DNA of 64,000 bases from Streptomyces sp. WMMC500 (GTDB lineage Bacteria > Actinomycetota > Actinomycetes > Streptomycetales > Streptomycetaceae). Positions within the stretch are counted from its first letter, which is position 1. Every line of letters starts with the position of its first letter. The stretch lies in contig NZ_CP114905.1 of assembly GCF_027497195.1 (NCBI RefSeq), positions 8,550,342 to 8,614,341 of the forward strand, given 5' to 3'. The position numbers and the translations under genes are program-made. The notes under the pieces were generated by a model that searched no databases, had not been told where the DNA came from, and saw nothing but the letters and a program-made list of their open reading frames with translations. Of the stretch, positions 1 through 64,000 are shown one piece after another.

Positions 1-1
1 C

Positions 2-3000
2 GCCCTCTTCCGGCTGCTGGAGAGCTGGGGGATGCGCCCCGACGTGGTGGCCGGCCACTCCATCGGCGAACTCGCCGCCGCCCACGTCGCCGGCGTGCTC
101 ACGCTGCCCGACGCCTGCCGCCTGGTCGCGGCCCGCGGCGGTCTCATGCAGGCGCTGCCTGAGGGCGGCGCGATGCTGTCCGTCCGCGCGCCGGCCGCCG
201 AGGTCGAAGCGCTGCTCACCGGTCCTGACGCCTTCTCCGGGCTGGACGTCGCCGCGGTCAACGGCCCCGCGGCCACCGTCGTTTCGGGAGACGTCGAGGC
301 GGTCGACCGCCTGGCCGCGGTGTGCGCGGAGCGGGACTGGAAGACCCGCCGGCTGCGGGTGAGCCACGCCTTCCACTCCGCGCACATGGACGGCATGCTG
401 GCGGGCTTCGCCGCCGTCGCCGCCGAACTGGACTTCCGGCCCCCGCGCATCCCGCTCGTGTCGAACCTCGACGGCCGGGAAGTCGGCGCCGACGAGGTCT
501 GCGACCCCGGCTACTGGGTGCGGCACGTCCGCCGTACGGTCCGCTTCCACGAGGGCGTGCGCTCGCTGGGCGCGGCCGGCGTCACCACGCTCGTGGAGAT
601 CGGGCCGGACGGGGTCCTGTCCGCCATGGCCAAGGACTGCCTGCCGGACGCGGTGACCGTACCGCTGCGCCGCGGCGGCACCCCCGAGGCGCGCGAGGTC
701 CTGACGGCGGTCGTGCGGGCCCACCTGCACGGCGTGGCCGTCGACTGGTCCGCCGTGTTCCAGGGCGCGGACACCGGGCATGTCGACTTGCCGACATATG
801 CGTTCCAGCGCGAGCGCCACTGGCTGACGGGGGAGCGGCAGGCCCCGGCCGTCACCCCGACCGACCGCCGCGACCCGACGGGCACGGGCGTGTCGGCTGC
901 TCCGGCCCTGGCGGCCCCCGCCGGTGCGGGTGCCGGCGCGCCGGGGACCCTGGCGCTCGTCGTGGGCGAAGCCGCCGGCGTCCTCGGGTACGCCGACGCC
1001 TCGGCGGTCGAAGTGCGGCGCGCCTTCCGCGACCTGGGCGTCGACTCGATCTCCGCCGTCACCCTCCGGGACCGGCTGGCCGACGCCACCGGCCTCGACC
1101 TGCCCAGCTCCGTCCTCTTCGACCACCCCACCCCCGAACGCCTCGCCGCCCACCTGCACGCCCGCCTCACCGGCGCCGACGACGGCGTCGCGACCACCGC
1201 CGTCGCCGTGGACGCGGACGACCCGGTGGTCGTCGTCGGGATGGCGTGCCGCTATCCGGGCGGTGTGACGTCGCCGGCGGAGCTGTGGGACATGGTGTGG
1301 TCGGGGCGCGAGGGGATCTCGGGGTTCCCGGTGGACCGGGGCTGGGGCACCGATTTGTTCGACGCCGATCCGGGCACGTCGGGCAAGTCGTACGCGCGTC
1401 AGGGCGGCTTCCTGCATGACGCGGGGGAGTTCGACGCGGAGTTCTTCGGTGTCTCGCCGCGTGAAGCGCTGGCGATGGATCCGCAGCAGCGGCTGGTGCT
1501 GGAGACGTCGTGGGAGGCGTGTGAGCGCGCCGGCATCGATCCCGACAGCCTGCGCGGCAGCCGCACCGGCGTCTACATCGGCGCCACCGCGCAGGAGTAC
1601 GGGCCCCGGCTCGCCGACGGCCATGACGGCCACGGCGGCCATCTGCTCACCGGCACCACGGTCAGCGTGCTGTCGGGGCGGGTGGCGTACGCGCTCGGTC
1701 TTGAGGGTCCGGCGGTGACGATCGACACGGCGTGCTCGTCGTCGCTGGTCGCCCTGCACCTTGCCGCCCAGGCGCTGCGCAACGGGGAGTGCGACCGCGC
1801 ACTCGCCGGCGGCGTCACCGTCATGGGCTCTCCCGGCATGTTCCTGGAGTTCTCGCGGCAGCGGGGGCTGTCGCCGGACGGCCGGTGTAAGGCGTTCGCG
1901 GAGGGCGCCGACGGTACGGGCTGGAGCGAGGGCGTGGGGCTGCTGCTCGTCGAGCGGCTGTCGGAGGCGCAGCGGCGGGGGCACGAGGTGCTGGCCGTGC
2001 TGCGCGGCTCCGCCGTCAACCAGGACGGCGCTTCCAACGGCCTGACGGCACCCAACGGACCCTCGCAGCAGCGGGTCATCCAGCAGGCACTCGCCACCGC
2101 CGGACTCGGCGCCGGCCAGGTCGACGCCGTGGAGGCGCACGGGACCGGCACCAGGCTTGGCGACCCCATCGAGGCACAGGCGCTGCTCGCGACGTACGGG
2201 CGGGAGCGCTCGGCGGAACGGCCGCTGTGGCTGGGGTCGCTGAAGTCCAACATCGGGCACACGCAGGCCGCGGCGGGAGTCGCGGGCGTCATCAAGATGA
2301 TCGAGGCGATGCGTCGCGGCGCGCTGCCGCAGACGTTGCACGTCGACCAGCCCACCACGCACGTGGACTGGGACGCGGGTGCCGTCTCCCTGCTGACGGA
2401 GGCGCGGGAGTGGCCGGAGACGGGGGAGCCGCGGCGGGCGGCGGTGTCGTCGTTCGGCATCAGCGGTACGAACGCGCACGTGATCCTGGAGGAGGCTGCG
2501 GAGGAGGAGCAGGCGCCCGCGGGGGATCCCGGTCCGGGTGTGCTTCCGGCGGTGCCGTGGGTGGTGTCGGCGCGTAGCGCGGAGGCGTTGCGGGCGCAGG
2601 CGGCGCGGCTGGGGGAGTTCGTCGGGGAGGCCGGGGGAGAGGTGTCTCCGGTGGACGTCGGGGTGGCGCTGCTGTCGCGGTCGACCGGCGACTACCGGAC
2701 CGTGGTCACGGGCTCCGACACCGAGGAGCTGCGGAACGGGTTGGCGCGAGTGGCGGCGGATGCCTTCGAGCCCTCTCCTGCTGCGACCGGCGGTGTCGGG
2801 CTGTTGTTCACCGGTCAGGGTGCGCAGTGGCCCGGGATGGGCGCGGGGCTGGGCGGTTTCGCGGTCTTCCGGGAGGCGTTGGAGGAGGTTTGCGCCGGGT
2901 TCGACGGGCTGTTGAGCCGTCCGCTGGACCAGGTGCTGGCCGCGCGTGACGGCGGGTTGGTGGACCGGACGGAGTTCACGCAGCCGGGGTTGTTCGCGTT

Positions 3001-6000
3001 CGAGGTGGCGATGTTCCGTCAGCTTCGTGCGTGGGGTGTGGAGCCGACTGTTCTCGTGGGTCATTCGGTGGGTGAGTTGGCCGCGGCGCACTGTGCGGGT
3101 GTGTGGTCGCTGGCGGATGCGTGCCGTCTGGTGGCCGCCCGCGGGCGGTTGATGGAGGCGTTGCCGCCCGGTGGGGCGATGGTGTCGCTGCGCGGGAGCC
3201 TGGACGAGGTCGGTGCCCTGTTGGAGGGCAGCTCCCAGGTCGATGTCGCCGCGGTCAACGGGCCGCGGTCGGTGGTGATCTCCGGTGATGAGGGGGAGAT
3301 CGAGGGGTTGGTGTCGCGTTGGGAGGCGGGGGGTGGTCGGGCGCGTCGGTTGCGGGTGTCGCATGCGTTCCACTCGCCGCTGATCGAGCCGATGCTCGCC
3401 GACTTCCAGCAGGTGGCCGAGGACGTCGAATACCACGCTCCTGGGCTTCCCTTGGTCTCGAACGTCACGGGCCGACTCGCTGACGCGGAGACGGTGTGCG
3501 ATCCGGAGTACTGGGTGCGGCACGTGCGCCAGGCGGTCCGCTTCGCGGACGGCGTGCAGTCGGCGGCTCGCACCGGGGTCTCCGTGTTCATGGAGGTCGG
3601 GCCCGCCCCGGTGCTGACCGCCATGGGGCAGGAATGCCTCCCGGACGAGCCCATCCAGTGGATCGCCCTCTCCCGCGCACCCCGGGAAGGCGATGCGGAA
3701 TCTCGCGCCGTGGGTGAGCTGATGTCCGGCGTCGGTGCCGCGTTCTCCGCGGGTGCGCGGGTGGATTGGCGTGCGGTGTTCGGTGGCGTGAGCGGTCGGC
3801 GGGTTGCGCTCCCGACGTACGCCTTCCAGCGGCGCCGCTACTGGCTCTCCGGATCCGCGTCGACCGGTGACCCGGCGGGTCTCGGTTTGGGTGTGTCCGG
3901 GCACGGGTTGTTGGGTGCGGCGGTGACGGTCGCTTCGTCCGGTGCGGTGGTGTTGACCGGGCGGGTCTCGCGCGCCGGTGACGGCTGGGTGACCGGGCAT
4001 CGGATCCAGGACAGGGTGCTGGTGCCGGGTGCGGCGCTGGTGGAGATGGCGTTGCGGGCCGGGGACGAGGCTGGCTGTCCCGTCCTGGAAGACCTGACGC
4101 TCGAAGCCCCGCTGGAGTTGCCCGAGATCGGGGGCGTGCAGATCCAGGTCACCGTCGACCCCGCCGAGGGTGACGCATCGGCTCGTACGGTCAGCGTGCA
4201 CTCTCGCCCGGACGACGACCCCGAGCGCCCCTTCACCCGCCACGCCACCGGCAGCCTCATCCCTTCCACCGACGACGAGGTCGGCGAGCCGTGGCAGGGC
4301 GCCTGGCCACCTGCGGGAGCCGAGGCCGTCGACCTGGCCGGCGCGTACGGCGCGCTGGCCGAGCAGGGCTACGACTACGGGCCCGGTTTCCGGGGCCTGA
4401 CCGCGCTGTGGCAGGAGGGGACGACCCGTTACGCGGAGGTCGTGCTGCCCGAGGAGCACACCGGCGGGCACGGGCCCGACGCCTTCGGCCTCCACCCCGC
4501 CCTCCTCGACGCCGCCCTGCACACTCTCCTCGTCGACAGCGGAGACAAGCCCGACGCCGGCATCCGCGTGCCGTTCTCCTGGTCGAAGGTCGTGTTGCAC
4601 GCCACCGGGGCCACCCGGCTGCGCGTCAAGGCCGAAACCTCCGGCCCGGACACCGCCGAGATCACGCTCTTCGACGCCGAAGGCGGCCCGGTCGCCGAGG
4701 TCGGCGAGCTGACCCTGCGTACTCTCTCGGCGGAGCCCCGGTCCACCGCCGACCTCTACACGCTGCGCTGGACCGCGCAGCAGCGCCCCGCGGCCGGCGC
4801 ACCGGACCTCGCCGGCTGGGCCACCCTCGGCCCCGCCGACCCCCTCCCCGGCACCGCCGCCATGCACCACCCGAGCCTGGCCGACCTCCTCACCACCGGC
4901 CACCACCCCACCGCCCTCGTCTACGCCCCCGCCCCCGGCGACCCCACCCCCGCCACCACCCACCGGGCCGTACACGACCTCCTCACCCTGCTCCAGCACC
5001 ACCTCGCCGAACCCCGCCTCACCGACACCCCCCTCATCCTCCTCACCCGCCACGCCCACACCGCCGAGCCCGACCCCGTCCACGCGGCGCTGTGGGGGCT
5101 GGCCCGTACCGCGCAGGCCGAGTACCCGGGCCGTGTCCACCTGGTCGACACCGACGACCACCCCGACACCCGCACAAACCTCCCCGGCGCACTCGCCCAC
5201 ACCCTGGCGAGCGCCACCCCCCAACTCGCCCTCCACCACAGCACCCCCCACACCCCGCACCTCACCCACCTGCCGCCCCAGGGCGACGCGGGGGAGGCGT
5301 TCGGCCGCCGGAACGGCACCGTGCTGATCACCGGTGGGGCCGGGGCGCTCGGCGGGCTTGTCGCACGTCATCTGGTGGCGGCGCACGGCGTACGGCACCT
5401 CCTGCTCGCCGGCCGCCGCGGCATCGACACCCCCGGAGCGGCCGAGCTGCAGGAGCACCTGCGGGCGGCCGGCGCGGAGGCCACGTTCGCCCGCTGCGAC
5501 CTCACCGACCGCGACGCCGTGGCCCGGATGCTCGCCGAGCTCCCCGACGACCGGCCGCTGACCGCGGTCGTCCACGCCGCGGGTGTCGTCTCCGACGCCA
5601 CGATCGCGTCCCTCACGCCCGAGGCGCTCAGCGAAGTCCTCGCTCCCAAGGTCGACGCCGCGACGCACCTCGACGAGCTGACGCGCGACTTCGATCTCGA
5701 CGCCTTCGTCCTCTTCTCCTCGGTCGCCGGCGTGCTGGGCACCCCGGGGCAGGGCAACTACGCCGCGGCCAACGCCTGGCTCGACGCGCTGGCCGCCCGC
5801 CGCCGGGCCCAGGGGCTGCCGGGCCAGGCCCTGGCGTGGGGCCTGTGGGGCGACGTCGGCGGCGCCGGCGGCATGGGGGCCGCGCTCGGCGAGGCCGAAC
5901 TCGCGCGGTGGCGCCGCAGCGGTATCGCCCCGCTGACGCCGGAGCTCGGGCTCGCGTCCCTGGACGCGGCGCTGCGCACCCGCACGCCGAACCTCATCCC

Positions 6001-9000
6001 CGTACGCATGGACCTCCCCGCGCTCCGCGCGCAGGCCGGGGCCGGCGACGTGCCGTACCTCCTCCGGGACTTCGCCCCCCGCCGCCGCACCCGCCGGGTG
6101 GCCGCGGGGACGGCGGCCGGCACGACCGCCCTCGCCGCCCGGGTGGCCGGTCTCGACGCGGCGGCACAGGAGGCCGAGCTGGTCGGACTGGTCCGTACCC
6201 AGGCCGCGCTGGTCCTCGGCTACGACGACGCGGCGACCATCGACGCCGACCAGGACTTCAAGGCGCTCGGCTTCGACTCCCTGACCGCGGTCGAGCTGCG
6301 CAACCGCGTCAACGCCGCGGCGGACGTGCGCCTCGCCCCCACGGTCGTCTTCAACTACCCCACGCCCGCGGGCCTCGCCCGCCATCTGCGCGACGAAGTG
6401 CTCGGAGCCGTCACCGCCGCCACCGCGACCACCGCCGCCGCGGTGGACGCGGACGACCCGGTGGTCGTCGTGGGAATGGCGTGCCGCTATCCGGGCGGTG
6501 TGACGTCGCCGGCGGAGCTGTGGGACATGGTCTGGTCCGGCGGCGAGGGCATCTCGGAGTTCCCCACCGACCGCGGCTGGGACACCGACCTCTTCGACGC
6601 CGACCCGGGCACGTCCGGGAAGTCGTACGCGCGTCACGGCGGCTTCCTGTACGACGCGGGGGAGTTCGACGCGGAGTTCTTCGGCGTCTCGCCGCGTGAG
6701 GCGCTGGCGATGGATCCGCAGCAGCGGCTTGTGCTGGAGACGTCGTGGGAGGCGTGCGAGCGCGCCGGCATCGATCCCGACAGCCTGCGGGGCAGCCGCA
6801 CCGGCGTCTACGTCGGCGTCATGTACCACGACTACGCGCCCCGCATGTCGACCGAACGGCAGGAGATCGAGGGCTACGCGCTCACGGGAAACCTGTCGAG
6901 CGTGCTGTCGGGGCGGGTGGCGTACGCGCTCGGTCTTGAGGGCCCCGCGATGACGATCGACACGGCGTGCTCGTCGTCGCTCGTCGCCCTGCACCTCGCC
7001 GCCCAGGCGATGCGGAACGGGGAGTGCGACCGGGCGCTCGTCGGCGGCGTCACCGTGATGGCGACGCCGAACACCTTCGTGGAGTTCTCGCGGCAGCGGG
7101 GGCTGTCGCCGGACGGCCGGTGCAAGGCGTTCGCGGAGGGCGCCGACGGTACGGGCTGGAGCGAGGGCGTCGGGCTGCTGCTGGTGGAGCGGCTGTCGGA
7201 GGCGCGGCGGCGGGGGCACGAGGTGCTGGCCGTGCTGCGAGGGTCCGCGGTCAACCAGGACGGTGCTTCCAACGGCCTCACCGCGCCCAACGGGCCGTCG
7301 CAGCAGCGGGTCATCCAGCAGGCGCTGGCCAGCGCCGGCCTGAGCGCCGCGCAGGTCGACGCGGTCGAGGGCCACGGGACCGGGACCAGGCTCGGGGACC
7401 CCATCGAGGCGGAAGCGCTGCTGGCGACGTACGGGCGGGAGCACTCCGACGAGCGACCGCTGTGGCTCGGCTCGATCAAGTCGAACCTCGGGCACACGCA
7501 GGCGGCGGCGGGTGTCGCGGGTGTCATCAAGATGGTCGAGGCGATGCGGCGCGGGAGTCTCCCGCGGACATTGCACGTGGACACGCCGAGCACGCATGTC
7601 GACTGGGACGCGGGTGCGGTCGCGTTGCTGACGGAGGCGCGGGAGTGGCCGGAGACGGGGGAGCCGCGGCGGGCGGCGGTGTCGTCGTTCGGGATCAGCG
7701 GTACGAACGCGCACGTGATCCTGGAGCAGCCGGTGGCCGAGCCGGTGCGCGATGAGCCGGGTTCCGTTGGGCTTCCGGTGGTGCCGTGGGTGGTGTCGGC
7801 GCGTAGTGCGGAGGGGTTGCGGGCGCAGGCGGCGCGGCTGGGGGAGTTTGTCGGGGAGGTCGGGGTAGAGGTGTCTCCGGTGGACGTCGGGGTGGCGCTG
7901 CTGTCGCGGTCGACCGGCGACTACCGTGCTGTCGTCGTCGGTTCCGACGTGGGCGAACTCGGCGCCGGCCTGGCGCGGGTGGCCGAGGGCGACGCCTCGC
8001 CGGCGATGTCCGGCGGCGGTGTCGGGTTGTTGTTCACCGGTCAGGGTGCGCAGTGGCCGGGGATGGGTGCCGGGCTGGGCGGTTTCGCGGTCTTCCGGGA
8101 GGCGTTGGCGGAGGTCTGCGCCGGGTTCGACGGACTGCTGAGCCGTCCGCTGGGCGACGTGCTCGCCGACACCGGTGTCGACGGGCTCATCCATCGGACG
8201 GAGTTCACGCAGCCGGGGTTGTTCGCGTTCGAGGTGGCGATGTTCCGTCAGCTTCGTGCGTGGGGTGTGGAGCCGACTGTTCTCGTGGGTCATTCGGTGG
8301 GTGAGTTGGCCGCGGCGCACTGTGCGGGTGTGTGGTCGCTGGCGGATGCGTGCCGTCTGGTGGCCGCCCGCGGGCGGTTGATGGAGGCGTTGCCGCCGGG
8401 TGGGGCGATGGTGTCGCTGCGCGGGAGCCTGGACGAGATCGCTGCCCTGCTGGAGGGCAGCTCCCAGGTCGACGTGGCGGCGGTCAACGGGCCGCGGTCG
8501 GTGGTGATCTCCGGTGATGAGGGGGAGATCGAGGGTCTGGTGTCGCGTTGGGAGGCGGGGGGTGGCCGGGCGCGTCGGTTGCGGGTGTCGCATGCGTTCC
8601 ACTCCCCGCTGATCGAGCCGATGCTCGCCGACTTCCAACGAGTGGCCGAGGAGGTCGAGTACCGCCGGCCGTCCCTCACGCTGGTCTCGAACGTCACGGG
8701 AGAGGTCGCCGACGCGGAGACGGTGTGCGATCCGGGGTACTGGGTGCGGCACGTGCGCCAGGCGGTCCGCTTCGCGGACGGCGTGCAGTCGGCCGCCCGG
8801 GCGGGTGTCTCGACGTTCATCGAAGTCGGGCCCGCCCCCGTGCTGACCGCCATGGGACAGGAATGCCTCCCGGACGAGCCCATCGAGTGGATCGCCCTCT
8901 CCCGCGCACCCCGCGCGGAGGAGAACGGCGCGGCCGCCTCCCGTGCCGCCGACGTGCTGATGTCCGGCGTGGGTTCGGCGCATACGGCGGGCGTGCGGGT

Positions 9001-12000
9001 GGATTGGCGTGCGGTGTTCGGTGACGTCCGCGGACGGCGGGTCGGCCTCCCGACGTACGCCTTCCAGCACCGCCGCTACTGGCTGTCCGGCCCCGTCGCC
9101 GCGGGCGATCCGGCGGGCCTGGGCCTGGGTGCCTTCGGGCACGGGTTGTTGGGTGCGGCGGTGACGGTCGCGTCGTCGGGTGCGGTCGTGTTGACCGGTC
9201 GGGTCTCCCGGACCGGTGACGGCTGGCTGACCGGGCACCGCATCCAGGACAGGGTGCTGGTGCCGGGTGCGGCGCTGGTGGAGATGGCGTTGCGGGCCGG
9301 GGACGAGGCGGGCTGCCCCGTCCTCGAAGACCTCACGCTCGAAGCCCCGCTGGAGTTGCCCGAGGCCGGGGGTGTGCAGATCCAGGTCACCGTCGACCCC
9401 GCCGAAGGCGACGGATCGGCCCGTACGGTCAGCGTGCACTCCCGCCCGGACGACGACCCCGAGCGCCCCTTCACCCGCCACGCCACCGGCCGCCTCACCC
9501 CCGCGGACGCGGAGACCGGCGCCGACCGCGGGATGGGGCAGGGCGCGTGGCCGCCGGCGGGCGCCGCGAGCGTGGACCTCACCGACACCTACGAGCGGCT
9601 GGCGAAGCAGGGCTACGACTACGGGCCCGGTTTCCGCGGTCTGACCGCGCTGTGGCAGGAGGGGACGACCCGTTACGCGGAGGTCGTGCTGCCCGAGGAG
9701 CACACCGGCGGGCACGGGCCCGACGCCTTCGGCCTCCACCCCGCCCTCCTCGACGCCGCCCTGCACACTCTCCTCGTCGACAGCGGAGACAAGCCCGACG
9801 CCGGCATCCGCGTGCCTTTCTCCTGGTCGAAGGTCGTGTTGCACGCCACCGGGGCCACCCGGCTGCGCGTCAAGGCCGACACCGCCGGCCCCGACACCGT
9901 CCAGATCACCCTGTACGACACGCAGGGCGCCCTCGTCGCGGAGGTCGGCGAGCTGGCCCTGCGTACCCTGCCCGCGGGCGGCGGGCAGACCGCTATCCCC
10001 GACCACCTCTACGCCCTGCGCTGGACCGCGCAGCAGCTCCCCGCGGCCGGCGCACCGGACCTCGCCGGCTGGGCCACCCTCGGCCCCGCCGACCCCCTCC
10101 CCGGCACCGCCGCCATGCACCACCCGAGCCTGGCCGACCTCCTGACCACCGGCGACCAGCCCACCGCCCTCGTCTACGCCCCCGCCCCCGGCGGCCAAAC
10201 TCCCGCCGCCACCCACCGGGCCGTACACGACCTCCTCACCCTGCTCCAGCACCACCTGACCGAACCCGGCCTCACCGACACCCCCCTCATCCTCCTCACC
10301 CGCCACGCCCAGGCCCTGCCCACCGACGCCGACCCCGCGACCGACCCGGCGCACACCGCGCTGTGGGGCCTGGCCCGCTCCGCGCAGGCCGAGCACCCGG
10401 ACCGTATCCACCTCCTCGACACCGACGACCACCCCGACACCCGCACCCACCTCCCGCACGCACTCGCCCACACCCTGACGAGCGGCACGACCCAACTCGC
10501 CCTCCACCACGGCACCCCCCACACCCCGCACCTCACCCACCTCCGCGACGATCCGCCGCTGACCCCGCCCCCGGGCGCGGACGCCTGGCGGCTGGACACC
10601 GCCACGCCGGGGACCCTGGAGTCCCTGCAACTGCTGCCCGCCACCGAGGCGCTGGAGCCGCTCGCCCCCGGCACGGTCCGGGTGTCCATACGCGCCGCCG
10701 GGCTCAACTTCCGCGACGTGCTCATGGCGCTCGGGATGTATCCGGGCGAGCAGATCATGGGCAGCGAGGGCGCCGGCGTCGTCACGGAGGTGGGCCCCGG
10801 CGTGACGGACCTCGCGCCCGGCGACCGCGTGCTGGGCCTGCTGCCGCACTCCTTCGGCCCGGTCGCGGTCGCCGACCGGCGCATGCTCACCCCCATGCCC
10901 GAGGGCTGGACCTTCGCCCAGGCCGCGGCCGTGCCCGTCGTCTTCCTCACCGCGTACTACGGCCTGCGTGACCTGGGCCGGCTCGCGAAGGGCGACGCGG
11001 TGCTCGTGCACGCCGCCACCGGCGGCGTCGGCATGGCGGCCGTCCAACTGGCGCGGCACTGGGGCGCGGAGGTGTACGCCACCGCCGGCCCGCAGAAGCA
11101 GGGGCTGCTGCGCGAGCTGGGGCTGCCGGCGGAGCGGATCGCCTCCTCGCGCGACCTCGACTTCGTGGAGCGGTTCCGGCGCGCGTCCGGCGGCGCCGGC
11201 ATGGACGTCGTCCTCAACTCGCTGGCACGGGAGTTCGTGGACGCCTCCCTGGGACTGCTCCCCGCGGGCGGGCGGTTCGTGGAAATGGGGAAGACCGACA
11301 TCCGCGACGCCGCCGAGGTCACCCGGAGCCACCCGGGGATCACCTACCGGGCGTTCGACCTGATGGAGGCGGGCCCGGACCGGATCCGCGAGATGCTCGC
11401 CGAGATCGTCGCGCTCTTCGAGGCGGACGTGCTCACCCCGCTGCCGCTGCGCACCTGGGACGTGCGGCGGGCGCCCGAGGCGTACCGCTTCATGAGCCAG
11501 GCGCGGCACGTCGGCAAGATCGTGCTGACCGTGCCCGCACCCGTGGACCCGGCCGGCACGGTGCTGGTCACCGGCGGCACCGGCGCGCTGGGCGCGCAGG
11601 TCGCGCGCCATCTGGCCACCGTCCACGGGGTACGCCACCTGCTGCTGACGAGCCGCCGCGGAATGGACGCGCCGGGAGCCGAGGCGCTACGGGCCGAACT
11701 GGCCCGCCTCGGGGCCGACGCCACCGTCGCGGCATGCGACGTGTCGCGGCGCGAGGACGTCGTACGGCTCCTGGACGGCGTACCGGCGGAGCACCCGCTG
11801 ACCGCCGTCGTCCACGCGGCGGGCGTGACCGCCGACGGCACCGTCGAGACCCTCGACGCCGCGGCCGTCGATCGGGTGCTCGCGCCCAAGGTGGACGCGA
11901 TCGCGCACCTGGACGAGCTGACCCGCGGGCTCGACCTCAGCGCCTTCACGCTCTTCTCGTCCATCGCCGGCACCCTCGGCACGGCCGGACAGGGCAACTA

Positions 12001-12889
12001 CGCCGCCGCCAACGCCTGGCTGGACGGGCTGGCGCAGCGCCGGCAGGCGCTCGGGCTGCCGGCGGTCTCCCTCGCCTGGGGCTACTGGGCCGAGGAGAGC
12101 GAGCTGTCCGGCCACCTCAGCGACGCCGATGTGGCCCGGCTGAGCCGTACGGGCATCCTGCCGCTGGCCACCGCAGAGGGACTGGCCCTGCTGGACCAGG
12201 CCGTTGCGCTGGGCGACGCCGCCGTGGTGCCCGCGCGGCTGAGCACACGCGCCGAGGAAGGCGTGGCGGTGCCGGAGGTGCTCCGGCAGGTCGTCAGGCC
12301 GGCGCGGCGCACGGCCGCGGCGGACGACTCGCCCGCGTCCGGCGGGTCGCCGGTGGAGCTGGCGGGGCTGCCGGCGCCGGAGCGGGCGGAGGCGCTGGTG
12401 AAGCTGGTCCGTACGCACGCCGCCGCGGTGCTCGGGCACGGCTCGGCCAACTCCGTGCCCCGCGAGGCCGCGTTCAAGACCATCGGCTTCGACTCGCTCG
12501 CCGCCGTGGAACTGCGCAACCGGCTCAACGCCGCCACCGGGCTGCGGCTGCCCGCCACAGCCGTCTTCGACAACCCGACCGCCGAGGCGCTTGCCGCGCT
12601 GCTCGACGGGGAACTGCCGGGCGCCCCGGCGGCTGCCGTCCCGTCGGACGAGGCGGGGGCGGGGAGCCTCGGTGAGCTGGAGGGCATGCTGGCCGCGGGC
12701 GCGCTCGACGAGCAGGACCGGGCGAGGCTTGCCAAGCGGCTGAAGGCTCTGGTGTGGCAGCTCGAAGACGTGCGCCCCGCCGGGACCCCGGAGACCGGTC
12801 CCGCGGCCGGCGAGCCCGCCGGTGAACTGGACGTGGTGAGCGACGAGGAGATGTTCGCGATGATCGACCGGGAGCTGGGCCGGGAGTGA
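2..12889 (+). CDS. Modular type I polyketide synthase, 3' part (partial gene)
   Basis: This is the C-terminal part of a modular PKS; the reading frame is open from base 2, so the true start lies upstream. By window position the domains are: partial AT (2-830, GHSIGE), ACP (about 940-1170, serine at 1046); KS (1217-2490, active Cys 1733), AT (2790-3700, Ser 3065), DH (3860-4740), KR (5320-5890), ACP (Ser 6278); KS (6452-7735, Cys 6968), AT (8010-8960, Ser 8294), DH (9110-9990), ER (10580-11540), KR (11560-12130), ACP (Ser 12494). All three ATs carry HAFH, which in this family predicts malonyl-CoA. Both KRs keep the B-type aspartate. In both DHs the usual HxxxG motif reads HRIQD, with an Asp for the Gly. 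There is no thioesterase; residues after 12640 look like a C-terminal docking domain (SDEEMFAMID), so the chain should pass to another protein. Confidence 0.97.
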   Translation, partial: ALFRLLESWGMRPDVVAGHSIGELAAAHVAGVLTLPDACRLVAARGGLMQALPEGGAMLSVRAPAAEVEALLTGPDAFSGLDVAAVNGPAATVVSGDVEAVDRLAAVCAERDWKTRRLRVSHAFHSAHMDGMLAGFAAVAAELDFRPPRIPLVSNLDGREVGADEVCDPGYWVRHVRRTVRFHEGVRSLGAAGVTTLVEIGPDGVLSAMAKDCLPDAVTVPLRRGGTPEAREVLTAVVRAHLHGVAVDWSAVFQGADTGHVDLPTYAFQRERHWLTGERQAPAVTPTDRRDPTGTGVSAAPALAAPAGAGAGAPGTLALVVGEAAGVLGYADASAVEVRRAFRDLGVDSISAVTLRDRLADATGLDLPSSVLFDHPTPERLAAHLHARLTGADDGVATTAVAVDADDPVVVVGMACRYPGGVTSPAELWDMVWSGREGISGFPVDRGWGTDLFDADPGTSGKSYARQGGFLHDAGEFDAEFFGVSPREALAMDPQQRLVLETSWEACERAGIDPDSLRGSRTGVYIGATAQEYGPRLADGHDGHGGHLLTGTTVSVLSGRVAYALGLEGPAVTIDTACSSSLVALHLAAQALRNGECDRALAGGVTVMGSPGMFLEFSRQRGLSPDGRCKAFAEGADGTGWSEGVGLLLVERLSEAQRRGHEVLAVLRGSAVNQDGASNGLTAPNGPSQQRVIQQALATAGLGAGQVDAVEAHGTGTRLGDPIEAQALLATYGRERSAERPLWLGSLKSNIGHTQAAAGVAGVIKMIEAMRRGALPQTLHVDQPTTHVDWDAGAVSLLTEAREWPETGEPRRAAVSSFGISGTNAHVILEEAAEEEQAPAGDPGPGVLPAVPWVVSARSAEALRAQAARLGEFVGEAGGEVSPVDVGVALLSRSTGDYRTVVTGSDTEELRNGLARVAADAFEPSPAATGGVGLLFTGQGAQWPGMGAGLGGFAVFREALEEVCAGFDGLLSRPLDQVLAARDGGLVDRTEFTQPGLFAFEVAMFRQLRAWGVEPTVLVGHSVGELAAAHCAGVWSLADACRLVAARGRLMEALPPGGAMVSLRGSLDEVGALLEGSSQVDVAAVNGPRSVVISGDEGEIEGLVSRWEAGGGRARRLRVSHAFHSPLIEPMLADFQQVAEDVEYHAPGLPLVSNVTGRLADAETVCDPEYWVRHVRQAVRFADGVQSAARTGVSVFMEVGPAPVLTAMGQECLPDEPIQWIALSRAPREGDAESRAVGELMSGVGAAFSAGARVDWRAVFGGVSGRRVALPTYAFQRRRYWLSGSASTGDPAGLGLGVSGHGLLGAAVTVASSGAVVLTGRVSRAGDGWVTGHRIQDRVLVPGAALVEMALRAGDEAGCPVLEDLTLEAPLELPEIGGVQIQVTVDPAEGDASARTVSVHSRPDDDPERPFTRHATGSLIPSTDDEVGEPWQGAWPPAGAEAVDLAGAYGALAEQGYDYGPGFRGLTALWQEGTTRYAEVVLPEEHTGGHGPDAFGLHPALLDAALHTLLVDSGDKPDAGIRVPFSWSKVVLHATGATRLRVKAETSGPDTAEITLFDAEGGPVAEVGELTLRTLSAEPRSTADLYTLRWTAQQRPAAGAPDLAGWATLGPADPLPGTAAMHHPSLADLLTTGHHPTALVYAPAPGDPTPATTHRAVHDLLTLLQHHLAEPRLTDTPLILLTRHAHTAEPDPVHAALWGLARTAQAEYPGRVHLVDTDDHPDTRTNLPGALAHTLASATPQLALHHSTPHTPHLTHLPPQGDAGEAFGRRNGTVLITGGAGALGGLVARHLVAAHGVRHLLLAGRRGIDTPGAAELQEHLRAAGAEATFARCDLTDRDAVARMLAELPDDRPLTAVVHAAGVVSDATIASLTPEALSEVLAPKVDAATHLDELTRDFDLDAFVLFSSVAGVLGTPGQGNYAAANAWLDALAARRRAQGLPGQALAWGLWGDVGGAGGMGAALGEAELARWRRSGIAPLTPELGLASLDAALRTRTPNLIPVRMDLPALRAQAGAGDVPYLLRDFAPRRRTRRVAAGTAAGTTALAARVAGLDAAAQEAELVGLVRTQAALVLGYDDAATIDADQDFKALGFDSLTAVELRNRVNAAADVRLAPTVVFNYPTPAGLARHLRDEVLGAVTAATATTAAAVDADDPVVVVGMACRYPGGVTSPAELWDMVWSGGEGISEFPTDRGWDTDLFDADPGTSGKSYARHGGFLYDAGEFDAEFFGVSPREALAMDPQQRLVLETSWEACERAGIDPDSLRGSRTGVYVGVMYHDYAPRMSTERQEIEGYALTGNLSSVLSGRVAYALGLEGPAMTIDTACSSSLVALHLAAQAMRNGECDRALVGGVTVMATPNTFVEFSRQRGLSPDGRCKAFAEGADGTGWSEGVGLLLVERLSEARRRGHEVLAVLRGSAVNQDGASNGLTAPNGPSQQRVIQQALASAGLSAAQVDAVEGHGTGTRLGDPIEAEALLATYGREHSDERPLWLGSIKSNLGHTQAAAGVAGVIKMVEAMRRGSLPRTLHVDTPSTHVDWDAGAVALLTEAREWPETGEPRRAAVSSFGISGTNAHVILEQPVAEPVRDEPGSVGLPVVPWVVSARSAEGLRAQAARLGEFVGEVGVEVSPVDVGVALLSRSTGDYRAVVVGSDVGELGAGLARVAEGDASPAMSGGGVGLLFTGQGAQWPGMGAGLGGFAVFREALAEVCAGFDGLLSRPLGDVLADTGVDGLIHRTEFTQPGLFAFEVAMFRQLRAWGVEPTVLVGHSVGELAAAHCAGVWSLADACRLVAARGRLMEALPPGGAMVSLRGSLDEIAALLEGSSQVDVAAVNGPRSVVISGDEGEIEGLVSRWEAGGGRARRLRVSHAFHSPLIEPMLADFQRVAEEVEYRRPSLTLVSNVTGEVADAETVCDPGYWVRHVRQAVRFADGVQSAARAGVSTFIEVGPAPVLTAMGQECLPDEPIEWIALSRAPRAEENGAAASRAADVLMSGVGSAHTAGVRVDWRAVFGDVRGRRVGLPTYAFQHRRYWLSGPVAAGDPAGLGLGAFGHGLLGAAVTVASSGAVVLTGRVSRTGDGWLTGHRIQDRVLVPGAALVEMALRAGDEAGCPVLEDLTLEAPLELPEAGGVQIQVTVDPAEGDGSARTVSVHSRPDDDPERPFTRHATGRLTPADAETGADRGMGQGAWPPAGAASVDLTDTYERLAKQGYDYGPGFRGLTALWQEGTTRYAEVVLPEEHTGGHGPDAFGLHPALLDAALHTLLVDSGDKPDAGIRVPFSWSKVVLHATGATRLRVKADTAGPDTVQITLYDTQGALVAEVGELALRTLPAGGGQTAIPDHLYALRWTAQQLPAAGAPDLAGWATLGPADPLPGTAAMHHPSLADLLTTGDQPTALVYAPAPGGQTPAATHRAVHDLLTLLQHHLTEPGLTDTPLILLTRHAQALPTDADPATDPAHTALWGLARSAQAEHPDRIHLLDTDDHPDTRTHLPHALAHTLTSGTTQLALHHGTPHTPHLTHLRDDPPLTPPPGADAWRLDTATPGTLESLQLLPATEALEPLAPGTVRVSIRAAGLNFRDVLMALGMYPGEQIMGSEGAGVVTEVGPGVTDLAPGDRVLGLLPHSFGPVAVADRRMLTPMPEGWTFAQAAAVPVVFLTAYYGLRDLGRLAKGDAVLVHAATGGVGMAAVQLARHWGAEVYATAGPQKQGLLRELGLPAERIASSRDLDFVERFRRASGGAGMDVVLNSLAREFVDASLGLLPAGGRFVEMGKTDIRDAAEVTRSHPGITYRAFDLMEAGPDRIREMLAEIVALFEADVLTPLPLRTWDVRRAPEAYRFMSQARHVGKIVLTVPAPVDPAGTVLVTGGTGALGAQVARHLATVHGVRHLLLTSRRGMDAPGAEALRAELARLGADATVAACDVSRREDVVRLLDGVPAEHPLTAVVHAAGVTADGTVETLDAAAVDRVLAPKVDAIAHLDELTRGLDLSAFTLFSSIAGTLGTAGQGNYAAANAWLDGLAQRRQALGLPAVSLAWGYWAEESELSGHLSDADVARLSRTGILPLATAEGLALLDQAVALGDAAVVPARLSTRAEEGVAVPEVLRQVVRPARRTAAADDSPASGGSPVELAGLPAPERAEALVKLVRTHAAAVLGHGSANSVPREAAFKTIGFDSLAAVELRNRLNAATGLRLPATAVFDNPTAEALAALLDGELPGAPAAAVPSDEAGAGSLGELEGMLAAGALDEQDRARLAKRLKALVWQLEDVRPAGTPETGPAAGEPAGELDVVSDEEMFAMIDRELGRE

Positions 12890-12933
12890 CTCCCGCGCCC
12901 GGCCCGGCCGGTGGACCGGGGTGGGCGGAAAGG

Positions 12934-12970
12934 ACCGCCGGCCCGCGACGGGAGTGCGCGGGCCGGCGGT
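12934..12970. terminator. Strong bidirectional hairpin between PKS and E2 gene
   Basis: A perfect 14-bp inverted repeat (12934-12947 with 12957-12970) and a 9-nt loop lies between the PKS stop and the convergent acyltransferase gene. It would end transcripts from both sides. There is no U-tract, as is common in high-GC actinomycetes. Confidence 0.75.
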
Positions 12971-13015
12971 ACGGGAGGCGGGGTGGCGGCGAACCCCGCT
13001 GCGGTGCGAAGCGGG

Positions 13016-13906
13016 TCAGGGACTCGGGGCGGGGGAGGCCGGGTCGCGGGCGTCGGCGGCCTCGTGGACGGACTCCTCCTGCGCGGCAGGCCGCCCGGCG
13101 GACGGCTCGGCGACGGCTGCCTCGCCGGCGTCTGCCGTACCGGGGGCCGCTTCCGGCCCGTACGCCTCCAGGAAGTCCCGGAGTTCGGAGAGCACGTCGG
13201 CCGCCTCGGCCCCGTCGATCACCCTGTGGTCGAAGGCGAGGTTCAGCCGCATCACCGGCGCCACGACGACGGCCCCGTCCCTGACGACCGGACGGTCCAC
13301 GATCCGCCCGACGCCCAGCGTGACGGTCGCGCCGCCGACCGAATGGAAGCCGTCCACCGCGCGATGGCCCAGCGAGGTGACGGCGACGGTGCCCCGCAGT
13401 TCGGGCCGGTGCGCGAGCGACCGCGTCGCGAGCCGGAACAGCGTGCGGCCGACAGGCACGGGCAGCCGGTGCAGCTTGCGGACCGCCTCGAACTCCGGCA
13501 TGGACGCGGGATCTCCGTCGCGCAGCCGGTCCACGTGCCCCTGCACGTCGTCCAGGCTCGCCTGGTCCAGCTTCGGCACGACGGAGGACAGCACCACGCG
13601 GCGCCCGCCGAGGGTCTTGTCCAGCGTCACCTTGCCGCCGACGGTCGCGTAGCGGGCGACCTTGGGGCGGAGCCGGCCGCGGATGGCCGCGTTGGCCTCC
13701 GGGTGCCGGGCGAGCACGCTGCCGGACGCATGCAGGACGTACGAGACGACCGAGTACCTGCGGCCGTCGCGCCGGGCCTGCGCCCGGTGCTCCTGTATCC
13801 GGCTCATGTCCACCTCGGTGTCGAGGAAGACCGGCGCCGCGTCCCGTATCTCGTCGCAGTGGTAGAGCGTGTGGCGGCGCTCGGCGGGGAAGCGGGTGAC
13901 GCTCAC
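13016..13906 (-). CDS. Stand-alone 2-oxoacid dehydrogenase E2-type acyltransferase
   Basis: About 296 residues that match the catalytic (CAT-fold) domain of 2-oxoacid dehydrogenase E2 subunits. The active-site motif is DHRVIDG near residue 232, and the protein ends in an Ala/Glu-rich tail. There is no lipoyl or E1/E3-binding domain, so it cannot work as a normal E2. The GTG start overlaps the stop of the upstream ACP gene (GTGA), so the two are translationally coupled. E2-type acyltransferases beside a discrete ACP are known from tetronate clusters such as agglomerin and tetronomycin, where they acetylate an exocyclic hydroxyl before elimination. That role here is inference. Confidence 0.88.
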   Translation of the reverse strand: MSVTRFPAERRHTLYHCDEIRDAAPVFLDTEVDMSRIQEHRAQARRDGRRYSVVSYVLHASGSVLARHPEANAAIRGRLRPKVARYATVGGKVTLDKTLGGRRVVLSSVVPKLDQASLDDVQGHVDRLRDGDPASMPEFEAVRKLHRLPVPVGRTLFRLATRSLAHRPELRGTVAVTSLGHRAVDGFHSVGGATVTLGVGRIVDRPVVRDGAVVVAPVMRLNLAFDHRVIDGAEAADVLSELRDFLEAYGPEAAPGTADAGEAAVAEPSAGRPAAQEESVHEAADARDPASPAPSP

Positions 13907-14130
13907 GCCGCGACCGCCGCCTTGTGGATGCCGTTGAGGCTGCCGGCCTCCAGCAGGTCCGGAAGCGACACGCTGCGCCCGGTGCGGCGTTCGAGCGCGG
14001 CCGTCAGCCAGAGCAGGTGCACCGAGTCCCAGCCGGCGATCTCGTCCAGAGGCCGGTCGGCGTCCTCGACGGACACCGGCAGCCCCAGCTCGTCACGGAT
14101 CAGCACCACAAGATCGTCGATGGTCGTCAT
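13903..14130 (-). CDS. Discrete acyl carrier protein
   Basis: A 75-residue single carrier protein. The phosphopantetheine site is GWDSVHLL at about residues 33-40. The ATG at 14130 is preceded by a GAAAGG-type ribosome site and gives a normal ACP length; longer in-frame extensions are unlike any carrier protein. It sits between a type II thioesterase (upstream) and the E2 acyltransferase (overlapping, downstream). A free ACP next to an E2 acyltransferase is typical of the glyceryl-ACP branch of tetronate biosynthesis. Which acyl group it carries cannot be told from sequence. Confidence 0.9.
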   Translation of the reverse strand: MTTIDDLVVLIRDELGLPVSVEDADRPLDEIAGWDSVHLLWLTAALERRTGRSVSLPDLLEAGSLNGIHKAAVAA

Positions 14131-14167
14131 GAAGCGGGCACTACCTTTCGGGGATGGGTCAACGGGA

Positions 14168-14950
14168 CTACGTCGCGGTCGCGGTCGAGAACGCCCGGAC
14201 GTCGCGCATGAGGGCGGTGGCGACGGCCCGCTCCGCGCCTTCGAGGTAGAAGTGGCCACCGGGGAACCGCTCGATGCGGAAGGCGCCCGAGGTCAGCGGC
14301 TCCCAGGCAGACGCCTCGCGCTCGGTCACCCGCGGGTCCGCGGTGCCCGTGAAGACGCTGACGGGGCAGCGGAGTACGAAGCTCCGGTCGTAGCGGTACG
14401 TCTCCACGGCGGTGTAGTCGGCGCGCAGCGCCGGCAGGATCATGGCGCGCATGTCCGGGTCGGCCAGGATCTGCGGGTCGGTGCCGCTCAGCGTGGTGAT
14501 CTCCGCGATGAGCCCGTCGTCGTCGCGCTGGTGCACGGTCTCGACGCGCGGCGTCGCCGGCGAGTGCCGACCGGAGGCGACCAGGCCGATCGGCGGGTTG
14601 GCGCCGGTCCGCTCCAGCCGTGCGGCGGTCTCGAAGCCGACGACAGCGCCCATGCTGTGCCCGAAGAGGACCAGCGGCAGGTCCGTGAGCGGCGCGAGGA
14701 CGTCGGCCACCCGGTCGGCCAGCGCGTGGACGTCGCGCAGCGGCCGTTCGTGGCGGCGGTCGTGCCGGCCCGGGTACTGCACGGCCACGAACTCGACCGA
14801 CGGCGGCAGTTGCCGCTGCAGCGGGAAGAACGTGGTCGCCGCGCCGCCCGCGTGGGGCAGGCAGACAAGCCGTACGTTCGGCTGCCGGGCCGCGCCGAAG
14901 CGGCGCAGCCACGTCTCGTCGAACGGGGTCTGTGCGGTCACCGGGGCCAT
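14168..14950 (-). CDS. Type II thioesterase (editing)
   Basis: A 260-residue alpha/beta hydrolase of the PKS/NRPS external thioesterase family. It has the nucleophile elbow GHSMG, the aspartate region GTADPRVT and the catalytic histidine in GGHFYLEG. Such enzymes remove aberrant or stalled acyl groups from carrier domains. I chose the ATG at 14950, which begins MAPVTAQTPFDETW, the usual N-terminus; an upstream GTG at 14989 would add 13 residues. It is the first gene of a TE-ACP-E2 minus-strand operon and probably serves the adjacent PKS. Confidence 0.92.
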   Translation of the reverse strand: MAPVTAQTPFDETWLRRFGAARQPNVRLVCLPHAGGAATTFFPLQRQLPPSVEFVAVQYPGRHDRRHERPLRDVHALADRVADVLAPLTDLPLVLFGHSMGAVVGFETAARLERTGANPPIGLVASGRHSPATPRVETVHQRDDDGLIAEITTLSGTDPQILADPDMRAMILPALRADYTAVETYRYDRSFVLRCPVSVFTGTADPRVTEREASAWEPLTSGAFRIERFPGGHFYLEGAERAVATALMRDVRAFSTATAT

Positions 14951-15078
14951 GCCTTCCCGCGCTCTCCCGGGTGCGAGAGGCCGGCACACGGGGGAAAGCG
15001 CACCTTGAGCACTCCGACTCGTTTGTCGCCGCCCACGCTATTGGCGCCGGTTGGAGGCGGACAAAGAGCCGCTAAAGG

Positions 15079-15113
15079 CGTACGGGCACGGAGGTGCACT
15101 CCGCGCCCGTACG
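15079..15113. terminator. Hairpin downstream of the LAL regulator gene
   Basis: An inverted repeat, CGTACGGGC at 15079-15087 and GCCCGTACG at 15105-15113, with further pairing possible inside the loop. It lies just past the LAL stop codon at 15124 and separates that gene from the thioesterase operon on the same strand. Confidence 0.6.
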
Positions 15114-15123
15114 GTACGTCCTG

Positions 15124-17859
15124 TCAGGCCGGCAGGCTCTTCAGCCGCTTGCCGATGTCGGCGCGCTGGCCGATGCCCAGCTTCTGGTAGATGCGGGTGA
15201 GATGCTGCTCGACCGTGCTCACCGTGATGTGCAGTCTGCCAGCGACCTGACGGTTGGTCATCCCCTTCGCCACCAGCGCGGCCACCCGGTGCTCCGCCCG
15301 GGTCAGCAGCTTCTGGCCGCCGGCGGCGCCTGCCGGGCCCGCCGCACTCGCCGGGTCGGGCACGGGCCTGCTCGCCCGCTCCGGGAGCGGCGTACGTGCC
15401 ATGGCGTGGTCGGGCAGGCAGTTGCGGGCGATGTGCGCCGCCGCGGCCTGCGCCCTGCCCGCCCAGGACTCGTGGCCGAGTCCCCGCAGCTCCGTGGCGA
15501 GTTCGTGCAGCGTCCGCGCCTGGTCCAACCGGTCGCCGGTGGCGAGGAGTTCGTCGACCGCCCGGAACAGCAGCCCGGGGCGCTTGTGCGGCGGCGCCAA
15601 CCTGGCCCGTAGCCGCAGCTCCATCGCGTGGGTGCGACCGCCGTGGCACGGGGCGCGCGCGGTGTGCTCGGCGAGCATGCGCGCGGACATCTCCTCGTCC
15701 CCCAGGTGCAGCCACGCCTGGGCGACGTAGAGCCGCCACGGCGCGAGCGTCGGATGGTCGACGAGGGTGCGCTCCGCGACCTTCCCGATCCGCAAGAAGT
15801 CGGCCAGCGCCGAGTGCGGCCTGTTCGTGGCGAGATGGAAGCTGCCGCGGACGCACAGGTAGCTGAGCCAGTAGACGCTCTTCTCCCACGCCGGGGGAAC
15901 GGGCTTGGCGAACACCCGCGCCACCTCGTCGTAGCGCCCCATCTCCATGTGCAGCGCGGCGAGCACAGCCTCCGCCGCGCACGCGTACCCCGTGCTGCGC
16001 TCGGTGATGACGCTCTCCACCAGCCTGATGCACTCAAGGCTCGCCGCCAGTTTGCCCTGCCGCAGGGCGATCATCGCCTGCTGCAGCGAGAAGATGGCCT
16101 GCCAGCCCGGTGCGTCCCGGCTCGCCGACTCCTTGATCAGCCACTCGCACCATTGCCAGGCGGATTCGAGCCGGTCGGCGATGACCAGGGCCTTGATCGC
16201 GCAGGACAGCGACCAGACCGTGGAGTCGGAGAGGGTCGAGACCTCCAGCAGGTTCTCGGCCGCGGCGGCCCAGTCCCCGCGCTCGCCGTGCAGGAACGAC
16301 CCCTCGAAGCTCTGGAACAGGGAGGATGCCGACGCGTACGGGCTGCGGGCGCCGTCGTCGGGCGGCGGGAGACGCGGAGCCTGCCCTTCGCCCTCGTGCC
16401 GGGCGGACTGGTGGCTGTACCAGGCCCACAGCCAGCCGATGCTGGGGTGGTCCCCGGCGCGGACGTCGGCGGCGCTCGACTCGGCGCCCTGCCGCTGGAG
16501 AACCTCGAACGCCTCCTGGATTTTGCCGTACCTGAAGAGCAGATCCGCGAGTCCGTCGTAGGCCGTGCTGGGCATTTTGTCCGCATGGAAGGCACTGAGG
16601 AGTGCCGTCAGGTGCCGGACTTCGGTGGCCGCCGGGCTGATGCGCTGGGTGATGAGCGCCAGGCGCAGGTATATCTCGATACGATCCGGGCTGTTCGGGC
16701 TGTTTTCCAGCGCGAGTTCGAGATACCTGACGGCCAGCCGGATGTTTTCCTGGCCGATGGCCGTCTCCGCGGCGTCGCGCAGTGCGGACCGCTGCCACGC
16801 CTCCGGCGCGTGCCGGGCGGCGAGGAGATGGCGGGCCACTTCTGTGGTGGGACTGCCCGCACTGTTCTGGACCATTGCGGCGCGCCGGTGCAGTTCGTTT
16901 CGCTGGAGCGTGCCCAGGTCCGCAAGTATTTCCCGGGGAGCGCTCCCGTGCCGGAAATTCGTGCCGTCCAGGATCCCGGAGTTACGCAGCGCCTCCAACT
17001 GCTGGTCCACGACCGCGGGTGAAACACGGGTCATGCCCGACAGCAGCTCCGGTGCCGCGGAATCCCCGAGTACGGAGACCAGCCGCCCCAGTTCCACCGC
17101 GGTGGCGCCGCTGCGGTAAAGGCAGGACACGACCGCGCGGCCGTACATGCCCAGCTCCGCGGAGGTCTCCGCGCCGGTCGGCCGCGCCTCCATGTCCTCG
17201 TCCCGGAGGTCCTCCAGCAGCGCGCGCAGCAGCAGCGGGCTGCCGCCGCTGAGGTGGTGCAGCAGCTCGATCCACTGCTCGTGCGGCCGGTTGACGCGCG
17301 TGGTGACCGCCGCCCGTACCCCCCGCTCGTCCAGCGGACCCAGGTGGATGCGCTGGGCGTTCGGCCGCCGCAGCAGCTCCGTCTTGACCGGCTGGTCGCG
17401 ATGGCGCAGGTGCGGACAGTGGGAGAGGAGGATGAGGGTGCGCCGGCTGCGGTGCCAACTCACCGTCTGGAGCAGGAAGTCGAGTTCGGACCAGGGGATG
17501 TCCTGGACGTCGTCGACACTGATCACCACCGCACCGTTCTCCGCGACGTGCGGCAGCGCGGCGCTGAACTGCAGTGCGGGCGTGGCCCCCGTGGGGACCT
17601 CGCCCGGTGCGGGGGCCGGCACCTGCGCGACGAGCTGCTGGAACAGGGAGATCGGCGGGTGCGCCGCGGTGCTTCTGCCCTGCACGCTGAGGATGGTCGC
17701 GCCCATGTCGGCCGCGTGTTCTGTGATGGCGTGTAACAGCGCGCTCTTGCCGCAGCCCACGCCGCCTTCGATGAGAATTGTGCGCGACATTCCGTGGAGA
17801 CAGCGAGAGAAAGCAGACCGCAGCGCCTCGAATTCGGCCGCACGGATGACGAAAGCCAT
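15124..17859 (-). CDS. LAL-family LuxR transcriptional activator
   Basis: A 911-residue large ATP-binding LuxR regulator. An N-terminal AAA-type ATPase carries Walker A GGVGCGKS (residues 32-39) and Walker B VVISVDDVQD (111-120). A long helical, TPR-like middle follows, then a C-terminal LuxR helix-turn-helix (about 845-905). Regulators of this build (PikD, RapH, NysRI) activate macrolide PKS clusters, so this one probably controls the adjacent PKS and thioesterase operon. Leu42, right after the P-loop, is a TTA codon (17734-17736, in frame), which would make translation depend on the bldA tRNA. The ATG at 17859 is followed by the typical short lead-in to the P-loop. Confidence 0.95.
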   Translation of the reverse strand: MAFVIRAAEFEALRSAFSRCLHGMSRTILIEGGVGCGKSALLHAITEHAADMGATILSVQGRSTAAHPPISLFQQLVAQVPAPAPGEVPTGATPALQFSAALPHVAENGAVVISVDDVQDIPWSELDFLLQTVSWHRSRRTLILLSHCPHLRHRDQPVKTELLRRPNAQRIHLGPLDERGVRAAVTTRVNRPHEQWIELLHHLSGGSPLLLRALLEDLRDEDMEARPTGAETSAELGMYGRAVVSCLYRSGATAVELGRLVSVLGDSAAPELLSGMTRVSPAVVDQQLEALRNSGILDGTNFRHGSAPREILADLGTLQRNELHRRAAMVQNSAGSPTTEVARHLLAARHAPEAWQRSALRDAAETAIGQENIRLAVRYLELALENSPNSPDRIEIYLRLALITQRISPAATEVRHLTALLSAFHADKMPSTAYDGLADLLFRYGKIQEAFEVLQRQGAESSAADVRAGDHPSIGWLWAWYSHQSARHEGEGQAPRLPPPDDGARSPYASASSLFQSFEGSFLHGERGDWAAAAENLLEVSTLSDSTVWSLSCAIKALVIADRLESAWQWCEWLIKESASRDAPGWQAIFSLQQAMIALRQGKLAASLECIRLVESVITERSTGYACAAEAVLAALHMEMGRYDEVARVFAKPVPPAWEKSVYWLSYLCVRGSFHLATNRPHSALADFLRIGKVAERTLVDHPTLAPWRLYVAQAWLHLGDEEMSARMLAEHTARAPCHGGRTHAMELRLRARLAPPHKRPGLLFRAVDELLATGDRLDQARTLHELATELRGLGHESWAGRAQAAAAHIARNCLPDHAMARTPLPERASRPVPDPASAAGPAGAAGGQKLLTRAEHRVAALVAKGMTNRQVAGRLHITVSTVEQHLTRIYQKLGIGQRADIGKRLKSLPA

Positions 17860-18281
17860 ACCGGATTACTCACCTCCCGTTGGCGCAGTGGATTCGTCGT
17901 GTGAATCCATGCACCTGAGCAAGTCCAGGTCATACGGCACTCAGGGGAAGCGCCGTACCGCGTATTCGGTTAGTTTTACAGGTTGGTTTTGGCTGTGCAA
18001 GGCCGGATTATCTCAGGTGGACGGGTAATGCGTAGGTCCGTTTTGTATCGTTCATCCTGACCTTGTCGTGGTGCTGCGGAGTATACATCCCCTGGGACAA
18101 TCGCATCGGCCCGCGAGGACCGCCCCGTCCGGCATGCAGGAGTGAACGCGGGCGTTCCGTACGGCGCTTGAGCCTTCGAGGTGCGTCTCCGGCTACCCGA
18201 TGGTGGCGCGCGGACGGTTCGCGGGGGAGTGGGGCAGCCGGATTTTGGCGGGACTTTGGCGCCGCGCAACAGTCTGCCCGG
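17860..18281. promoter_or_regulatory. Divergent intergenic region upstream of the LAL regulator
   Basis: About 420 bp without a convincing gene, less GC-rich near 17960-18000. It holds a direct repeat of GGTTRGTTTT (17968-17977 and 17981-17990, 13-bp period). On the minus strand a weak TTGCAC/TAAAAC pair with 16-bp spacing could be the LAL promoter. The repeat overlaps this candidate promoter and could be a regulator site; that is inference. Confidence 0.4.
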
Positions 18282-18536
18282 ATGGTTGCTGCCCTCGTCA
18301 GGCTGCGGCGTCTGCTGCAGGAAGCCCTGACCGCCCTCGGCCGCGTGTGGTTCTTCATCCCGCCACCACCCCCTGTCCTGCCCGAGCCCGCGGTCCCGCC
18401 GGGTCCCGTCCCCGGCCACCCCGAACGCCTGCGCCCCGACCTGCCGCTGACGGAAGAGGAGGAGGCGCTGCGCCGGCAGTTGGACGACATCGCCCTGCCC
18501 GACGCCCTCGGCGAGGAGAGGCACCCGGGCGCGTAG
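18282..18536 (+). CDS. Small DUF6059-like protein
   Basis: An 84-residue protein. It has a basic hydrophobic N-terminal helix (MVAALVRLRRLL) and a Pro-rich linker containing PPPPP. A conserved-looking C-terminal segment follows: HPERLRPDLPLTEEEEALRR, then a second acidic helix. This matches my recollection of the small DUF6059 proteins found near regulators and natural-product clusters in streptomycetes; their role is unknown. The upstream in-frame extension has no good start. The C-terminal half shows clear codon periodicity. Confidence 0.7.
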   Translation: MVAALVRLRRLLQEALTALGRVWFFIPPPPPVLPEPAVPPGPVPGHPERLRPDLPLTEEEEALRRQLDDIALPDALGEERHPGA

Positions 18537-18577
18537 CCGTGCGCGCGGCTACGCAGCCGGGGGCCGGGAAAGGGGAA

Positions 18578-18608
18578 GCCCCGGTCGGAGGGGGGATCCG
18601 ACCGGGGC
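18578..18608. terminator. Hairpin after the DUF6059-like gene
   Basis: A perfect 12-bp inverted repeat (18578-18589 with 18597-18608) with a G-rich 7-nt loop, 42 bp past the preceding stop codon. The rest of 18609-18812 shows no gene I can support. Confidence 0.7.
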
Positions 18609-18812
18609 GGTCCGGGGTGGATACGGAGGGCGGTCGCCTCGCGGCGAAAGGCTCCGTGGGGCTTCAGCCGAACGATCTTCCCCACGGGCGAGAGGTGAGG
18701 CCCGGGGACACTGTTCCCTCCATACCCACGCTCTGTTCAACGGGAGGGGACCTCCGCTTGTTCCGTGCCCCCGCGCCGGAGCATGTGAACCGCGACACAG
18801 CCCGCCGCGGGG

Positions 18813-19280
18813 TCAGTCCAGCCAGCGGCCGTCGCGCATCAGCTCGCGTCCGCGCAGCTCGTTCACCTCGCGCCAGGCCTGGATCCGCCGCGGGGTGATC
18901 CGGAACCAGCGGTACGGGGCGGCGAGGCCGCGCGGGTCGAAGCCCGTACGCGCCGCGAAGCGGTCGCCGTGCTCCCGCGGCAACGCGTCCAGCTCGAAGA
19001 CCTCGACCTCGCCGTCGATCAGCGTGACGTCCCGGGTAGGGCCCAGCGCCAGCCGCGCCACCCCGGTGGCGGCCATGTTCCTGCCGGTCGGGCTCGCCGC
19101 CGGCGTCGCCACCCACAGCGCCTCACCGTCCCAGGAGAACGACAGCGGCACGAGGTGGGGCGTGCCGTCCGGCGCCGCGCTGGCCACCCAGACGTCGACG
19201 TCGTGGGCGAGCCGGTGCTCGGTGTCCCGGCGGCGGCGGTCGGTGGTCCGGGGCGCGGCGGGGTGCGTGGGTGCGGTCAT
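18813..19280 (-). CDS. PPOX-class flavin/F420-binding protein
   Basis: 155 residues of the split-barrel pyridoxamine-phosphate-oxidase-like fold. The pattern GTPHLVPLSFSWDGEALWVA is typical of the small F420- or FMN-binding oxidoreductases of actinomycetes (TIGR03667/Rv3369-like). The C-terminus has the RWFRITPRRIQAWRE signature. The substrate is unknown. The ATG at 19280 has a good AGGAG ribosome site. It is transcribed away from the large LuxR gene, and its upstream region contains a two-part element repeated upstream of the DUF1801 gene. Confidence 0.85.
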   Translation of the reverse strand: MTAPTHPAAPRTTDRRRRDTEHRLAHDVDVWVASAAPDGTPHLVPLSFSWDGEALWVATPAASPTGRNMAATGVARLALGPTRDVTLIDGEVEVFELDALPREHGDRFAARTGFDPRGLAAPYRWFRITPRRIQAWREVNELRGRELMRDGRWLD

Positions 19281-19355
19281 CTCTCGCTCCTGGTCGTCGT
19301 GAGGCTCGTACGCGATCCGCCCGGTGCGCCGCACCCGGCCCGATCGCCGTGACAC

Positions 19356-19403
19356 CACAGCCTCGCCCCGCCCGTCCCCGTACCGCCTCCGTGCCGACCA
19401 CGG
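19356..19403. promoter_or_regulatory. Two-part conserved regulatory element, copy 1
   Basis: CACAGCCTCGCCCCG (19356-19370), 18 nt, then CCGTGCCGACCACGG (19389-19403), which contains a CCGTG-N5-CACGG dyad. The same two blocks with the same 18-nt spacing occur at 22810-22857. This copy lies between the divergent PPOX and LuxR/NB-ARC genes, 76 bp from the PPOX start. Confidence 0.55.
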
Positions 19404-19426
19404 AGAGCACCGCGGATAATGAGGTG

Positions 19427-22288
19427 GTGTCCGCCCCGCCGATCTCCGCCCGCGAAGCCGAAGTGCTCGCGCTCCTCGGCGAGCACCTGAGCAACGCCGA
19501 GATCGCCGGGCGCCTCTTCATCTCCGTACGCACCGTCGAATCGCACGTCTCCTCGTTGCTGCGCAAGCTGCACCTGCCCGACCGGCGTGCCCTCGCCCGG
19601 CACGCCGCCGCCACCGCCCGCGCCGGCCACGCCGGACCCGCGCCCGCGCTGCCCGCGCCGCTGACGGCGTTCGTCGGCCGCGCGCGCGAGCGCGCCGAAC
19701 TCGCCGCGGCGGTACGGGCCCACCGGCAGGTCACCGCCGTCGGCCCAGGCGGCGTGGGCAAGACGCGGCTCGCGCTCGCGGTGGCCGGCGACCTGGCCGC
19801 CGAGTTCCCCGACGGCGTGTGGTTCGCCGACCTGGTCCCGGTCACCGACCCGGCGCGGGTGGGTGCCGCGGTCGCCGCCGCCGTGGGCGCGGGCGAACAG
19901 CCGGGACGCGACGTGGACGACGCCGCGCTGGGCGCGCTCGCGGACCACGACGCGCTGCTCGTGCTGGACAACTGCGAGCACGTGCGCGACGGAGTCGCAC
20001 CGTTCCTGGAGCGTCTCCTCGCCGCCTGCCCCCGGCTGCGGGTGCTCACCACCAGCCGGGCCCGCCTCCTGGTGCCCTTCGAGCGCGCCTTCCCGGTGCC
20101 CCCGCTGTCCCGCGCCGGCGGCGACGACTCCGACGCCGTGGCCCTGTTCATGGACCGCGCGGCGGCGGTCGGCCCGCTGCCCGGACCGGGCGCGGCCGAA
20201 GGCGTCGTGGCCGTCTGCGAACGGCTCGACGGTATGGCCCTGGCCATCGAGCTGGCCGCCGCCCGCTGGGCGACGCTCGGGCTCGACGGCCTGGCCGCCG
20301 GCCTCGGCGATCAGCTCCGGATCCTCAGCGGCGGCGCCCGCGCCGACGACCGCCACCGCTCGGTGCGTGCCGTGCTCGACTGGAGCCACGACCTGCTGCA
20401 GCCACAGGACCGGGCGCTGCTGCGCCGGATCTCGGTGTTCGTCGCCCCGTTCACGGCCGCTGCGGCGGCCGAGGTCGCCGGGCCCGGACCCGAGGACGTC
20501 TCCGCCGTCGCCGACGGCCTCGGCCGGCTCGCCGAGCAGAGCCTCCTCGGTGTCACCCCGTCCGCGACCGGCACCCGCTACCAGGCGCTGGAGACCATCC
20601 GGCAGTACGGCGCGGAACGGCTCGCCGCCGCCGGCGAGCAGACCGCCGTACGCGCCCGCCACCTCGGCTGGTGCACGACCGCCGCCACCGCGCTGGCCGG
20701 TGCCGGCGGCCCGGACTGGCGCGCCCGGTTCGACGACCTCGCCGAGGACGTGCGGGGCGCGCTCGCCTGGGCCGCCGCCCAGCCGGAGCGGCGCGCGGAC
20801 GCCCACGGGCTCGCCCTCTCGCTGGCCGGGCTGGCGTTCACCCGCAACCTGCTCGGCGAGGCGCAGCAGCGGTACGAGCAGGCCGCCGCGCTCGCCGACG
20901 ACGCGGGCGCCGCCGTCGCGCTGCGGCACGCCGCCGCGGTCGCCGGCTGCCGGCGGCTCGGCGACGACGTGTACCGCCTGCACCGCGCCGCCGCCGGGGC
21001 CGCGGAGCGCGCCGGCGACCGCGCGGGCGCGGGCCGCGACCTCGCCGAGGCCGCCACCGCCGCGTACCGCTTCTCGACCTCCTTCACCCGGCTCCCCGCC
21101 GTCGCCGAGGTCACCGCCCTGCTCGCCCGCGCCCGCGACCTGGCCGGCGACGACCCCCGCGCCGGCGCCGCCGTCGCGCTGGCCGAGGCGGCGGTGGTCA
21201 CCGACGCGTACGGCGCCGTGCAGGGGGGCGCGGACAACGCCGTGGACGAGACGATCGCGCGCGTCGAACGGGCCGTCGAGCTGGCCCGCCGCGCGGCCGA
21301 CCCGGTAGCGGAGTCCGCCGCGCTCGACGCGCTGTCCGGCGCCCTGAGCTGGGCCGGCGACGCCTTCGCCACCGCCGCCGCCACCCGCCGCAGGACCGAG
21401 GCACTGGCGGACCTGCCGCCCACCCCCGCCGCCGTCCACGAGCGGACGGACGCCCTCGCCATGGCCGCGGGAACCGCGGTCGGCGCCGGCGAGCTTGACC
21501 GCGCCCGCCGCCGGGGGAGGGAACTCGCCGAGCACCCGCTGCTCGCCGAGGCCGGCCACCACGCCACCTCCTGGCTGCTCGTCGCCGACGCCTTCGCCGG
21601 CCACGCCGACGAAGCCCTCGCCCACGCCGTACGGTTCCGCGACTCCTTCGAGCACAGCGGCGGGCACCGGTCGCTCTCCCTCGCCGCCGGGGCCGCGTCG
21701 GTGGCCATGATCCACGGGCTGCGCGGCGACGACGACTCCCGCGCGGCCTGGCTCTCCCTCGCCACCCGCGCCGACACCACGCCCGAGCACCGGCACGGCT
21801 ACGGCGCGGTCTTCGACGCCACCGTCCTGCTTCACCGCGGCGAGGCCGGCGCCGCGCTGGAGCGGGTCGCGCCCGAACCCGACGAGGTGTGGAAGTGGGT
21901 GTGCTGGGTCTGGCTGCACTGGTACGTCGCGCTGCGCGCGGAGGCGGCGGTACTCGCCGGCCACCCGGACGCCCGCGCGCGGATCGCCGCGGCCCGCGCC
22001 GTCGTCGCCGGGAACCCGGTCGCGGCCGTCCAGGTGGACCGCGCGGAGGCGCTGCTCGACGGCGACCTTGCGCGGCTGCCGGCGCTCGCGGCGGCGTTCG
22101 CCGCGGCGGGGAGCCCGTACCAGGCGGCGCGCACGCTGCTGCTCGCGGGCGGCGAACACACCGCCGCGGGCGAGGCGGCGCTCGCGGGCCTCGGCCTCGT
22201 ACCGAAGGACCGGCTGCCGCAGGAACTTCCCCCACGGGACCCGCCTCGGAACCCGCCGCCGAAGGCCGCCGGACGACCGCGGGCGTAG
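19427..22288 (+). CDS. LuxR-type regulator fused to NB-ARC ATPase and TPR region
   Basis: About 953 residues. A LuxR helix-turn-helix lies at the N-terminus (ISAREAEVLALLGEHLSNAE, residues about 5-65). It is followed by an AfsR-like NB-ARC ATPase (Walker A GPGGVGKTRLAL, Walker B ALLVLDNCEH) and a long Ala-rich helical TPR-type region to the end. N-terminal LuxR plus NTPase proteins are a known actinomycete group of signal-responsive regulators; the ligand is unknown. The start is uncertain: GTG at 19427 begins just before the HTH, while GTG 19424 and GTG 19391 are also in frame. The end is convergent with the DUF1801 gene, 10 bp away. Confidence 0.88.
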   Translation: MSAPPISAREAEVLALLGEHLSNAEIAGRLFISVRTVESHVSSLLRKLHLPDRRALARHAAATARAGHAGPAPALPAPLTAFVGRARERAELAAAVRAHRQVTAVGPGGVGKTRLALAVAGDLAAEFPDGVWFADLVPVTDPARVGAAVAAAVGAGEQPGRDVDDAALGALADHDALLVLDNCEHVRDGVAPFLERLLAACPRLRVLTTSRARLLVPFERAFPVPPLSRAGGDDSDAVALFMDRAAAVGPLPGPGAAEGVVAVCERLDGMALAIELAAARWATLGLDGLAAGLGDQLRILSGGARADDRHRSVRAVLDWSHDLLQPQDRALLRRISVFVAPFTAAAAAEVAGPGPEDVSAVADGLGRLAEQSLLGVTPSATGTRYQALETIRQYGAERLAAAGEQTAVRARHLGWCTTAATALAGAGGPDWRARFDDLAEDVRGALAWAAAQPERRADAHGLALSLAGLAFTRNLLGEAQQRYEQAAALADDAGAAVALRHAAAVAGCRRLGDDVYRLHRAAAGAAERAGDRAGAGRDLAEAATAAYRFSTSFTRLPAVAEVTALLARARDLAGDDPRAGAAVALAEAAVVTDAYGAVQGGADNAVDETIARVERAVELARRAADPVAESAALDALSGALSWAGDAFATAAATRRRTEALADLPPTPAAVHERTDALAMAAGTAVGAGELDRARRRGRELAEHPLLAEAGHHATSWLLVADAFAGHADEALAHAVRFRDSFEHSGGHRSLSLAAGAASVAMIHGLRGDDDSRAAWLSLATRADTTPEHRHGYGAVFDATVLLHRGEAGAALERVAPEPDEVWKWVCWVWLHWYVALRAEAAVLAGHPDARARIAAARAVVAGNPVAAVQVDRAEALLDGDLARLPALAAAFAAAGSPYQAARTLLLAGGEHTAAGEAALAGLGLVPKDRLPQELPPRDPPRNPPPKAAGRPRA

Positions 22289-22297
22289 CCCCGCCGG

Positions 22298-22750
22298 TTA
22301 GCTGACGGCCTGCTTCACCAGCGCCGCGATCCGCGCCTCCACCTCGTCCGTCACCTCGGTCAGCGCGAAGCCCGCGGCCCACATCGTGCCCTCGTCGAGG
22401 TTCGCCAGATCGCTGAACCCGAGGGTCGCGTAGCGCGTGTTGAACTTCCCGGCGCTCTGGAAGAAGCAGACGACCTTGCCGTCCCGTGCGTACGCGGGCA
22501 TGCCGTACCAGGTCTTCGGCGCCAGCTCCGGCGCCGTGGCCGTGACGACCGCGTGGACGCGCTCCGCCATCGCCCGGTCCGCGTCCCCCATCTCCGCGAT
22601 CTTCGCGAGCACGTCCCGGACCGCCTCCGCCGCCTTGTCCGCCCGCGACCCGCGGCGCGCCGCCTTCTTCTGCTCCCGGGCGTGCTCCTTCATCGCGGCC
22701 CGCTCCTCGGCCGAGAACCCCTCGTATCCGCCCGCCTCGCTCGTTCCCAT
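22298..22750 (-). CDS. DUF1801 / iron-chaperone-like protein
   Basis: A 150-residue soluble protein. Lys/Arg-rich helices at the N-terminus are followed by the DUF1801 core, recognisable by [20 protein letters not shown] and the Gly-Lys-Phe-Asn stretch after it. Family members include YdhG/Fra-like proteins. A biochemical role is not established from sequence. The ATG at 22750 has AGGAG seven bases upstream. Its promoter region carries the second copy of the element seen upstream of the PPOX gene, suggesting common control. Confidence 0.85.
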
Positions 22751-22809
22751 GATCACTCCTGTTCCGGAATCCGCACCGCCCGGTCCTTCGCCGGGCCGGT
22801 CACGGTGCG

Positions 22810-22857
22810 CACAGCCTCGCCCCGAGGAGCCACGGAGCGCCTCCGTGCCGACCACGG
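22810..22857. promoter_or_regulatory. Two-part conserved regulatory element, copy 2
   Basis: The same 15-base block (22810-22824), 18-nt spacer and CCGTG-N5-CACGG dyad (22843-22857) as at 19356-19403. The last five spacer bases are also identical. It lies 60 bp upstream of the DUF1801 start on the minus strand and about 170 bp upstream of the SH3 gene on the plus strand. Confidence 0.55.
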
Positions 22858-23027
22858 AATCCGCCACGGACGCACGCAGCCGCGGCCCGCGGCCGAGACC
22901 GGATTGGGCTGGACGGGGGGCAGTTGGGTGTGTCTGACCGTAATAGGGCGGTGCCGCCACCGGCTTCTCCTACGGTTCTCACGTTCCTCCCCGCTCTGGT
23001 GCTCAGCACCGCGAAAGGAGATCCCCG

Positions 23028-23414
23028 ATGTCGATCCGAAAGGCCGCCGCCGCCCTGGTGGCCACCGCCGCCCTGACCCTCGGTGCGCTCGCCACGACGC
23101 CCTCGCTCGCCGCGGCCGACCCCGAGGGCGGGCAGGCGCAGGCGGCGCCGGTCGCCGCCGAGGCGAACCACTACCCCTACCGGGGCAGGGTGCTCGGCAA
23201 CAGCGTCGTCTACAAGCGGGCCGCGCCGACGACGCGCAGCGACATCCTCGGATGGGCCAAGTCCGGGACGATCGTCCGTATCCAGTGCAAGGTGATCGGC
23301 CAGAACGTCCTGGGCAACAACAGGTGGTACCGCGTGCCCGTGCGCGGCGGCTACGGCTACATGTCGGCCCGCTACGTGCTGAACCTGGACCAGATTCCCT
23401 TCTGCCGGCGGTGA
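23028..23414 (+). CDS. Secreted SH3-like domain protein
   Basis: 128 residues with a classical signal peptide: positively charged MSIRK, a hydrophobic Ala/Leu core and a likely AAA cleavage site near residue 30. The mature part is one bacterial SH3-like fold with VVYKRAAPTT, GTIVRIQCKV, NNRWYRVPV and GYGYMSARYV, and two cysteines that may pair. Such small exported SH3 proteins usually bind cell-wall material. The ATG is preceded by GAAAGGAG. Confidence 0.88.
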   Translation: MSIRKAAAALVATAALTLGALATTPSLAAADPEGGQAQAAPVAAEANHYPYRGRVLGNSVVYKRAAPTTRSDILGWAKSGTIVRIQCKVIGQNVLGNNRWYRVPVRGGYGYMSARYVLNLDQIPFCRR

Positions 23415-23445
23415 CCCCGCCGCGGCTCACCCCCGCCGCACGCCA

Positions 23446-23471
23446 CGCCCGGCCGGCCCACCGGCCGGGCG
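23446..23471. terminator. Hairpin between convergent SH3 and terpene-synthase-like genes
   Basis: A perfect 11-bp stem (23446-23456 with 23461-23471) and a CCCA loop, placed between the two convergent stop codons. Confidence 0.7.
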
Positions 23472-23489
23472 TTCGCGCGCGCCACGGCC

Positions 23490-24518
23490 CTACGCGCGCC
23501 GGCCGTTCCCGCCCGTGCGCTGCGCGGGGGTGCGCGGAATCCGGTGGGGGTGCACGCGGCGGTGCCGGAGGGTGCGCAGGTACGAGCACGCCGTGGTGCC
23601 GCCGGCGCGCGCCGCGGACAGCAGGCGGGTGCTGCGGCGGCGCCGGAAGATGTCGTAGTCGTCGCGGATCAGCTCGGACAGCACCGTACGGCCCAGCTCA
23701 AGGCACTGCCGCGGCAGTTCCTGCCCGGACGGGTGGACGTGGCGGTGCCAGCCGTCCGCGAGCCGGAAGAAGCGCCGGACGCGGTCGGCCTCGAAGCGGA
23801 CGGCCTCTTTCAGGGGCGGGGTCATCTGCTGACGAGCGGCCGCGGTGGCGAGGTCGTCGCGGCTCAGCCCGTGGCGTTCGAGGTCGGCGAGGGGGAGGTA
23901 GACCCGGCCCAGGGCCGCGTCTTCTGCGATGTCGTCGAGGAACTCCAGCATGGAGACGCCGTAGCCGAGGGCGACGGCCTTCACGGTGGCCTCGTCGTCC
24001 ACCGGTTCGAGCAGGGTGTTGACCTCGATGCTCATGTCCCCGCTGACGGAGCGCAGGTGCAGCTCCAGATCCTCGAACGTCGCGTACGCGCAGGTGTCCT
24101 GGTCCGAGCGCAGGGTCCGCAGGAAGCGCCGGATGCCCTCCGGATCCATGTCCCAGGTGCGTACCGTGTGGGCCAGCGCCCGGCAGATCAGCACCGCCTC
24201 CGCGGTCACGGGACCGGCGCCCGTGCCGGCGGTCGCCGCGGCACCCCGGTCGAGACGGCGCAGCGCCTCGTGCCGCAGCGCGTCGAACCGCTCGGCGCGC
24301 TCGTGCAGGCTGTGCGCGCGGGTGTCGAGGACGGCGTCCGCGTACCCGCGGAAGGCGAGCACCGCGTCGTAGTACGGGCGCTTGCCGGGCGGCAGCAGGA
24401 AGCGAACCACGGGGAACGCCGCGGAGTTGCGGCGCCTCAAGTACCGTCCGCAGGCGGCGTACGCGGCCTCGGTCTCCCTGCCGCGCAGCCCGGCGGCGGC
24501 CAGTTCATGGGCGAACAC
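23490..24518 (-). CDS. Squalene/phytoene synthase family enzyme
   Basis: A 342-residue head-to-head prenyl synthase-like protein. It has two aspartate-rich motifs, DAVLD (about residues 61-65) and DDIAED (about 190-195). The second is followed by ALGRVYLPLADLERHG, the canonical trans-isoprenyl diphosphate synthase signature. The product cannot be assigned: no desaturase, cyclase or squalene-hopene partner is adjacent. The GTG start at 24518 has a GGGAGGT ribosome site. The mevalonate genes at the right end could supply prenyl diphosphates, but they are 36 kb away, so any link is speculative. Confidence 0.88.
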   Translation of the reverse strand: MFAHELAAAGLRGRETEAAYAACGRYLRRRNSAAFPVVRFLLPPGKRPYYDAVLAFRGYADAVLDTRAHSLHERAERFDALRHEALRRLDRGAAATAGTGAGPVTAEAVLICRALAHTVRTWDMDPEGIRRFLRTLRSDQDTCAYATFEDLELHLRSVSGDMSIEVNTLLEPVDDEATVKAVALGYGVSMLEFLDDIAEDAALGRVYLPLADLERHGLSRDDLATAAARQQMTPPLKEAVRFEADRVRRFFRLADGWHRHVHPSGQELPRQCLELGRTVLSELIRDDYDIFRRRRSTRLLSAARAGGTTACSYLRTLRHRRVHPHRIPRTPAQRTGGNGRRA

Positions 24519-25355
24519 TCTGCACCTCCCGGCCCGGCCGCCAAGTGCCCCAGGTCCGCCTCGACCTGGGCCCGCGAGGGCTCCGCGCCCCGAAACCGCA
24601 CTACTGGACCGCCCCGTTGACTACCCATAGTGCTCATCAACATACGAAGAGTGATTGTGCGTGCGCCAAGGCGCCCCCCGCGGTACGCCTGCGCCCCCGA
24701 CTGCGCCGATCCGCCGCCCCAAGCGGGCCAACCGCCGTGCGTCACGGCGTCGTTCGCGGCGGCAGGTGCCGTCGGAGTCCCCGGGCCGCTTGATCGGGCG
24801 TAGCGGATCTCCGACTCCGTGGTCTGGAAGTCGGACACGTGGGGGATCCAGTTGGGAGGGCCCGGCGTCGAGGTGAACCTCGACTCGCGGCTGCTGCTTC
24901 TTCCCTGCGAGCCAGGCGCCGAGAAACGGTCGTGATCACGGCACGGACAGCCGCCCCCGTTCACCCGGACGGGGTACGTGCGCCGAAAGCCGTACCGGAG
25001 CGCCCGCATCGCCTCTGAGCTGCGCCGACATGCAAATCCGTGCGCGGCGCGGCTGGTGTCACGGTCCGTACCGGAGGGGCATGGATATGCACCGGACGGA
25101 ACTCACCGCTTTCCTCGAATCAGCGCAAGTCCCTTCCGCCGCGCCAGGATGCCGCACCCGCCGAGCCGGGGTGAAGCCTCCGTGCGGTACTCGCCGGGCT
25201 TGACCCCCTCCGTGGGCAGAGAGCGCCGACACCGGCGGGTGCCGCACGGAGTTCACTGCGCCGATGCGGTGACGTACGCCGTGGCGCGGCCGGACAAGGG
25301 CTCGGATGACGCATGCGAAAAGTAGGTTATGTAGCTAATCATCCACTATGCGCAT
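24519..25355. other. Gene-poor intergenic stretch
   Basis: About 840 bp in which I can support no gene. The least GC-rich part (24615-24660) may hold promoter elements, including TTGACT at 24616. A 40-codon plus-strand reading frame at 25081-25203 has a good GGAGGGG ribosome site and begins MDMHRTELTAFLE, but nothing else supports it. Confidence 0.4.
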
Positions 25356-25988
25356 GTGAGCGATGGGGCCATGAAGAAACTCATGAAATTCCTTGACCTG
25401 CCGCTGGTTCAGCGGTTTCTGGGCAACCGCTGGGCGATCGGAGCCGCGTGCGCCCTCATGGTGGTGACGGGCGTGGTGGCCGCCATGCTGACGACGGGCG
25501 GGCCGGAGCCGGTCAGCGACGCCAAGTCGGCGGTACGGGACACCGCGGCCGAGGCCGCACAACCCGGAAAGCCGGCTGAGACGCCGGCCGGGAAGCCGGC
25601 CGAGACGCAGCCCCGCGGGAAGGAGGCCGCGGAACCGCAGAGCCGGCCGCAGGAGTCGGCGAAGCGCGGCGAGCAGCCGCCCGCGGTCTCCGGCCGCGAC
25701 CACCGCTCGCCGCACCGCTCCTCCGGCCACGGACACCGGCTCCGCACCTCGTTCGACAACGGCACGGTCTTCGTCGGCGGGGCCGTCGCCCCGGGCACGT
25801 ACGCGACGCGGGGCTCCAACGGCGAGCCCGGCGGCTGCCGGTGGGCGCGGCTGGCCGACAACGGCGGCGAGCTGGTCCCGATCATCAGCGGCTCCACCTC
25901 GGGGCCGACGCACCTCACGGTCCACCACGGCGAGTACGTCCGGAGCAACGGCTGCCAGACCTGGAGCCGCACGCACCACCGCAAGTAG
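25356..25988 (+). CDS. Membrane-anchored hypothetical protein with C-terminal beta domain
   Basis: About 210 residues. One transmembrane helix (about 28-46, IGAACALMVVTGVVAAM) follows a short cytoplasmic N-terminus. Next come a Pro/Ala/Glu-rich linker (50-115) and a C-terminal domain with VFVGGAVAPGTYATRG, CRWARL and EYVRSNGCQTW. This C-terminal pattern with two cysteines occurs in many streptomycete exported proteins of unknown function. The start may be GTG 25356 or ATG 25371, which begins MKKLMKFLD; neither has a strong ribosome site. Confidence 0.75.
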   Translation: MSDGAMKKLMKFLDLPLVQRFLGNRWAIGAACALMVVTGVVAAMLTTGGPEPVSDAKSAVRDTAAEAAQPGKPAETPAGKPAETQPRGKEAAEPQSRPQESAKRGEQPPAVSGRDHRSPHRSSGHGHRLRTSFDNGTVFVGGAVAPGTYATRGSNGEPGGCRWARLADNGGELVPIISGSTSGPTHLTVHHGEYVRSNGCQTWSRTHHRK

Positions 25989-26114
25989 CGCTCCCCCCGG
26001 GGCCTCGTCCACCTTCCGCGTCACCCGAATGCCACGCGCGTACGACACGACTGCCGGCCGCGTCACCGGGCATGGTGAGGGCGTACGTGCAGCGCGTGAA
26101 GAGGCGGGCGAGGA

Positions 26115-26762
26115 GTGGTGGCGATGCAGACGGTGGCCGGAGCGGTGAGGACGGCGAAGGCGGGGGCGCGGCGCCGGGCCAGGGCGGCGCTCGCCGCGGT
26201 GCCCGCGGCTGTGGCGCTGCTGGCGACGGGGGCGGCCGGCCCCGCCCCGGCGGTCGCCGCGGCGGGCGAAGGACCCGATGTCGTCGCGCGCGAGGCGCAC
26301 TTCGTGCCGCCGGAGAACGCCGAGCCCGACGACGGGCTCACCTACGACCCGACGCTGGTGCCCGCGGGTGCGGGCATCACCGTGGTCGAGGTGGCCCGGG
26401 ACGGCAGGACGAGCGTCCGGATGGGCCTGAGCGGCCTGCTGCCGAACCGCACGTACGGCGCACACGTCCACACCAAGCCGTGCGGCCCCGACCCGGCCGC
26501 AGCCGGGCCGCACTACCAGAACGAGGCGGACCCCGTGCAACCGTCCGTCGACCCCGCGTACGCCAACCCCGAGAACGAGGTGTGGCTCGACTTCACCACC
26601 GACCGCCTGGGCAACGCCTACACCTCCGCGCGGCAGGACTGGCGGTTCCGGCCGGGCGAGGCGCGGTCCGTCGTGGTGCACGAGCACGCGACGATGACGC
26701 ACCCCGGCGGGGCCGGCATGGCGGGCGCGCGGCTGGCGTGCCTGTCGGTGCCGTTCGAGTAG
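26115..26762 (+). CDS. Exported Cu/Zn superoxide dismutase-like protein
   Basis: About 215 residues with a long N-terminal signal sequence (Arg-rich then Ala-rich, to about residue 50). The mature domain resembles the Cu/Zn-SOD fold: GAHVHTKPCG supplies an HxH pair, PHYQNEAD another His, and VVVHEHATMTHPGGAG further His ligands near the C-terminus. The usual Arg-Gly end is replaced by MAGARLACLSVPFE. It may be an active SOD or a SOD-like protein with altered metal sites. The start could be GTG 26115 or ATG 26124. Confidence 0.75.
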   Translation: MVAMQTVAGAVRTAKAGARRRARAALAAVPAAVALLATGAAGPAPAVAAAGEGPDVVAREAHFVPPENAEPDDGLTYDPTLVPAGAGITVVEVARDGRTSVRMGLSGLLPNRTYGAHVHTKPCGPDPAAAGPHYQNEADPVQPSVDPAYANPENEVWLDFTTDRLGNAYTSARQDWRFRPGEARSVVVHEHATMTHPGGAGMAGARLACLSVPFE

Positions 26763-26779
26763 CGGGGGAGTGGGCAGGG

Positions 26780-27682
26780 GTGGCCGGTCGTACGCGCGCG
26801 TCGATGCGCCTCGCGGCGGGCGCCGTGGCGTTCGCGCTCCTCGGCGCCGCCGGGGTCGTGGCCTGGCTCTTCGCGCTCCCCCCGAGCCTCGTCCCCGACG
26901 CCCTGCGCGCCCACGCTCCGCAGGGCGCCGCCGCGGACGACGCTAAGCCGCCGCCACCCGTCCTGGTGCGCCAGCGCGCGTCGGGCTTCCAGGTGCCGTA
27001 CCGCGCGCCGGCCGCCGGGCTGCCGCACAGCTCCGGCTTCGCCGTCGGCGGCTCGGTGGACGTGCCCGCACTCGGGGACCTGATGTACCGGCGGCGAATG
27101 GCGGAGACGTACCCGGTCCCCGCCGGGCTGGACGGCCCCGGGACGTTCGCGACCGTGCCGGGCCACGACCCGGCCCCGGGCGCGGGCCGGGTGGTGCGCT
27201 ACCGCGTCGACGTCGAGGACGACGTGCCACTGGACGGCCGGCTGTTCGCCCGGGCCGTACAGGAAACCCTCAACGACGAGCGGGGCTGGGGCGAGGCCGG
27301 CCTGCGGACCTTCGAGCGCGTCTCGACCGGGCCGGCCGACTTCGCCGTCACCCTCGCCAGCCCCGGCACGACGGGGGAGTGGTGCGCCATGTCGGGCTTC
27401 GACACCACCGTCGACAACGTCTCGTGCGACTCCGGCAGGACCGAGCGTGTCCTCATCAACGCCTTCCGGTGGGCCCAGGGCTCGACGACCTACGGCGACG
27501 ACATCCTGCGCTACCGTCAGATGCTCATCAACCACGAGGTGGGCCACCGGCTGGGGCGCCTGCACGCGCACTGCGCGCGGGAGGGGGCACTCGCGCCCGT
27601 CATGATGCAGCAGACGCTCTCCCTCACCACCGACGGCGCCAGGTGCGAGACGAACCCCTGGCCGCATCCGCACCGCGGCTGA
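26780..27682 (+). CDS. DUF3152 metzincin-like exported protein
   Basis: 300 residues starting at GTG 26780, with GGGGGAG upstream. There is an N-terminal transmembrane or signal helix (about 10-32) and a Pro-rich linker. The C-terminal domain matches DUF3152 proteins of streptomycetes. It contains HEVGHRLGRLHAH, the HExxHxxxxxH zinc motif of metzincins, followed by a Met-rich turn (VMMQQT). A zinc protease acting outside the cell is likely; the substrate is unknown. Three cysteines precede the motif. Confidence 0.85.
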   Translation: MAGRTRASMRLAAGAVAFALLGAAGVVAWLFALPPSLVPDALRAHAPQGAAADDAKPPPPVLVRQRASGFQVPYRAPAAGLPHSSGFAVGGSVDVPALGDLMYRRRMAETYPVPAGLDGPGTFATVPGHDPAPGAGRVVRYRVDVEDDVPLDGRLFARAVQETLNDERGWGEAGLRTFERVSTGPADFAVTLASPGTTGEWCAMSGFDTTVDNVSCDSGRTERVLINAFRWAQGSTTYGDDILRYRQMLINHEVGHRLGRLHAHCAREGALAPVMMQQTLSLTTDGARCETNPWPHPHRG

Positions 27683-27893
27683 CCCGACACGAGTTCGTCG
27701 CGCTCACCCGATCAGCGCACCGCCGCGTGCGCCCCCCGGGAGTCCCCCGCGGCGGATCGACGTGGCGCGTACGGCAGCCGAAGGCTCCTGCCGGCGGAAC
27801 GGACAGCGTCGTTCGAGATGCGGCAAGCCGCGATCCGTTCCCATCCTGGGTGCGGCGGACAACCCGTCGAACAGGAATGTGGAGGACTCCCGC

Positions 27894-29366
27894 ATGGCTC
27901 TCCCGCTGGCCGAACGGATAGCCACGGCCGCGCGCCGGCACCCGGAGAGCACCGCCCTGTTCTGGCAGGGCCGCGCGGTGTCGTACCGGGACCTGCTGGC
28001 GATGGCCCGCGCCGCGGAGAAGAACATGGCCGCGCTCCGTATCCCGGACGGGACTCCCGTCGCCGTCGTCGCCGCGAAGTCGCCCGAGACCATCGCCGTC
28101 ATGCTCGCCTGCATGCGCGCCGCGAGGCCGGTGCTGGTGCCCTCCGCGGACGTGGCGGACAAGCCGCTGCGCAAACTCCTCGCCGACACCGGCGCCCTCG
28201 TACTCCCCGACCCGTGCGCCCTCACCGCCGGCACGGCGGGGCCGGCGGTCGCCGGAAGGCCCGCCGAAGGCAGGGTGCCGGACGGCACCGCCCTGATCCT
28301 CACGACCTCCGGATCCACCGGGTTCCCCAAGGCGGTGCCCCTGCCCGCCGCGGCGATCGGCGCCTTCGCGGAGTGGGCCGCGGCGACGTTCGGCATCCGC
28401 GCGGACACGTCCGTACTGAGCTACGCGCCGCTCAACTTCGACCTCAGCCTGCTCGACGTCTGGACCACCCTCGCCCACGGCGGCCGGGTCGCCCTGGTGG
28501 AGCAGGACCGCGCCGCCCACCCCGGACACCTGCTCGCGCTGCTGCGGCAGTGCCCCGTGCACGTGGTCCACGGCGTGCCGATGCTTTACCAGCTCCTGGC
28601 AGCGGCAGAAAAGCACGCCAGCGGCGACGAGTTCGCACCGGTCGGGGAGGTCCTCGTCACCGGCGACGCGCTGTCGCCCGGCGGCCTCGCCGCGCTGTCC
28701 GGCCTCTTCCCCCGGGCACGCATGCACAACGTCTACGGCTGTACGGAGACAAACCACACCTTCGTCCACGAGATGGACCCCGCCGGCGACGTCGGCCGCT
28801 ACGGCGCCGTGCCGATCGGCCGCCCCGCCGAGGGCGTCGGCGCGGACATCCTCGCCGAGGACGGCAGCGTCCTCGCGGGCCCCGGGCGCGGTGAGCTGAT
28901 CGTCACCTCCCCCTTCCAGACCAGCGGCTACCTCGACCCGGTGCACCACGCCAAGGCGTTCGTCGGCCACCCCGACGGCACCACCCCCGGCCCGTACTAC
29001 CGCACCGGGGACCTGGTGACCCGCCACCCCGACGGCGTGCTCACGCTCGACGGCCGCAGCGACTTCATGGTCACCGTCCGCGGCACGCGCATCAACACCG
29101 CCGCCGTCGAAGGCGCGCTGCGCTCGCACCCCGAGGTGGCGGACGCCGTGGTCGTCGCGCTGCCCGACGAGCGGACCGGCAGACGGCTGCACGCCGTCGT
29201 GCACCGTGCCGCCGGGTCCCTGCTCAACAGCCTGCGGCTGCGCGAGCACGTCGCGGCGGAGCTGCCGCGCGCCGGCATCCCCAGCGGCATCCAGTTCGTC
29301 GACGCGCCGCTGCCGCGCACCGCCACCGGCAAGATCGACCGTCGCACCGTGGCGAACAGCCTCTGA
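27894..29366 (+). CDS. AMP-forming acyl/aminoacyl ligase (NRPS A-domain-like)
   Basis: A 490-residue stand-alone adenylation enzyme. Core motifs are all present: TTSGSTGFPK (A3), YGCTETNH (A5), YRTGDL (A7) and TGKIDR (A10). It resembles D-alanyl-carrier-protein ligases and free-standing A domains more than fatty-acyl-CoA ligases, but the substrate cannot be read. There is no carrier domain. The ATG at 27894 follows GGAGGA. The next gene, 72 bp downstream, encodes a transglutaminase-fold protein, so the pair may activate an acid and form or break an amide or thioester. Confidence 0.88.
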   Translation: MALPLAERIATAARRHPESTALFWQGRAVSYRDLLAMARAAEKNMAALRIPDGTPVAVVAAKSPETIAVMLACMRAARPVLVPSADVADKPLRKLLADTGALVLPDPCALTAGTAGPAVAGRPAEGRVPDGTALILTTSGSTGFPKAVPLPAAAIGAFAEWAAATFGIRADTSVLSYAPLNFDLSLLDVWTTLAHGGRVALVEQDRAAHPGHLLALLRQCPVHVVHGVPMLYQLLAAAEKHASGDEFAPVGEVLVTGDALSPGGLAALSGLFPRARMHNVYGCTETNHTFVHEMDPAGDVGRYGAVPIGRPAEGVGADILAEDGSVLAGPGRGELIVTSPFQTSGYLDPVHHAKAFVGHPDGTTPGPYYRTGDLVTRHPDGVLTLDGRSDFMVTVRGTRINTAAVEGALRSHPEVADAVVVALPDERTGRRLHAVVHRAAGSLLNSLRLREHVAAELPRAGIPSGIQFVDAPLPRTATGKIDRRTVANSL

Positions 29367-29438
29367 GCGCGGACCCCGCCTCACCCGCCCTCCGCGCCCC
29401 CGGCCCCGGGGCGCGCCGCTGAGCACCGGAGAACACCG

Positions 29439-30137
29439 ATGACGACGACAGACCTGGAAGGCAGCCTCGCCCCCACCGAGTTCCTGAACTCCGACGACCC
29501 CGACGTCCGCGACTTCGTGCGCCGCACGCTGCCGCGGGGCGGGCTCGACAGCAGGGACGCCGCCGTACGCCTCTACTACGCGGTGCGCGACGGCGTCGAC
29601 TACGAGGTCTACGGCGTGGACCTGTCCCGTACCGGCGTCACCGCCGCGCAGGTGGCCCGTACCGGCAAAGGCATGTGCGTCCACAAGTCCGTGCTCTACG
29701 CCGCCGCCCTGCGCGCCGCCGGCATCCCCGCGCGGCTCGTGCTCACCGACGTGCGCAACCACCTGTCGTCGCCCGCGCTGCGCGCGCGGGTCGGCGGGGA
29801 CGTCATCCGCTACCACACCTCGACCACCGTCCACCTCGACGGCACGTGGGTGCGCGCGGCCCCCGTCTTCAACCGGCTGCTGTGCCGCCTGTACGGCGTG
29901 CGTCCCCTCGGCTTCGACGGCAGAACCGACAGCGTCCACCGCCCGCACGACGACGGAGCCCGCCACCTGGAAGTCGTCCGCGAGCACGGCGAGTTCGACG
30001 ACCTGCCCTACGAGCGGCTCATCGACGGCATGCGCCGCGCCCACCCCGGCATCTTCGCCGAGCCCGGCAGCACCCGGCTGGTCACCGGCTCGCTGCTCGC
30101 CCCCGCGATCTGCCGCACCGCCACATGCCGACGCTGA
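29439..30137 (+). CDS. Transglutaminase-fold protein
   Basis: 232 residues with the transglutaminase-like Cys-His-Asp core: Cys in GKGMCVHKSVLYAAAL, His in RYHTSTTV, Asp in HLDGTWVRAAP. The family includes hydrolases and the andrimid amide synthase AdmF. Here its position directly after an adenylation gene suggests that it acts on the activated acyl group, which is inference. An unusual C-terminal CRTATCRR tail ends the protein. Confidence 0.83.
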   Translation: MTTTDLEGSLAPTEFLNSDDPDVRDFVRRTLPRGGLDSRDAAVRLYYAVRDGVDYEVYGVDLSRTGVTAAQVARTGKGMCVHKSVLYAAALRAAGIPARLVLTDVRNHLSSPALRARVGGDVIRYHTSTTVHLDGTWVRAAPVFNRLLCRLYGVRPLGFDGRTDSVHRPHDDGARHLEVVREHGEFDDLPYERLIDGMRRAHPGIFAEPGSTRLVTGSLLAPAICRTATCRR

Positions 30138-30307
30138 TCGACGCCTGCCCGTCCCACGGCATCGCACCGTTCGTCGCGATCACGCGCGCCCGGATCTCTC
30201 CTCTCACGGGCAGCGCCCCGGCCGTACCTTCTGGTAACTTCCCCACCGCGGGCGACCAAGGGCCCGCGGCGAAGGCACGTGGCCCACCCGGCGGAAGGAG
30301 CCGGACG

Positions 30308-32608
30308 ATGACCGGACCGAACGGCGCACGGCCACACGACGGACCGGCCCGGCGCCGGTTTCTCGGCTACGTACTGGCCGCCCCCACCCTCGTGGCCGCC
30401 GCCCAGCTCGTGCCCGCCCCCGTGGCCGGCGCCAAGCCCGCCTCGCCGGACCTCACCGAACTCGTCGACCTCAGCGACGTTCTGACGGCCGCCGCCCTGC
30501 CCACCTCGGGGCTCATCACCGTCGAGGTCGAATCCGACGGCACCGTCTCCTTCGCCCTGCCCCGTGCCGAGGTGGGACAGGGCATCACCACCTCCACCGC
30601 CATGCTCATCGCCGAGGAACTGGCGGTGCCGCCCGAGCGGGTACGGGTGACGCTGGCGGAAGCCCGCCCCGAGCTGCTGTTCAACCAGCTCACCGGCGCC
30701 TCCAACACCACCGTCGCCACCTACACCCCGATCCGGGTCGCCGCCGCCGTCGCCCGCCACCGGCTGCTCACCGCCGCCGCGGCCGAACTGGGCTCGCCCG
30801 CGGCGCACCTGACGTTGCGCGACGGTGTCGTCCGCGACCGCACCGGCGCCACCGTCGACATCGGCACCCTCGCCCCCAAGGCCGCCGCCACCCGCTCCCA
30901 GCCGGTCGAGGTCCGGCTCACCGCCCGCGAGAACTTCACCGTCATCGGCCGGCCCCACAACCGCGTCGACGCCCGCGACGCCGTCACCGGCCGCAAGAAG
31001 TTCGCCATGGACCTCGACATCCCCGACGCGAAGCCCACGATGGTCTGCCGCCCGCCGACCATCAACGGCAAACCCGGCGCCGTCGCCAACCTCGCCGACG
31101 TCGCCGCCATGCCCGGCGTCACCGACGTCGTGCCGATCGACACCGGCGTGGCCGTGCGCGCCGAGACCTTCGGCCAGTGCATCGACGCCGTACGCGCGCT
31201 GCGCGTCGACTGGCACCCCGGCACCGCCGAGGGCAAGTCCGACGAGACCGTACTGCGCGAACTCGCCGCGGCCGAGCCGCCGATGGGACTGCCCCCGCTC
31301 ACGCCCCACGTGGAGGCCACGTTCACCTTCCACTTCCGCAGCAACAGCGCCCTGGAGCCCAACTGCGCCGTCGCCGACGTACGGGCCGACCGCGCCGAGG
31401 TCTGGTCGGCGCTCAAGTCCCCGATCGTCGCCAAGGAGGCCATCGCCGCCAAACTCGGCCTGCCCCTCGGCCGCGTCACGGTGCACGTCACCGAGGGCGG
31501 CGGATCCTTCGGGCGCAAGCTGTTCTTCGACGCCGCGCTGGAAGCCGTCGAGGTTTCCCGCAGGATCGGCAAGCCCGTCAAGCTCATGTGGCACCGGGCC
31601 GACGACTCCCGCCAGGGCCGTACGCACCCGATGGCCACCACCCGGGTGCGCGCCGACTACGCCGGCGGGGCGGTCCTCGGCTTCAAGCAGCGGCACACCA
31701 GCGTCGCCACCGACTTCGGCCACGGGCTCGGCGAGCTCCTGACCGCGATGGCCGCGCGGCTGCCCGTCGGCGACATGGGCTTCTCCCAGACGTTCTTCCA
31801 CCTCAGCCAGTCGATGCCGTACGAGTTCGGTCTCGCCACCCGGCTCCTCAACGAGACCGACAAGGGCTTCAACACCGGCAGTATGCGCAACGTCTACTCG
31901 CCGGACGTCACCTGCGCCCGCGAGCTGATCGTCGACCGCCTCGCGGAGAAGACGGGCAAGGACCCGTACGAGTTCCGCCGCGACTTCCTGCGCGACGAAC
32001 GCTCCCGCGCGGTCCTGGAGAAAGCCGCGGAAGCCGGCGACTGGGGCCGGCAGATGCCCGAAGGCACCGCGCAGGGCATCGCCTTCCACTCCGAGTACAA
32101 GTCGGTCAGCGCCGCTCTGGTGGAGATCGACTGCCGCCCCGAGACCGTCGGCCGGCCCATCCGCGACGGCGTCACGGGACCGCGCGTCACCAAGGCCGTC
32201 TTCGCCGTCGACGTCGGCCTCACGGTCAACCCGCGCGGGCTCGAAGCGCAGATGATGGGCTGCCTGATGGACGGCATCGCGCTGGCGCTGACCTCAAGCC
32301 TCCACCTGCGCGACGGCCACTTCCTCGAAGCCAGTTGGGACAACTACTTCTACACCCGTCAGTGGAACACCCCACCCGAGCTGAAGATCATCGTCATGCC
32401 CGACACCTCCGACGAGCCCGGCGGCGCGGGGGAGCTGGGGGTCGCCGCGTCGATGGCCGCGGTCGCCTGCGCGTACGGGCGCGCGACCGGGACGATGCCC
32501 ACCGTCTTCCCGATCAACCACGGCACGCTCTCCTTCACCCCCAAGCCGACCGTCCCGCCCATCCCCGCTTCCCCGACCGACGGCCTGGACCAGGCCCGCC
32601 GAGGCTAG
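30308..32608 (+). CDS. Tat-exported molybdopterin-binding aldehyde/isoquinoline oxidoreductase, large subunit
   Basis: 766 residues of the xanthine-dehydrogenase family large subunit, isoquinoline 1-oxidoreductase beta (IorB) type. A twin-arginine signal (ARRRFLGYVLAAP, about residues 15-27) shows export. The substrate channel has GGGSFGRKL, and the catalytic glutamate lies in GGAGELGVAA near the C-terminus. It pairs with the [2Fe-2S] subunit encoded 8 bp downstream. IorAB enzymes hydroxylate N-heterocycles or aldehydes; the true substrate is unknown. No FAD-binding subunit follows, as in the IorAB group, which passes electrons to an external acceptor. The ATG follows GGAAGGAG. Confidence 0.92.
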   Translation: MTGPNGARPHDGPARRRFLGYVLAAPTLVAAAQLVPAPVAGAKPASPDLTELVDLSDVLTAAALPTSGLITVEVESDGTVSFALPRAEVGQGITTSTAMLIAEELAVPPERVRVTLAEARPELLFNQLTGASNTTVATYTPIRVAAAVARHRLLTAAAAELGSPAAHLTLRDGVVRDRTGATVDIGTLAPKAAATRSQPVEVRLTARENFTVIGRPHNRVDARDAVTGRKKFAMDLDIPDAKPTMVCRPPTINGKPGAVANLADVAAMPGVTDVVPIDTGVAVRAETFGQCIDAVRALRVDWHPGTAEGKSDETVLRELAAAEPPMGLPPLTPHVEATFTFHFRSNSALEPNCAVADVRADRAEVWSALKSPIVAKEAIAAKLGLPLGRVTVHVTEGGGSFGRKLFFDAALEAVEVSRRIGKPVKLMWHRADDSRQGRTHPMATTRVRADYAGGAVLGFKQRHTSVATDFGHGLGELLTAMAARLPVGDMGFSQTFFHLSQSMPYEFGLATRLLNETDKGFNTGSMRNVYSPDVTCARELIVDRLAEKTGKDPYEFRRDFLRDERSRAVLEKAAEAGDWGRQMPEGTAQGIAFHSEYKSVSAALVEIDCRPETVGRPIRDGVTGPRVTKAVFAVDVGLTVNPRGLEAQMMGCLMDGIALALTSSLHLRDGHFLEASWDNYFYTRQWNTPPELKIIVMPDTSDEPGGAGELGVAASMAAVACAYGRATGTMPTVFPINHGTLSFTPKPTVPPIPASPTDGLDQARRG

Positions 32609-32616
32609 GAGACCCC

Positions 32617-33093
32617 GTGCCCGAGCACACCTTCCGCGTCAACGGCGAGCAGGTCACCGTCGACGTGGCCGACGACGTGCGCCTGCTCTGGGTGCTGCGC
32701 GACATCCTCGGGATCAACGGACCGAAGTACGGCTGCGGCATCAACGTCTGCAAGGCGTGCACGAGCCACCTGAACGGCAAGGCGGTCAACCCCTGCGCGA
32801 TCCCCGTCGGCGACCTGGCCCCGACCGACGAGGTCACCACCATCGAGGGCCTCGCGGACACGGTCGCCGAGGATCTGCACCCCATGCAGCAGGCGTGGCT
32901 CGACCACGACGTCGTCCAGTGCGGCTACTGCCAGCCCGGCCAGATCATGGCCGCCGTGGACCTGGTGCGCCGCGTCGCCGCGGAGGGCCGCGAGATCACC
33001 GACGACGACCTCGACGGCCTGCGCAACATCTGCCGCTGCGGCACCTACGTCCGTATCCGCCAGGCCATCAGGGCGGGCGCCGAACGCATGTGA
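32617..33093 (+). CDS. [2Fe-2S] subunit of the molybdenum oxidoreductase
   Basis: 158 residues with two iron-sulfur clusters: a plant-type site (CGINVCKAC with a later Cys in VNPC) and a C-terminal four-helix site (CGYCQPGQ, then CRCG). This is the standard small subunit of xanthine-dehydrogenase-family enzymes. The GTG start follows TAGGAG. It has no Tat signal of its own, so it would be co-exported with the large subunit. Confidence 0.93.
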   Translation: MPEHTFRVNGEQVTVDVADDVRLLWVLRDILGINGPKYGCGINVCKACTSHLNGKAVNPCAIPVGDLAPTDEVTTIEGLADTVAEDLHPMQQAWLDHDVVQCGYCQPGQIMAAVDLVRRVAAEGREITDDDLDGLRNICRCGTYVRIRQAIRAGAERM

Positions 33094-33103
33094 CGCCAGG
33101 CAC

Positions 33104-33505
33104 TCAGGCGGGCAGCCGGGTGTCCACGACGACGGCGATCTCGACGAGCTGGCCGGGGAAGGCCAGCTCGCTGACGCCGACGACGGTGCTGACGGGGCGG
33201 TGGGCGCCGAAGTACGCGAGATTCCCCGCGGAGATCGCCGCGGCGTTCTGCCCCAGGTGCACCCCGTACACGGTCTGCGAGACGATCTGGTTGCGGGTGG
33301 CACCGTAGTGCCCGAGAACCCTGTCGAGATTGACGTACGTCAGGTCGAGCTGCGCGGCGCAGTCGTCCGCGTACGCGAACTCGCCCGTCTCGTCGAACGC
33401 GACCTGCCCGGCGACGTGGATCAGCTCGCCGGACCTGATCGCCTGCGCGTAGCCGAACTCGTTCTCCGGTGCCACGCCGTGCGTGAAGGCGTCGATGGCG
33501 GCCAT
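33104..33505 (-). CDS. RidA/YjgF-family protein
   Basis: 133 residues with the RidA fold: YAQAIRSGELIHVAGQVAFD near the N-terminus and FPGQLVEIAVVVDTRLPA at the end. The arginine that binds the substrate carboxylate in true RidA is not evident (ELAFPGQLVEIA), so it may belong to a diverged subgroup rather than act as an enamine deaminase. The ATG at 33505 has a GGAAGGA ribosome site. It is divergent from an HxlR regulator that probably controls it. Confidence 0.87.
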   Translation of the reverse strand: MAAIDAFTHGVAPENEFGYAQAIRSGELIHVAGQVAFDETGEFAYADDCAAQLDLTYVNLDRVLGHYGATRNQIVSQTVYGVHLGQNAAAISAGNLAYFGAHRPVSTVVGVSELAFPGQLVEIAVVVDTRLPA

Positions 33506-33535
33506 GGTGAAGGTCCTTCCCCGTGCTCTCTTGCG

Positions 33536-33594
33536 GTTACTCGGAAACTGTAAGAGAGTGAACGCTGACCTGGAAGAACGCACTCTTCGGTAAC
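33536..33594. promoter_or_regulatory. Dyad-rich operator region between ridA-like and hxlR-like genes
   Basis: Two nested inverted pairs are visible: GTTAC (33536-33540) with GTAAC (33590-33594), and AAGAGAGTG (33552-33560) with CACTCTT (33581-33587). HxlR-type regulators bind such dyads in divergent promoters. The assignment rests on position. Confidence 0.45.
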
Positions 33595-33605
33595 TGAGGA
33601 ACCAG

Positions 33606-33989
33606 ATGGTGACCAAGCAGGAACTCAAGGGTCTCCCCGAGGACGCGGACCTCAGGCGCGCGGATTCGCTGGCGCGGGAGGTCTTCTCCGACGTCGCCAA
33701 CAAGTGGGCGCTGCTGATCATCGAAGCGCTCGGCGAACGGACCCTGCGCTTCGGCGAGCTGCGCAAGGAGGTCGAGGGCGTCAGCCACAAGATGCTCACG
33801 CAGAACCTGCGCACGCTGGAACGCGACGGCCTGGTCGACCGGAAGGTCTACCCCACGGTGCCGCCGCGGGTCGAGTACACCCTGACCGCGCCGGGCCGGG
33901 CCCTGCGCGCCACGGTCGACGCCATGTGCGACTGGACGCAGCGGTACCTGACCCACATCGAAGACGCACGCGGACGCTTCGACGCCTGA
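33606..33989 (+). CDS. HxlR-family winged-helix regulator
   Basis: 127 residues with the HxlR signature: KWALLIIEAL, LRFGELRKEVEGVSHKMLTQ and LRTLERDGLVDRKVY, then a wing with PPRVEYTLT. Members usually regulate the divergent neighbour in response to electrophiles or aldehydes. The N-terminus has no conserved redox cysteine; the only Cys is near residue 105. It starts 100 bp from the divergent RidA-like gene. Confidence 0.93.
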   Translation: MVTKQELKGLPEDADLRRADSLAREVFSDVANKWALLIIEALGERTLRFGELRKEVEGVSHKMLTQNLRTLERDGLVDRKVYPTVPPRVEYTLTAPGRALRATVDAMCDWTQRYLTHIEDARGRFDA

Positions 33990-34025
33990 CCGGCGCGGCC
34001 GGGGCCCGCGAGGGCCCAGGGGGCC

Positions 34026-34409
34026 TCACCCGAGGGGCTGTACCCGGGTGCGCAGCAGGCAGAACTCGTTCCCTTCCGGGTCCGCCAGCGGGTACCAGCT
34101 CTCCTCGCCCGTCTGGCCGACGTCGGCGTGGGTGGCACCGAGGGCGAGCAGCCGCTCCAGCTCCGCCTCCTGGTCGCGGTCGGTGGCGTTGACGTCGATG
34201 TGCAGGGGGAGCTTTCCCTTCCGCGGATCGCTGCTCGCGCTCAGCACGAGCGTGGGCTGAGGCCCGCCGAAGCCCGCGTCGGGCGGTCCGATCTCGATGA
34301 CGCCCTCCTCCCGGTCGAGCTCGACGTAGCCCAGGACCTCGCTCCAGAACGCGGCGAGCCGTTCGGGATCGGCGCAGTCGATGACCAGTTCTGTGATGCG
34401 GCATGCCAT
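34026..34409 (-). CDS. Glyoxalase/VOC-superfamily protein
   Basis: 127 residues with paired beta-alpha-beta-beta-beta units. ITELVIDCADPERLAAFWSE at the N-terminus and PLADPEGNEFCLLRT at the end are typical of the streptomycete VOC proteins annotated as glyoxalase/bleomycin resistance. No substrate can be assigned. It ends close behind, and convergent to, the HxlR gene. Confidence 0.87.
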   Translation of the reverse strand: MACRITELVIDCADPERLAAFWSEVLGYVELDREEGVIEIGPPDAGFGGPQPTLVLSASSDPRKGKLPLHIDVNATDRDQEAELERLLALGATHADVGQTGEESWYPLADPEGNEFCLLRTRVQPLG

Positions 34410-34509
34410 GCCCGCAGCATACGGGCACCCCCGGCGGGCTCGGCGCGGGCGGACGAGCCGGTCGGCCGCGCAGGGCCGGACTGTCAGTGGCGGCTGAGAG
34501 GCTGGGGGC

Positions 34510-34785
34510 ATGGACAGGGACGAGGAGTTGCTGCGCGGCCGGGTCTACGGCACGGAACACGACGACCCGCACCCGGGCCCGCGACCGGGCCGGGACTACG
34601 CCGAGCTCGTCGGCGGCCCGCTGGACGGGCTGCTGCTCGACATCACCGGCTGGAGCGCGCGGGAGACCGCCGCCGGCGCGGCTCTGCCCACCGAGCTGGG
34701 ACGCTTCGGCGCCGGCGGCCGCGCCACGTACGCCCCCGTGCCGGGCGCTCCGGGACGCTGGGCGTGGGCGGGCGACATAGCCTGA
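34510..34785 (+). CDS. Hypothetical protein, 91 residues
   Basis: A small acidic protein. The segment YAELVGGPLDGLLLDITGW resembles a recurrent actinomycete pattern of unknown function, and the end has GAPGRWAWAGDIA. There is no signal peptide or membrane segment. A GAGGCTGGGG stretch precedes the ATG. I do not recognise the family. Confidence 0.65.
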   Translation: MDRDEELLRGRVYGTEHDDPHPGPRPGRDYAELVGGPLDGLLLDITGWSARETAAGAALPTELGRFGAGGRATYAPVPGAPGRWAWAGDIA

Positions 34786-34862
34786 ACCCCGGTGTGGCCG
34801 GGCTGACTTCGGGAACCGGAATCCAGCCTGGTGCCGCGTGTGCCCGACGTAGGGTGCCGCGT

Positions 34863-35174
34863 ATGAAAATCTTCGGATGGGTGCTGTTCGTCTGCGGCCT
34901 GTACTTCCTCGTGCAGGGATTCGTGATGCCGATGATCGCCGAGCGGTCGGACGTGGAGAACATCGAGTTCCAGCAGATTCGCGAGTCCAGTTCGTACCTG
35001 GGCATCGGCCTCATGATCGGCGCGGTCGCCTGCGGCGTACTGGACAGGAGCCCCGGCGGCTCGGCGCAGCGTGCCGCGCAGCAGCCCCCGTCGTACCCGG
35101 CCCAGCAGCCCTACGGAGCCCCGCCGCCCCCGCAGCAGCCGCACGGCGGCTGGGGCCCGCCGCCCGCGGGTTGA
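34863..35174 (+). CDS. Small membrane protein with Pro/Gln-rich tail
   Basis: 103 residues with two predicted membrane helices (about 4-22 and 46-60) and a cytoplasmic tail of Pro, Gln and Tyr repeats (PPSYPAQQPYGAPPPPQQ). No domain of known function is visible. The ATG at 34863 is the first in frame with a plausible N-terminus (MKIFGWVLF). Confidence 0.7.
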   Translation: MKIFGWVLFVCGLYFLVQGFVMPMIAERSDVENIEFQQIRESSSYLGIGLMIGAVACGVLDRSPGGSAQRAAQQPPSYPAQQPYGAPPPPQQPHGGWGPPPAG

Positions 35175-35195
35175 CAGCGGAGGCACGGGGGTGGA

Positions 35196-35816
35196 TCACC
35201 CGGCCCTGCCGCACCCTCGCTCGGGGCCGTAGACGGCGCCGTACGAGGAACCGGGGGTCGTCCTGCATGGCCACATGGCTGCCCCCGCCCGGGATCAGCA
35301 GGACGCCGCAGCGGTCCGCGCCGCGCCGCGGGGAGCCGGCGTAGTAGACGGCGTCCGGCTCCCGGTCGAGCACGTCGCCGAGCACCGCGGCCGGCGACGC
35401 GGCGCTCCGCGGCACCACCCGCGGGTGCACCTCGATGTCCACCAGACCGACGGTCTTGTACGCCAGGTGGCCTTCCTCCCACGCGAACTCGCCCGCCGCC
35501 CGGTCGATCACCATGCCCATCCGGCGCACGCCCTCGGCCTGGAGCATCAGCGCGGCGGGCAGGCTGGTGGTGCCGTAGGTCGGCACGGTCTGCAGGAGGG
35601 AGCGGCGGGCGGCGGCACGGTCCTCCGGCGCCTTCGCGGGGTCGGCGTCGAGCGCGGACGTCGGCGCCGGGCTCGCACCGCCCTTCTCCGCCCCCGGGCC
35701 ACCACCGGACGGGTCGCCGCGGATCCGTCGCCGCCGTCGCCGCCGGTGCAGCCCGCGAGGGCGAGCACGGCGGCGAGCAGCACGGACCCGGCGTACCCCA
35801 CAGGCAGTCGTCGCAC
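35196..35816 (-). pseudogene. Lipoprotein gene with two apparent frameshifts
   Basis: A good lipoprotein signal begins at GTG 35816: MRRLPVGYAGSVLLAAVLAL, then lipobox ALAGC. The frame is lost after about residue 34, and a long coding stretch resumes in another frame (SALDADPAKAPEDRAAARRS, then a segment containing GVLLIPGGGSHV). Near 35245 a second shift would restore a natural-looking end (SSYGAVYGPERGCGRAG) and a TGA at 35196-35198. Either this is a decayed gene or two base errors lie in GC runs near 35720 and 35245. Its function is unknown. Confidence 0.6.
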
Positions 35817-35988
35817 GAGTCTCCCCCACCCCTGACCTGACGCAGCTCTCCCCGTCCCCCGGTAGCGGATCGTAGGGCGCCGGTCCACACGGTGTCAGCA
35901 CGCGTCTGTACGGATCGGGCAACACCGAGCGAACGAGACAACGTGCCCGGGGCCGCGTGCCCGGGACTGCGCGCTCCAGAAGGTGCGT

Positions 35989-37077
35989 TCAGCAGGGCAC
36001 GGCCTCCAACGCGGCGAACGGCGGGGGGAGCGGGGTGAGCGCGGCGGGGGCGAAGCCGGCGCGCGTGCAGAGGTGTTCGAGCTCGGCGCGGGTACGGACG
36101 CGCCCGCCGGTGTTGACGAGCATGTTCAGGTCGGACAGGTACGCGCCGGGCGGGACGGTGCCGTTCACGGTCGGCGGGAGGACGGGCTCGACGATCAGCA
36201 GACGGCCGTCGCCGGGCATGACCCGGCGGCACTGCTCCAGGATCGTCACGCAGCGGTCGTCCTCCCAGTCGATGACGACGCTCTTGAGCAGGTAGAGGTC
36301 GCCGCCGGAGGGGACGCCGGCGAAGAAGTCGCCGGCGTGGACGGTGCAGCGGTCGGCCACGTGCTCGCGGGCGAGCGTGGCGGGGGCCTCGGCGACGCCC
36401 TCGGCCGTGTCGAAGAGCATGCCCTGCACCGCGGCGTGCCCGCGCAGGATCGCGGCGAGCAGCGTGCCGTCGCCGCCGCCCACGTCCACGACCGACTTGA
36501 AGCGGCCGAAGTCGTAGGCCGCGGCCAGCCCCGCCGCGGCGACGCTCGTGCCCTGGCTCATCGCCGCGTTGAATTCCGCGGACTTCTCCGGGTTCTGCCT
36601 CAAGTAGGTGAAAGAGTCCACCCCGAAGGCGGCCTCGAACGACGGGGCGCCGCTCCGCACGCTGTCCGACAGGTGTTCCCAGCCGCTGAGCACCACGGGG
36701 TCGGTGAACATCCGCACGAAGGCGGCCATGGAGGCGGTGCCGGACGGCGACCCGGCCCCGCCGTCGCACAGCAGGGCGCCGGCCGGGGCGAGCGCGAAGT
36801 GGTCGGGGGCGGTCTCGGTGAGAAGCTGCAACGAGGCCATGGCGCGCAGCAGTCGGAGCGTGGCCCGGGGGTCGGTGCCGAGGTCCGCGGCGACGTCGGC
36901 CGCCGCCCGGGCCCCGTCGCCTGCGCCGGCCGCCGCGCGGCCGCCGTCGCCGCGGCCGAAGCGGTCCAACACGCCCAGCCGCAGGGCCGTCCCCACCACC
37001 CGCGCGGCCAACTGACCGAAGACCAGCCTGGTCAGGTGGCCCCGGGCAGCGTCGATCTCCTCCTGGCTCGCGGTCAC
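35989..37077 (-). CDS. SAM-dependent O-methyltransferase (small-molecule type)
   Basis: 362 residues of the actinomycete O-methyltransferase family used on polyketides and aromatic compounds. An N-terminal winged-helix dimerisation domain covers about residues 10-110. The Rossmann domain has motif I VVDVGGGDGTLLA, followed by DWEDDRC and IVEPVLPP. I chose GTG 37077 because GGAGGAG lies six bases upstream; GTG 37104 would add nine residues without a good site. It is divergent from the domesticated transposase and probably methylates the product of this locus. Confidence 0.9.
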   Translation of the reverse strand: MTASQEEIDAARGHLTRLVFGQLAARVVGTALRLGVLDRFGRGDGGRAAAGAGDGARAAADVAADLGTDPRATLRLLRAMASLQLLTETAPDHFALAPAGALLCDGGAGSPSGTASMAAFVRMFTDPVVLSGWEHLSDSVRSGAPSFEAAFGVDSFTYLRQNPEKSAEFNAAMSQGTSVAAAGLAAAYDFGRFKSVVDVGGGDGTLLAAILRGHAAVQGMLFDTAEGVAEAPATLAREHVADRCTVHAGDFFAGVPSGGDLYLLKSVVIDWEDDRCVTILEQCRRVMPGDGRLLIVEPVLPPTVNGTVPPGAYLSDLNMLVNTGGRVRTRAELEHLCTRAGFAPAALTPLPPPFAALEAVPC

Positions 37078-37175
37078 CGTGGTCTCCTCCGTCTTCGGCG
37101 TCACCGGACGTTTCTCATTGTCACCCGGGCACCGGTAATCCGCTTAGTACATACACGTTGACAATAATCTGCTCA

Positions 37176-37205
37176 TTGACGATCAAACCGCAAGGAAACT
37201 ATAAA
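37176..37205 (+). promoter_or_regulatory. Sigma-70-like promoter of the transposase-derived gene
   Basis: TTGACG (37176-37181), 18-bp spacer, TATAAA (37200-37205). It lies in an AT-rich patch upstream of the start at 37290. A second -35-like TTGACA is at 37158-37163. Confidence 0.55.
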
Positions 37206-37289
37206 TTGTTCGGCCTCGGGGTCACCTCCTGGGCACTGCCTGCTGAGCCGGTTTTCATCGTGCCGAGAGTGACGAGGAGTGTGCCCGAA

Positions 37290-38531
37290 ATGAGTGAACT
37301 GGGAAATCCGCAACCCGCTAGACGATTAACCGCCGATACGGCTCTTCCGGGTGATCTTCCGCTCGACCTGCTGCACTCTCTATTCGAGTCCTTACCCCGC
37401 GCCGATCAGCGGCGCACCGGCGTCGATTACGTCCTCGGCCTCCTGCACACACCCGGGCGGAAGTCGGCGCGTAACATCGCGACCCTCCTCGGCGGCCGGG
37501 GAGGGGATCAGAGCCTGCACCACTTCATCAACCAGTCGACCTGGGACTGGCGGCCGGTGCGCCGGGCGCTCGCGGCGCACCTGCTGTCGCGCGTCTCCGT
37601 GGCGGCGTGGGTGGTGCGCAGGACGCTGATCCAGAAGGTCGGTGAGCACTCGGTCGGGGTCCACCGCACCTTCGTCCCGGCTGTGGGGCGCGTGCTCAAC
37701 GCCCAGCAGGCCGTCGGCGTGTGGGCCGCCTGCCGGGAGGGGAGCGGCCCCGTCGACTGGGAGCTGCGGCTCCCCCGCGGCTGGCTCGACGACGACCTGC
37801 GCCGCAGACGGGCGTCGATACCCGACAGCGCGGTGCCCGAGACGTACGCGGAGCAGGTCGCCCGGCAGTGCCACGCGGTCGTAGAGGCGTCGGGCCTGCA
37901 CGACCGCCCGGTCGTGCTGGACGCACGGGAGATGAACCTGGGCACGGTCTTCCGCCGGCTCGTCCGTGCGGGCATCCCCGTGCTGGCACGCGTCGACGGG
38001 TCCGTGCCGCTGGTGATCGCGGACCCGGCGCTGACCGGGCACCGCAGCGCGCCCCGCATGACCGCGCGCGAGGCCGTCCGGGCGGCCAAGGGGACGGGAA
38101 GCCCTGCCCGTTGGCGCGACCCCGGCGCGCCCGGGGGAGTACGCGCTGGGCAGTTGGCGAGCGTCGTCGTCAGGCCCGCGGACGGCGTCGGCGAATGGTC
38201 CGGGGAGCTGAGCACCCTGACCCTCATGGGCCTGATCGAGCGCGGCCGGCAGGAGGCGGAGCAGCTGTGGCTGACCGACATCCGCACCGCGCACCCCGCG
38301 TCCCTGCTCGGGCTCTGCGCGCTGCTGGAACGCGTCGAGTACGACTACGCCGCCACCGCGAAGAGCGTCGGCATCGAGGACTACGCCGGCCGGTCGTTCT
38401 GCGGCTGGCACCGCCACATGACCCTCGCGTCGGTGGCCCACGCCGTGTCCCTGCCGTCGACTGCGGTGACAGTTCCTCCTGGCCGGGTGAGCCCTGAGGA
38501 TCAGCGCGCCGTAACCGCTTGCCACACCTGA
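37290..38531 (+). CDS. Domesticated IS701-type transposase-like protein, catalytically degenerate
   Basis: 413 residues aligning end to end with IS701-family DDE transposases: KVGEHSVGVHR, GRVLNAQQAV, VVLDARE, then VEYDY and GRSFCGWHRHMTL. The canonical IDDTGFPKKG is VRRTLIQKVG here, so the first catalytic Asp pair is Arg-Arg; the second Asp and the Glu remain. No inverted repeats are seen around it. Such homologues recur in streptomycete natural-product clusters and may act as DNA-binding regulators. Two in-frame TTA codons (codon 13 at 37326, codon 35 at 37392) suggest bldA control. The ATG at 37290 has GAGGAG ten bases upstream. Confidence 0.85.
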   Translation: MSELGNPQPARRLTADTALPGDLPLDLLHSLFESLPRADQRRTGVDYVLGLLHTPGRKSARNIATLLGGRGGDQSLHHFINQSTWDWRPVRRALAAHLLSRVSVAAWVVRRTLIQKVGEHSVGVHRTFVPAVGRVLNAQQAVGVWAACREGSGPVDWELRLPRGWLDDDLRRRRASIPDSAVPETYAEQVARQCHAVVEASGLHDRPVVLDAREMNLGTVFRRLVRAGIPVLARVDGSVPLVIADPALTGHRSAPRMTAREAVRAAKGTGSPARWRDPGAPGGVRAGQLASVVVRPADGVGEWSGELSTLTLMGLIERGRQEAEQLWLTDIRTAHPASLLGLCALLERVEYDYAATAKSVGIEDYAGRSFCGWHRHMTLASVAHAVSLPSTAVTVPPGRVSPEDQRAVTACHT

Positions 38532-38634
38532 CGAAGTACGTCGGACGCGCGTTGACGCCCCGCATGCCGAGGTCAAGGGTTGGGAGCGTTTGGACCCGCG
38601 CGAGCCGCACTCTCGCAGAAGGGGGACGGGCACT

Positions 38635-39408
38635 ATGGAGGGCAGAGTCGCCCTGGTCACCGGAGCAGCCGGCGGCATCGGCGCGGCCGTCGCCGGCGAG
38701 CTCTGCCGGCGCGGCGTGACCGTGGCCGCGGTGGACTGCGACGCCGGCCGGCTGGCGCGGACGGTGGAGAAGCTGAACGCGGACGGTCTGAGCGCCGAGG
38801 CGTTCTCGGTCGACATCGCCAGCCGGACCCAGGTGGAAGCCGGGGTCGCCGCGGTGGAGGACCGCCTGGGGGAACTGGACTTCCTCGTGAACACCGCCGG
38901 CGTGTTGCGGATGGGCGAGGTCCGGGATCTGACCGACCAGGACTGGGAGACGACGTTCGCTGTGAACGCCACCGGCGTCTTCCTGATGTCGCGCGCCGTC
39001 GCGGCGCGCATGGTGCCGCGACGGCGCGGCTCGATCGTCACCGTGGCCTCGAACGCCGCCAGCACGGCGCGTACGCGCATGGCCGCCTACGCCGCATCGA
39101 AGGCCGCGGCGACGATGTTCACCAAGTGCCTGGGTCTTGAGGTCGCCCGCTACGGGATCCGCTGCAACCTGGTGGCCCCCGGGTCGACGGACACCCCCAT
39201 GCTCGTGGGCATGGGGAACGGCGGCGAGGCCGAGAAGACGAGCATCATCGACGGCATCCCGGCGGACTACAAGGTGGGCATCCCGCTGCGGAAGCTGGCC
39301 CGGCCCTCGGACGTCGCCGACGCCGTCGTCTTCCTGCTCTCCGACCGCGCGGGACACATCACCATGCAGAGCCTCACCGTCGACGGCGGCGCCACCCTGG
39401 GCGGTTAG
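38635..39408 (+). CDS. EntA/DhbA-like short-chain dehydrogenase
   Basis: 257 residues of a classical SDR: TGAAGGIG cofactor motif, NTAGV, and the catalytic S/Y/K in VASNAAS...YAASK. The C-terminus (IPLRKLARPSDVADAV, AGHITMQSLTVDGGATLGG) is that of 2,3-dihydro-2,3-dihydroxybenzoate dehydrogenases, which aromatise a cyclohexadiene diol. No isochorismate synthase or isochorismatase is in view, so the ring substrate may come from elsewhere or differ. It is the first gene of a seven-gene plus-strand operon. Confidence 0.88.
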   Translation: MEGRVALVTGAAGGIGAAVAGELCRRGVTVAAVDCDAGRLARTVEKLNADGLSAEAFSVDIASRTQVEAGVAAVEDRLGELDFLVNTAGVLRMGEVRDLTDQDWETTFAVNATGVFLMSRAVAARMVPRRRGSIVTVASNAASTARTRMAAYAASKAAATMFTKCLGLEVARYGIRCNLVAPGSTDTPMLVGMGNGGEAEKTSIIDGIPADYKVGIPLRKLARPSDVADAVVFLLSDRAGHITMQSLTVDGGATLGG

Positions 39409-39459
39409 CACATCGCGGAAGGAGCCGGTGGGGCGGGCAAGGACAGAGAGGAGCGAACG

Positions 39460-40284
39460 TTGACCGACGGACAGCCACTGCTGCAGAGCCGGGACGGCGG
39501 CGTGCTGACGCTGACGCTGAACCGGCCGCACCGCAAGAACGCGATCAACCGAGACATGTGGGCCTCGTTGGGCGAGGCCCTGACCACGGCCGCGAACGAC
39601 CCGGAGGTGCGCGCGCTGGTGCTCACCGGCGCGGGCGGCGCGTTCTGCGCCGGCCTCGACCTCACCGGCGGCGAGCCGGGCGGCCATCCGCTCGACGTCT
39701 CCGGCCGCGGGCCGGGTGCGCATCCGCTGGACGAGATACGCCGGGCCAACGAGATAGCCCTCCGGCTGCACCACCTGCCGTTCCCCGTGGTGGCGAAGGT
39801 GACGGGCGTCGCCGTCGGCGCGGGCTGGAACCTCGCGCTCGGCTGCGACCTCGTGGTCGCCACGCCCGAGTCGCGCTTCTCGCAGATCTTCGTCCGCCGC
39901 GGCATATCCGTCGACTTCGGCGGCTCCTGGCTGCTGCCGAAGCTGGTGGGCCTGCAGCAGGCGAAGCGGCTCGTGCTGCTCGGCGAGATGATCGACGCCG
40001 CGGAGGCGCACCGTCTCGGCCTGGTCACCTGGGTGGTGGCCGAGGAGGAGATCGACACCTTCGTCGGCGATCTGGGCCGCCGGCTGGCTGCCGGCCCGCC
40101 GGTCGCCATGACGCAGAGCAAGGCGCTGCTGAACGAGGGCGCGGACCGTACGCTGAGCGACGCGCTTGCGGGCGAGGCGCGCGCCCAGACGGTCAACTTC
40201 GCCACCGCAGACGCCCACGAGGGCATCGCGGCTTTCCTCGACGGGACGGATCCGGTATTCACCGGCGAGTGGGCCGTGAAATGA
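39460..40284 (+). CDS. Enoyl-CoA hydratase/isomerase family protein
   Basis: 274 residues of the crotonase fold: LNRPHRKNAIN, the oxyanion-hole segment FCAGLDL, and GVAVGAGWNLALGCDL. One family glutamate position reads Asp in RRGISVDFGGSWLLPKLVG, as in PaaG-type isomerases, so isomerisation rather than hydration is possible. The start is TTG at 39460, just after a strong AGAGGAG; no ATG or GTG fits as well. It acts on a CoA thioester, perhaps that made by the ligase in the same operon. Confidence 0.87.
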   Translation: MTDGQPLLQSRDGGVLTLTLNRPHRKNAINRDMWASLGEALTTAANDPEVRALVLTGAGGAFCAGLDLTGGEPGGHPLDVSGRGPGAHPLDEIRRANEIALRLHHLPFPVVAKVTGVAVGAGWNLALGCDLVVATPESRFSQIFVRRGISVDFGGSWLLPKLVGLQQAKRLVLLGEMIDAAEAHRLGLVTWVVAEEEIDTFVGDLGRRLAAGPPVAMTQSKALLNEGADRTLSDALAGEARAQTVNFATADAHEGIAAFLDGTDPVFTGEWAVK

Positions 40285-40363
40285 CCGGATATCGCGGCTG
40301 CCCCGTGCGCCTGTGGGTATCTTGCTGCCGCCCCACCCCACCTATTCCACCAGAGGAGTTGAG

Positions 40364-40798
40364 TTGTCGACGAAGATGACGGTCGACGAGCGCGAGGCGT
40401 TTCTCGCCGATCTGCATATCGGTGTGCTGTGCGTCGCCGACGCCGACGGACGGGGTCCGCTTCAGGTACCGATCGGATACGATTACGAGCCCGGCGGCGA
40501 CATCCGGATATCCACCAAGGTCACCAGCCGGAAGCTCCAACTTGCGCGCGCCGTGGGCCGGGTCGGATTCCTCGTGCAGAGCGAGGTGTTCCCGTATCGG
40601 TACGTATCCGTCGAGGGCCCGATCGTGGTCGACGAGCCGACGGATCCCGAGGAGCACCGGATGCGCTCGATCCGGTACCTCGGTGAGGAGATGGGCCAGA
40701 GGTACTGCGAGGCCGTCAAGCCCACCATGTCCCAGATGGTGACGCTCGGCATCCGCCCCGAGCGCTGGCGCACCTACGACGCCGGCAAGGGCATGTGA
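40364..40798 (+). CDS. PPOX-class flavin/F420-binding protein
   Basis: 144 residues of the split-barrel PPOX fold: LHIGVLCVADADGRGPLQVP, ISTKVTSRKLQLARAVGRVG and YVSVEGPIVV. The substrate is unknown. An AGAGGAG site five bases upstream selects TTG 40364 as the start; ATG 40376 would lack proper spacing. It is the third gene in the operon, with a rare start codon like the gene before it. Confidence 0.83.
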   Translation: MSTKMTVDEREAFLADLHIGVLCVADADGRGPLQVPIGYDYEPGGDIRISTKVTSRKLQLARAVGRVGFLVQSEVFPYRYVSVEGPIVVDEPTDPEEHRMRSIRYLGEEMGQRYCEAVKPTMSQMVTLGIRPERWRTYDAGKGM

Positions 40799-40888
40799 CG
40801 CACCGGCGCCGGGCGGGTCGTCGGCCGACTTGACGGATCCGTCCGGAATTCGTTGACCTGCTCACCGCCGCTGGCGACGCTGCCAGTC

Positions 40889-41449
40889 ATGACCGACACC
40901 CCGATGAAGGTTGGCTCCCTCTTCGACGTCCGCGCCGAGGTCCGGATCGCGGCGCCGCCCGACGAGGTGTACGCCACGGTGAGCGACCTCCCCCGCTGCG
41001 GCGCGTGGAGCGAGGAGTGCAACGGCGGTGAGTGGATCTCCGGCGCGCCCGCCACGGTGGGCGCCGTCTTCCGGGGAGAGAACCACCGCAGCCCCGACGT
41101 GGTCGCCTGGGCCCCGGTGGTGCGCGGCGACTGGACCACCGAGGCCGAGGTCGTCGCCGCCGTGCCCGGGCGCCGCTTCGGCTGGGCCATGCGCGACCGC
41201 GCCGGGCGGCGCCAGCAAAGCCTGTGGACGTACGAGATCGAGGCCGCTCCGCCCGACGGGGAGCAGCCGGCGGGCTCCCTTCTCGTCCACCACTTCTGGA
41301 TGGGCCGGGCGACCGAGGGAATCCGCGGCATCACCGCGGCCATGTCCGAGGCGGAGAAGAAGGAGTTCTTCTCCGCCTGGGCCGCCAAGCTCGAAACCGA
41401 GATGGCGGCGACCGTCCGGCGCCTCAAGGGCGTCATCGAGAAGGTCTGA
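40889..41449 (+). CDS. SRPBCC (START-like) protein
   Basis: 186 residues of the SRPBCC helix-grip fold: VRIAAPPDEVYATVSDLPRC at the start, WTTEAEVVAAVPGRRFGW in the middle and a long C-terminal amphipathic helix. Family members include polyketide cyclases/aromatases and ligand carriers. In this operon of ring-modifying enzymes a cyclase or chaperone role is possible, but no catalytic residue can be named. Confidence 0.83.
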   Translation: MTDTPMKVGSLFDVRAEVRIAAPPDEVYATVSDLPRCGAWSEECNGGEWISGAPATVGAVFRGENHRSPDVVAWAPVVRGDWTTEAEVVAAVPGRRFGWAMRDRAGRRQQSLWTYEIEAAPPDGEQPAGSLLVHHFWMGRATEGIRGITAAMSEAEKKEFFSAWAAKLETEMAATVRRLKGVIEKV

Positions 41450-41463
41450 GGGGTGGCGGCGAG

Positions 41464-43041
41464 ATGTTCCTGCAGCGCATAGGAAACCGCGGGCTGCGGC
41501 TGGGCACGCTCTTTGAGCGCGCGGCGGCGCGGCACCCGGCGAACCTGATGATCCTCGACCATGACCTCGACATCGCGCCGGAGCTCGGCCGCCGGGCGAC
41601 CGTGGCCGAGACGGCGGACCTGGTCGCGGACTGCGCCTCCCGGCTCCGCCGGGCCGGCATCCGCGCCGGCGAACACGTGGTGGTCCACAAGTCCGACGGC
41701 TTCGACATCATGCTGCTGGCCTGTGCCGTGAACCGGATCGGGGCGGTGCCGGTGCTGTTGTCCCCCGCGCTCGACGGCGCGACGGCCACCAAGCTGGTAC
41801 GCCGGGCCGGCCGGCCCCATCTGATCACCGACCGGGCGAAGCTGGACGCGGAGCTGCCCGCCGCCGTCTTCGAGCTGACCCGCACCGTCGTGCTGACCTC
41901 GGGCCACCACCCCGGCGCCGTACGGCTGGCGGACCTCGCCGGCGGCCCGCCCGCCCGCGCCGTCGCCGTGCCGGCGGACCGGCCGATGCTCATCACGCAC
42001 ACGTCCGGCACCACCGGCACGCCCAAGCTGGCCGTGCACACGGCGCGCAGCATGCAGGCCCGCTACCGCCCGCAGCGCGCGGCCATCGCCCCGTTCGTCC
42101 GCGGGCGCGAGACGGTGGCGATCCACGTCTCGTTCGTGCACTCGCGGCTGGTCACGGCGCTGGCCATCTCCCTGTTCGGCGGCCACCCGGTGGTCGTGCT
42201 GCGGGACGGGGAGCCGGCGCACACGGCCGATCTGTTCGCGCGGCTGCGCCCCGGCATCCTGGAGGCGCACCCCAACTCGTTCATGAGCTGGGAGCACCTG
42301 GCGGACGACCCGCGCGGGCCGCTGGCCAACGTCAAGCTCTTCAGCAGTACGTTCGACGCGATCCACCCGCGTACCGTGCACCGCCTGCTGAGGGCCTCGC
42401 GCCGTACGCGGCCGCTGTTCGGGCAGATCTACGGGCAGAGCGAGGTCGGCCCCGCCCTGATGCGCGCCTTCACCCGCAACCGCGCGGCGGACGCGGACGG
42501 CCGCTGCGTCGGCATGGGGGTTCCCGGGATGACCGGGGCCCGCGTCGTCGGCCGGGGCGGCCGGCCGCCGTCGGCGGAGAACCCCGGGTTCATCGAGGTG
42601 CGCAGCGACGGCCGGATCGTGACGTACCTGGGCGAGCAGGAGCGCTACGCGGAGCAGCTCACCGACGGCTGGTGGCGGATGGGCGACGTGGGCTACCGGA
42701 CCAGGTGGGGCTGCATCCACCTGCTCGACCGGGAGGTCGACGTCATCCCCGGCTTCGGCAGTAGCCTGGCCGCCGAGGACGTGCTGTTCTCCAGGCTCGA
42801 CGACCTGGCCGAGGTCGTCATCGTGCCCGGCGCGGACGGCTCGCCGCCCATCCCCGTGGTGTGCACCAAGAAGGACAAGCCGCTCGACCCGGATGCGTGG
42901 CGGGCCGCGGCGGAAGGGTTGCCGGCGATGGCCGACCCCGTGCGGTGGCGCCTGGAGGACCTGCCGCAGACCGCGACCCGGAAGATCAAGCGACTCGACC
43001 TCGCCAAGCTGCTGTCGGCCGCGACCGACCACCGCGAGTAG
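41464..43041 (+). CDS. AMP-dependent acyl-CoA ligase
   Basis: 525 residues of the ANL family: THTSGTTGTPK (P-loop), IYGQSEVGP, GWWRMGDVG and a terminal TRKIKRLDL with the catalytic Lys. It probably activates a carboxylic acid as an adenylate and CoA thioester for the enoyl-CoA hydratase/isomerase of the same operon. The Ser-Glu pair in GQSE and the Lys in RKIK are kept, so it should be active. The substrate is unknown. It starts 14 bp after the SRPBCC gene. Confidence 0.9.
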   Translation: MFLQRIGNRGLRLGTLFERAAARHPANLMILDHDLDIAPELGRRATVAETADLVADCASRLRRAGIRAGEHVVVHKSDGFDIMLLACAVNRIGAVPVLLSPALDGATATKLVRRAGRPHLITDRAKLDAELPAAVFELTRTVVLTSGHHPGAVRLADLAGGPPARAVAVPADRPMLITHTSGTTGTPKLAVHTARSMQARYRPQRAAIAPFVRGRETVAIHVSFVHSRLVTALAISLFGGHPVVVLRDGEPAHTADLFARLRPGILEAHPNSFMSWEHLADDPRGPLANVKLFSSTFDAIHPRTVHRLLRASRRTRPLFGQIYGQSEVGPALMRAFTRNRAADADGRCVGMGVPGMTGARVVGRGGRPPSAENPGFIEVRSDGRIVTYLGEQERYAEQLTDGWWRMGDVGYRTRWGCIHLLDREVDVIPGFGSSLAAEDVLFSRLDDLAEVVIVPGADGSPPIPVVCTKKDKPLDPDAWRAAAEGLPAMADPVRWRLEDLPQTATRKIKRLDLAKLLSAATDHRE

Positions 43042-43051
43042 GAGGCCCGGC

Positions 43052-44281
43052 ATGGCGAGGATGGTCATCGTCGGCGGCGGCATCGGCGGCCTCGCCGCCG
43101 CGCTCGCCGTCGCCGCCCGCGGGCACCGTGCGGTCGTGCTGGAGCGCGGGGAGTTCGCCGAGCTCGGCGCCGGCATCCAGCTCGCGCCGAACGGGATCCA
43201 CGCGCTCGACCGCCTGGGGCTCGGCGGGGAGGTGCGCGAGCGCGGCGTGCACATCGACGAGCTGCGGTTCATGGACGGCGTGACGGGCGAGCACGTGACG
43301 AGTCTGCCGCTGAAGGGCGCGTACCGGCGCCGGTTCGGCAACCCGTACGTCGTCGTGCACCGGGGGGAGCTGTACGGACTGCTGCTCGCGGCGTGCCGGC
43401 GCGCGGAGGGGGTCGAGCTGCGCGCCGGCAGCGCCGTCGTCTCGTACCGCCAGGACGGTGCGACCGCCGCGGTGCGGCTGAGCACCGGCGAGGAGGTCGC
43501 GGGCGACGCGGTGATCGGGGCCGACGGCATCCACTCGGCGGTCCGGCGGCAGCTCGTCGGCGACGGCGAGCCGCGCGTCTCGGGCATCACGGTGTACCGG
43601 ACGGTCATCCCGATGGAGCGGGTGCCGGTCGAGCTGCGGTGGAACGCCGTGACCTGGTGGGCCGGGCCGGGCTGCCACTTCGTGCACTACGCGATAGCGG
43701 GGGGCCGCTTTCTGAACCTCGCGCCGAGCGTCGAGAACGGCGCCACCGAGGCGTTCGCCGGTGTGCCCGCGCGCAAGGAGGAGGTGCGGTCCGCCTTCGC
43801 CTCGCTGAGCGAGGTCGCGCAGCGGCTGCTGGCGCTGGGCGAGGAGTGGAAGTCCTGGGTGCTGATCGACCGGGACCCCGTGGATGTCTGGAGCGACGGC
43901 CGGGTGGCGCTCCTCGGCGACGCGGCCCATCCGATGCTCCACTACGCCGCCCAGGGCGCCTGCCAGGCGCTGGAGGACGCGGTGCTCCTCGGCGACCTCC
44001 TCGACGCCGGCACGGAGGCCATCCCCGGGCAACTGGCGGCGTACAACGCGCGGCGCCGCGACCGCACCGCCCGCATGACGCGCCTCGCCCGGGACAGCAC
44101 CCGGCTGTGGCACCCGGCCGGCGAGGCGGCCAGGGCGCGGAACGCGATGCTGTCCGCGCTCACCGCGACGGAGCTGCACGACCGGGTGGCATGGATGCAC
44201 GGCGCACGGGAGTTCGGCGGCACCGCGCCCCCGCATGGGGCGGACGCGGCCCGCGACCTGACAGACGCAGGATCGGCGTAA
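43052..44281 (+). CDS. FAD-dependent aromatic monooxygenase
   Basis: 409 residues of the class A flavoprotein hydroxylase family (salicylate and 3-hydroxybenzoate 6-hydroxylase type). It has GGGIGGLAAALAVAARG for FAD, GADGIHSAVRR (DG motif), and GDAAHPMLHYAAQGACQALE. The WWAGPGCHFVHYAIAGG stretch lines the substrate site in relatives acting on small aromatic acids. The ATG at 43052 follows TAGGAGG. It would hydroxylate, or oxidatively decarboxylate, the aromatic intermediate. Confidence 0.92.
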   Translation: MARMVIVGGGIGGLAAALAVAARGHRAVVLERGEFAELGAGIQLAPNGIHALDRLGLGGEVRERGVHIDELRFMDGVTGEHVTSLPLKGAYRRRFGNPYVVVHRGELYGLLLAACRRAEGVELRAGSAVVSYRQDGATAAVRLSTGEEVAGDAVIGADGIHSAVRRQLVGDGEPRVSGITVYRTVIPMERVPVELRWNAVTWWAGPGCHFVHYAIAGGRFLNLAPSVENGATEAFAGVPARKEEVRSAFASLSEVAQRLLALGEEWKSWVLIDRDPVDVWSDGRVALLGDAAHPMLHYAAQGACQALEDAVLLGDLLDAGTEAIPGQLAAYNARRRDRTARMTRLARDSTRLWHPAGEAARARNAMLSALTATELHDRVAWMHGAREFGGTAPPHGADAARDLTDAGSA

Positions 44282-44294
44282 GGGCGGGACGGGC

Positions 44295-45293
44295 GTGCAG
44301 AATCGGACCATACTCGCCGCCTACGTGGAGGAGTGCGGCCCGCCCGCGGGCATCCGGGTCGGCGAGGTCCCGGAGCCGCGCCCGGGGGCCACGGACGTGC
44401 TGGTCGACGTCGAGGTCACCGCGGTCAACGCCGTGGACACCATGGTGCGCTCCGGCGCGTTCCGCACGCCCATGGACTTCCCGTTCGTCATCGGCCGGGA
44501 CCTGGTCGGCACGGTCCGGGCGGCGTCCCCCGGCGTGCCGGGCTTCCGGGCCGGCGACCGCGTGTGGTGCAACAGCCTCGGCCACGGCGGACGCCAGGGT
44601 GCCGCCGCCCAGCGGGCCGTCGTGCCGGGCGACCGGCTTTACCGGCTGCCCGCGGGCGTGGACCCCGTGGCGGCGGTGGCGGTGCTGCACCCGGCGGCCA
44701 CGGCGTATCTCGCCCTGTTCACCCACGGCAGGCTCCGCGTCGGGGAGACCGTCATCGTCGCGGGCGGCGGGGGGAACGTCGGCGGTGCCCTGATCGCGCT
44801 GGCGGCGCACGCCGGTGCCCGCGTCGTCGCGACGGCGAGCGAGCGGGACGCGGAGCGCTGCCGCGCGCTGGGGGCGGCTGAGGTGGTCGACTACCGGAGC
44901 CCGGATCTCGCGAAGGAGCTGCGCGAGGCGTGCCCGGAGGGCGCCGGCATCTACGTCGACACCTCCGGCCGCAACGACCTCGACCTCGCCGTCGGGTTGC
45001 TGGCCTGGCGCGGGCGGGTGGTCGTCCTCGCCGGGATGGGCTCGCGGCCGGTGCTGCCCGCCGGGCCGCTGTACGTCATGGACCGCTCGGTCGTCGGCTT
45101 CGCCGTCTCGCACGCGACGGCGGCGGAACTCGCCGAGGCCGCCGTCGTCATCAACCGGCTGCTGGCGACCGGCGCGCTGCGCCCGCCCGCCACGGAGACG
45201 CTGCCGCTGAGCGACACCGCCGGGGCGCACCGCCGGCTGGAGTCCGGCGGGGTGCGCGGCAAGCTGGTGCTCCGCGTGCCCGCCGCGGGCTGA
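44295..45293 (+). CDS. Quinone reductase-like MDR protein
   Basis: 332 residues of the zinc-free medium-chain reductase family. The N-terminal GroES-like domain has VNAVDTMVRSGAF and FVIGRDLVGTV; the Rossmann part has VIVAGGGGNVGGALIALA. No zinc-ligand cysteines are present, as in NADPH:quinone and enoyl reductases. The GTG start is 13 bp after the monooxygenase stop. It is the last gene of the operon and could reduce an enone or quinone formed by the preceding enzymes. Confidence 0.9.
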   Translation: MQNRTILAAYVEECGPPAGIRVGEVPEPRPGATDVLVDVEVTAVNAVDTMVRSGAFRTPMDFPFVIGRDLVGTVRAASPGVPGFRAGDRVWCNSLGHGGRQGAAAQRAVVPGDRLYRLPAGVDPVAAVAVLHPAATAYLALFTHGRLRVGETVIVAGGGGNVGGALIALAAHAGARVVATASERDAERCRALGAAEVVDYRSPDLAKELREACPEGAGIYVDTSGRNDLDLAVGLLAWRGRVVVLAGMGSRPVLPAGPLYVMDRSVVGFAVSHATAAELAEAAVVINRLLATGALRPPATETLPLSDTAGAHRRLESGGVRGKLVLRVPAAG

Positions 45294-45334
45294 CGGACCC
45301 GGCCCCGCCGCCCCCGTCCACGCGGTCCGGCGGG

Positions 45335-46093
45335 TCAGAGCGGGGCCATCCGCAGGCCGGCGTCCAGGCGCACGGTCTCGCCGTTCAGCATCGAGTTGCC
45401 GATGACGTGCTCCGCCAGCGCGGCGAACTCGTCGCCGCTGCCGAACCGCTTGGGGTGCGGCACCTGCCCCCGCAGGTGTTCGAGCACCCCGTCGGGCACC
45501 GCCGACGTCAGCCGGGTGTCGAACAGGCCGGGCGCGATGTCGACCACGCGGATGGCGTGCGGCGCCAGCTCCCGCGCCAGCGGCAGCGTCATCCCCGCGA
45601 TGGCGGCCTTGGAGGCGGCGTACGCGCACTGCCCGTTCTGCCCGTCCCAGGCGGCGATGGAGGACGTGGTGATGACCACGCCGCGGTCCTCCTCGACGAG
45701 CGGCTGCGCCGCCATGCGCGGAACCGCCTGCCGGATGACGTTGAAGGTGCCGAAGAGGTTGGTGCGGATGACCGCCTCGAACTCGTCCGCGCGCATCACG
45801 CGCCTGCCGAGGATCTGCTTGCTGTACGTGGTTCCCGCGCAGCAGACGACGGTGCGCAGCTCGCCCATCTCCCCGGCCGCGTCCAGGACCCGCCCGACCG
45901 CCTCGTCCTCCGTCACGTCGCCGGCGACGAAGGCGGCCAGCGGGCCGAGTCCGTCGGCGGCGGCCCGCCCGGTGGCCTCCGAGCGCCCCATGACCAGCAC
46001 CCGCGCGCCCGCCGCCACCAGCCGGCGCGCGGTCGCCAGCCCCAGGCCCGCCGTACCGCCGGTGACCAGTGCCACCGTGTCCTTGAGCTGCAC
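45335..46093 (-). CDS. SDR, type-2 3-hydroxyacyl-CoA dehydrogenase-like
   Basis: 252 residues with TGGTAGLGLATARRL, CCAGTTYS and YAASKAAIAG. The overall pattern (GDVTEDEAV, ITTSSIAAWDGQNGQCAYAA) is that of HSD10-type 3-hydroxyacyl-CoA dehydrogenases. It follows the KAS III gene by 36 bp on the same strand; a beta-ketoacyl product of that enzyme would be a natural substrate. The GTG start has GAGGAGAGGA upstream. It is convergent with the long plus-strand operon. Confidence 0.87.
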   Translation of the reverse strand: MQLKDTVALVTGGTAGLGLATARRLVAAGARVLVMGRSEATGRAAADGLGPLAAFVAGDVTEDEAVGRVLDAAGEMGELRTVVCCAGTTYSKQILGRRVMRADEFEAVIRTNLFGTFNVIRQAVPRMAAQPLVEEDRGVVITTSSIAAWDGQNGQCAYAASKAAIAGMTLPLARELAPHAIRVVDIAPGLFDTRLTSAVPDGVLEHLRGQVPHPKRFGSGDEFAALAEHVIGNSMLNGETVRLDAGLRMAPL

Positions 46094-46129
46094 CGCAGTC
46101 GTCCTCTCCTCGGTCGGGGCGCCGGCGCG

Positions 46130-47086
46130 TCAGGCCGCGGCGGCCGGGTCGTGCCAGCGCACGATCGCCGCGCCCCCGGTCATGCCGGCGCCCACGGCCA
46201 GCAGCGCGAACAGGTCGCCGTCGCGGAACGGCCGCTCGGCGTGGGCCATCGAGAACGCCACCGGCACCGAGGCGCCCGCCGTGTTGCCCGTCAGCCGGCC
46301 GTAGTCGGGCACCACCTCCGGCGGGAGGCCGACGAAGTCGCCGAGCCAGCGGACCAGCTTGGGGTTGGCCTGGTGGACGAGGACCCGGTTGAGCTGGTCC
46401 AGCCGCACGCCGGCCTTGGCGAGCGCGGCTTCGAGGATCTTCGGGCCCATCTCCATGACGACCCTTTTCACCCCGCGCCCGTCCATCTGGAAGTAGCCGC
46501 CGTGGAGGGGCAAGCCCGCGATCTCCGACAGGGTGCCGTCTGCCCACAGCTCCAGCGCGAGGATCCCGTACCCGTCCGGTACAGGCCCCAGTTGGACGGC
46601 TCCGGCGGCGTCGCCGAAGAGCGGCGCGACGCGGCGGTCCGTCGGGTCGACGAAGCGGGTGAGGACGTCGACGGCGACCACGAGTGGGCGCCTGGCCAGT
46701 CCGGCGGCGACCATGGCGGTGGCGACGGAGAGCGCGTACAGGAACCCGGAGCAGCCGGCGCTGACGTCGAGTGCCGGCCCGCCGGACAGGCCGAGATTCC
46801 GCTGCACGTAGCAGGCGGTGGAGGGGGACAGCCGGTCGGGGGTGCTGGTGCCGACCGCGATCATATCCGCGCCGATGGGGGCGACTTCGATTGCGCGGCG
46901 GGCGGCCTGCGTGGCGAGGTCGGAGGTCAGCGCCTCGGGTGCGGCGTAGTGCCGGCTTTCGATTCCGGTCCGTTCGCGGATCCACTCGATGTCGACGCTG
47001 GCGGTCTCCGCCACCGCCTCGTTGGACACGGGGGCGCCAGGCAGATGGTGCCCTACTCCGACGATGCCTAACGAGGTTTTTTTCAT
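46130..47086 (-). CDS. KAS III (FabH-like) ketosynthase or acyltransferase
   Basis: 318 residues with the full KAS III triad: Cys in DVSAGCSGFLYAL, His in VLVHQANPKLV and Asn in LTGNTAGASVP. The TSTPDRLSP and RLVLGD-type regions resemble the NphT7-like protein at 59989, but this copy is paired with an SDR. KAS III enzymes of natural-product clusters prime a chain, condense acyl-CoAs or transfer acyl groups to oxygen. Codon 6 is TTA (47069-47071, in frame), so expression may need bldA. A GGAG site precedes the ATG. Confidence 0.92.
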   Translation of the reverse strand: MKKTSLGIVGVGHHLPGAPVSNEAVAETASVDIEWIRERTGIESRHYAAPEALTSDLATQAARRAIEVAPIGADMIAVGTSTPDRLSPSTACYVQRNLGLSGGPALDVSAGCSGFLYALSVATAMVAAGLARRPLVVAVDVLTRFVDPTDRRVAPLFGDAAGAVQLGPVPDGYGILALELWADGTLSEIAGLPLHGGYFQMDGRGVKRVVMEMGPKILEAALAKAGVRLDQLNRVLVHQANPKLVRWLGDFVGLPPEVVPDYGRLTGNTAGASVPVAFSMAHAERPFRDGDLFALLAVGAGMTGGAAIVRWHDPAAAA

Positions 47087-47332
47087 CGTCCGCTCCGTTG
47101 TCGTCCGGACATGGCGGCGTGCGGTGGAGAAACCCACATGACAAAGAACAGTGGCTGCACGACGGGGAGTCCAGCCGGGCCCCGCGGGTTTGTCAGGTGA
47201 GGCGGACGGTGTCCCGCGACCTGACAGACTCCGCCGGCTCCGTGTTGAGCGGGCCGTCCCGGGCGGCGTTTACTGGCGGCGCGCCGGATTCCAGCGGCAT
47301 CCGGCCGGTCGCGCAAGGAGGGTGGGAGCAGC

Positions 47333-48154
47333 GTGCTGGACGCCGAGATGACGGCCGCCTATCTGGAACGGATCGGGGCCGACCGGCCGGAGCGCCCCGA
47401 CGCGGCGGCGCTGCGCCGGCTGCACGAGCGGCATGTGCTGTCAGTGCCGTTCGACACCCTGGACTTCCACATTCCGCGGGAGGTCTTCTACAAGGACGCG
47501 CGGGTCGTGGACAAGATCGTGCGGGAGCGCCGCGGCGGCGTGTGCGGAGAGACCAGTACCGCCTTCCACTTCCTGCTGCGGTCCCTGGGATTCGCGACCA
47601 CGATGCACCACGGCAGGGTCTGGTTCGGCGACCGGCTGTCCGCGCCGTACAACCACCTCCTGCTGTCGGTGGACATCGACCGGGAAAAGTGGATCGTCGA
47701 TGTCGGATTCGGCAAGACATCCCGGTATCCGCTGCTGCGTGACTCCGAGGAGCCGCAGCGCAATGCGCACGGCGAGTTCGTCGTCCGCAAGGTCGACGGC
47801 CGGACGTACGACGTGTTCCGCAACGGCAAGCCGCAATTCCGCTTCTACGACGAAGAGGTGGACCTGTCCGTCGACCTCGACCAGGTCGTCTGGTGGATGG
47901 GCACCTGCCCCGAGTCGCCGACGCTGCAGAACATGATCTGCTCCCGGCCGACGGAGGAAGGCCGGGTGACCCTCAAGGACGACGTGCTGACCGTCGTCAG
48001 CGGCGACGAGCGGGAGACCGAGAAGCTCACCGGCGACGCCGAGGTGCTCGCGGCGTACGAGAAGTGGTTCGGGTTCACGCTGCCCGAACGCCCCGTGCCC
48101 GGCCCGCACGCGCGCCACGACCCCTCGCGCGTGATGGCCGTCGAGCGGGACTGA
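47333..48154 (+). CDS. Arylamine N-acetyltransferase family protein (possible amide synthase)
   Basis: 273 residues with the NAT catalytic triad: Cys in RGGVCGETST, His in APYNHLLLSV, Asp in IVDVGFGK. The family includes xenobiotic N-acetyltransferases and the RifF-type amide synthases that release ansamycin polyketides. It is divergent from the KAS III gene, at the edge of the 36-48 kb locus. An amide-forming step is possible but unproven. Start choice: GTG 47333 with AAGGAGG upstream; ATG 47348 is the alternative. Confidence 0.88.
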   Translation: MLDAEMTAAYLERIGADRPERPDAAALRRLHERHVLSVPFDTLDFHIPREVFYKDARVVDKIVRERRGGVCGETSTAFHFLLRSLGFATTMHHGRVWFGDRLSAPYNHLLLSVDIDREKWIVDVGFGKTSRYPLLRDSEEPQRNAHGEFVVRKVDGRTYDVFRNGKPQFRFYDEEVDLSVDLDQVVWWMGTCPESPTLQNMICSRPTEEGRVTLKDDVLTVVSGDERETEKLTGDAEVLAAYEKWFGFTLPERPVPGPHARHDPSRVMAVERD

Positions 48155-48240
48155 AGCCGCCTTCGCCGCCCCTGCCTTCGCCGAACACGTCCTGCACCGG
48201 GCCGGCCCGGCCGTCACGAAGCGCACGACACCCGGGGCCG

Positions 48241-50058
48241 TCAGGGGGTGACGACCGCGAAGTCCGGGTCGGGCCGGTCGAGCACCGACAGCAGGGTGCG
48301 CAGCGCGCCGGGGTCACCCGTGTGCTCGATGTCCTCCGGGCTCCCGCCCGCCAGCAGAGCGAGCAACTGGGCCTTGGTCAGCGCCAGCGACACGTCGGCC
48401 GGCTCGGCGGACCCGCCGTCGAGGCGGTGGTGGGTGAAGGCGCCGTGCGCGAGCGTGGCGCGGTGGTGCTCACCGAGGTCGGTGACGTGCCAGTCCAGGG
48501 TGAGGCGGAGATCCCAAGCCCGGGGGCCGTCGACGACGATGGCGATGGAGTCGAGAAGCTGCTCCACGCTGAGCGCGGCCATCATGCCGCCCGCGGTGAT
48601 ACCGGTGTGCTTGACGCCCTCGCGCAGCTCACGGGCGCCGACGAGATAGCAGTTGCGCCAGGTCGCGCACTCGGCGCCGTGGCCGAGTCGTTCGAAGACG
48701 TCCGCGAGCGTGTTCTTGGCGCCGGTGTGGTCGGGGTCGGCGAACACGGCGTGCTTGAGGAGCTGAGCCGCGAAGCGCAGATCGCCGTCGTCGGCGTACG
48801 CGCCGGCCTTGACCACCAGAGCGTCGACGCCGCCCATGCACTCGGCGTACCGCTTGGCGGTCTCGGCCGGCGGGTGTTCCCAGAGCGAGGCGGGGTGGCC
48901 GTCGTACCAGCCGAGGTAGCGCTGATAGATGGCCTTGACGTTGTGGCTGACGCTGCCGTAGAAGCCGTGCGTGTGCCAGGCCGCGGCGAGCGACGGGGGC
49001 ATCTCGATGATCTCGGCGATCTCGGTACCGGTGTGCCCCTGGTTGGCCAGCCGCAGCGTCTGATCGTGCAGATACGCGTACAGGTCACGCTGCTCGGCCA
49101 GGAAGTCGCGCATCGCCTCCTGCCCCCAGGTCGGCCAGTGGTGGGAGGCGAACAGCACGTCGGCGTCGGCGGCGAAGAGCCGCAGCGCCTCGTCGAGACA
49201 GCGGGCCCACATCCGGGCATCGCGTACGAGGGCGCCGCGCAGGGTGAGGATGTTGTGCAGATTGTGGGTGGCGTTCTCGGCCATGCACAGCGCGCGGTAG
49301 TCGGGCAGCAGGAAGTTCATCTCCGCCGGGGCCTCGGTGCCGGGCGTCATCTGGAAGATGAATCCCACGCCGTCGACGGTCTCGGTCTGCCCGGTGCGGG
49401 TGACCTCCGTCGTGGCGGGCACCAGGGCGGGCGTACCGGTGGAGGCCGTGAACCCCAGCCCCATGCCGACGAGCCCGGCGGGGCCGCGTTCCAGGTTCAT
49501 CCCGCCGTAGTAGAAGCCGCGGCGCAGCATCGCGGTGCCGGCGTAGACGTTCTCCGCCACGGCGTGCTCCAGAAAGCCGGCCGGGGCGAGGACCGGGAGG
49601 TCCGCGTCCGGGGTGAGCACGCCGAGGATGCCGCCGAAGTGGTCGAGGTGCGAGTGCGTGATGACCACGCCGGTGACGGGCCTGTCGCCCCGGTGCGCGC
49701 GATACAGGGCCAGCGCCGCGGCGGCGGTCTCCCGCGAGATCAGCGGATCCACGACGACGACCCCGTGGTCGCCCTCGATCAGAGTCATGTTCGACAGGTC
49801 GTACCCGCGGACCTGCAGCACGCCCTCGGCCACCTCGTACAACCCGGCACGGGCGCACAGCTTCGCCTGCCGCCACAGGCCGGCGTCGACGGTACCGGGG
49901 TGTTCGCCGTCGGGAAGAGCACTGAGGAAGCCGGTGTCGTCGAAGTCCCACACCACCCGCCCGTCCGCGGCCGTGACCTGCCGCTCGGCGGGTCCGGCGA
50001 GGAACCCGCGGTCGGCGGCCTCGAAGTCCGCGCGGTCGCTGGGGTCGGGCGTGGCCAT
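48241..50058 (-). CDS. Alkylsulfatase-type metallo-beta-lactamase (SdsA1-like)
   Basis: 605 residues. The N-terminal metallo-beta-lactamase domain has THSHLDHFGG, MAENATHNLHN and FASHHWPTWG for two zinc ions. An alpha-helical dimerisation domain (about 360-490) and a C-terminal SCP2-like domain (about 490-605) follow. This layout is that of linear primary alkylsulfatases such as SdsA1. No signal peptide is seen, so it acts in the cytoplasm or a different ester is the substrate. The ATG follows GGGAGGA. It is convergent with the NAT gene. Confidence 0.9.
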   Translation of the reverse strand: MATPDPSDRADFEAADRGFLAGPAERQVTAADGRVVWDFDDTGFLSALPDGEHPGTVDAGLWRQAKLCARAGLYEVAEGVLQVRGYDLSNMTLIEGDHGVVVVDPLISRETAAAALALYRAHRGDRPVTGVVITHSHLDHFGGILGVLTPDADLPVLAPAGFLEHAVAENVYAGTAMLRRGFYYGGMNLERGPAGLVGMGLGFTASTGTPALVPATTEVTRTGQTETVDGVGFIFQMTPGTEAPAEMNFLLPDYRALCMAENATHNLHNILTLRGALVRDARMWARCLDEALRLFAADADVLFASHHWPTWGQEAMRDFLAEQRDLYAYLHDQTLRLANQGHTGTEIAEIIEMPPSLAAAWHTHGFYGSVSHNVKAIYQRYLGWYDGHPASLWEHPPAETAKRYAECMGGVDALVVKAGAYADDGDLRFAAQLLKHAVFADPDHTGAKNTLADVFERLGHGAECATWRNCYLVGARELREGVKHTGITAGGMMAALSVEQLLDSIAIVVDGPRAWDLRLTLDWHVTDLGEHHRATLAHGAFTHHRLDGGSAEPADVSLALTKAQLLALLAGGSPEDIEHTGDPGALRTLLSVLDRPDPDFAVVTP

Positions 50059-50295
50059 GCGTGTCCTCCCACGGGGTGAGTGCCCTGCCCACCAGCCTCC
50101 GCCTGCGGAACACGGCCGACCCCCGGAGGCGAGCCGTTCGGGTGACACGCGTAGACGCGCGCGTGCGCCGGCCCTGACGGCCCGAATCCTCGTGATCGTG
50201 TCCCGGTCATGTCACCAAACAGTCACACCGGCAGACACGGGCGGCCGGGGTCCGACACGATTCACCGGTCCGAACACGTATTTGCTAGGGGAATC

Positions 50296-50574
50296 ATGCA
50301 CAAGCGCACTGCCCGTGCTTCCGTTCTTGCTGTGGCCGCGGTGGCTCTGACCTTCGCTGTGGCCGGCTGCGGTAGTGACAGCGAGGGGGATGAGGCAGCC
50401 TGCAAGGAGGCCATCACCGAGCAGTTCAAGGAGTACCAGGCGGGCGATGAGAACGCCGGGGATGAGCGTCCGGAGGCCTGCGAGGGCATCGATGACAAGA
50501 CCGCTGAGCGACTGGGTCAGGAGATCGCCGAAGAGGAGCTGAAGGGTGTCGAGGAGTCCCTCGACGCTCCCTGA
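50296..50574 (+). CDS. Small acidic lipoprotein
   Basis: 92 residues. The signal (MHKRTARASVLAVAAVALTF) leads to a lipobox (VAGC), giving a lipidated Cys near residue 25. The mature part is short, highly acidic and contains two more cysteines (AACKEAI, EACEGI) that may bond. It resembles many small streptomycete lipoproteins of unknown role. A TAGGGGAA stretch precedes the ATG. Confidence 0.78.
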   Translation: MHKRTARASVLAVAAVALTFAVAGCGSDSEGDEAACKEAITEQFKEYQAGDENAGDERPEACEGIDDKTAERLGQEIAEEELKGVEESLDAP

Positions 50575-50724
50575 TCGTCACCGGAGCCCGCTCGGCGCGC
50601 AGGGCGCACATGCCCTCCGCACCGGGCGGGCCCCGCTCCGTCAACCGAGCGGGCCACCAGACCCGTAAGGGCGGATCCGCACCCCCGGCCGCATGTTCAC
50701 GGCGCCGGTGCGCAGCCTCCCTCC

Positions 50725-51261
50725 ATGAACAAGGCCACCCGCAGCCCCGCGGCCGTCGCGGCCCTGCGCACGAAGCTGTCGACCACAGCCGCCACGCTGG
50801 CCCTCCTGACAGCAGCCACCCTCGCCGGCGCCGCCACCGCCGCGGCCGCCGACACGAACCCCGTGACCAACGCTCCCACGGCAGCGCCGACGCTGCGCGA
50901 GCAGGCCGACGCCCTCATGGACCTCACCTACGCGGAGTTCGCCGGAACCCCGCACGTCCAGCCGTTCAACTGGACTAACGACGGCTGCTCGGTCCCCACC
51001 GGCTACGCGCCGTACAGCGAGGTCTTCCGCCCCGCGTGCGTCCTCCACGACTTCGGCTACCGGAACTACGGCGGTAAGCACGAACTGAAGCTCAGCCCGA
51101 CGCGTGAGACGAAGGACTGGATCGACAGCCGCTTCCGCACCGAGATGCGCCGCATCTGCGACGACCGCAACGGCTCCCGCCTCTCCCACCTCGCGTGCGT
51201 CAACGCCGCCGAGGCGTACCACGGCGCGGTCCAACTGGGCGGCGACAGCTCGTTCTTCTGA
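50725..51261 (+). CDS. Secreted prokaryotic phospholipase A2
   Basis: 178 residues with an Ala/Leu-rich signal peptide ending near AAAAD (residue 43). The mature domain has the bacterial PLA2 signature: DGCSVPTGYAP, CVLHDFGYRNYG with the catalytic His-Asp pair, and paired cysteines at CSV/CVL and RRIC/LACVN. It would hydrolyse phospholipids outside the cell. No clear Shine-Dalgarno precedes the ATG at 50725 (GCCTCCCTCC is anti-consensus), so initiation may be leaderless or the start misjudged. Confidence 0.88.
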   Translation: MNKATRSPAAVAALRTKLSTTAATLALLTAATLAGAATAAAADTNPVTNAPTAAPTLREQADALMDLTYAEFAGTPHVQPFNWTNDGCSVPTGYAPYSEVFRPACVLHDFGYRNYGGKHELKLSPTRETKDWIDSRFRTEMRRICDDRNGSRLSHLACVNAAEAYHGAVQLGGDSSFF

Positions 51262-52487
51262 AACCTGCCGGGCGCGAAGCGGAGATCGGCGGAATCATCA
51301 CCCGCTGGTCTCCGCTGGGGGCAGTTCTGCCTCCTTCCCGAGCCGAGGTCGGCACATTGCTCGGGACTCGCTGGACGGTCGGCGCCCGCGACGCTTTTCG
51401 GGGAGGAAGTATTGCGACGGCCTTGGCCCGATGCTCTTCACGCCGCCTGCGGTGTGACTGTGCATGACCGTGCTCTTCCCAGTGGTGCCCGTCTCCGCCC
51501 TCACCCTGATCTGTCACACGGGAATGGCTTATCCCGAGGTACTGAACGATGGCGCCCGCTTCCAAGGGTGGCCATCCGTCCCATTCGACGACAAGCCCGG
51601 CCTGACGGCGACCGCCGGAAAGCGGTTCGGACGGTCGTGGACATTCACTGCCCGCCGGAGCACTTTCGTGTCGCCGGCCCGTTGCTGTCGTGCCCGTCGC
51701 CTGGACGCGCGGTTGACCCCGGCCACTTGCACCCGGGGTTTGTCTGGTTCGGGTGTGGGTGTGGGATATGAGTGCCGCAGGGGTGCGCGTGATAGGTGAG
51801 TGGAGTTTGTCCGCGCGACTCGGCCCGTGTGACGGTGCCGAGCACGATGGTGTGGTCGCCTCCGCGGACGAGTTCATCGACCGTGCAGGTGACCCAGGCG
51901 GTGGCTTCGGTGATGTGGGGGAGTCCGTCCTGCCGTTGTCGGGCGGCGGTGATGAAATTCGCGGGTCTCTTGAAGGCGAAGGTTGGAGCGAACGTGGATT
52001 GCGCTCGGTGTCTCCTTGTCGCGCCACGTCGAGAGCCGGGTTTCGGCTGCTCGTCGTAGGCGAGGGGTGCGGTGCCGCGGATTTCGCCCCCGAGTTGCAC
52101 CCTCATCGCCGCGTGGCAGTAGGTGAAGCTGATGCCCGCGCCCGCTCCTCCGGGGCGTGCGGCCGGTGGACCGTGCGCCGTCGTACGCGGCTCGCGCGCC
52201 CGCGCTGCGGTGACTCGGTGTCCGGTGTGGCGCGCCCCTTGGCCCTGATCCACGGCTTGTCGGCTGTCGTCTGTGGTGGGCAGCTTGTGGCACGTGAGGT
52301 TCGTGGTTCTGCCTGTGTGGTGGTTTGCCCGCTGGGGTTGCGGGTGTGTGGTGGTCGCCAAGTGGGCGCCAAGTCGTTGGTGTGTGGTGGCCAAGTGGGG
52401 TTGTGGATGCTGTGTGGTTGTTGGCTGTGGGTGTGTGTGGTTTGTTCGGGTTGTTGGGTTTGTGTGGGTGTGTGGTTGGAGGGTGTT
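51262..52487. other. Gene-poor interval before the SARP gene
   Basis: About 1.2 kb with only one coding relic (51780-51995, minus). From about 52250 the plus strand becomes strongly G+T rich with short TGTGG-type repeats. No complete gene can be supported. Confidence 0.5.
51780..51995 (-). pseudogene. Flavin-reductase-domain relic
   Basis: On the minus strand an in-frame segment reads like the C-terminal half of a flavin reductase (HpaC/NmoB type): GLPHITEATAWVTC, then GGDHTIVLGTV and TPLTYHAHP. The N-terminal FMN-binding half cannot be found in any frame, and the flanks lose coding character. It is probably a truncated remnant of an oxygenase partner gene. Confidence 0.45.
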
Positions 52488-53309
52488 GTGGAGATTCGGG
52501 TTTTGGGTCCGTTGTGTGGTGTGGTGAATGGGGGGTCGGTTGTTCCGTCGGCGGGTAAGCCGCGGCAGGTGTTTGCGTTGTTGGCTTTGTATCCGGGGCG
52601 GGTTTTGCCGGTGTCGATGTTGATGGAGGAGGTGTGGCGGGCTGAGTTGCCGCCGAGTGCGATGACGACGTTGCAGACTTATATTATGCAGTTGCGGCGT
52701 TGTTTGGGTGGTGCGTTGGGGGCTGGGGGGTCGGAGCGGGCGAAGGGTGTGTTGGCTACGCGGCATGGTGGTTATGTGTTGCAGGTGCCGCGGGAGTCGG
52801 TGGATGTGTTTGCGTATGAGCGGTTGGTGGGGGAGGGTCAGGAGGCTTTTGAGCGGGGGGAGGATGAGCGGGCGGCGCGGTGTTTTCGGCAGGCTTTGGG
52901 TTTGTGGCAGGGGCCGGCGTTGGTGGATGTTCGGTTGGGGCCGGTGATGGAGATTGAGGTGATGCGGTTGGAGGAGTCGCGTTTGGTGACGGTGGAGCGG
53001 CGGATTGATGCGGATTTGCGGCTTGGTCGTCATGGGGAGTTGATTGCGGAGTTGGCTGATTTGATTGCGCGGCATCCGCAGCATGAGGGTTTGCATGCGC
53101 AGGCGATGTTGTCGTTGTATCGGTCGGGTCGGCAGGCGTCGGCGTTGGATGTGTATCGGCGGTTGCGGGCGCGGTTGATTGAGGAGTTGGGTGTGGAGCC
53201 GTCGCCGCCGTTGCAGCGTTTGCATCAGGCGATGTTGGCGGTGGATCCGGAGTTGGATGTGGTGGCGGGTCCGCGGCGTGGTTCGACGTTCGACCGGTAC
53301 GCGGCGTAG
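52488..53309 (+). CDS. SARP-family transcriptional activator
   Basis: 273 residues: an OmpR-type winged helix (about 1-95: VEIRVLGPL, GKPRQVFALLAL, TLQTYIMQLRR) followed by the bacterial transcriptional activation domain (about 100-250, ending LGVEPSPPLQRLHQAML). Streptomyces antibiotic regulatory proteins of this size (ActII-ORF4, RedD) activate nearby clusters, so this may serve the isoprenoid genes to the right or a cluster beyond. GTG 52488 follows GGAGGG. Codon use is odd: leucine is mostly TTG and third positions are G or T, unlike other genes here. The stop is directly followed by an 8-bp tandem array. Confidence 0.92.
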   Translation: MEIRVLGPLCGVVNGGSVVPSAGKPRQVFALLALYPGRVLPVSMLMEEVWRAELPPSAMTTLQTYIMQLRRCLGGALGAGGSERAKGVLATRHGGYVLQVPRESVDVFAYERLVGEGQEAFERGEDERAARCFRQALGLWQGPALVDVRLGPVMEIEVMRLEESRLVTVERRIDADLRLGRHGELIAELADLIARHPQHEGLHAQAMLSLYRSGRQASALDVYRRLRARLIEELGVEPSPPLQRLHQAMLAVDPELDVVAGPRRGSTFDRYAA

Positions 53310-53312
53310 CCG

Positions 53313-53460
53313 GTGGCCCGGTGGCCCGGTGGCCCGGTGGCCCGGTGGCCCGGTGGCCCGGTGGCCCGGTGGCCCGGTGGCCCGGTGGCCCGGTGGCCCG
53401 GTGGCCCGGTGGCCCGGTGGCCCGGTGGCCCGGTGGCCCGGTGGCCCGGTGGCCCGGTGG
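53313..53460. repeat. 8-bp tandem array (GTGGCCCG, 18 perfect copies)
   Basis: Eighteen exact copies of GTGGCCCG (53313-53456) plus a half copy begin four bases after the SARP stop codon. Imperfect derivatives (GGTGGGATCGGGG-like) run on to about 54000. The unit is not a multiple of three, so it is not protein repeat coding. Confidence 0.97.
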
Positions 53461-54500
53461 GGCCCGGGTGGGCCGGGCGGCCCGGTGGTCCGGTGGAACT
53501 GGGGCTGGTGGCTCGTTGAGGGCTTGGTGGGACAGGGGCTGGCAGGCCGGGGTGGGTGGCGCGGTGCCTCGTTGGCCGGTGGCCCGGTGGGATCGGGGCC
53601 GGCCGGTCGGGGAATCGGGGCTGGTGGCCTTGTGGCCCCTGCGGGTGTGGCCCCCCTGGGGTTCGGTGGGCTGGTGGGATCGGGGTCCGGTGGGACTTGG
53701 CCGGTCCGGGGGCCGGGCTGGCTGTTCGGCGGCTGGGGGTCCGGGGGCTGGTGGGGGTGGAGTTGGTGGCCGTTGGAACCGGGGCCGGGAGCCGGTGGGT
53801 TCGGGTCGGGTGGGATCGGTGGCCGGTGGGATCGGTGGCCGGTGGAGGCGGGGCCGGTGGGCTGGTGGGATCGGGGTCTGGTCCGGGGCTTGGTTGGTCG
53901 ATGGCCGGTGGGGCTGGCTGGTTGGCGGTTGGCGGCCTGGTGGGAGCTGGTGGGCTGGTGGGTTGGTGGACCGGTCGGTGGGCGGGTGGCGGGTTGATTC
54001 GGGGTTGTCGGCCGTGGTGGCTGGTTGTGCTGGGGCGGGCTGGTCGGCGGTTGGTTGGCGGTTGGTTGGCCGGCGGTGCTTGGTTGGTGGTTGGTGGGGT
54101 GTGAGTGGGGTGGTGGGGTCGGTGTGGCGGGCGTTGGTGGGTTTCGGGTCGTTGTTTGTGGGGCCGTTGGTGTATGAGTTTGCTTTGGCGCCGGGGTGTG
54201 AGAGGGTGCCGGACCGCGGCCGCGGTGGCGTTGGCGGTGGTGGTCGGGGTGTGGCGGGTGTGGGGGGTGGGTTGCCGGTGGGTCATCCGGAGCGGTTGTG
54301 TGTGGGTGTTCCGTTGTCGGAGGGGGAGCGTCGGCTTGCGCGTGAGGTGTGGCCGGGGTCGGTGGCCGGTGGGCGGGTTTCCGGCGGTGATGGCTGATCC
54401 CGCCGTGTCTGGTGCGCGTGTGTCTGGATGAGGTTGGCGCCGTGGGTCGGCTGGTCGGGGATGGCCGTGCGGGGTTGGGTGTCGGTGGGTGTGTGGGTGC
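53461..54500. repeat. Low-complexity G/T-rich region
   Basis: About 1 kb of degenerate GGTGGG/GGCCGGTGG-type sequence. All frames stay open for long stretches because stop codons are rare in this composition; the predicted proteins are Pro/Thr/His- or Gly/Trp-rich nonsense. No gene is supported. Confidence 0.75.
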
Positions 54501-54713
54501 GGCCTCGTGAACGGTTTGTTCGAGGTGATGGCCACGGGCGGCTTTCCTCATGCTCTGTCAGAACCTGGATGAGGAGTGGGGCGCCGCGCTGGTCGAGTTG
54601 CGTGTAGCCCGGGTCGTTGATGTAGAAGGATCGACGCGGTCGTGGTGGGCGGTTGTTTTGGTGGGCTGGGGTTCGTCGGCGGTCTCGGCGAGCTGGTTGA
54701 CGAGCGTGGTCGG
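54500..54713 (-). pseudogene. istB: Decayed istB (IS21 helper ATPase) fragment 1
   Basis: Read on the minus strand across two frame changes, this gives IstB-like blocks in order: TTLVNQLAETADE, then YINDPGYTQLDQRGAPLLIQ (the Walker B region, usually IDDLGY with Gly-Ala-Leu-Leu-Phe-Gln), then VAITSNKPFTR. The N-terminal P-loop part is not recognisable. It is a non-functional IS21 relic. Its first part is repeated at 57950-58143. Confidence 0.6.
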
Positions 54714-54822
54714 GGGGGCCTGGGGTCCGGGTTTTGTGGTCTCGGTGTCCAGGGTGGTCGGCGGGTGGGGGCTTTTTGGTGCCGGAGTCGCTGATGGTGT
54801 CTGGGTGTGGGTCGTGCATGGT
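54697..54822 (+). repeat. Direct repeat A, copy 1 (partner at 58011-58143)
   Basis: About 120 bp shared with 58011-58143 in the same orientation. The shared stretch starts at GTTGACGAGCGTGGTCGGGG and runs past CCGGAGTCGCTGATGGTGT. It overlaps the istB relic on the opposite strand. Confidence 0.8.
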
Positions 54823-55002
54823 GGGTGGCTGCGGTGTTCGGCAGGCGTTGCCGTTCGTGGTGCCGGCGTCTCCTCGTCACGGGAGGTTTCCCCGGTCGCC
54901 CCGCGGCCCCCGGGGGCAGGTCGGGACAGGGTGGGGCCGGTTTCGCGGGCATGACCCTCCCGCGCCTGCGCGGCGGAGCCGACACCCGTGGACGAGTGGG
55001 GT
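54819..55002 (+). repeat. Inverted repeat B, copy 1 (partner 58732-58918)
   Basis: About 185 bp nearly identical to the reverse complement of 58732-58918, for example GCGTTGCCGTTCGTGGTGCC and CGCGCCTGCGCGGCGGAGCC. It does not look coding. With its partner it brackets the IS5-type transposase and phosphotransferase genes. Confidence 0.85.
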
Positions 55003-55238
55003 TGGGTGGGGGGTTTCCAGTGGTGACGGTTGACTGGCTGTGTGTGGGGGCGGGCGGGTGGGTGGGGGTTTGGGAGGCGCCTGGTTTGCTGGGTGGCGGT
55101 GTTCACGAGTTTTTGACAGCACCTGAGAGGTCGTTCTCTTTCCGAACCTCGTGTGAGGTCTTTGCTGGTCAGGCATGAAGTAGCTGCTGCTGCGGGAGTC
55201 TCGGCTCGTTGCCGGGTGAGATGTCGTGGAGGTGGCGG

Positions 55239-55754
55239 ATGCCGTCGATGCGGGCGGTTTTGGAAACGCGGCGGAAGGCCGCGGCCGCGGAGGTGAAGCA
55301 GCTCGAAGCCGAGTTGGAACGGGTGCGGGCGGCTCTGGCGGAGGCGGAAGAGGTGCACTGGTGCCGGGTGATCGGCCTGGAGCAGTATCTGGAGGCGCTG
55401 GCTGAGGAGGACGTGCCTGCCGACGTGGTCGGTGAGGGGTCGCGGAGGAAGCCGGTCGGTCCACGCCGGGCGGTGCCTCACCGGCGACAGGCGAGTGAAG
55501 TGGAGGAGTTGTCGCCGGACTATCAGGCGTTGATGGCTGCTGCGGCCGATGCGGGAGACGACGGGCTCGGTGCCCGGCGGGCGGCGGTGGTGCTGGGCTG
55601 GGACAGCGCGTCGGCCTCCCGTGTCGAGGGAGCCAGAGCACGGCTGAAGCGGCTGGTGGAACGAGGCTGGCTGGTCGAGAAGAAGGCGGGCAGATTCACG
55701 CTGCCCGCATCGGAGCAGGACCCTGGTGCCGGGCGGCCAGGCGGCGGCTCGTGA
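55239..55754 (+). CDS. Hypothetical coiled-coil protein with winged-helix-like C-terminus
   Basis: 171 residues. The N-terminal half is a charged coiled coil (AEVKQLEAELERVRAALAEA). The C-terminal half (GARRAAVVLGWDSASASRVE, GARARLKRLVERGWLVEK) looks like a winged helix. I do not recognise a named family. GGAGGTGG lies upstream of ATG 55239; ATG 55248 is an alternative. Its 3' end overlaps the convergent transposase gene by 59 bp, so it may have been truncated by, or carried with, the insertion sequence. Confidence 0.65.
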   Translation: MPSMRAVLETRRKAAAAEVKQLEAELERVRAALAEAEEVHWCRVIGLEQYLEALAEEDVPADVVGEGSRRKPVGPRRAVPHRRQASEVEELSPDYQALMAAAADAGDDGLGARRAAVVLGWDSASASRVEGARARLKRLVERGWLVEKKAGRFTLPASEQDPGAGRPGGGS

Positions 55755-56502
55755 GCATGGACATCGACCACAGAATGACGGCTTCGCTGGTGTCGGTGCG
55801 CCGCTCGTAGTCACGGACCAGACGCCGGCTGCGCAGGCACCAGGCGAACGACCGTTCCACGACCCAGCGGCGGGGCAGGGCCTTAAAGCCGCGGGCGGTG
55901 TCGCTGCGGCGGACGATGTCGAGTGCGATGCCGAGCTGTGTTGCACTCCAGTCGACGAGGTGGCCGGTGTAGCCGCCGTCGGCCCAGACCCGTGCCAGCC
56001 GCCCGAAGCGGTCCTGGGCCGCCGGCAGCAGAACGCGGGCGGCGTCCCGGTCGGTGGTCGACGCAGGCGTGACCAGCACCGCCAGCAGTAGCCCGAGCGT
56101 GTCGGTGAGCAGGTGCCGCTTGCGCCCGTTGACCTTCTTCCCGGCGTCGAAGCCGCGAGAGGTGAGAGCGACGGTGGCGTCCGCCTTCACCGACTGCGAG
56201 TCGATGACCCCCGCACTGGGCTCACGTTCACGTCCCTCGGCCTCGCGGGCAGCCTCACGCAGCCGGTCGTGCAACTCGGCCACGAGTCCCCCATCCCGCC
56301 AGCGGGCGAAGAAGGCGTAGACCCGAGGCCAGGGCGGGAAGTCCGACGGCATCGCCCGCCACTTGATGCCGTTGTCGACGAGGTAGCGGATCGCGTCGAG
56401 CATCTGTCGGTGACAGTAGCCCTCCGGCCGCCCGCCCCGGCCCGCCAGCCACCCGGGAACCGGCAGCAGATCCCGCACCAGAGCCCACTCGGCATCGCTC
56501 AT
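55696..56502 (-). mobile_element. IS5-family DDE transposase
   Basis: 268 residues, apparently intact. The N-terminal MSDAEWALVRDLLP and PPWPRVYAFFARW are typical of streptomycete IS5 transposases. The DDE triad is seen in VIDSQSVKAD (D), VWADGGYTG (D) and RWVVERSFAW (E). Terminal inverted repeats could not be delimited. Codon use is normal, unlike the G/T-skewed DNA on both sides. Confidence 0.92.
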
Positions 56503-56630
56503 GTCCGAGCCGTACCGCGGCCGGCGACCCGGCCGGTCGGCCGCATTCCCGAACCTGTGGGCGAGACAGTCACACCCAGGAGTGGACCAACTGGACCCGA
56601 CAACCGTGACCACGCGACACTTCGACAACA

Positions 56631-56681
56631 GGGCCTCTTGCTCCTCGCTGGACTCGACATCCGCGAGCTACCAAGAGGCCC
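56631..56681. repeat. 10-bp inverted repeat upstream of the transposase
   Basis: GGGCCTCTTG (56631-56640) and CAAGAGGCCC (56672-56681) form a perfect stem with a 31-nt loop. It is a candidate IS end structure or a hairpin limiting read-through into the transposase. Confidence 0.55.
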
Positions 56682-56873
56682 TTCTTCCATGCACCCCCAC
56701 CGGCAAACTCACCCGCACCAGGCCCCTGTTCGAACATCACCGACCACCCGAGCGGATAGAGAACAGCCAGTGAGTGCTTGACCATCTGATATCGAGTAGG
56801 TCGGGGAGGAAGGTGTGGGTCGTGCCGCTGAATGCAGGTGTGGGTGCCGCGGTCCAGATGATGGGGTGGCACG

Positions 56874-57836
56874 GTGGTCCATCACGAGGAGGCGGTGACT
56901 GTCCGGCCCCTGACGGTGGCTTGGGTGAGCCGTCACCTGGCGGCTGGTGAACGGATCGTCGGAATCGCGGCTCTGCACGGCGGCGCCACTGCCGTAATGC
57001 GGCGGCTGACCATCAGCACACGGGATGGCGGCTCCCGTGACCTGGTGCTGCGGGCCTTCGTCGACCCGTTCTTCGTGGAGCACGCCGAGGACTGGCTGAA
57101 CAGGGAGGCCGGCGCCCTGGCCCTGCTGACGGGGACGGGGGTGGCGGCTCCGGCGCTGGTCGCGGTTGATCCGGCCGCCGTGCATTGCGAGTATCCGTCG
57201 CTCCTGATGACACATCTGGCGGGTCGGATGGTCCTCACCGACGAGAAGGTGGACAGGCGTATTCCGCTGCTGGCCCGTCAACTCGTGGCGATCCACGCAC
57301 TGCGACCCGCCGAGCGGCCCCGGGCTTACGAGGCGTGGACGACCGCCGACACCGTCGTCGTCCCGGAGGGCGCCGACGCGGCGGTATGGGCCGCGGCGAT
57401 CGGCCTGATCCGCAAGCCCGCGCCGCCCTATGAGGGGCGGTTTTTGCACCGGGACTTCCACCCCGGCAACGTGCTGTTCGACGTACCGCGCGCAAGGCCG
57501 GCCAACGCCCGGATCACCGGCGTCATCGACTGGGCCCAGTCCTCCTGGGGCCCGGCGGATCTCGACGTAGCGCGCTGTTGCACCAACCTTGCGCTGCTGC
57601 ACGGCCCGGCCTGGGGTCTGCGGTTCGCCCAGGCGTATGAGGAGGCGGGTGGGGTGCTGGCCGCGGACGCGAGCGAGCGGCTGTACTGGCGGGTGCGGGA
57701 CGGGCTGGCGTTCTCACAAGACGTGCAGTTGGTGGCGCAGGCATGGCGCAAGGCAGGCAGGGAGGACCTGACGACGCGAGCCGTGGAGGAGCGGCTGGAT
57801 GCCTATGTCACCACCCTGATGGACGCGCCGCGCTGA
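56874..57836 (+). CDS. Aminoglycoside phosphotransferase (APH)-family kinase
   Basis: 320 residues of the APH/choline kinase fold. The catalytic loop is LHRDFHPGNVLF and the metal-binding Asp lies in GVIDWAQSSWGPADLDVAR. Members phosphorylate antibiotics or small metabolites; the substrate is unknown and resistance should not be assumed. It sits in the island with the IS5-type transposase. Start: GTG 56874 with GGGGTGG upstream; GTG 56895 is also in frame but only two bases from GAGGAGG. Confidence 0.87.
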   Translation: MVHHEEAVTVRPLTVAWVSRHLAAGERIVGIAALHGGATAVMRRLTISTRDGGSRDLVLRAFVDPFFVEHAEDWLNREAGALALLTGTGVAAPALVAVDPAAVHCEYPSLLMTHLAGRMVLTDEKVDRRIPLLARQLVAIHALRPAERPRAYEAWTTADTVVVPEGADAAVWAAAIGLIRKPAPPYEGRFLHRDFHPGNVLFDVPRARPANARITGVIDWAQSSWGPADLDVARCCTNLALLHGPAWGLRFAQAYEEAGGVLAADASERLYWRVRDGLAFSQDVQLVAQAWRKAGREDLTTRAVEERLDAYVTTLMDAPR

Positions 57837-57949
57837 GCCACGCCATGCCGGTGCGCGGGGCGGGGTGCCGTCCTATCTCGTGAGCAACCGCAGCGGTGAA
57901 GATCACCGACTGCTGCTGAAACTGATCGACAAACGCCGTCCCTCAAAGT

Positions 57950-58143
57950 GAACGAAGCCGGTCTCGGTCTGCTGGGTGTGCGCGAGCCGGTGGGAGTCGG
58001 TGCCGGTCTCGTTGACGAGCGTGGTCGGGGGTGTGTGGCGGGGCTGGGGTCCGGGTTTTGTGGTCTCGGTGTCCGGGGTGGTTGGCGGGTGGGGGCTTTG
58101 TGGTGCCGGAGTCGCTGATGGTGTTTGGGTGTGGGTCGTGCGT
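57950..58143 (-). pseudogene. istB: Decayed istB fragment 2, internally deleted; direct repeat A copy 2
   Basis: The minus strand reads TTLVNETGTDSHRLAHTQQ. TTLVN matches istB fragment 1, but it is fused directly to what looks like an IstB C-terminus (ETGTDSYRLAHT in relatives), with the middle of the gene missing. The DNA from 58011 to 58143 is about 120 bp of direct repeat with 54697-54822. Confidence 0.55.
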
Positions 58144-58282
58144 GGCGCTCCGGCTGGTGACGGAACACCGCCACCAGTCCAGCCCTACCCAGCCCTACCC
58201 AGCTCATCGGGGTGTGTGGCCGCCGAGGCGGCCGTGAACCCCGGACGGCCGGTGCGCTGACCGGAAGGCCCGGGCTGGCGGA

Positions 58283-58603
58283 TCATTCCTGCTCGGAGGC
58301 CGCGGCGAGGCGACGTCGGCAGAGGTCGGCAGCTGTCAGGTGGGGCCTGTGCAGCGCATCGCTGTAGAGCTGCATCTCACGAGCCGCCCGGTCCAAGTGC
58401 CGCCAAAAACCCAGAGGCAGATCATGACCATCACCCAGACCGACCAGACAATCAAAAGCAAGCCCCAGCTCATTGTGCTCCAGGAACTCCAACGCCGCCG
58501 AGAGATCAATGCCCGGCACAGACGTGAGACAGACCCGGGCAGCATCCAGGTGGCCGCGGGTCCGATCCCAGCCGGACCGTAGAGCATCACCATTATCAGT
58601 CAT
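58283..58603 (-). CDS. Hypothetical protein, 106 residues
   Basis: A small soluble helical protein (MTDNGDALRSGWDRTRGHLD; GIDLSAALEFLEHNELGLAF; FWRHLDRAAREMQLYSDALH). The acidic helical pattern recurs in streptomycetes as an uncharacterised protein. The ATG at 58603 gives the natural N-terminus. It lies between the istB relic and repeat B copy 2 and has normal composition, in contrast to the flanks. Confidence 0.72.
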   Translation of the reverse strand: MTDNGDALRSGWDRTRGHLDAARVCLTSVPGIDLSAALEFLEHNELGLAFDCLVGLGDGHDLPLGFWRHLDRAAREMQLYSDALHRPHLTAADLCRRRLAAASEQE

Positions 58604-58731
58604 GACGCCAAGTGTTACCCGCGCCCCCACCAAGGACACACGACTTCCAACCCTCCGGGATCCAACGCAAACCCCTCCTGCTGCGGATGCCGGCACGCTC
58701 CGGCTACCGGCTACCGGCCGTCACGCCTTCA

Positions 58732-58918
58732 AGCCCCACTCGTCCACGGGTGTCGGCTCCGCCGCGCAGGCGCGGGAGGGTCATGCCCGCGAAACCGGCC
58801 CTACCCTGTCCCGACCTGCCCCCGGGGGCCGCGGGGCGACCGGGGAAACCTCCCGTGACGAGGAGACGCCGGCACCACGAACGGCAACGCGTGCCGAGCA
58901 CCGCGGTCACCCACCCTG
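58732..58918 (-). repeat. Inverted repeat B, copy 2
   Basis: The reverse complement of 54819-55002, about 185 bp, with only scattered differences. With copy 1 it frames the 54.8-58.9 kb island. Confidence 0.85.
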
Positions 58919-59988
58919 GCCTTTACCCGCCTGTGGGGGTGGATGCGCTGACCGGCATGGTTCGCGGGGCTGGATGTGTCGTCGCCTGTCCGTGCCTGGT
59001 CGTGGTCGGTGTCGCCGGGTCAGGGGAAGGCGGTGGGCAGGTGGGGCATTGGTGTGGTGGTGGATGAGGTCGTGGTTCGGCGGGCCGGCTTCATCGGTGA
59101 GGCGGTGCGGGGGGTGGGGCGTGGGCTTGTTGTGTGCGTTGGCTGTCGGTGGTGTGTCGGGTGTGTCGTCTGCGGCTTCCACCCTCCCCCCGGGGGGTGT
59201 GGCTGTTGTGCTGCCCCGGGGTGCTCCTGGGTGGTGTTGCTGCGCCTGCTGTGCCCGCACTGTCCCCTCCGGGCCCCTGACACCCGGCGCCCGGCTCTCG
59301 GGCTCCGGGCCCGGGCCCTGACGCCTGGCCCTCGGCCTGGCCCCTTGACGTCTGGCCCTCGGCCCTCCTTGACGTCTGGTTCCTGACGCCTGGTTCCTGG
59401 TTCCTGGTTCTTGGGTTCTGGTTCCTGGCGGTGCTGCTGTAGTCCGGTGCGCTCCGTGTTCTGCTGTTTGAGGTCCCTGTTCGGTCGGGCTGTGGGTGGC
59501 AGCCGTGCTGGTGGACTGTTGTTGTGTGGTCCGGTGTCGGCGTGGTTCGGCGCCTGGGTCTGTGATGTCCTCGGCGCCGTGGAGGTCGTGTTCCCCCGGG
59601 GGGCCGGTGGTGGGGGTGGCGGGTGGGTCCTGCTGGTTTTCGCCGCCTGTGCCCGGCGGTGGGTTCTGGGTCTGGGTGTGGGTGTGGGTGTGGGTGTGGG
59701 TGTGGTTCGGTAGCCCTTAAGAACGCCTGCACGAAGGGAGTTCTGCTGCCGTGCCGGTGTTTCCCGGTGGTTCCGGTGTTTTCCCGGTCGTGTCGTGGCG
59801 CCGGTTTTGCTGCTGCTGTGGGTCTGTTCGGCGTTTTCTTGGGTGTGTGGGTTGGTGTTGTGGGTTGGTGTCGGTGTTGTTTGGGGAGGGGTTTTTGCCG
59901 GTGGTTTTCTGAATCCGGTCGGTGGTGTGTTCGGGGTGTTTTCCGGGTTCGTTGTGGGGGGTGTGGTGGTGGGGGGTGTGGGGTGGGG
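58919..59988. repeat. Low-complexity spacer with short tandem repeats
   Basis: About 1.07 kb with no supportable gene. From 59260 to 59440 there are degenerate TGACGTCTGGCCCTCGG and GGTTCCTG repeats; at 59674-59703 there are five copies of GGGTGT. Composition on the plus strand is G/T rich to the right of about 59000. Confidence 0.7.
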
Positions 59989-61026
59989 TTAGTTCCATTC
60001 GATGAGGGCGAAGCTGGTGGCCATGCCGCCGCCGAAGCCGGCGAGGAGGATGAGTTGGCCGGGGTGGAGGGTGTTTTGGCGGGCGGCGGTGTCGAGGGTG
60101 ATGGGGATGGAGGCGGCTCCGGTGTTGCCGTAGTGGGTGAGGGTGCGGTGCATGGTGGCGCGGGGCATGGCGAGGTCTTCGATCATGGAGTCGAGCATGA
60201 CGCCGTTGGCTTGGTGGGGGATGATGTGGCTGATGTCGGCGGGTTCGACGCCGGCTTCGTGGAGGAATTCTTTGATGAGTTGGGGGAGTTGTTCGACGAC
60301 GAAGCGGCGTACTTCTCGGCCGTCCATGGTGAAGTATTGGAGGTTGTTGTCGAGGGTGTCGTGGTTGTGGGGGTGTCGGCTGCCGCCTGCGGGGACTTCG
60401 ATGAGGTGGGAGAGGTCGCCGAAGGTGTGGAGTGCGACGTGGCGGAGGAGGGGGCCGTGGCGGGTGGTGCCCAGGACCATGGCGCCGGCGCCGTCGCCGA
60501 AGAGGACGACTGTTTTGCGGTCGGTGGGGTTGAGGATGCGTGAGTATATGTCGGCGCCGACGACGAGGGCGTAGCCGCCGCGTCGGAGGATGGCGCTGCC
60601 GACGGCGGAGAGGGCGAAGACGGTGCCGGAGCAGACGGCGTTGACGTCGAATGCGGCGGTGCCGGATGCGCCGAGGTTGCGTTGGACGTAGGCGGCGGTG
60701 GGGGGTTGGGGGCGGTCGGGGGTGGAGGTGGCGACGGCGATGACGGAGAGTTGTTCGGCGGTGATGCCTGCTGCTTGCATGGCGGCGCGTGCTGCGGTGG
60801 TGGCCAGGTCGGAGGTGGCTTGGTCGGGGGCGGCCCAGCGGCGTTCACGGATGGCGGTTTTGCGGGTGATCCAGTCGTCGTCGACGCCGGCGGGTGCGCC
60901 GACTTCGTCGTTGGTGACGATCCGGTCGGGCACGTAGGCGCCGGTGCCGAGGATTCTGACGTCGATGCTGGGGCTGATCCGGTCCGGCACGTCGGCGTCG
61001 ATATCGATGGGCCCGATGTCGGTCAT
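59989..61026 (-). CDS. nphT7: Acetoacetyl-CoA synthase, NphT7-like (KAS III fold)
   Basis: 345 residues very like NphT7, which condenses acetyl-CoA with malonyl-CoA to acetoacetyl-CoA for the mevalonate pathway. The triad is Cys in NAVCSGTVFAL, His in IPHQANGVM and Asn in HYGNTGAASIP. Near-signature stretches include GAPAGVDDDWITRKT and STPDRPQPPTAAYVQRNLGA. It has about 20 extra N-terminal residues before the usual VRILGTGAYVPDR. It is in the same orientation as the HMG-CoA synthase and reductase genes, but about 1 kb of spacer separates it from them. Codons are almost all C-ending with many CA-rich triplets. Confidence 0.95.
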   Translation of the reverse strand: MTDIGPIDIDADVPDRISPSIDVRILGTGAYVPDRIVTNDEVGAPAGVDDDWITRKTAIRERRWAAPDQATSDLATTAARAAMQAAGITAEQLSVIAVATSTPDRPQPPTAAYVQRNLGASGTAAFDVNAVCSGTVFALSAVGSAILRRGGYALVVGADIYSRILNPTDRKTVVLFGDGAGAMVLGTTRHGPLLRHVALHTFGDLSHLIEVPAGGSRHPHNHDTLDNNLQYFTMDGREVRRFVVEQLPQLIKEFLHEAGVEPADISHIIPHQANGVMLDSMIEDLAMPRATMHRTLTHYGNTGAASIPITLDTAARQNTLHPGQLILLAGFGGGMATSFALIEWN

Positions 61027-62066
61027 GCGTGCCCTCCCCTCGAGTGGTCTCGGATGACTGTCTGTTCCCTGCCCCGCCCAGTCCCGCCCCGCGCCCGTCC
61101 GGCCGGCTCGGCCTGGCCGGTGAGCGGCCGGGCCCGTGCACGGCCTGGGTGGTGCGCGGCCTGTCCCTGAGCGGCCCGGCCCGCGCGCGGTCCGGTGCGT
61201 GTGCGGCTTGGCCTTGTGCGCGGTCTTGCTGGTGCGTGGTCCGGCTGGTGTGCCGGTCCGGTTGGTGCGTGGCCTGGCCCGTCGGCCGGCCCGGCCTCGT
61301 ATGCCGGCCTGGCCCCGTGCGTGGTTCGGCTCGCGCGCCGGCCTGGTCCTTGCGCGGCCGGGCTGGTGCCCGGTGCCCGGTGCGTGGCCTGCGTGGCCTG
61401 CGTGGTGCGTGGGGTGGCTCGCGCGCCTGCCCGGTCTGGGCGGTGCGCGGCCGACTGGTGCGCTCTGGCGTGTGCGTGCTCCGGCTGGTGCGCCGGTTGG
61501 GTGGTGCGTTTTGCGTCCCGTCCCGTCGCGCCCCGCCCTGCCCCGCGGCCCCGGTCTGGGTCCGGTCTGTGCGTGGCCTGACTGGTGCGTGGTGCGTGGT
61601 GCGTGGTGCGTGGTGCGTGGTGCGTGGTGCGGTTCGTGCGCCGGCCCGGCTTTGTGTGCCGGTCTGGCTGGCTGGTGCGTTTTCCGTCCCGTCGCGCGCT
61701 GCGGCCCGGTCTGGGTCCGGTCGGTGCGTGGCCTGGCCTGGCGCTGGTCCGGCCTTGTGTGTGGCCTGGTGTGTGCGCCGGTCCGGCTGGTGCGGTCTGG
61801 CTGGTGTTGCCCGCCCGTCGGCCTGGCGGCCCGTGCGGTCTGGCTGGTGTCGCCCGTCTGCCTGCCGGCCCCGTCTGCCCGTCTGCCCGTCGGCCTGGTG
61901 GTCGTCGGCCTGTTGGTGTGGCTGGTGTGTTGCCTGGCCGTCGGTTCGTGTGGGCTGGTGCGCACGCCGGTCCGGCTGGTGCGTGCCGGTCTGGTTTGTG
62001 TGTTGTCTGTTCTGCTTGCCGGCCGGGTTTGTGGGCGGGTTTGTGGGCGGGTTTTGTGGGTGGGGT
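61027..62066. repeat. 1-kb low-complexity spacer inside the mevalonate cluster
   Basis: Degenerate GC- and G/T-rich sequence built from GGTGCGTGG/CCTGGCC-like words, including six copies of GGTGCGT at 61584-61625. No stop codons interrupt several frames, but the products are low-complexity (Arg/Thr/His/Pro or Val/Gly/Trp) and unlike any protein. No promoter or terminator is clear. Confidence 0.8.
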
Positions 62067-63236
62067 TTAGCGGGTTTCGTAGATGCGTTTGTGGTTGTTG
62101 ATTCCGGCTAGTCGGTAGGGGCCGGTGGTTTGGGTGGGGGTGGTGTGGTGGGTGCCGTCGGTGGGGAGGGTGTTTTCGTGGAGTTGGAGGTAGGTGGGGT
62201 AGTCGATGGTGGTGCGGCGGGTGATGGTGTGTTGGTTGGTGGTGGTGTGGAGGTGGTTGTGGTAGTCGGGGGTGGGGGTGGCGGCGAAGAATTCGGCGAC
62301 GCTGCCGGAGCCGTAGCTGAAGAGGCCGATGGGTTGGTTGGTGAGGTCGGGTGTGTGGTCGAGGAGTGCGGCGAGGCCGAGGTAGACGGAGGCGGTGTAG
62401 CTGTTGCCGATGACGTTGTTGTAGGTGGTGGTGGGGCCGATGGCTTGGGTGATGGTGTGGTGGTCGGTGTCGCGGTCGTTGTAGTTGAGTAGGTGGCGGT
62501 GTGCTTTGTAGGCCATTTTTGTGAATGGCTGGTGGTAGCAGAAGGCAGTGAAGTCGTCGAGGGTGTGGCCGCCTTGTTCGGTGTAGTCCTTCCAGGTGCC
62601 TTCGACGGCTTGGAGGTAGGCGTTGATGGATTCTTGTCCGTCGACGAGGGCGGTGTCGCGGTAGTTGGGTCGCCAGAAGTCCATGACGTCGGCGGTGTAG
62701 AGGCCGGAGGGGTCGTGGATGGTGAGCAGGGCGGGGTTGGCGGTGACGAGCATGGCGACGGCTGCGGCGCCTTGGGTTGCTTCGCCGGGGCTGTCGGCGT
62801 CGTATTTGGAGACGTCGCTGGCGATGACGAGGACGTGTTGGGTGGGGTCGCGGCGGATGAGGCCGAGGGCGAACTGGAGGGCGGCGGTGGCGCCGTAGCA
62901 GGCTTGTTTGAGTTCGACGACGCGGGTGGCGGAGGGGAGTTGGAGGAGGGAGTGGACGTAGACGCCGGCTGCTTTGGCCTGGTCGATGGATGATTCGGTG
63001 GCGAAGACGACGGTGCGGATGCGGTCGCTGCCGTGGCGGGCGATCAGGGGGGCGGCGGCGGTGGCGGCCATGGTGACGATGTCTTCGTCGGCGGCGGGGA
63101 TGCTCATGGATTCCTGGCCGATACCGGTGTGGTATTTGCCGATGTCGGTGCCGTTGTGGTCGGCGAGTGCGGTGTGGGGCAGGACGAACTCGGTGGTCGC
63201 GAACGACAGGTCGTGGATTCCGAGGTGGTGGGACAT
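62067..63236 (-). CDS. mvaS: Hydroxymethylglutaryl-CoA synthase
   Basis: 389 residues. The active Cys lies in LKQACYGATAAL, the general base Glu in FATESSIDQAKA, and His in YHQPFTKMAYKAH. It condenses acetoacetyl-CoA (from the NphT7-like enzyme) with acetyl-CoA to HMG-CoA. The ATG at 63236 starts two bases after the HMG-CoA reductase stop (TAGGCATG), so the two are coupled. The order reductase, synthase, NphT7 matches the mevalonate locus of Streptomyces sp. CL190. The C-terminal third is rich in His, Thr and Asn from CAC/ACC codons, reflecting the strand skew. Confidence 0.95.
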   Translation of the reverse strand: MSHHLGIHDLSFATTEFVLPHTALADHNGTDIGKYHTGIGQESMSIPAADEDIVTMAATAAAPLIARHGSDRIRTVVFATESSIDQAKAAGVYVHSLLQLPSATRVVELKQACYGATAALQFALGLIRRDPTQHVLVIASDVSKYDADSPGEATQGAAAVAMLVTANPALLTIHDPSGLYTADVMDFWRPNYRDTALVDGQESINAYLQAVEGTWKDYTEQGGHTLDDFTAFCYHQPFTKMAYKAHRHLLNYNDRDTDHHTITQAIGPTTTYNNVIGNSYTASVYLGLAALLDHTPDLTNQPIGLFSYGSGSVAEFFAATPTPDYHNHLHTTTNQHTITRRTTIDYPTYLQLHENTLPTDGTHHTTPTQTTGPYRLAGINNHKRIYETR

Positions 63237-63238
63237 GC

Positions 63239-64000
63239 CTAGGCACCAACCTTTGCGGTCGTGTGGTCGCGTTCGAGCTGGAGGTGTGCGCGCATGAGTT
63301 CGCCGGGGTTGGTCTGGGCTGCGAGCAGGGACAGTTCCCCGCACAGCACGGTGGCCGCGGCGATGACGGCGAGCCTGCGTGCGTTGGTGCCGGGTTCGCC
63401 GTCGGCGCGGCAGCCCAGGCGGGTCAGGTTCGTCTCCACGAAGCCCAGGCCCTTGCCGTTGCCGACGGTGCCGACGATCAGGTTGGGCAGGGTGCAGGAG
63501 AAGTACAGGTCGCCGTCGCGGTCTTCGGCCATCGTGACGCCTTGGGAGCCTTCGACGATGTTGGCCGCGTCCTGGCCGGTGGCCAGGTAGAAGCCGAGGA
63601 GCATGTTCGCGTAGTGGGCGTTGGCCGAGCGGATACCGCCGGCCAGGAGGGTGCCCAGGAGGTTCTTGCGGATGTTGAGCTCGACGACTTTCGCGGCGGT
63701 GGTGTGCAGGACGTCGGTGACGACCTGCTGGGGGATGAGCAGTTCGGTGACGACGTTCTTCCCGCGGCCGAGGATCCCGTTGATCGCGGTGGCCTTCTTG
63801 TCGGTGCAGTAGTTCCCGGAGATCGATCCGTAGGAGATGCCGGGGATGGTCTTGAGGAGGTGGCCCAGCAGGGCGTCGGAGGCGAGGGTGGCCATGTTGT
63901 GGCCGGAGGCGTCGCCGGTGCTGAACTCGAAGCGGATGAACAGCAGATTCGCCGTGATCTCGTGGCGGATGCCGATGAGCTGGGCGTACCGGCTGCAGCC
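63239..64000 (-). CDS. hmgR: Hydroxymethylglutaryl-CoA reductase, C-terminal part (cut by window end)
   Basis: The frame is open to base 64000; about 253 C-terminal residues are present. Class I features: FEFSTGDASGHNM, NYCTDKKATAIN with the catalytic Lys, and AHLQLERDH near the end with the likely His. It reduces HMG-CoA to mevalonate with NADPH. The 5' part and the remaining mevalonate genes (kinases, decarboxylase, isomerase) are expected beyond the window. Its composition is ordinary; the G/T skew stops at its 3' end. Confidence 0.95.
   Translation of the reverse strand, partial: GCSRYAQLIGIRHEITANLLFIRFEFSTGDASGHNMATLASDALLGHLLKTIPGISYGSISGNYCTDKKATAINGILGRGKNVVTELLIPQQVVTDVLHTTAAKVVELNIRKNLLGTLLAGGIRSANAHYANMLLGFYLATGQDAANIVEGSQGVTMAEDRDGDLYFSCTLPNLIVGTVGNGKGLGFVETNLTRLGCRADGEPGTNARRLAVIAAATVLCGELSLLAAQTNPGELMRAHLQLERDHTTAKVGA

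Follow-up and report, generated by a model that had tools for sequence, protein, structure and literature searches.

SgcR3, a protein of 395 amino acids with 33% identity to TylR along its full length, is an activator of the enediyne C-1027 cluster of Streptomyces globisporus: according to the paper that describes it (Wang et al. 2009; PMC2657911), production of C-1027 is abolished by disruption of sgcR3 and raised by its overexpression, and of eight DNA fragments tested with the purified protein only one, the sgcR1R2 promoter, was bound. The class of TylR/SgcR3-type regulators is thus already known. Here, this class was compared through SgcR3 and a TylR-like protein; AcyB2 and Srm40 may be further members. 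The gene studied here lies in a window, i.e. the whole stretch of DNA that was analysed, which is formed by the final 64 kb of a contig of 8.6 Mb. We consider it very probable that its product is a pathway-specific activator of the TylR/SgcR3 type, that this class represents an IS701 (Tn5-fold) lineage without the first catalytic Asp, and that the protein would bind promoter DNA of its own gene cluster under the control of a TTA gate.

An earlier sequence-only reading of this DNA had described a full-length IS701-type protein with Arg-Arg in place of the first catalytic Asp-Asp, a good ribosome site, two early TTA codons and no inverted repeats, and these observations were borne out. The protein of 413 residues (P0001) encoded at 37290-38531 on the forward strand matches Pfam DDE_5 with 138 bits and the NCBIfam IS701 transposase model NF033540 with 276 bits (cut-off 150), translation agrees with TTA at codons 13 (37326) and 35 (37392), and no pair of inverted-repeat arms found by a repeat-finding tool brackets the gene. 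Its features are:

37274-37279, forward strand: GAGGAG ribosome-binding site, 10 nt before the ATG (direct reading)
37290-38531, forward strand: gene for a dead IS701-type protein of 413 aa, TylR/SgcR3 type (translation, profiles, similarity to SgcR3 and the TylR-like protein)
37326-37328, forward strand: TTA codon 13 (TTA also at the aligned place in L072, L073, L074 and L075)
37392-37394, forward strand: TTA codon 35 (common to L070)
37617-37622, forward strand: codons of R110-R111, the place of the first catalytic Asp (alignment)
37920-37922, forward strand: codon of D211, the place of the second catalytic Asp, kept (alignment)
38385-38387, forward strand: codon of A366, the place of the catalytic Glu (alignment)

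The connection to SgcR3 can be drawn at the level of DNA. A search of plasmids revealed a family member on SGLP1 of S. globisporus C-1027, annotated as 'transposase' and located upstream of enediyne PKS genes, and another one in S. sp. Mg1 beside a similarly ordered cassette with ScbA and ScbR. The sgcR3 primers printed in the SgcR3 paper match locus L230 exactly at 19665-20131, which corresponds to the printed length of 467 bp, and this amplicon spans the start of a 395-aa 'transposase' gene at 20034-21221; the published sgcR1R2 primers match the same locus at 37807-38261 (455 bp, as printed). Because of these exact primer matches, the 'transposase' of L230 is SgcR3. SgcR3 (P0241) scores 313 bits with NF033540 (cut-off 150), i.e. 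the equivalog model named 'IS701 family transposase' that gives 276 bits with the window protein, and a characterized regulator is therefore named a transposase in public annotation. Three protein searches returned 596, 945 and 181 overlapping family matches, which are also widely annotated as transposases.

By similarity, the window protein belongs to the TylR/SgcR3-type class. It is 33% identical to SgcR3 over 372 aa and 39% identical over 382 aa to a UniRef 'TylR-like regulatory protein' (P0310) of the spiramycin producer Streptomyces spiramyceticus, which was found by protein search. Just like the window protein, SgcR3 has lost the first catalytic Asp (replaced by Ser) and kept the second one, matches the NF033540 profile, and is encoded inside a biosynthetic cluster by a gene containing TTA. 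Unlike the window protein, it retains the Glu (in DFEGRSF), its single TTA is located deep in the gene (codon 104) rather than twice at the start, and it acts in an enediyne cluster, where it targets the sgcR1R2 regulator promoter. The TylR-like protein has also lost the first Asp (Trp) but kept the Glu. Since both of these proteins keep the Glu, its loss in the branch of the window gene is an additional step.

How general these losses are was seen in an alignment of 208 family proteins (including that of the window, with identical ones removed), which came from search hits and loci and are 41-80% identical to the window protein, with 21 canonical Streptomyces IS701 proteins; the canonical set leaves out L051 and L059, which contain internal stop codons, and 7 of 30 canonical loci without a tblastn match to P0001. 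The canonical IS701 transposases resemble the window protein in profile (NF033540), in length and in the order of conserved motifs. They differ, however, in that they retain the catalytic residues, i.e. the first Asp in 21/21, the second Asp in 21/21 and Glu or Gln (12 E, 9 Q) at the third place, in often being multicopy, and in their surroundings (20/20 loci without any of the searched neighbours). In the window protein the corresponding residues are R110, D211 and A366, so the DDE triad is gone, including the Glu, a loss absent from the earlier reading. Not a single family protein has the first Asp (0/208): position 110 is R in 150, Q in 38, H in 15 and something else in 5. The second Asp is present in 206/208, and the third place is Glu in only 3, with A (97), S (41), V (37) and T (30) prevailing. 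Arg-Arg itself was rejected as a family signature, as R111 occurs in only 8/208, and it is only the absence of Asp at position 110 that is conserved.

A second sample, chosen down the genus-wide match list, comprised 60 loci with 61 proteins, with L213 lacking a protein of more than 250 aa. Of these proteins, 17 share 98% identity or more with some of the 208, and three of the loci duplicate a named one, which leaves 44 proteins and 57 loci that were counted as further ones. Again none of the 44 has the first Asp, while the second Asp is kept in 32 and the Glu in 25. Close homologues with an intact DDE triad, which would have spoken against domestication, were thus sought in both samples, where the first Asp is found in 0/208 and 0/44. 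This pattern, with the Glu still found in 25/44, suggests that in this lineage the first Asp was lost early and the Glu later.

In a 53-row tree, 41 family rows, including SgcR3 and the TylR-like protein, are separated from 12 canonical rows by a single branch (SH-aLRT 100%), i.e. the family groups apart from active-type IS701 transposases. The 21 canonical rows also stay together on one side of a larger and cruder FastTree with 113 rows, where the support is only 89 and two odd ORFs are placed beside them: one upstream in L145, which by motif is SgcR3-like, and an edge-cut ORF of L140. In the latter locus, which holds a family gene as well, this ORF has retained the first Asp and groups with the canonical proteins; it resembles a genuine IS701 gene located at the locus edge. 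One extra ORF each in L094 and L143 of the 113-row set has no motifs and is probably spurious. By the titles of the records, the family spans at least six actinobacterial families.

Could the gene simply be a recently inactivated IS701 copy stranded in a cluster, with its TTA codons and lost residues as signs of decay? This would agree with the NCBI equivalog model naming the protein a transposase, with matches to NF033540 in 57 of the 61 Streptomyces genomes searched, and with the real-looking IS701 ORF that shares the L140 locus with a family gene. The same residue, however, has been lost in 252/252 relatives, and dN/dS is 0.08-0.31 across 10 pairs (0.28 and 0.31 for the window gene and its Actinacidiphila relatives), which indicates that the window gene is under purifying selection. 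In addition, gene order is conserved between the window and Actinacidiphila, the repeat search found no inverted repeats around the gene, and the window gene is the sole full-length homologue in its own genome, where two other matches are partial (32% and 30%) and the dispersed near-identical copies typical of a mobile element were not seen. Recent decay was rejected on the basis of the conserved loss and the dN/dS values, and we regard this explanation as highly improbable.

Even less credible, to the point of being practically negligible, is the idea that the protein still moves DNA through an unusual active site. The retention of D211 in 206/208 would be in line with it, but two of the three catalytic residues are replaced, and neither element ends nor identical dispersed copies were found in the genome. 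Genomes frequently carry several equally scoring copies of a canonical IS701 gene (e.g. at seven places in G010), whereas family matches, among the matches listed, amount to one to a few dissimilar genes per genome, and the identical family pairs seen among them are two in G107, located at mirrored chromosome ends.

The structure model of the window protein has the fold of Tn5 transposase. Sequence identity to the Tn5 transposase and inhibitor (PDB 1mus, 1b7e) is 13%, and searching the PDB by sequence returned just five chance matches, with E above 0.2 throughout. In Tn5, the inhibitor is a protein without the N-terminal domain. A role as a transposition inhibitor that poisons active IS701 transposases in a similar way is nevertheless very unlikely. 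The Tn5 alignment of the model starts at residue 20, with the N-terminal domain present, whereas that of the Tn5 inhibitor begins only at model residue 86; a Tn5-type inhibitor, defined by a missing N-terminal domain and a partner from the same element, is thus not what we find. Moreover, this domain is more strongly conserved in the family than in canonical IS701 proteins (0.78 versus 0.60), canonical IS701 proteins are only 26-34% identical to the window protein in aligned stretches, and the genomic context is biosynthetic and regulatory.

For the window this context includes, near the gene, a DhbA-type dehydrogenase, an AMP ligase, a monooxygenase, KAS III and NAT and, further off, a type I PKS (32-12889) and a SARP regulator, i.e. 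the gene is part of a biosynthetic cluster with other regulators. Candidate targets are:

35989-37104, reverse strand: O-methyltransferase gene, divergent, possible target
38635-39408, forward strand: DhbA-type dehydrogenase gene, lying 104 nt downstream; its operon may be a target (TIGR04316, 339 bits, cut-off 300)
51753-53309, forward strand: SARP regulator gene, which by analogy with SgcR3 may be a target

The window also contains an ordinary DDE transposase gene of the IS4/IS5 type, at 55696-56628 on the reverse strand, near the chromosome end.

To see whether such a context recurs, genes within 10 kb were clustered for the window and for 80 loci from named genomes (the best 80 of 212 relatives), some of which are near-copies of each other, and representatives of the neighbour families were identified with NCBIfam and Pfam. 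The context recurs. An ADIC/anthranilate-synthase-like gene is present in 41/81 loci ('ADIC-type' being deduced from two domains and the neighbours, since the synthase is below NCBIfam cut-offs), a PucR-type regulator in 40/81, class II DAHP synthase in 34/81, ScbR in 13/81, and ScbA and SARP in 9/81 each. For the AMP ligase (34/81) and the DhbA-type dehydrogenase (32/81) these loose counts include look-alikes, because neighbour families are single-linkage clusters; the strict count for DhbA is 24/81 (23/80 plus the window). Of the trio ADIC-type synthase, DAHP synthase and strictly counted DhbA, 44/80 loci contain one or more and 39/80 two or more. Across the 81 loci, the next gene is a convergent PucR gene in 34, a same-strand DAHP synthase in 10, a cluster-5 dehydrogenase in 5 and a divergent DAHP synthase in 3. 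Among the 57 further loci, 26 contain one or more of this aryl-acid trio (strict 27/60 and loose 29/60 in all 60 loci of the second sample), 31 have PucR and 19 SARP; 12/57 are without any of the eleven neighbour families searched, and not every member therefore resides in a recognizable cluster. In contrast, 20 canonical IS701 control loci, a smaller set than the samples, showed none of the searched biosynthetic or regulatory neighbours.

The route towards 3-hydroxyanthranilate runs via an ADIC-type synthase, an isochorismatase and a DhbA-type step. Isochorismatase genes were found in 33/80 loci, every one of which also has the ADIC-type synthase (33 of 41 synthase loci), which suggests that the route looks largely complete there. 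Given the strong linkage to ADIC-type synthase (41/81), DAHP synthase (34/81) and strictly counted DhbA (24/81), one might think of a dead transposase reused in a non-regulatory manner for 3-hydroxyanthranilate-type building blocks, e.g. as an enzyme or scaffold. We find this very improbable, however, because the route is present without the family protein, other members adjoin enediyne-type or other type I PKS genes, and SgcR3 binds DNA (PMC2657911). The more specific notion of the family protein replacing the isochorismatase in the ADIC route was rejected on the basis of isochorismatase being present in 33/41 synthase loci. In the window cluster, the ADIC-type synthase and the isochorismatase found near many relatives are absent; genes for both exist elsewhere in the genome. 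Two ADIC-synthase-like loci lie far from the window (G000:C1:876076-878579 and 7123368-7125404), with one adjoining an isochorismatase gene, and the DhbA-type gene of the window could draw on these. In 16/81 loci, e.g. L110, a transaldolase gene, often together with DAHP and ADIC-type synthase genes, lies near the family gene, perhaps to supply erythrose 4-phosphate.

Two local arrangements deserve separate mention. In 18 loci (e.g. L076, L078, L080-L083, L094, L095, L098-L100), the family gene and a convergent gene for a PucR/GAF-type regulator share roughly a dozen nucleotides at their 3' ends, by its arrangement a conserved two-regulator module. Tandem pairs of family genes occur in L088, L090, L093, L096, L103, L112, L122 and L123 as well as in L191, mostly at loci with gamma-butyrolactone-type ScbR/ScbA genes; in the trees, the first genes of the eight former pairs group as a separate clade, and SgcR3 is joined by the upstream gene of L191. 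A mixed dimer of such tandem paralogues is conceivable.

In Streptomyces, bldA control through TTA codons is well known. TTA is found in 44/139 family genes versus 18/190 surrounding enzyme genes (p = 7e-7, uncorrected for kinship), and its share of Leu codons is 27/599 in the first 35 codons versus 30/5339 thereafter (p = 5e-13, again uncorrected for kinship). These counts depend on the chosen start codons, with the TTA of L073 falling outside the 44 owing to a conservative start; L071 has its TTA at codon 170. Among the neighbours, PucR (18/44), ScbA (6/9) and SARP (5/9) genes are at least as rich in TTA as the family, but ScbR genes (3/22) are not. TTA also occurs in 5/21 canonical genes and is therefore no mark of regulators by itself. 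In a deep branch (L217, L219, L222, L224, L225, L226 and L227), codon 29 is TTA in 7/7, and none of the searched neighbour families was found at these seven loci. With respect to the bldA dependence proposed earlier, the concentration of early TTA codons across the family fits, with an indirect bearing on this particular gene; judging from these codon statistics, the family pattern is consistent with bldA control of the window gene.

The promoter-like sequence noted earlier upstream of the gene was borne out only in part:

37158-37185, forward strand: upstream block TTGACA...TTGACGATCA, shared with L070 and L071 and possibly a promoter or operator

This 28-nt block contains TTGACA and TTGACG and is conserved in the two nearest relatives compared by DNA (Actinacidiphila, L070/L071), but a consensus scan gave no sigma-70-like site on the forward strand. 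A second good match to the block was not found in the window, L070 or L071, nor was an operator shared by the block and the sgcR1R2 promoter; the fragment bound by SgcR3 has only weak short repeats. The block may be a promoter or an operator.

How could a dead transposase act as an activator? The first catalytic Asp would have been lost in the common ancestor of the TylR/SgcR3-type lineage, with the Glu lost as well in the branch of the window gene, while the N-terminal domain and the RNase H-like core were kept. By analogy with SgcR3, the retained DNA-binding surface of the transposase would bind one or a few promoters of its own cluster, and the bound protein would switch on further regulators or operons, with translation waiting for the bldA leucyl-tRNA at the TTA codons near the start. 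Because SgcR3 targets a regulator promoter, the SARP promoter is the best first guess for a target, followed by the DhbA operon and the promoter of the divergent methyltransferase gene. The domestication into a DNA-binding regulator suggested by the sequence-only reading is strongly supported by the absence of the first Asp from all 208 and all 44 further proteins and, by analogy, by the promoter binding reported for SgcR3 (PMC2657911). A more far-reaching and clearly speculative variant is a dead transpososome: the class would have a single origin in an IS701 transposase deprived of its first Asp, and a dimer would pair two end-like sites in cluster promoters and remodel or bridge the DNA without cutting it, with tandem paralogues providing a mixed pair in some clusters and most of the many hundred 'IS701 transposases' of the clade being regulators.

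Overall, what looks new here is not the regulator class but its recognition as an IS701 lineage that is catalytically dead and widely annotated as transposase. In the open-access literature we found no paper joining IS701 or transposases with TylR/SgcR3-type regulators, which is no proof. A studied class of antibiotic regulators thus appears to consist of domesticated jumping-gene enzymes that are still called transposases in databases. If true, this would at once provide an origin, a fold and a DNA-binding model for mechanistically obscure activators such as TylR and SgcR3, and many 'IS701 family transposase' annotations would become usable cluster regulators, i.e. handles to wake silent clusters as well as markers for chorismate-derived aryl-acid (3-hydroxyanthranilate-type), macrolide and enediyne clusters. 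It would also be a bacterial example of how a DDE transposase can be domesticated into a transcription factor.
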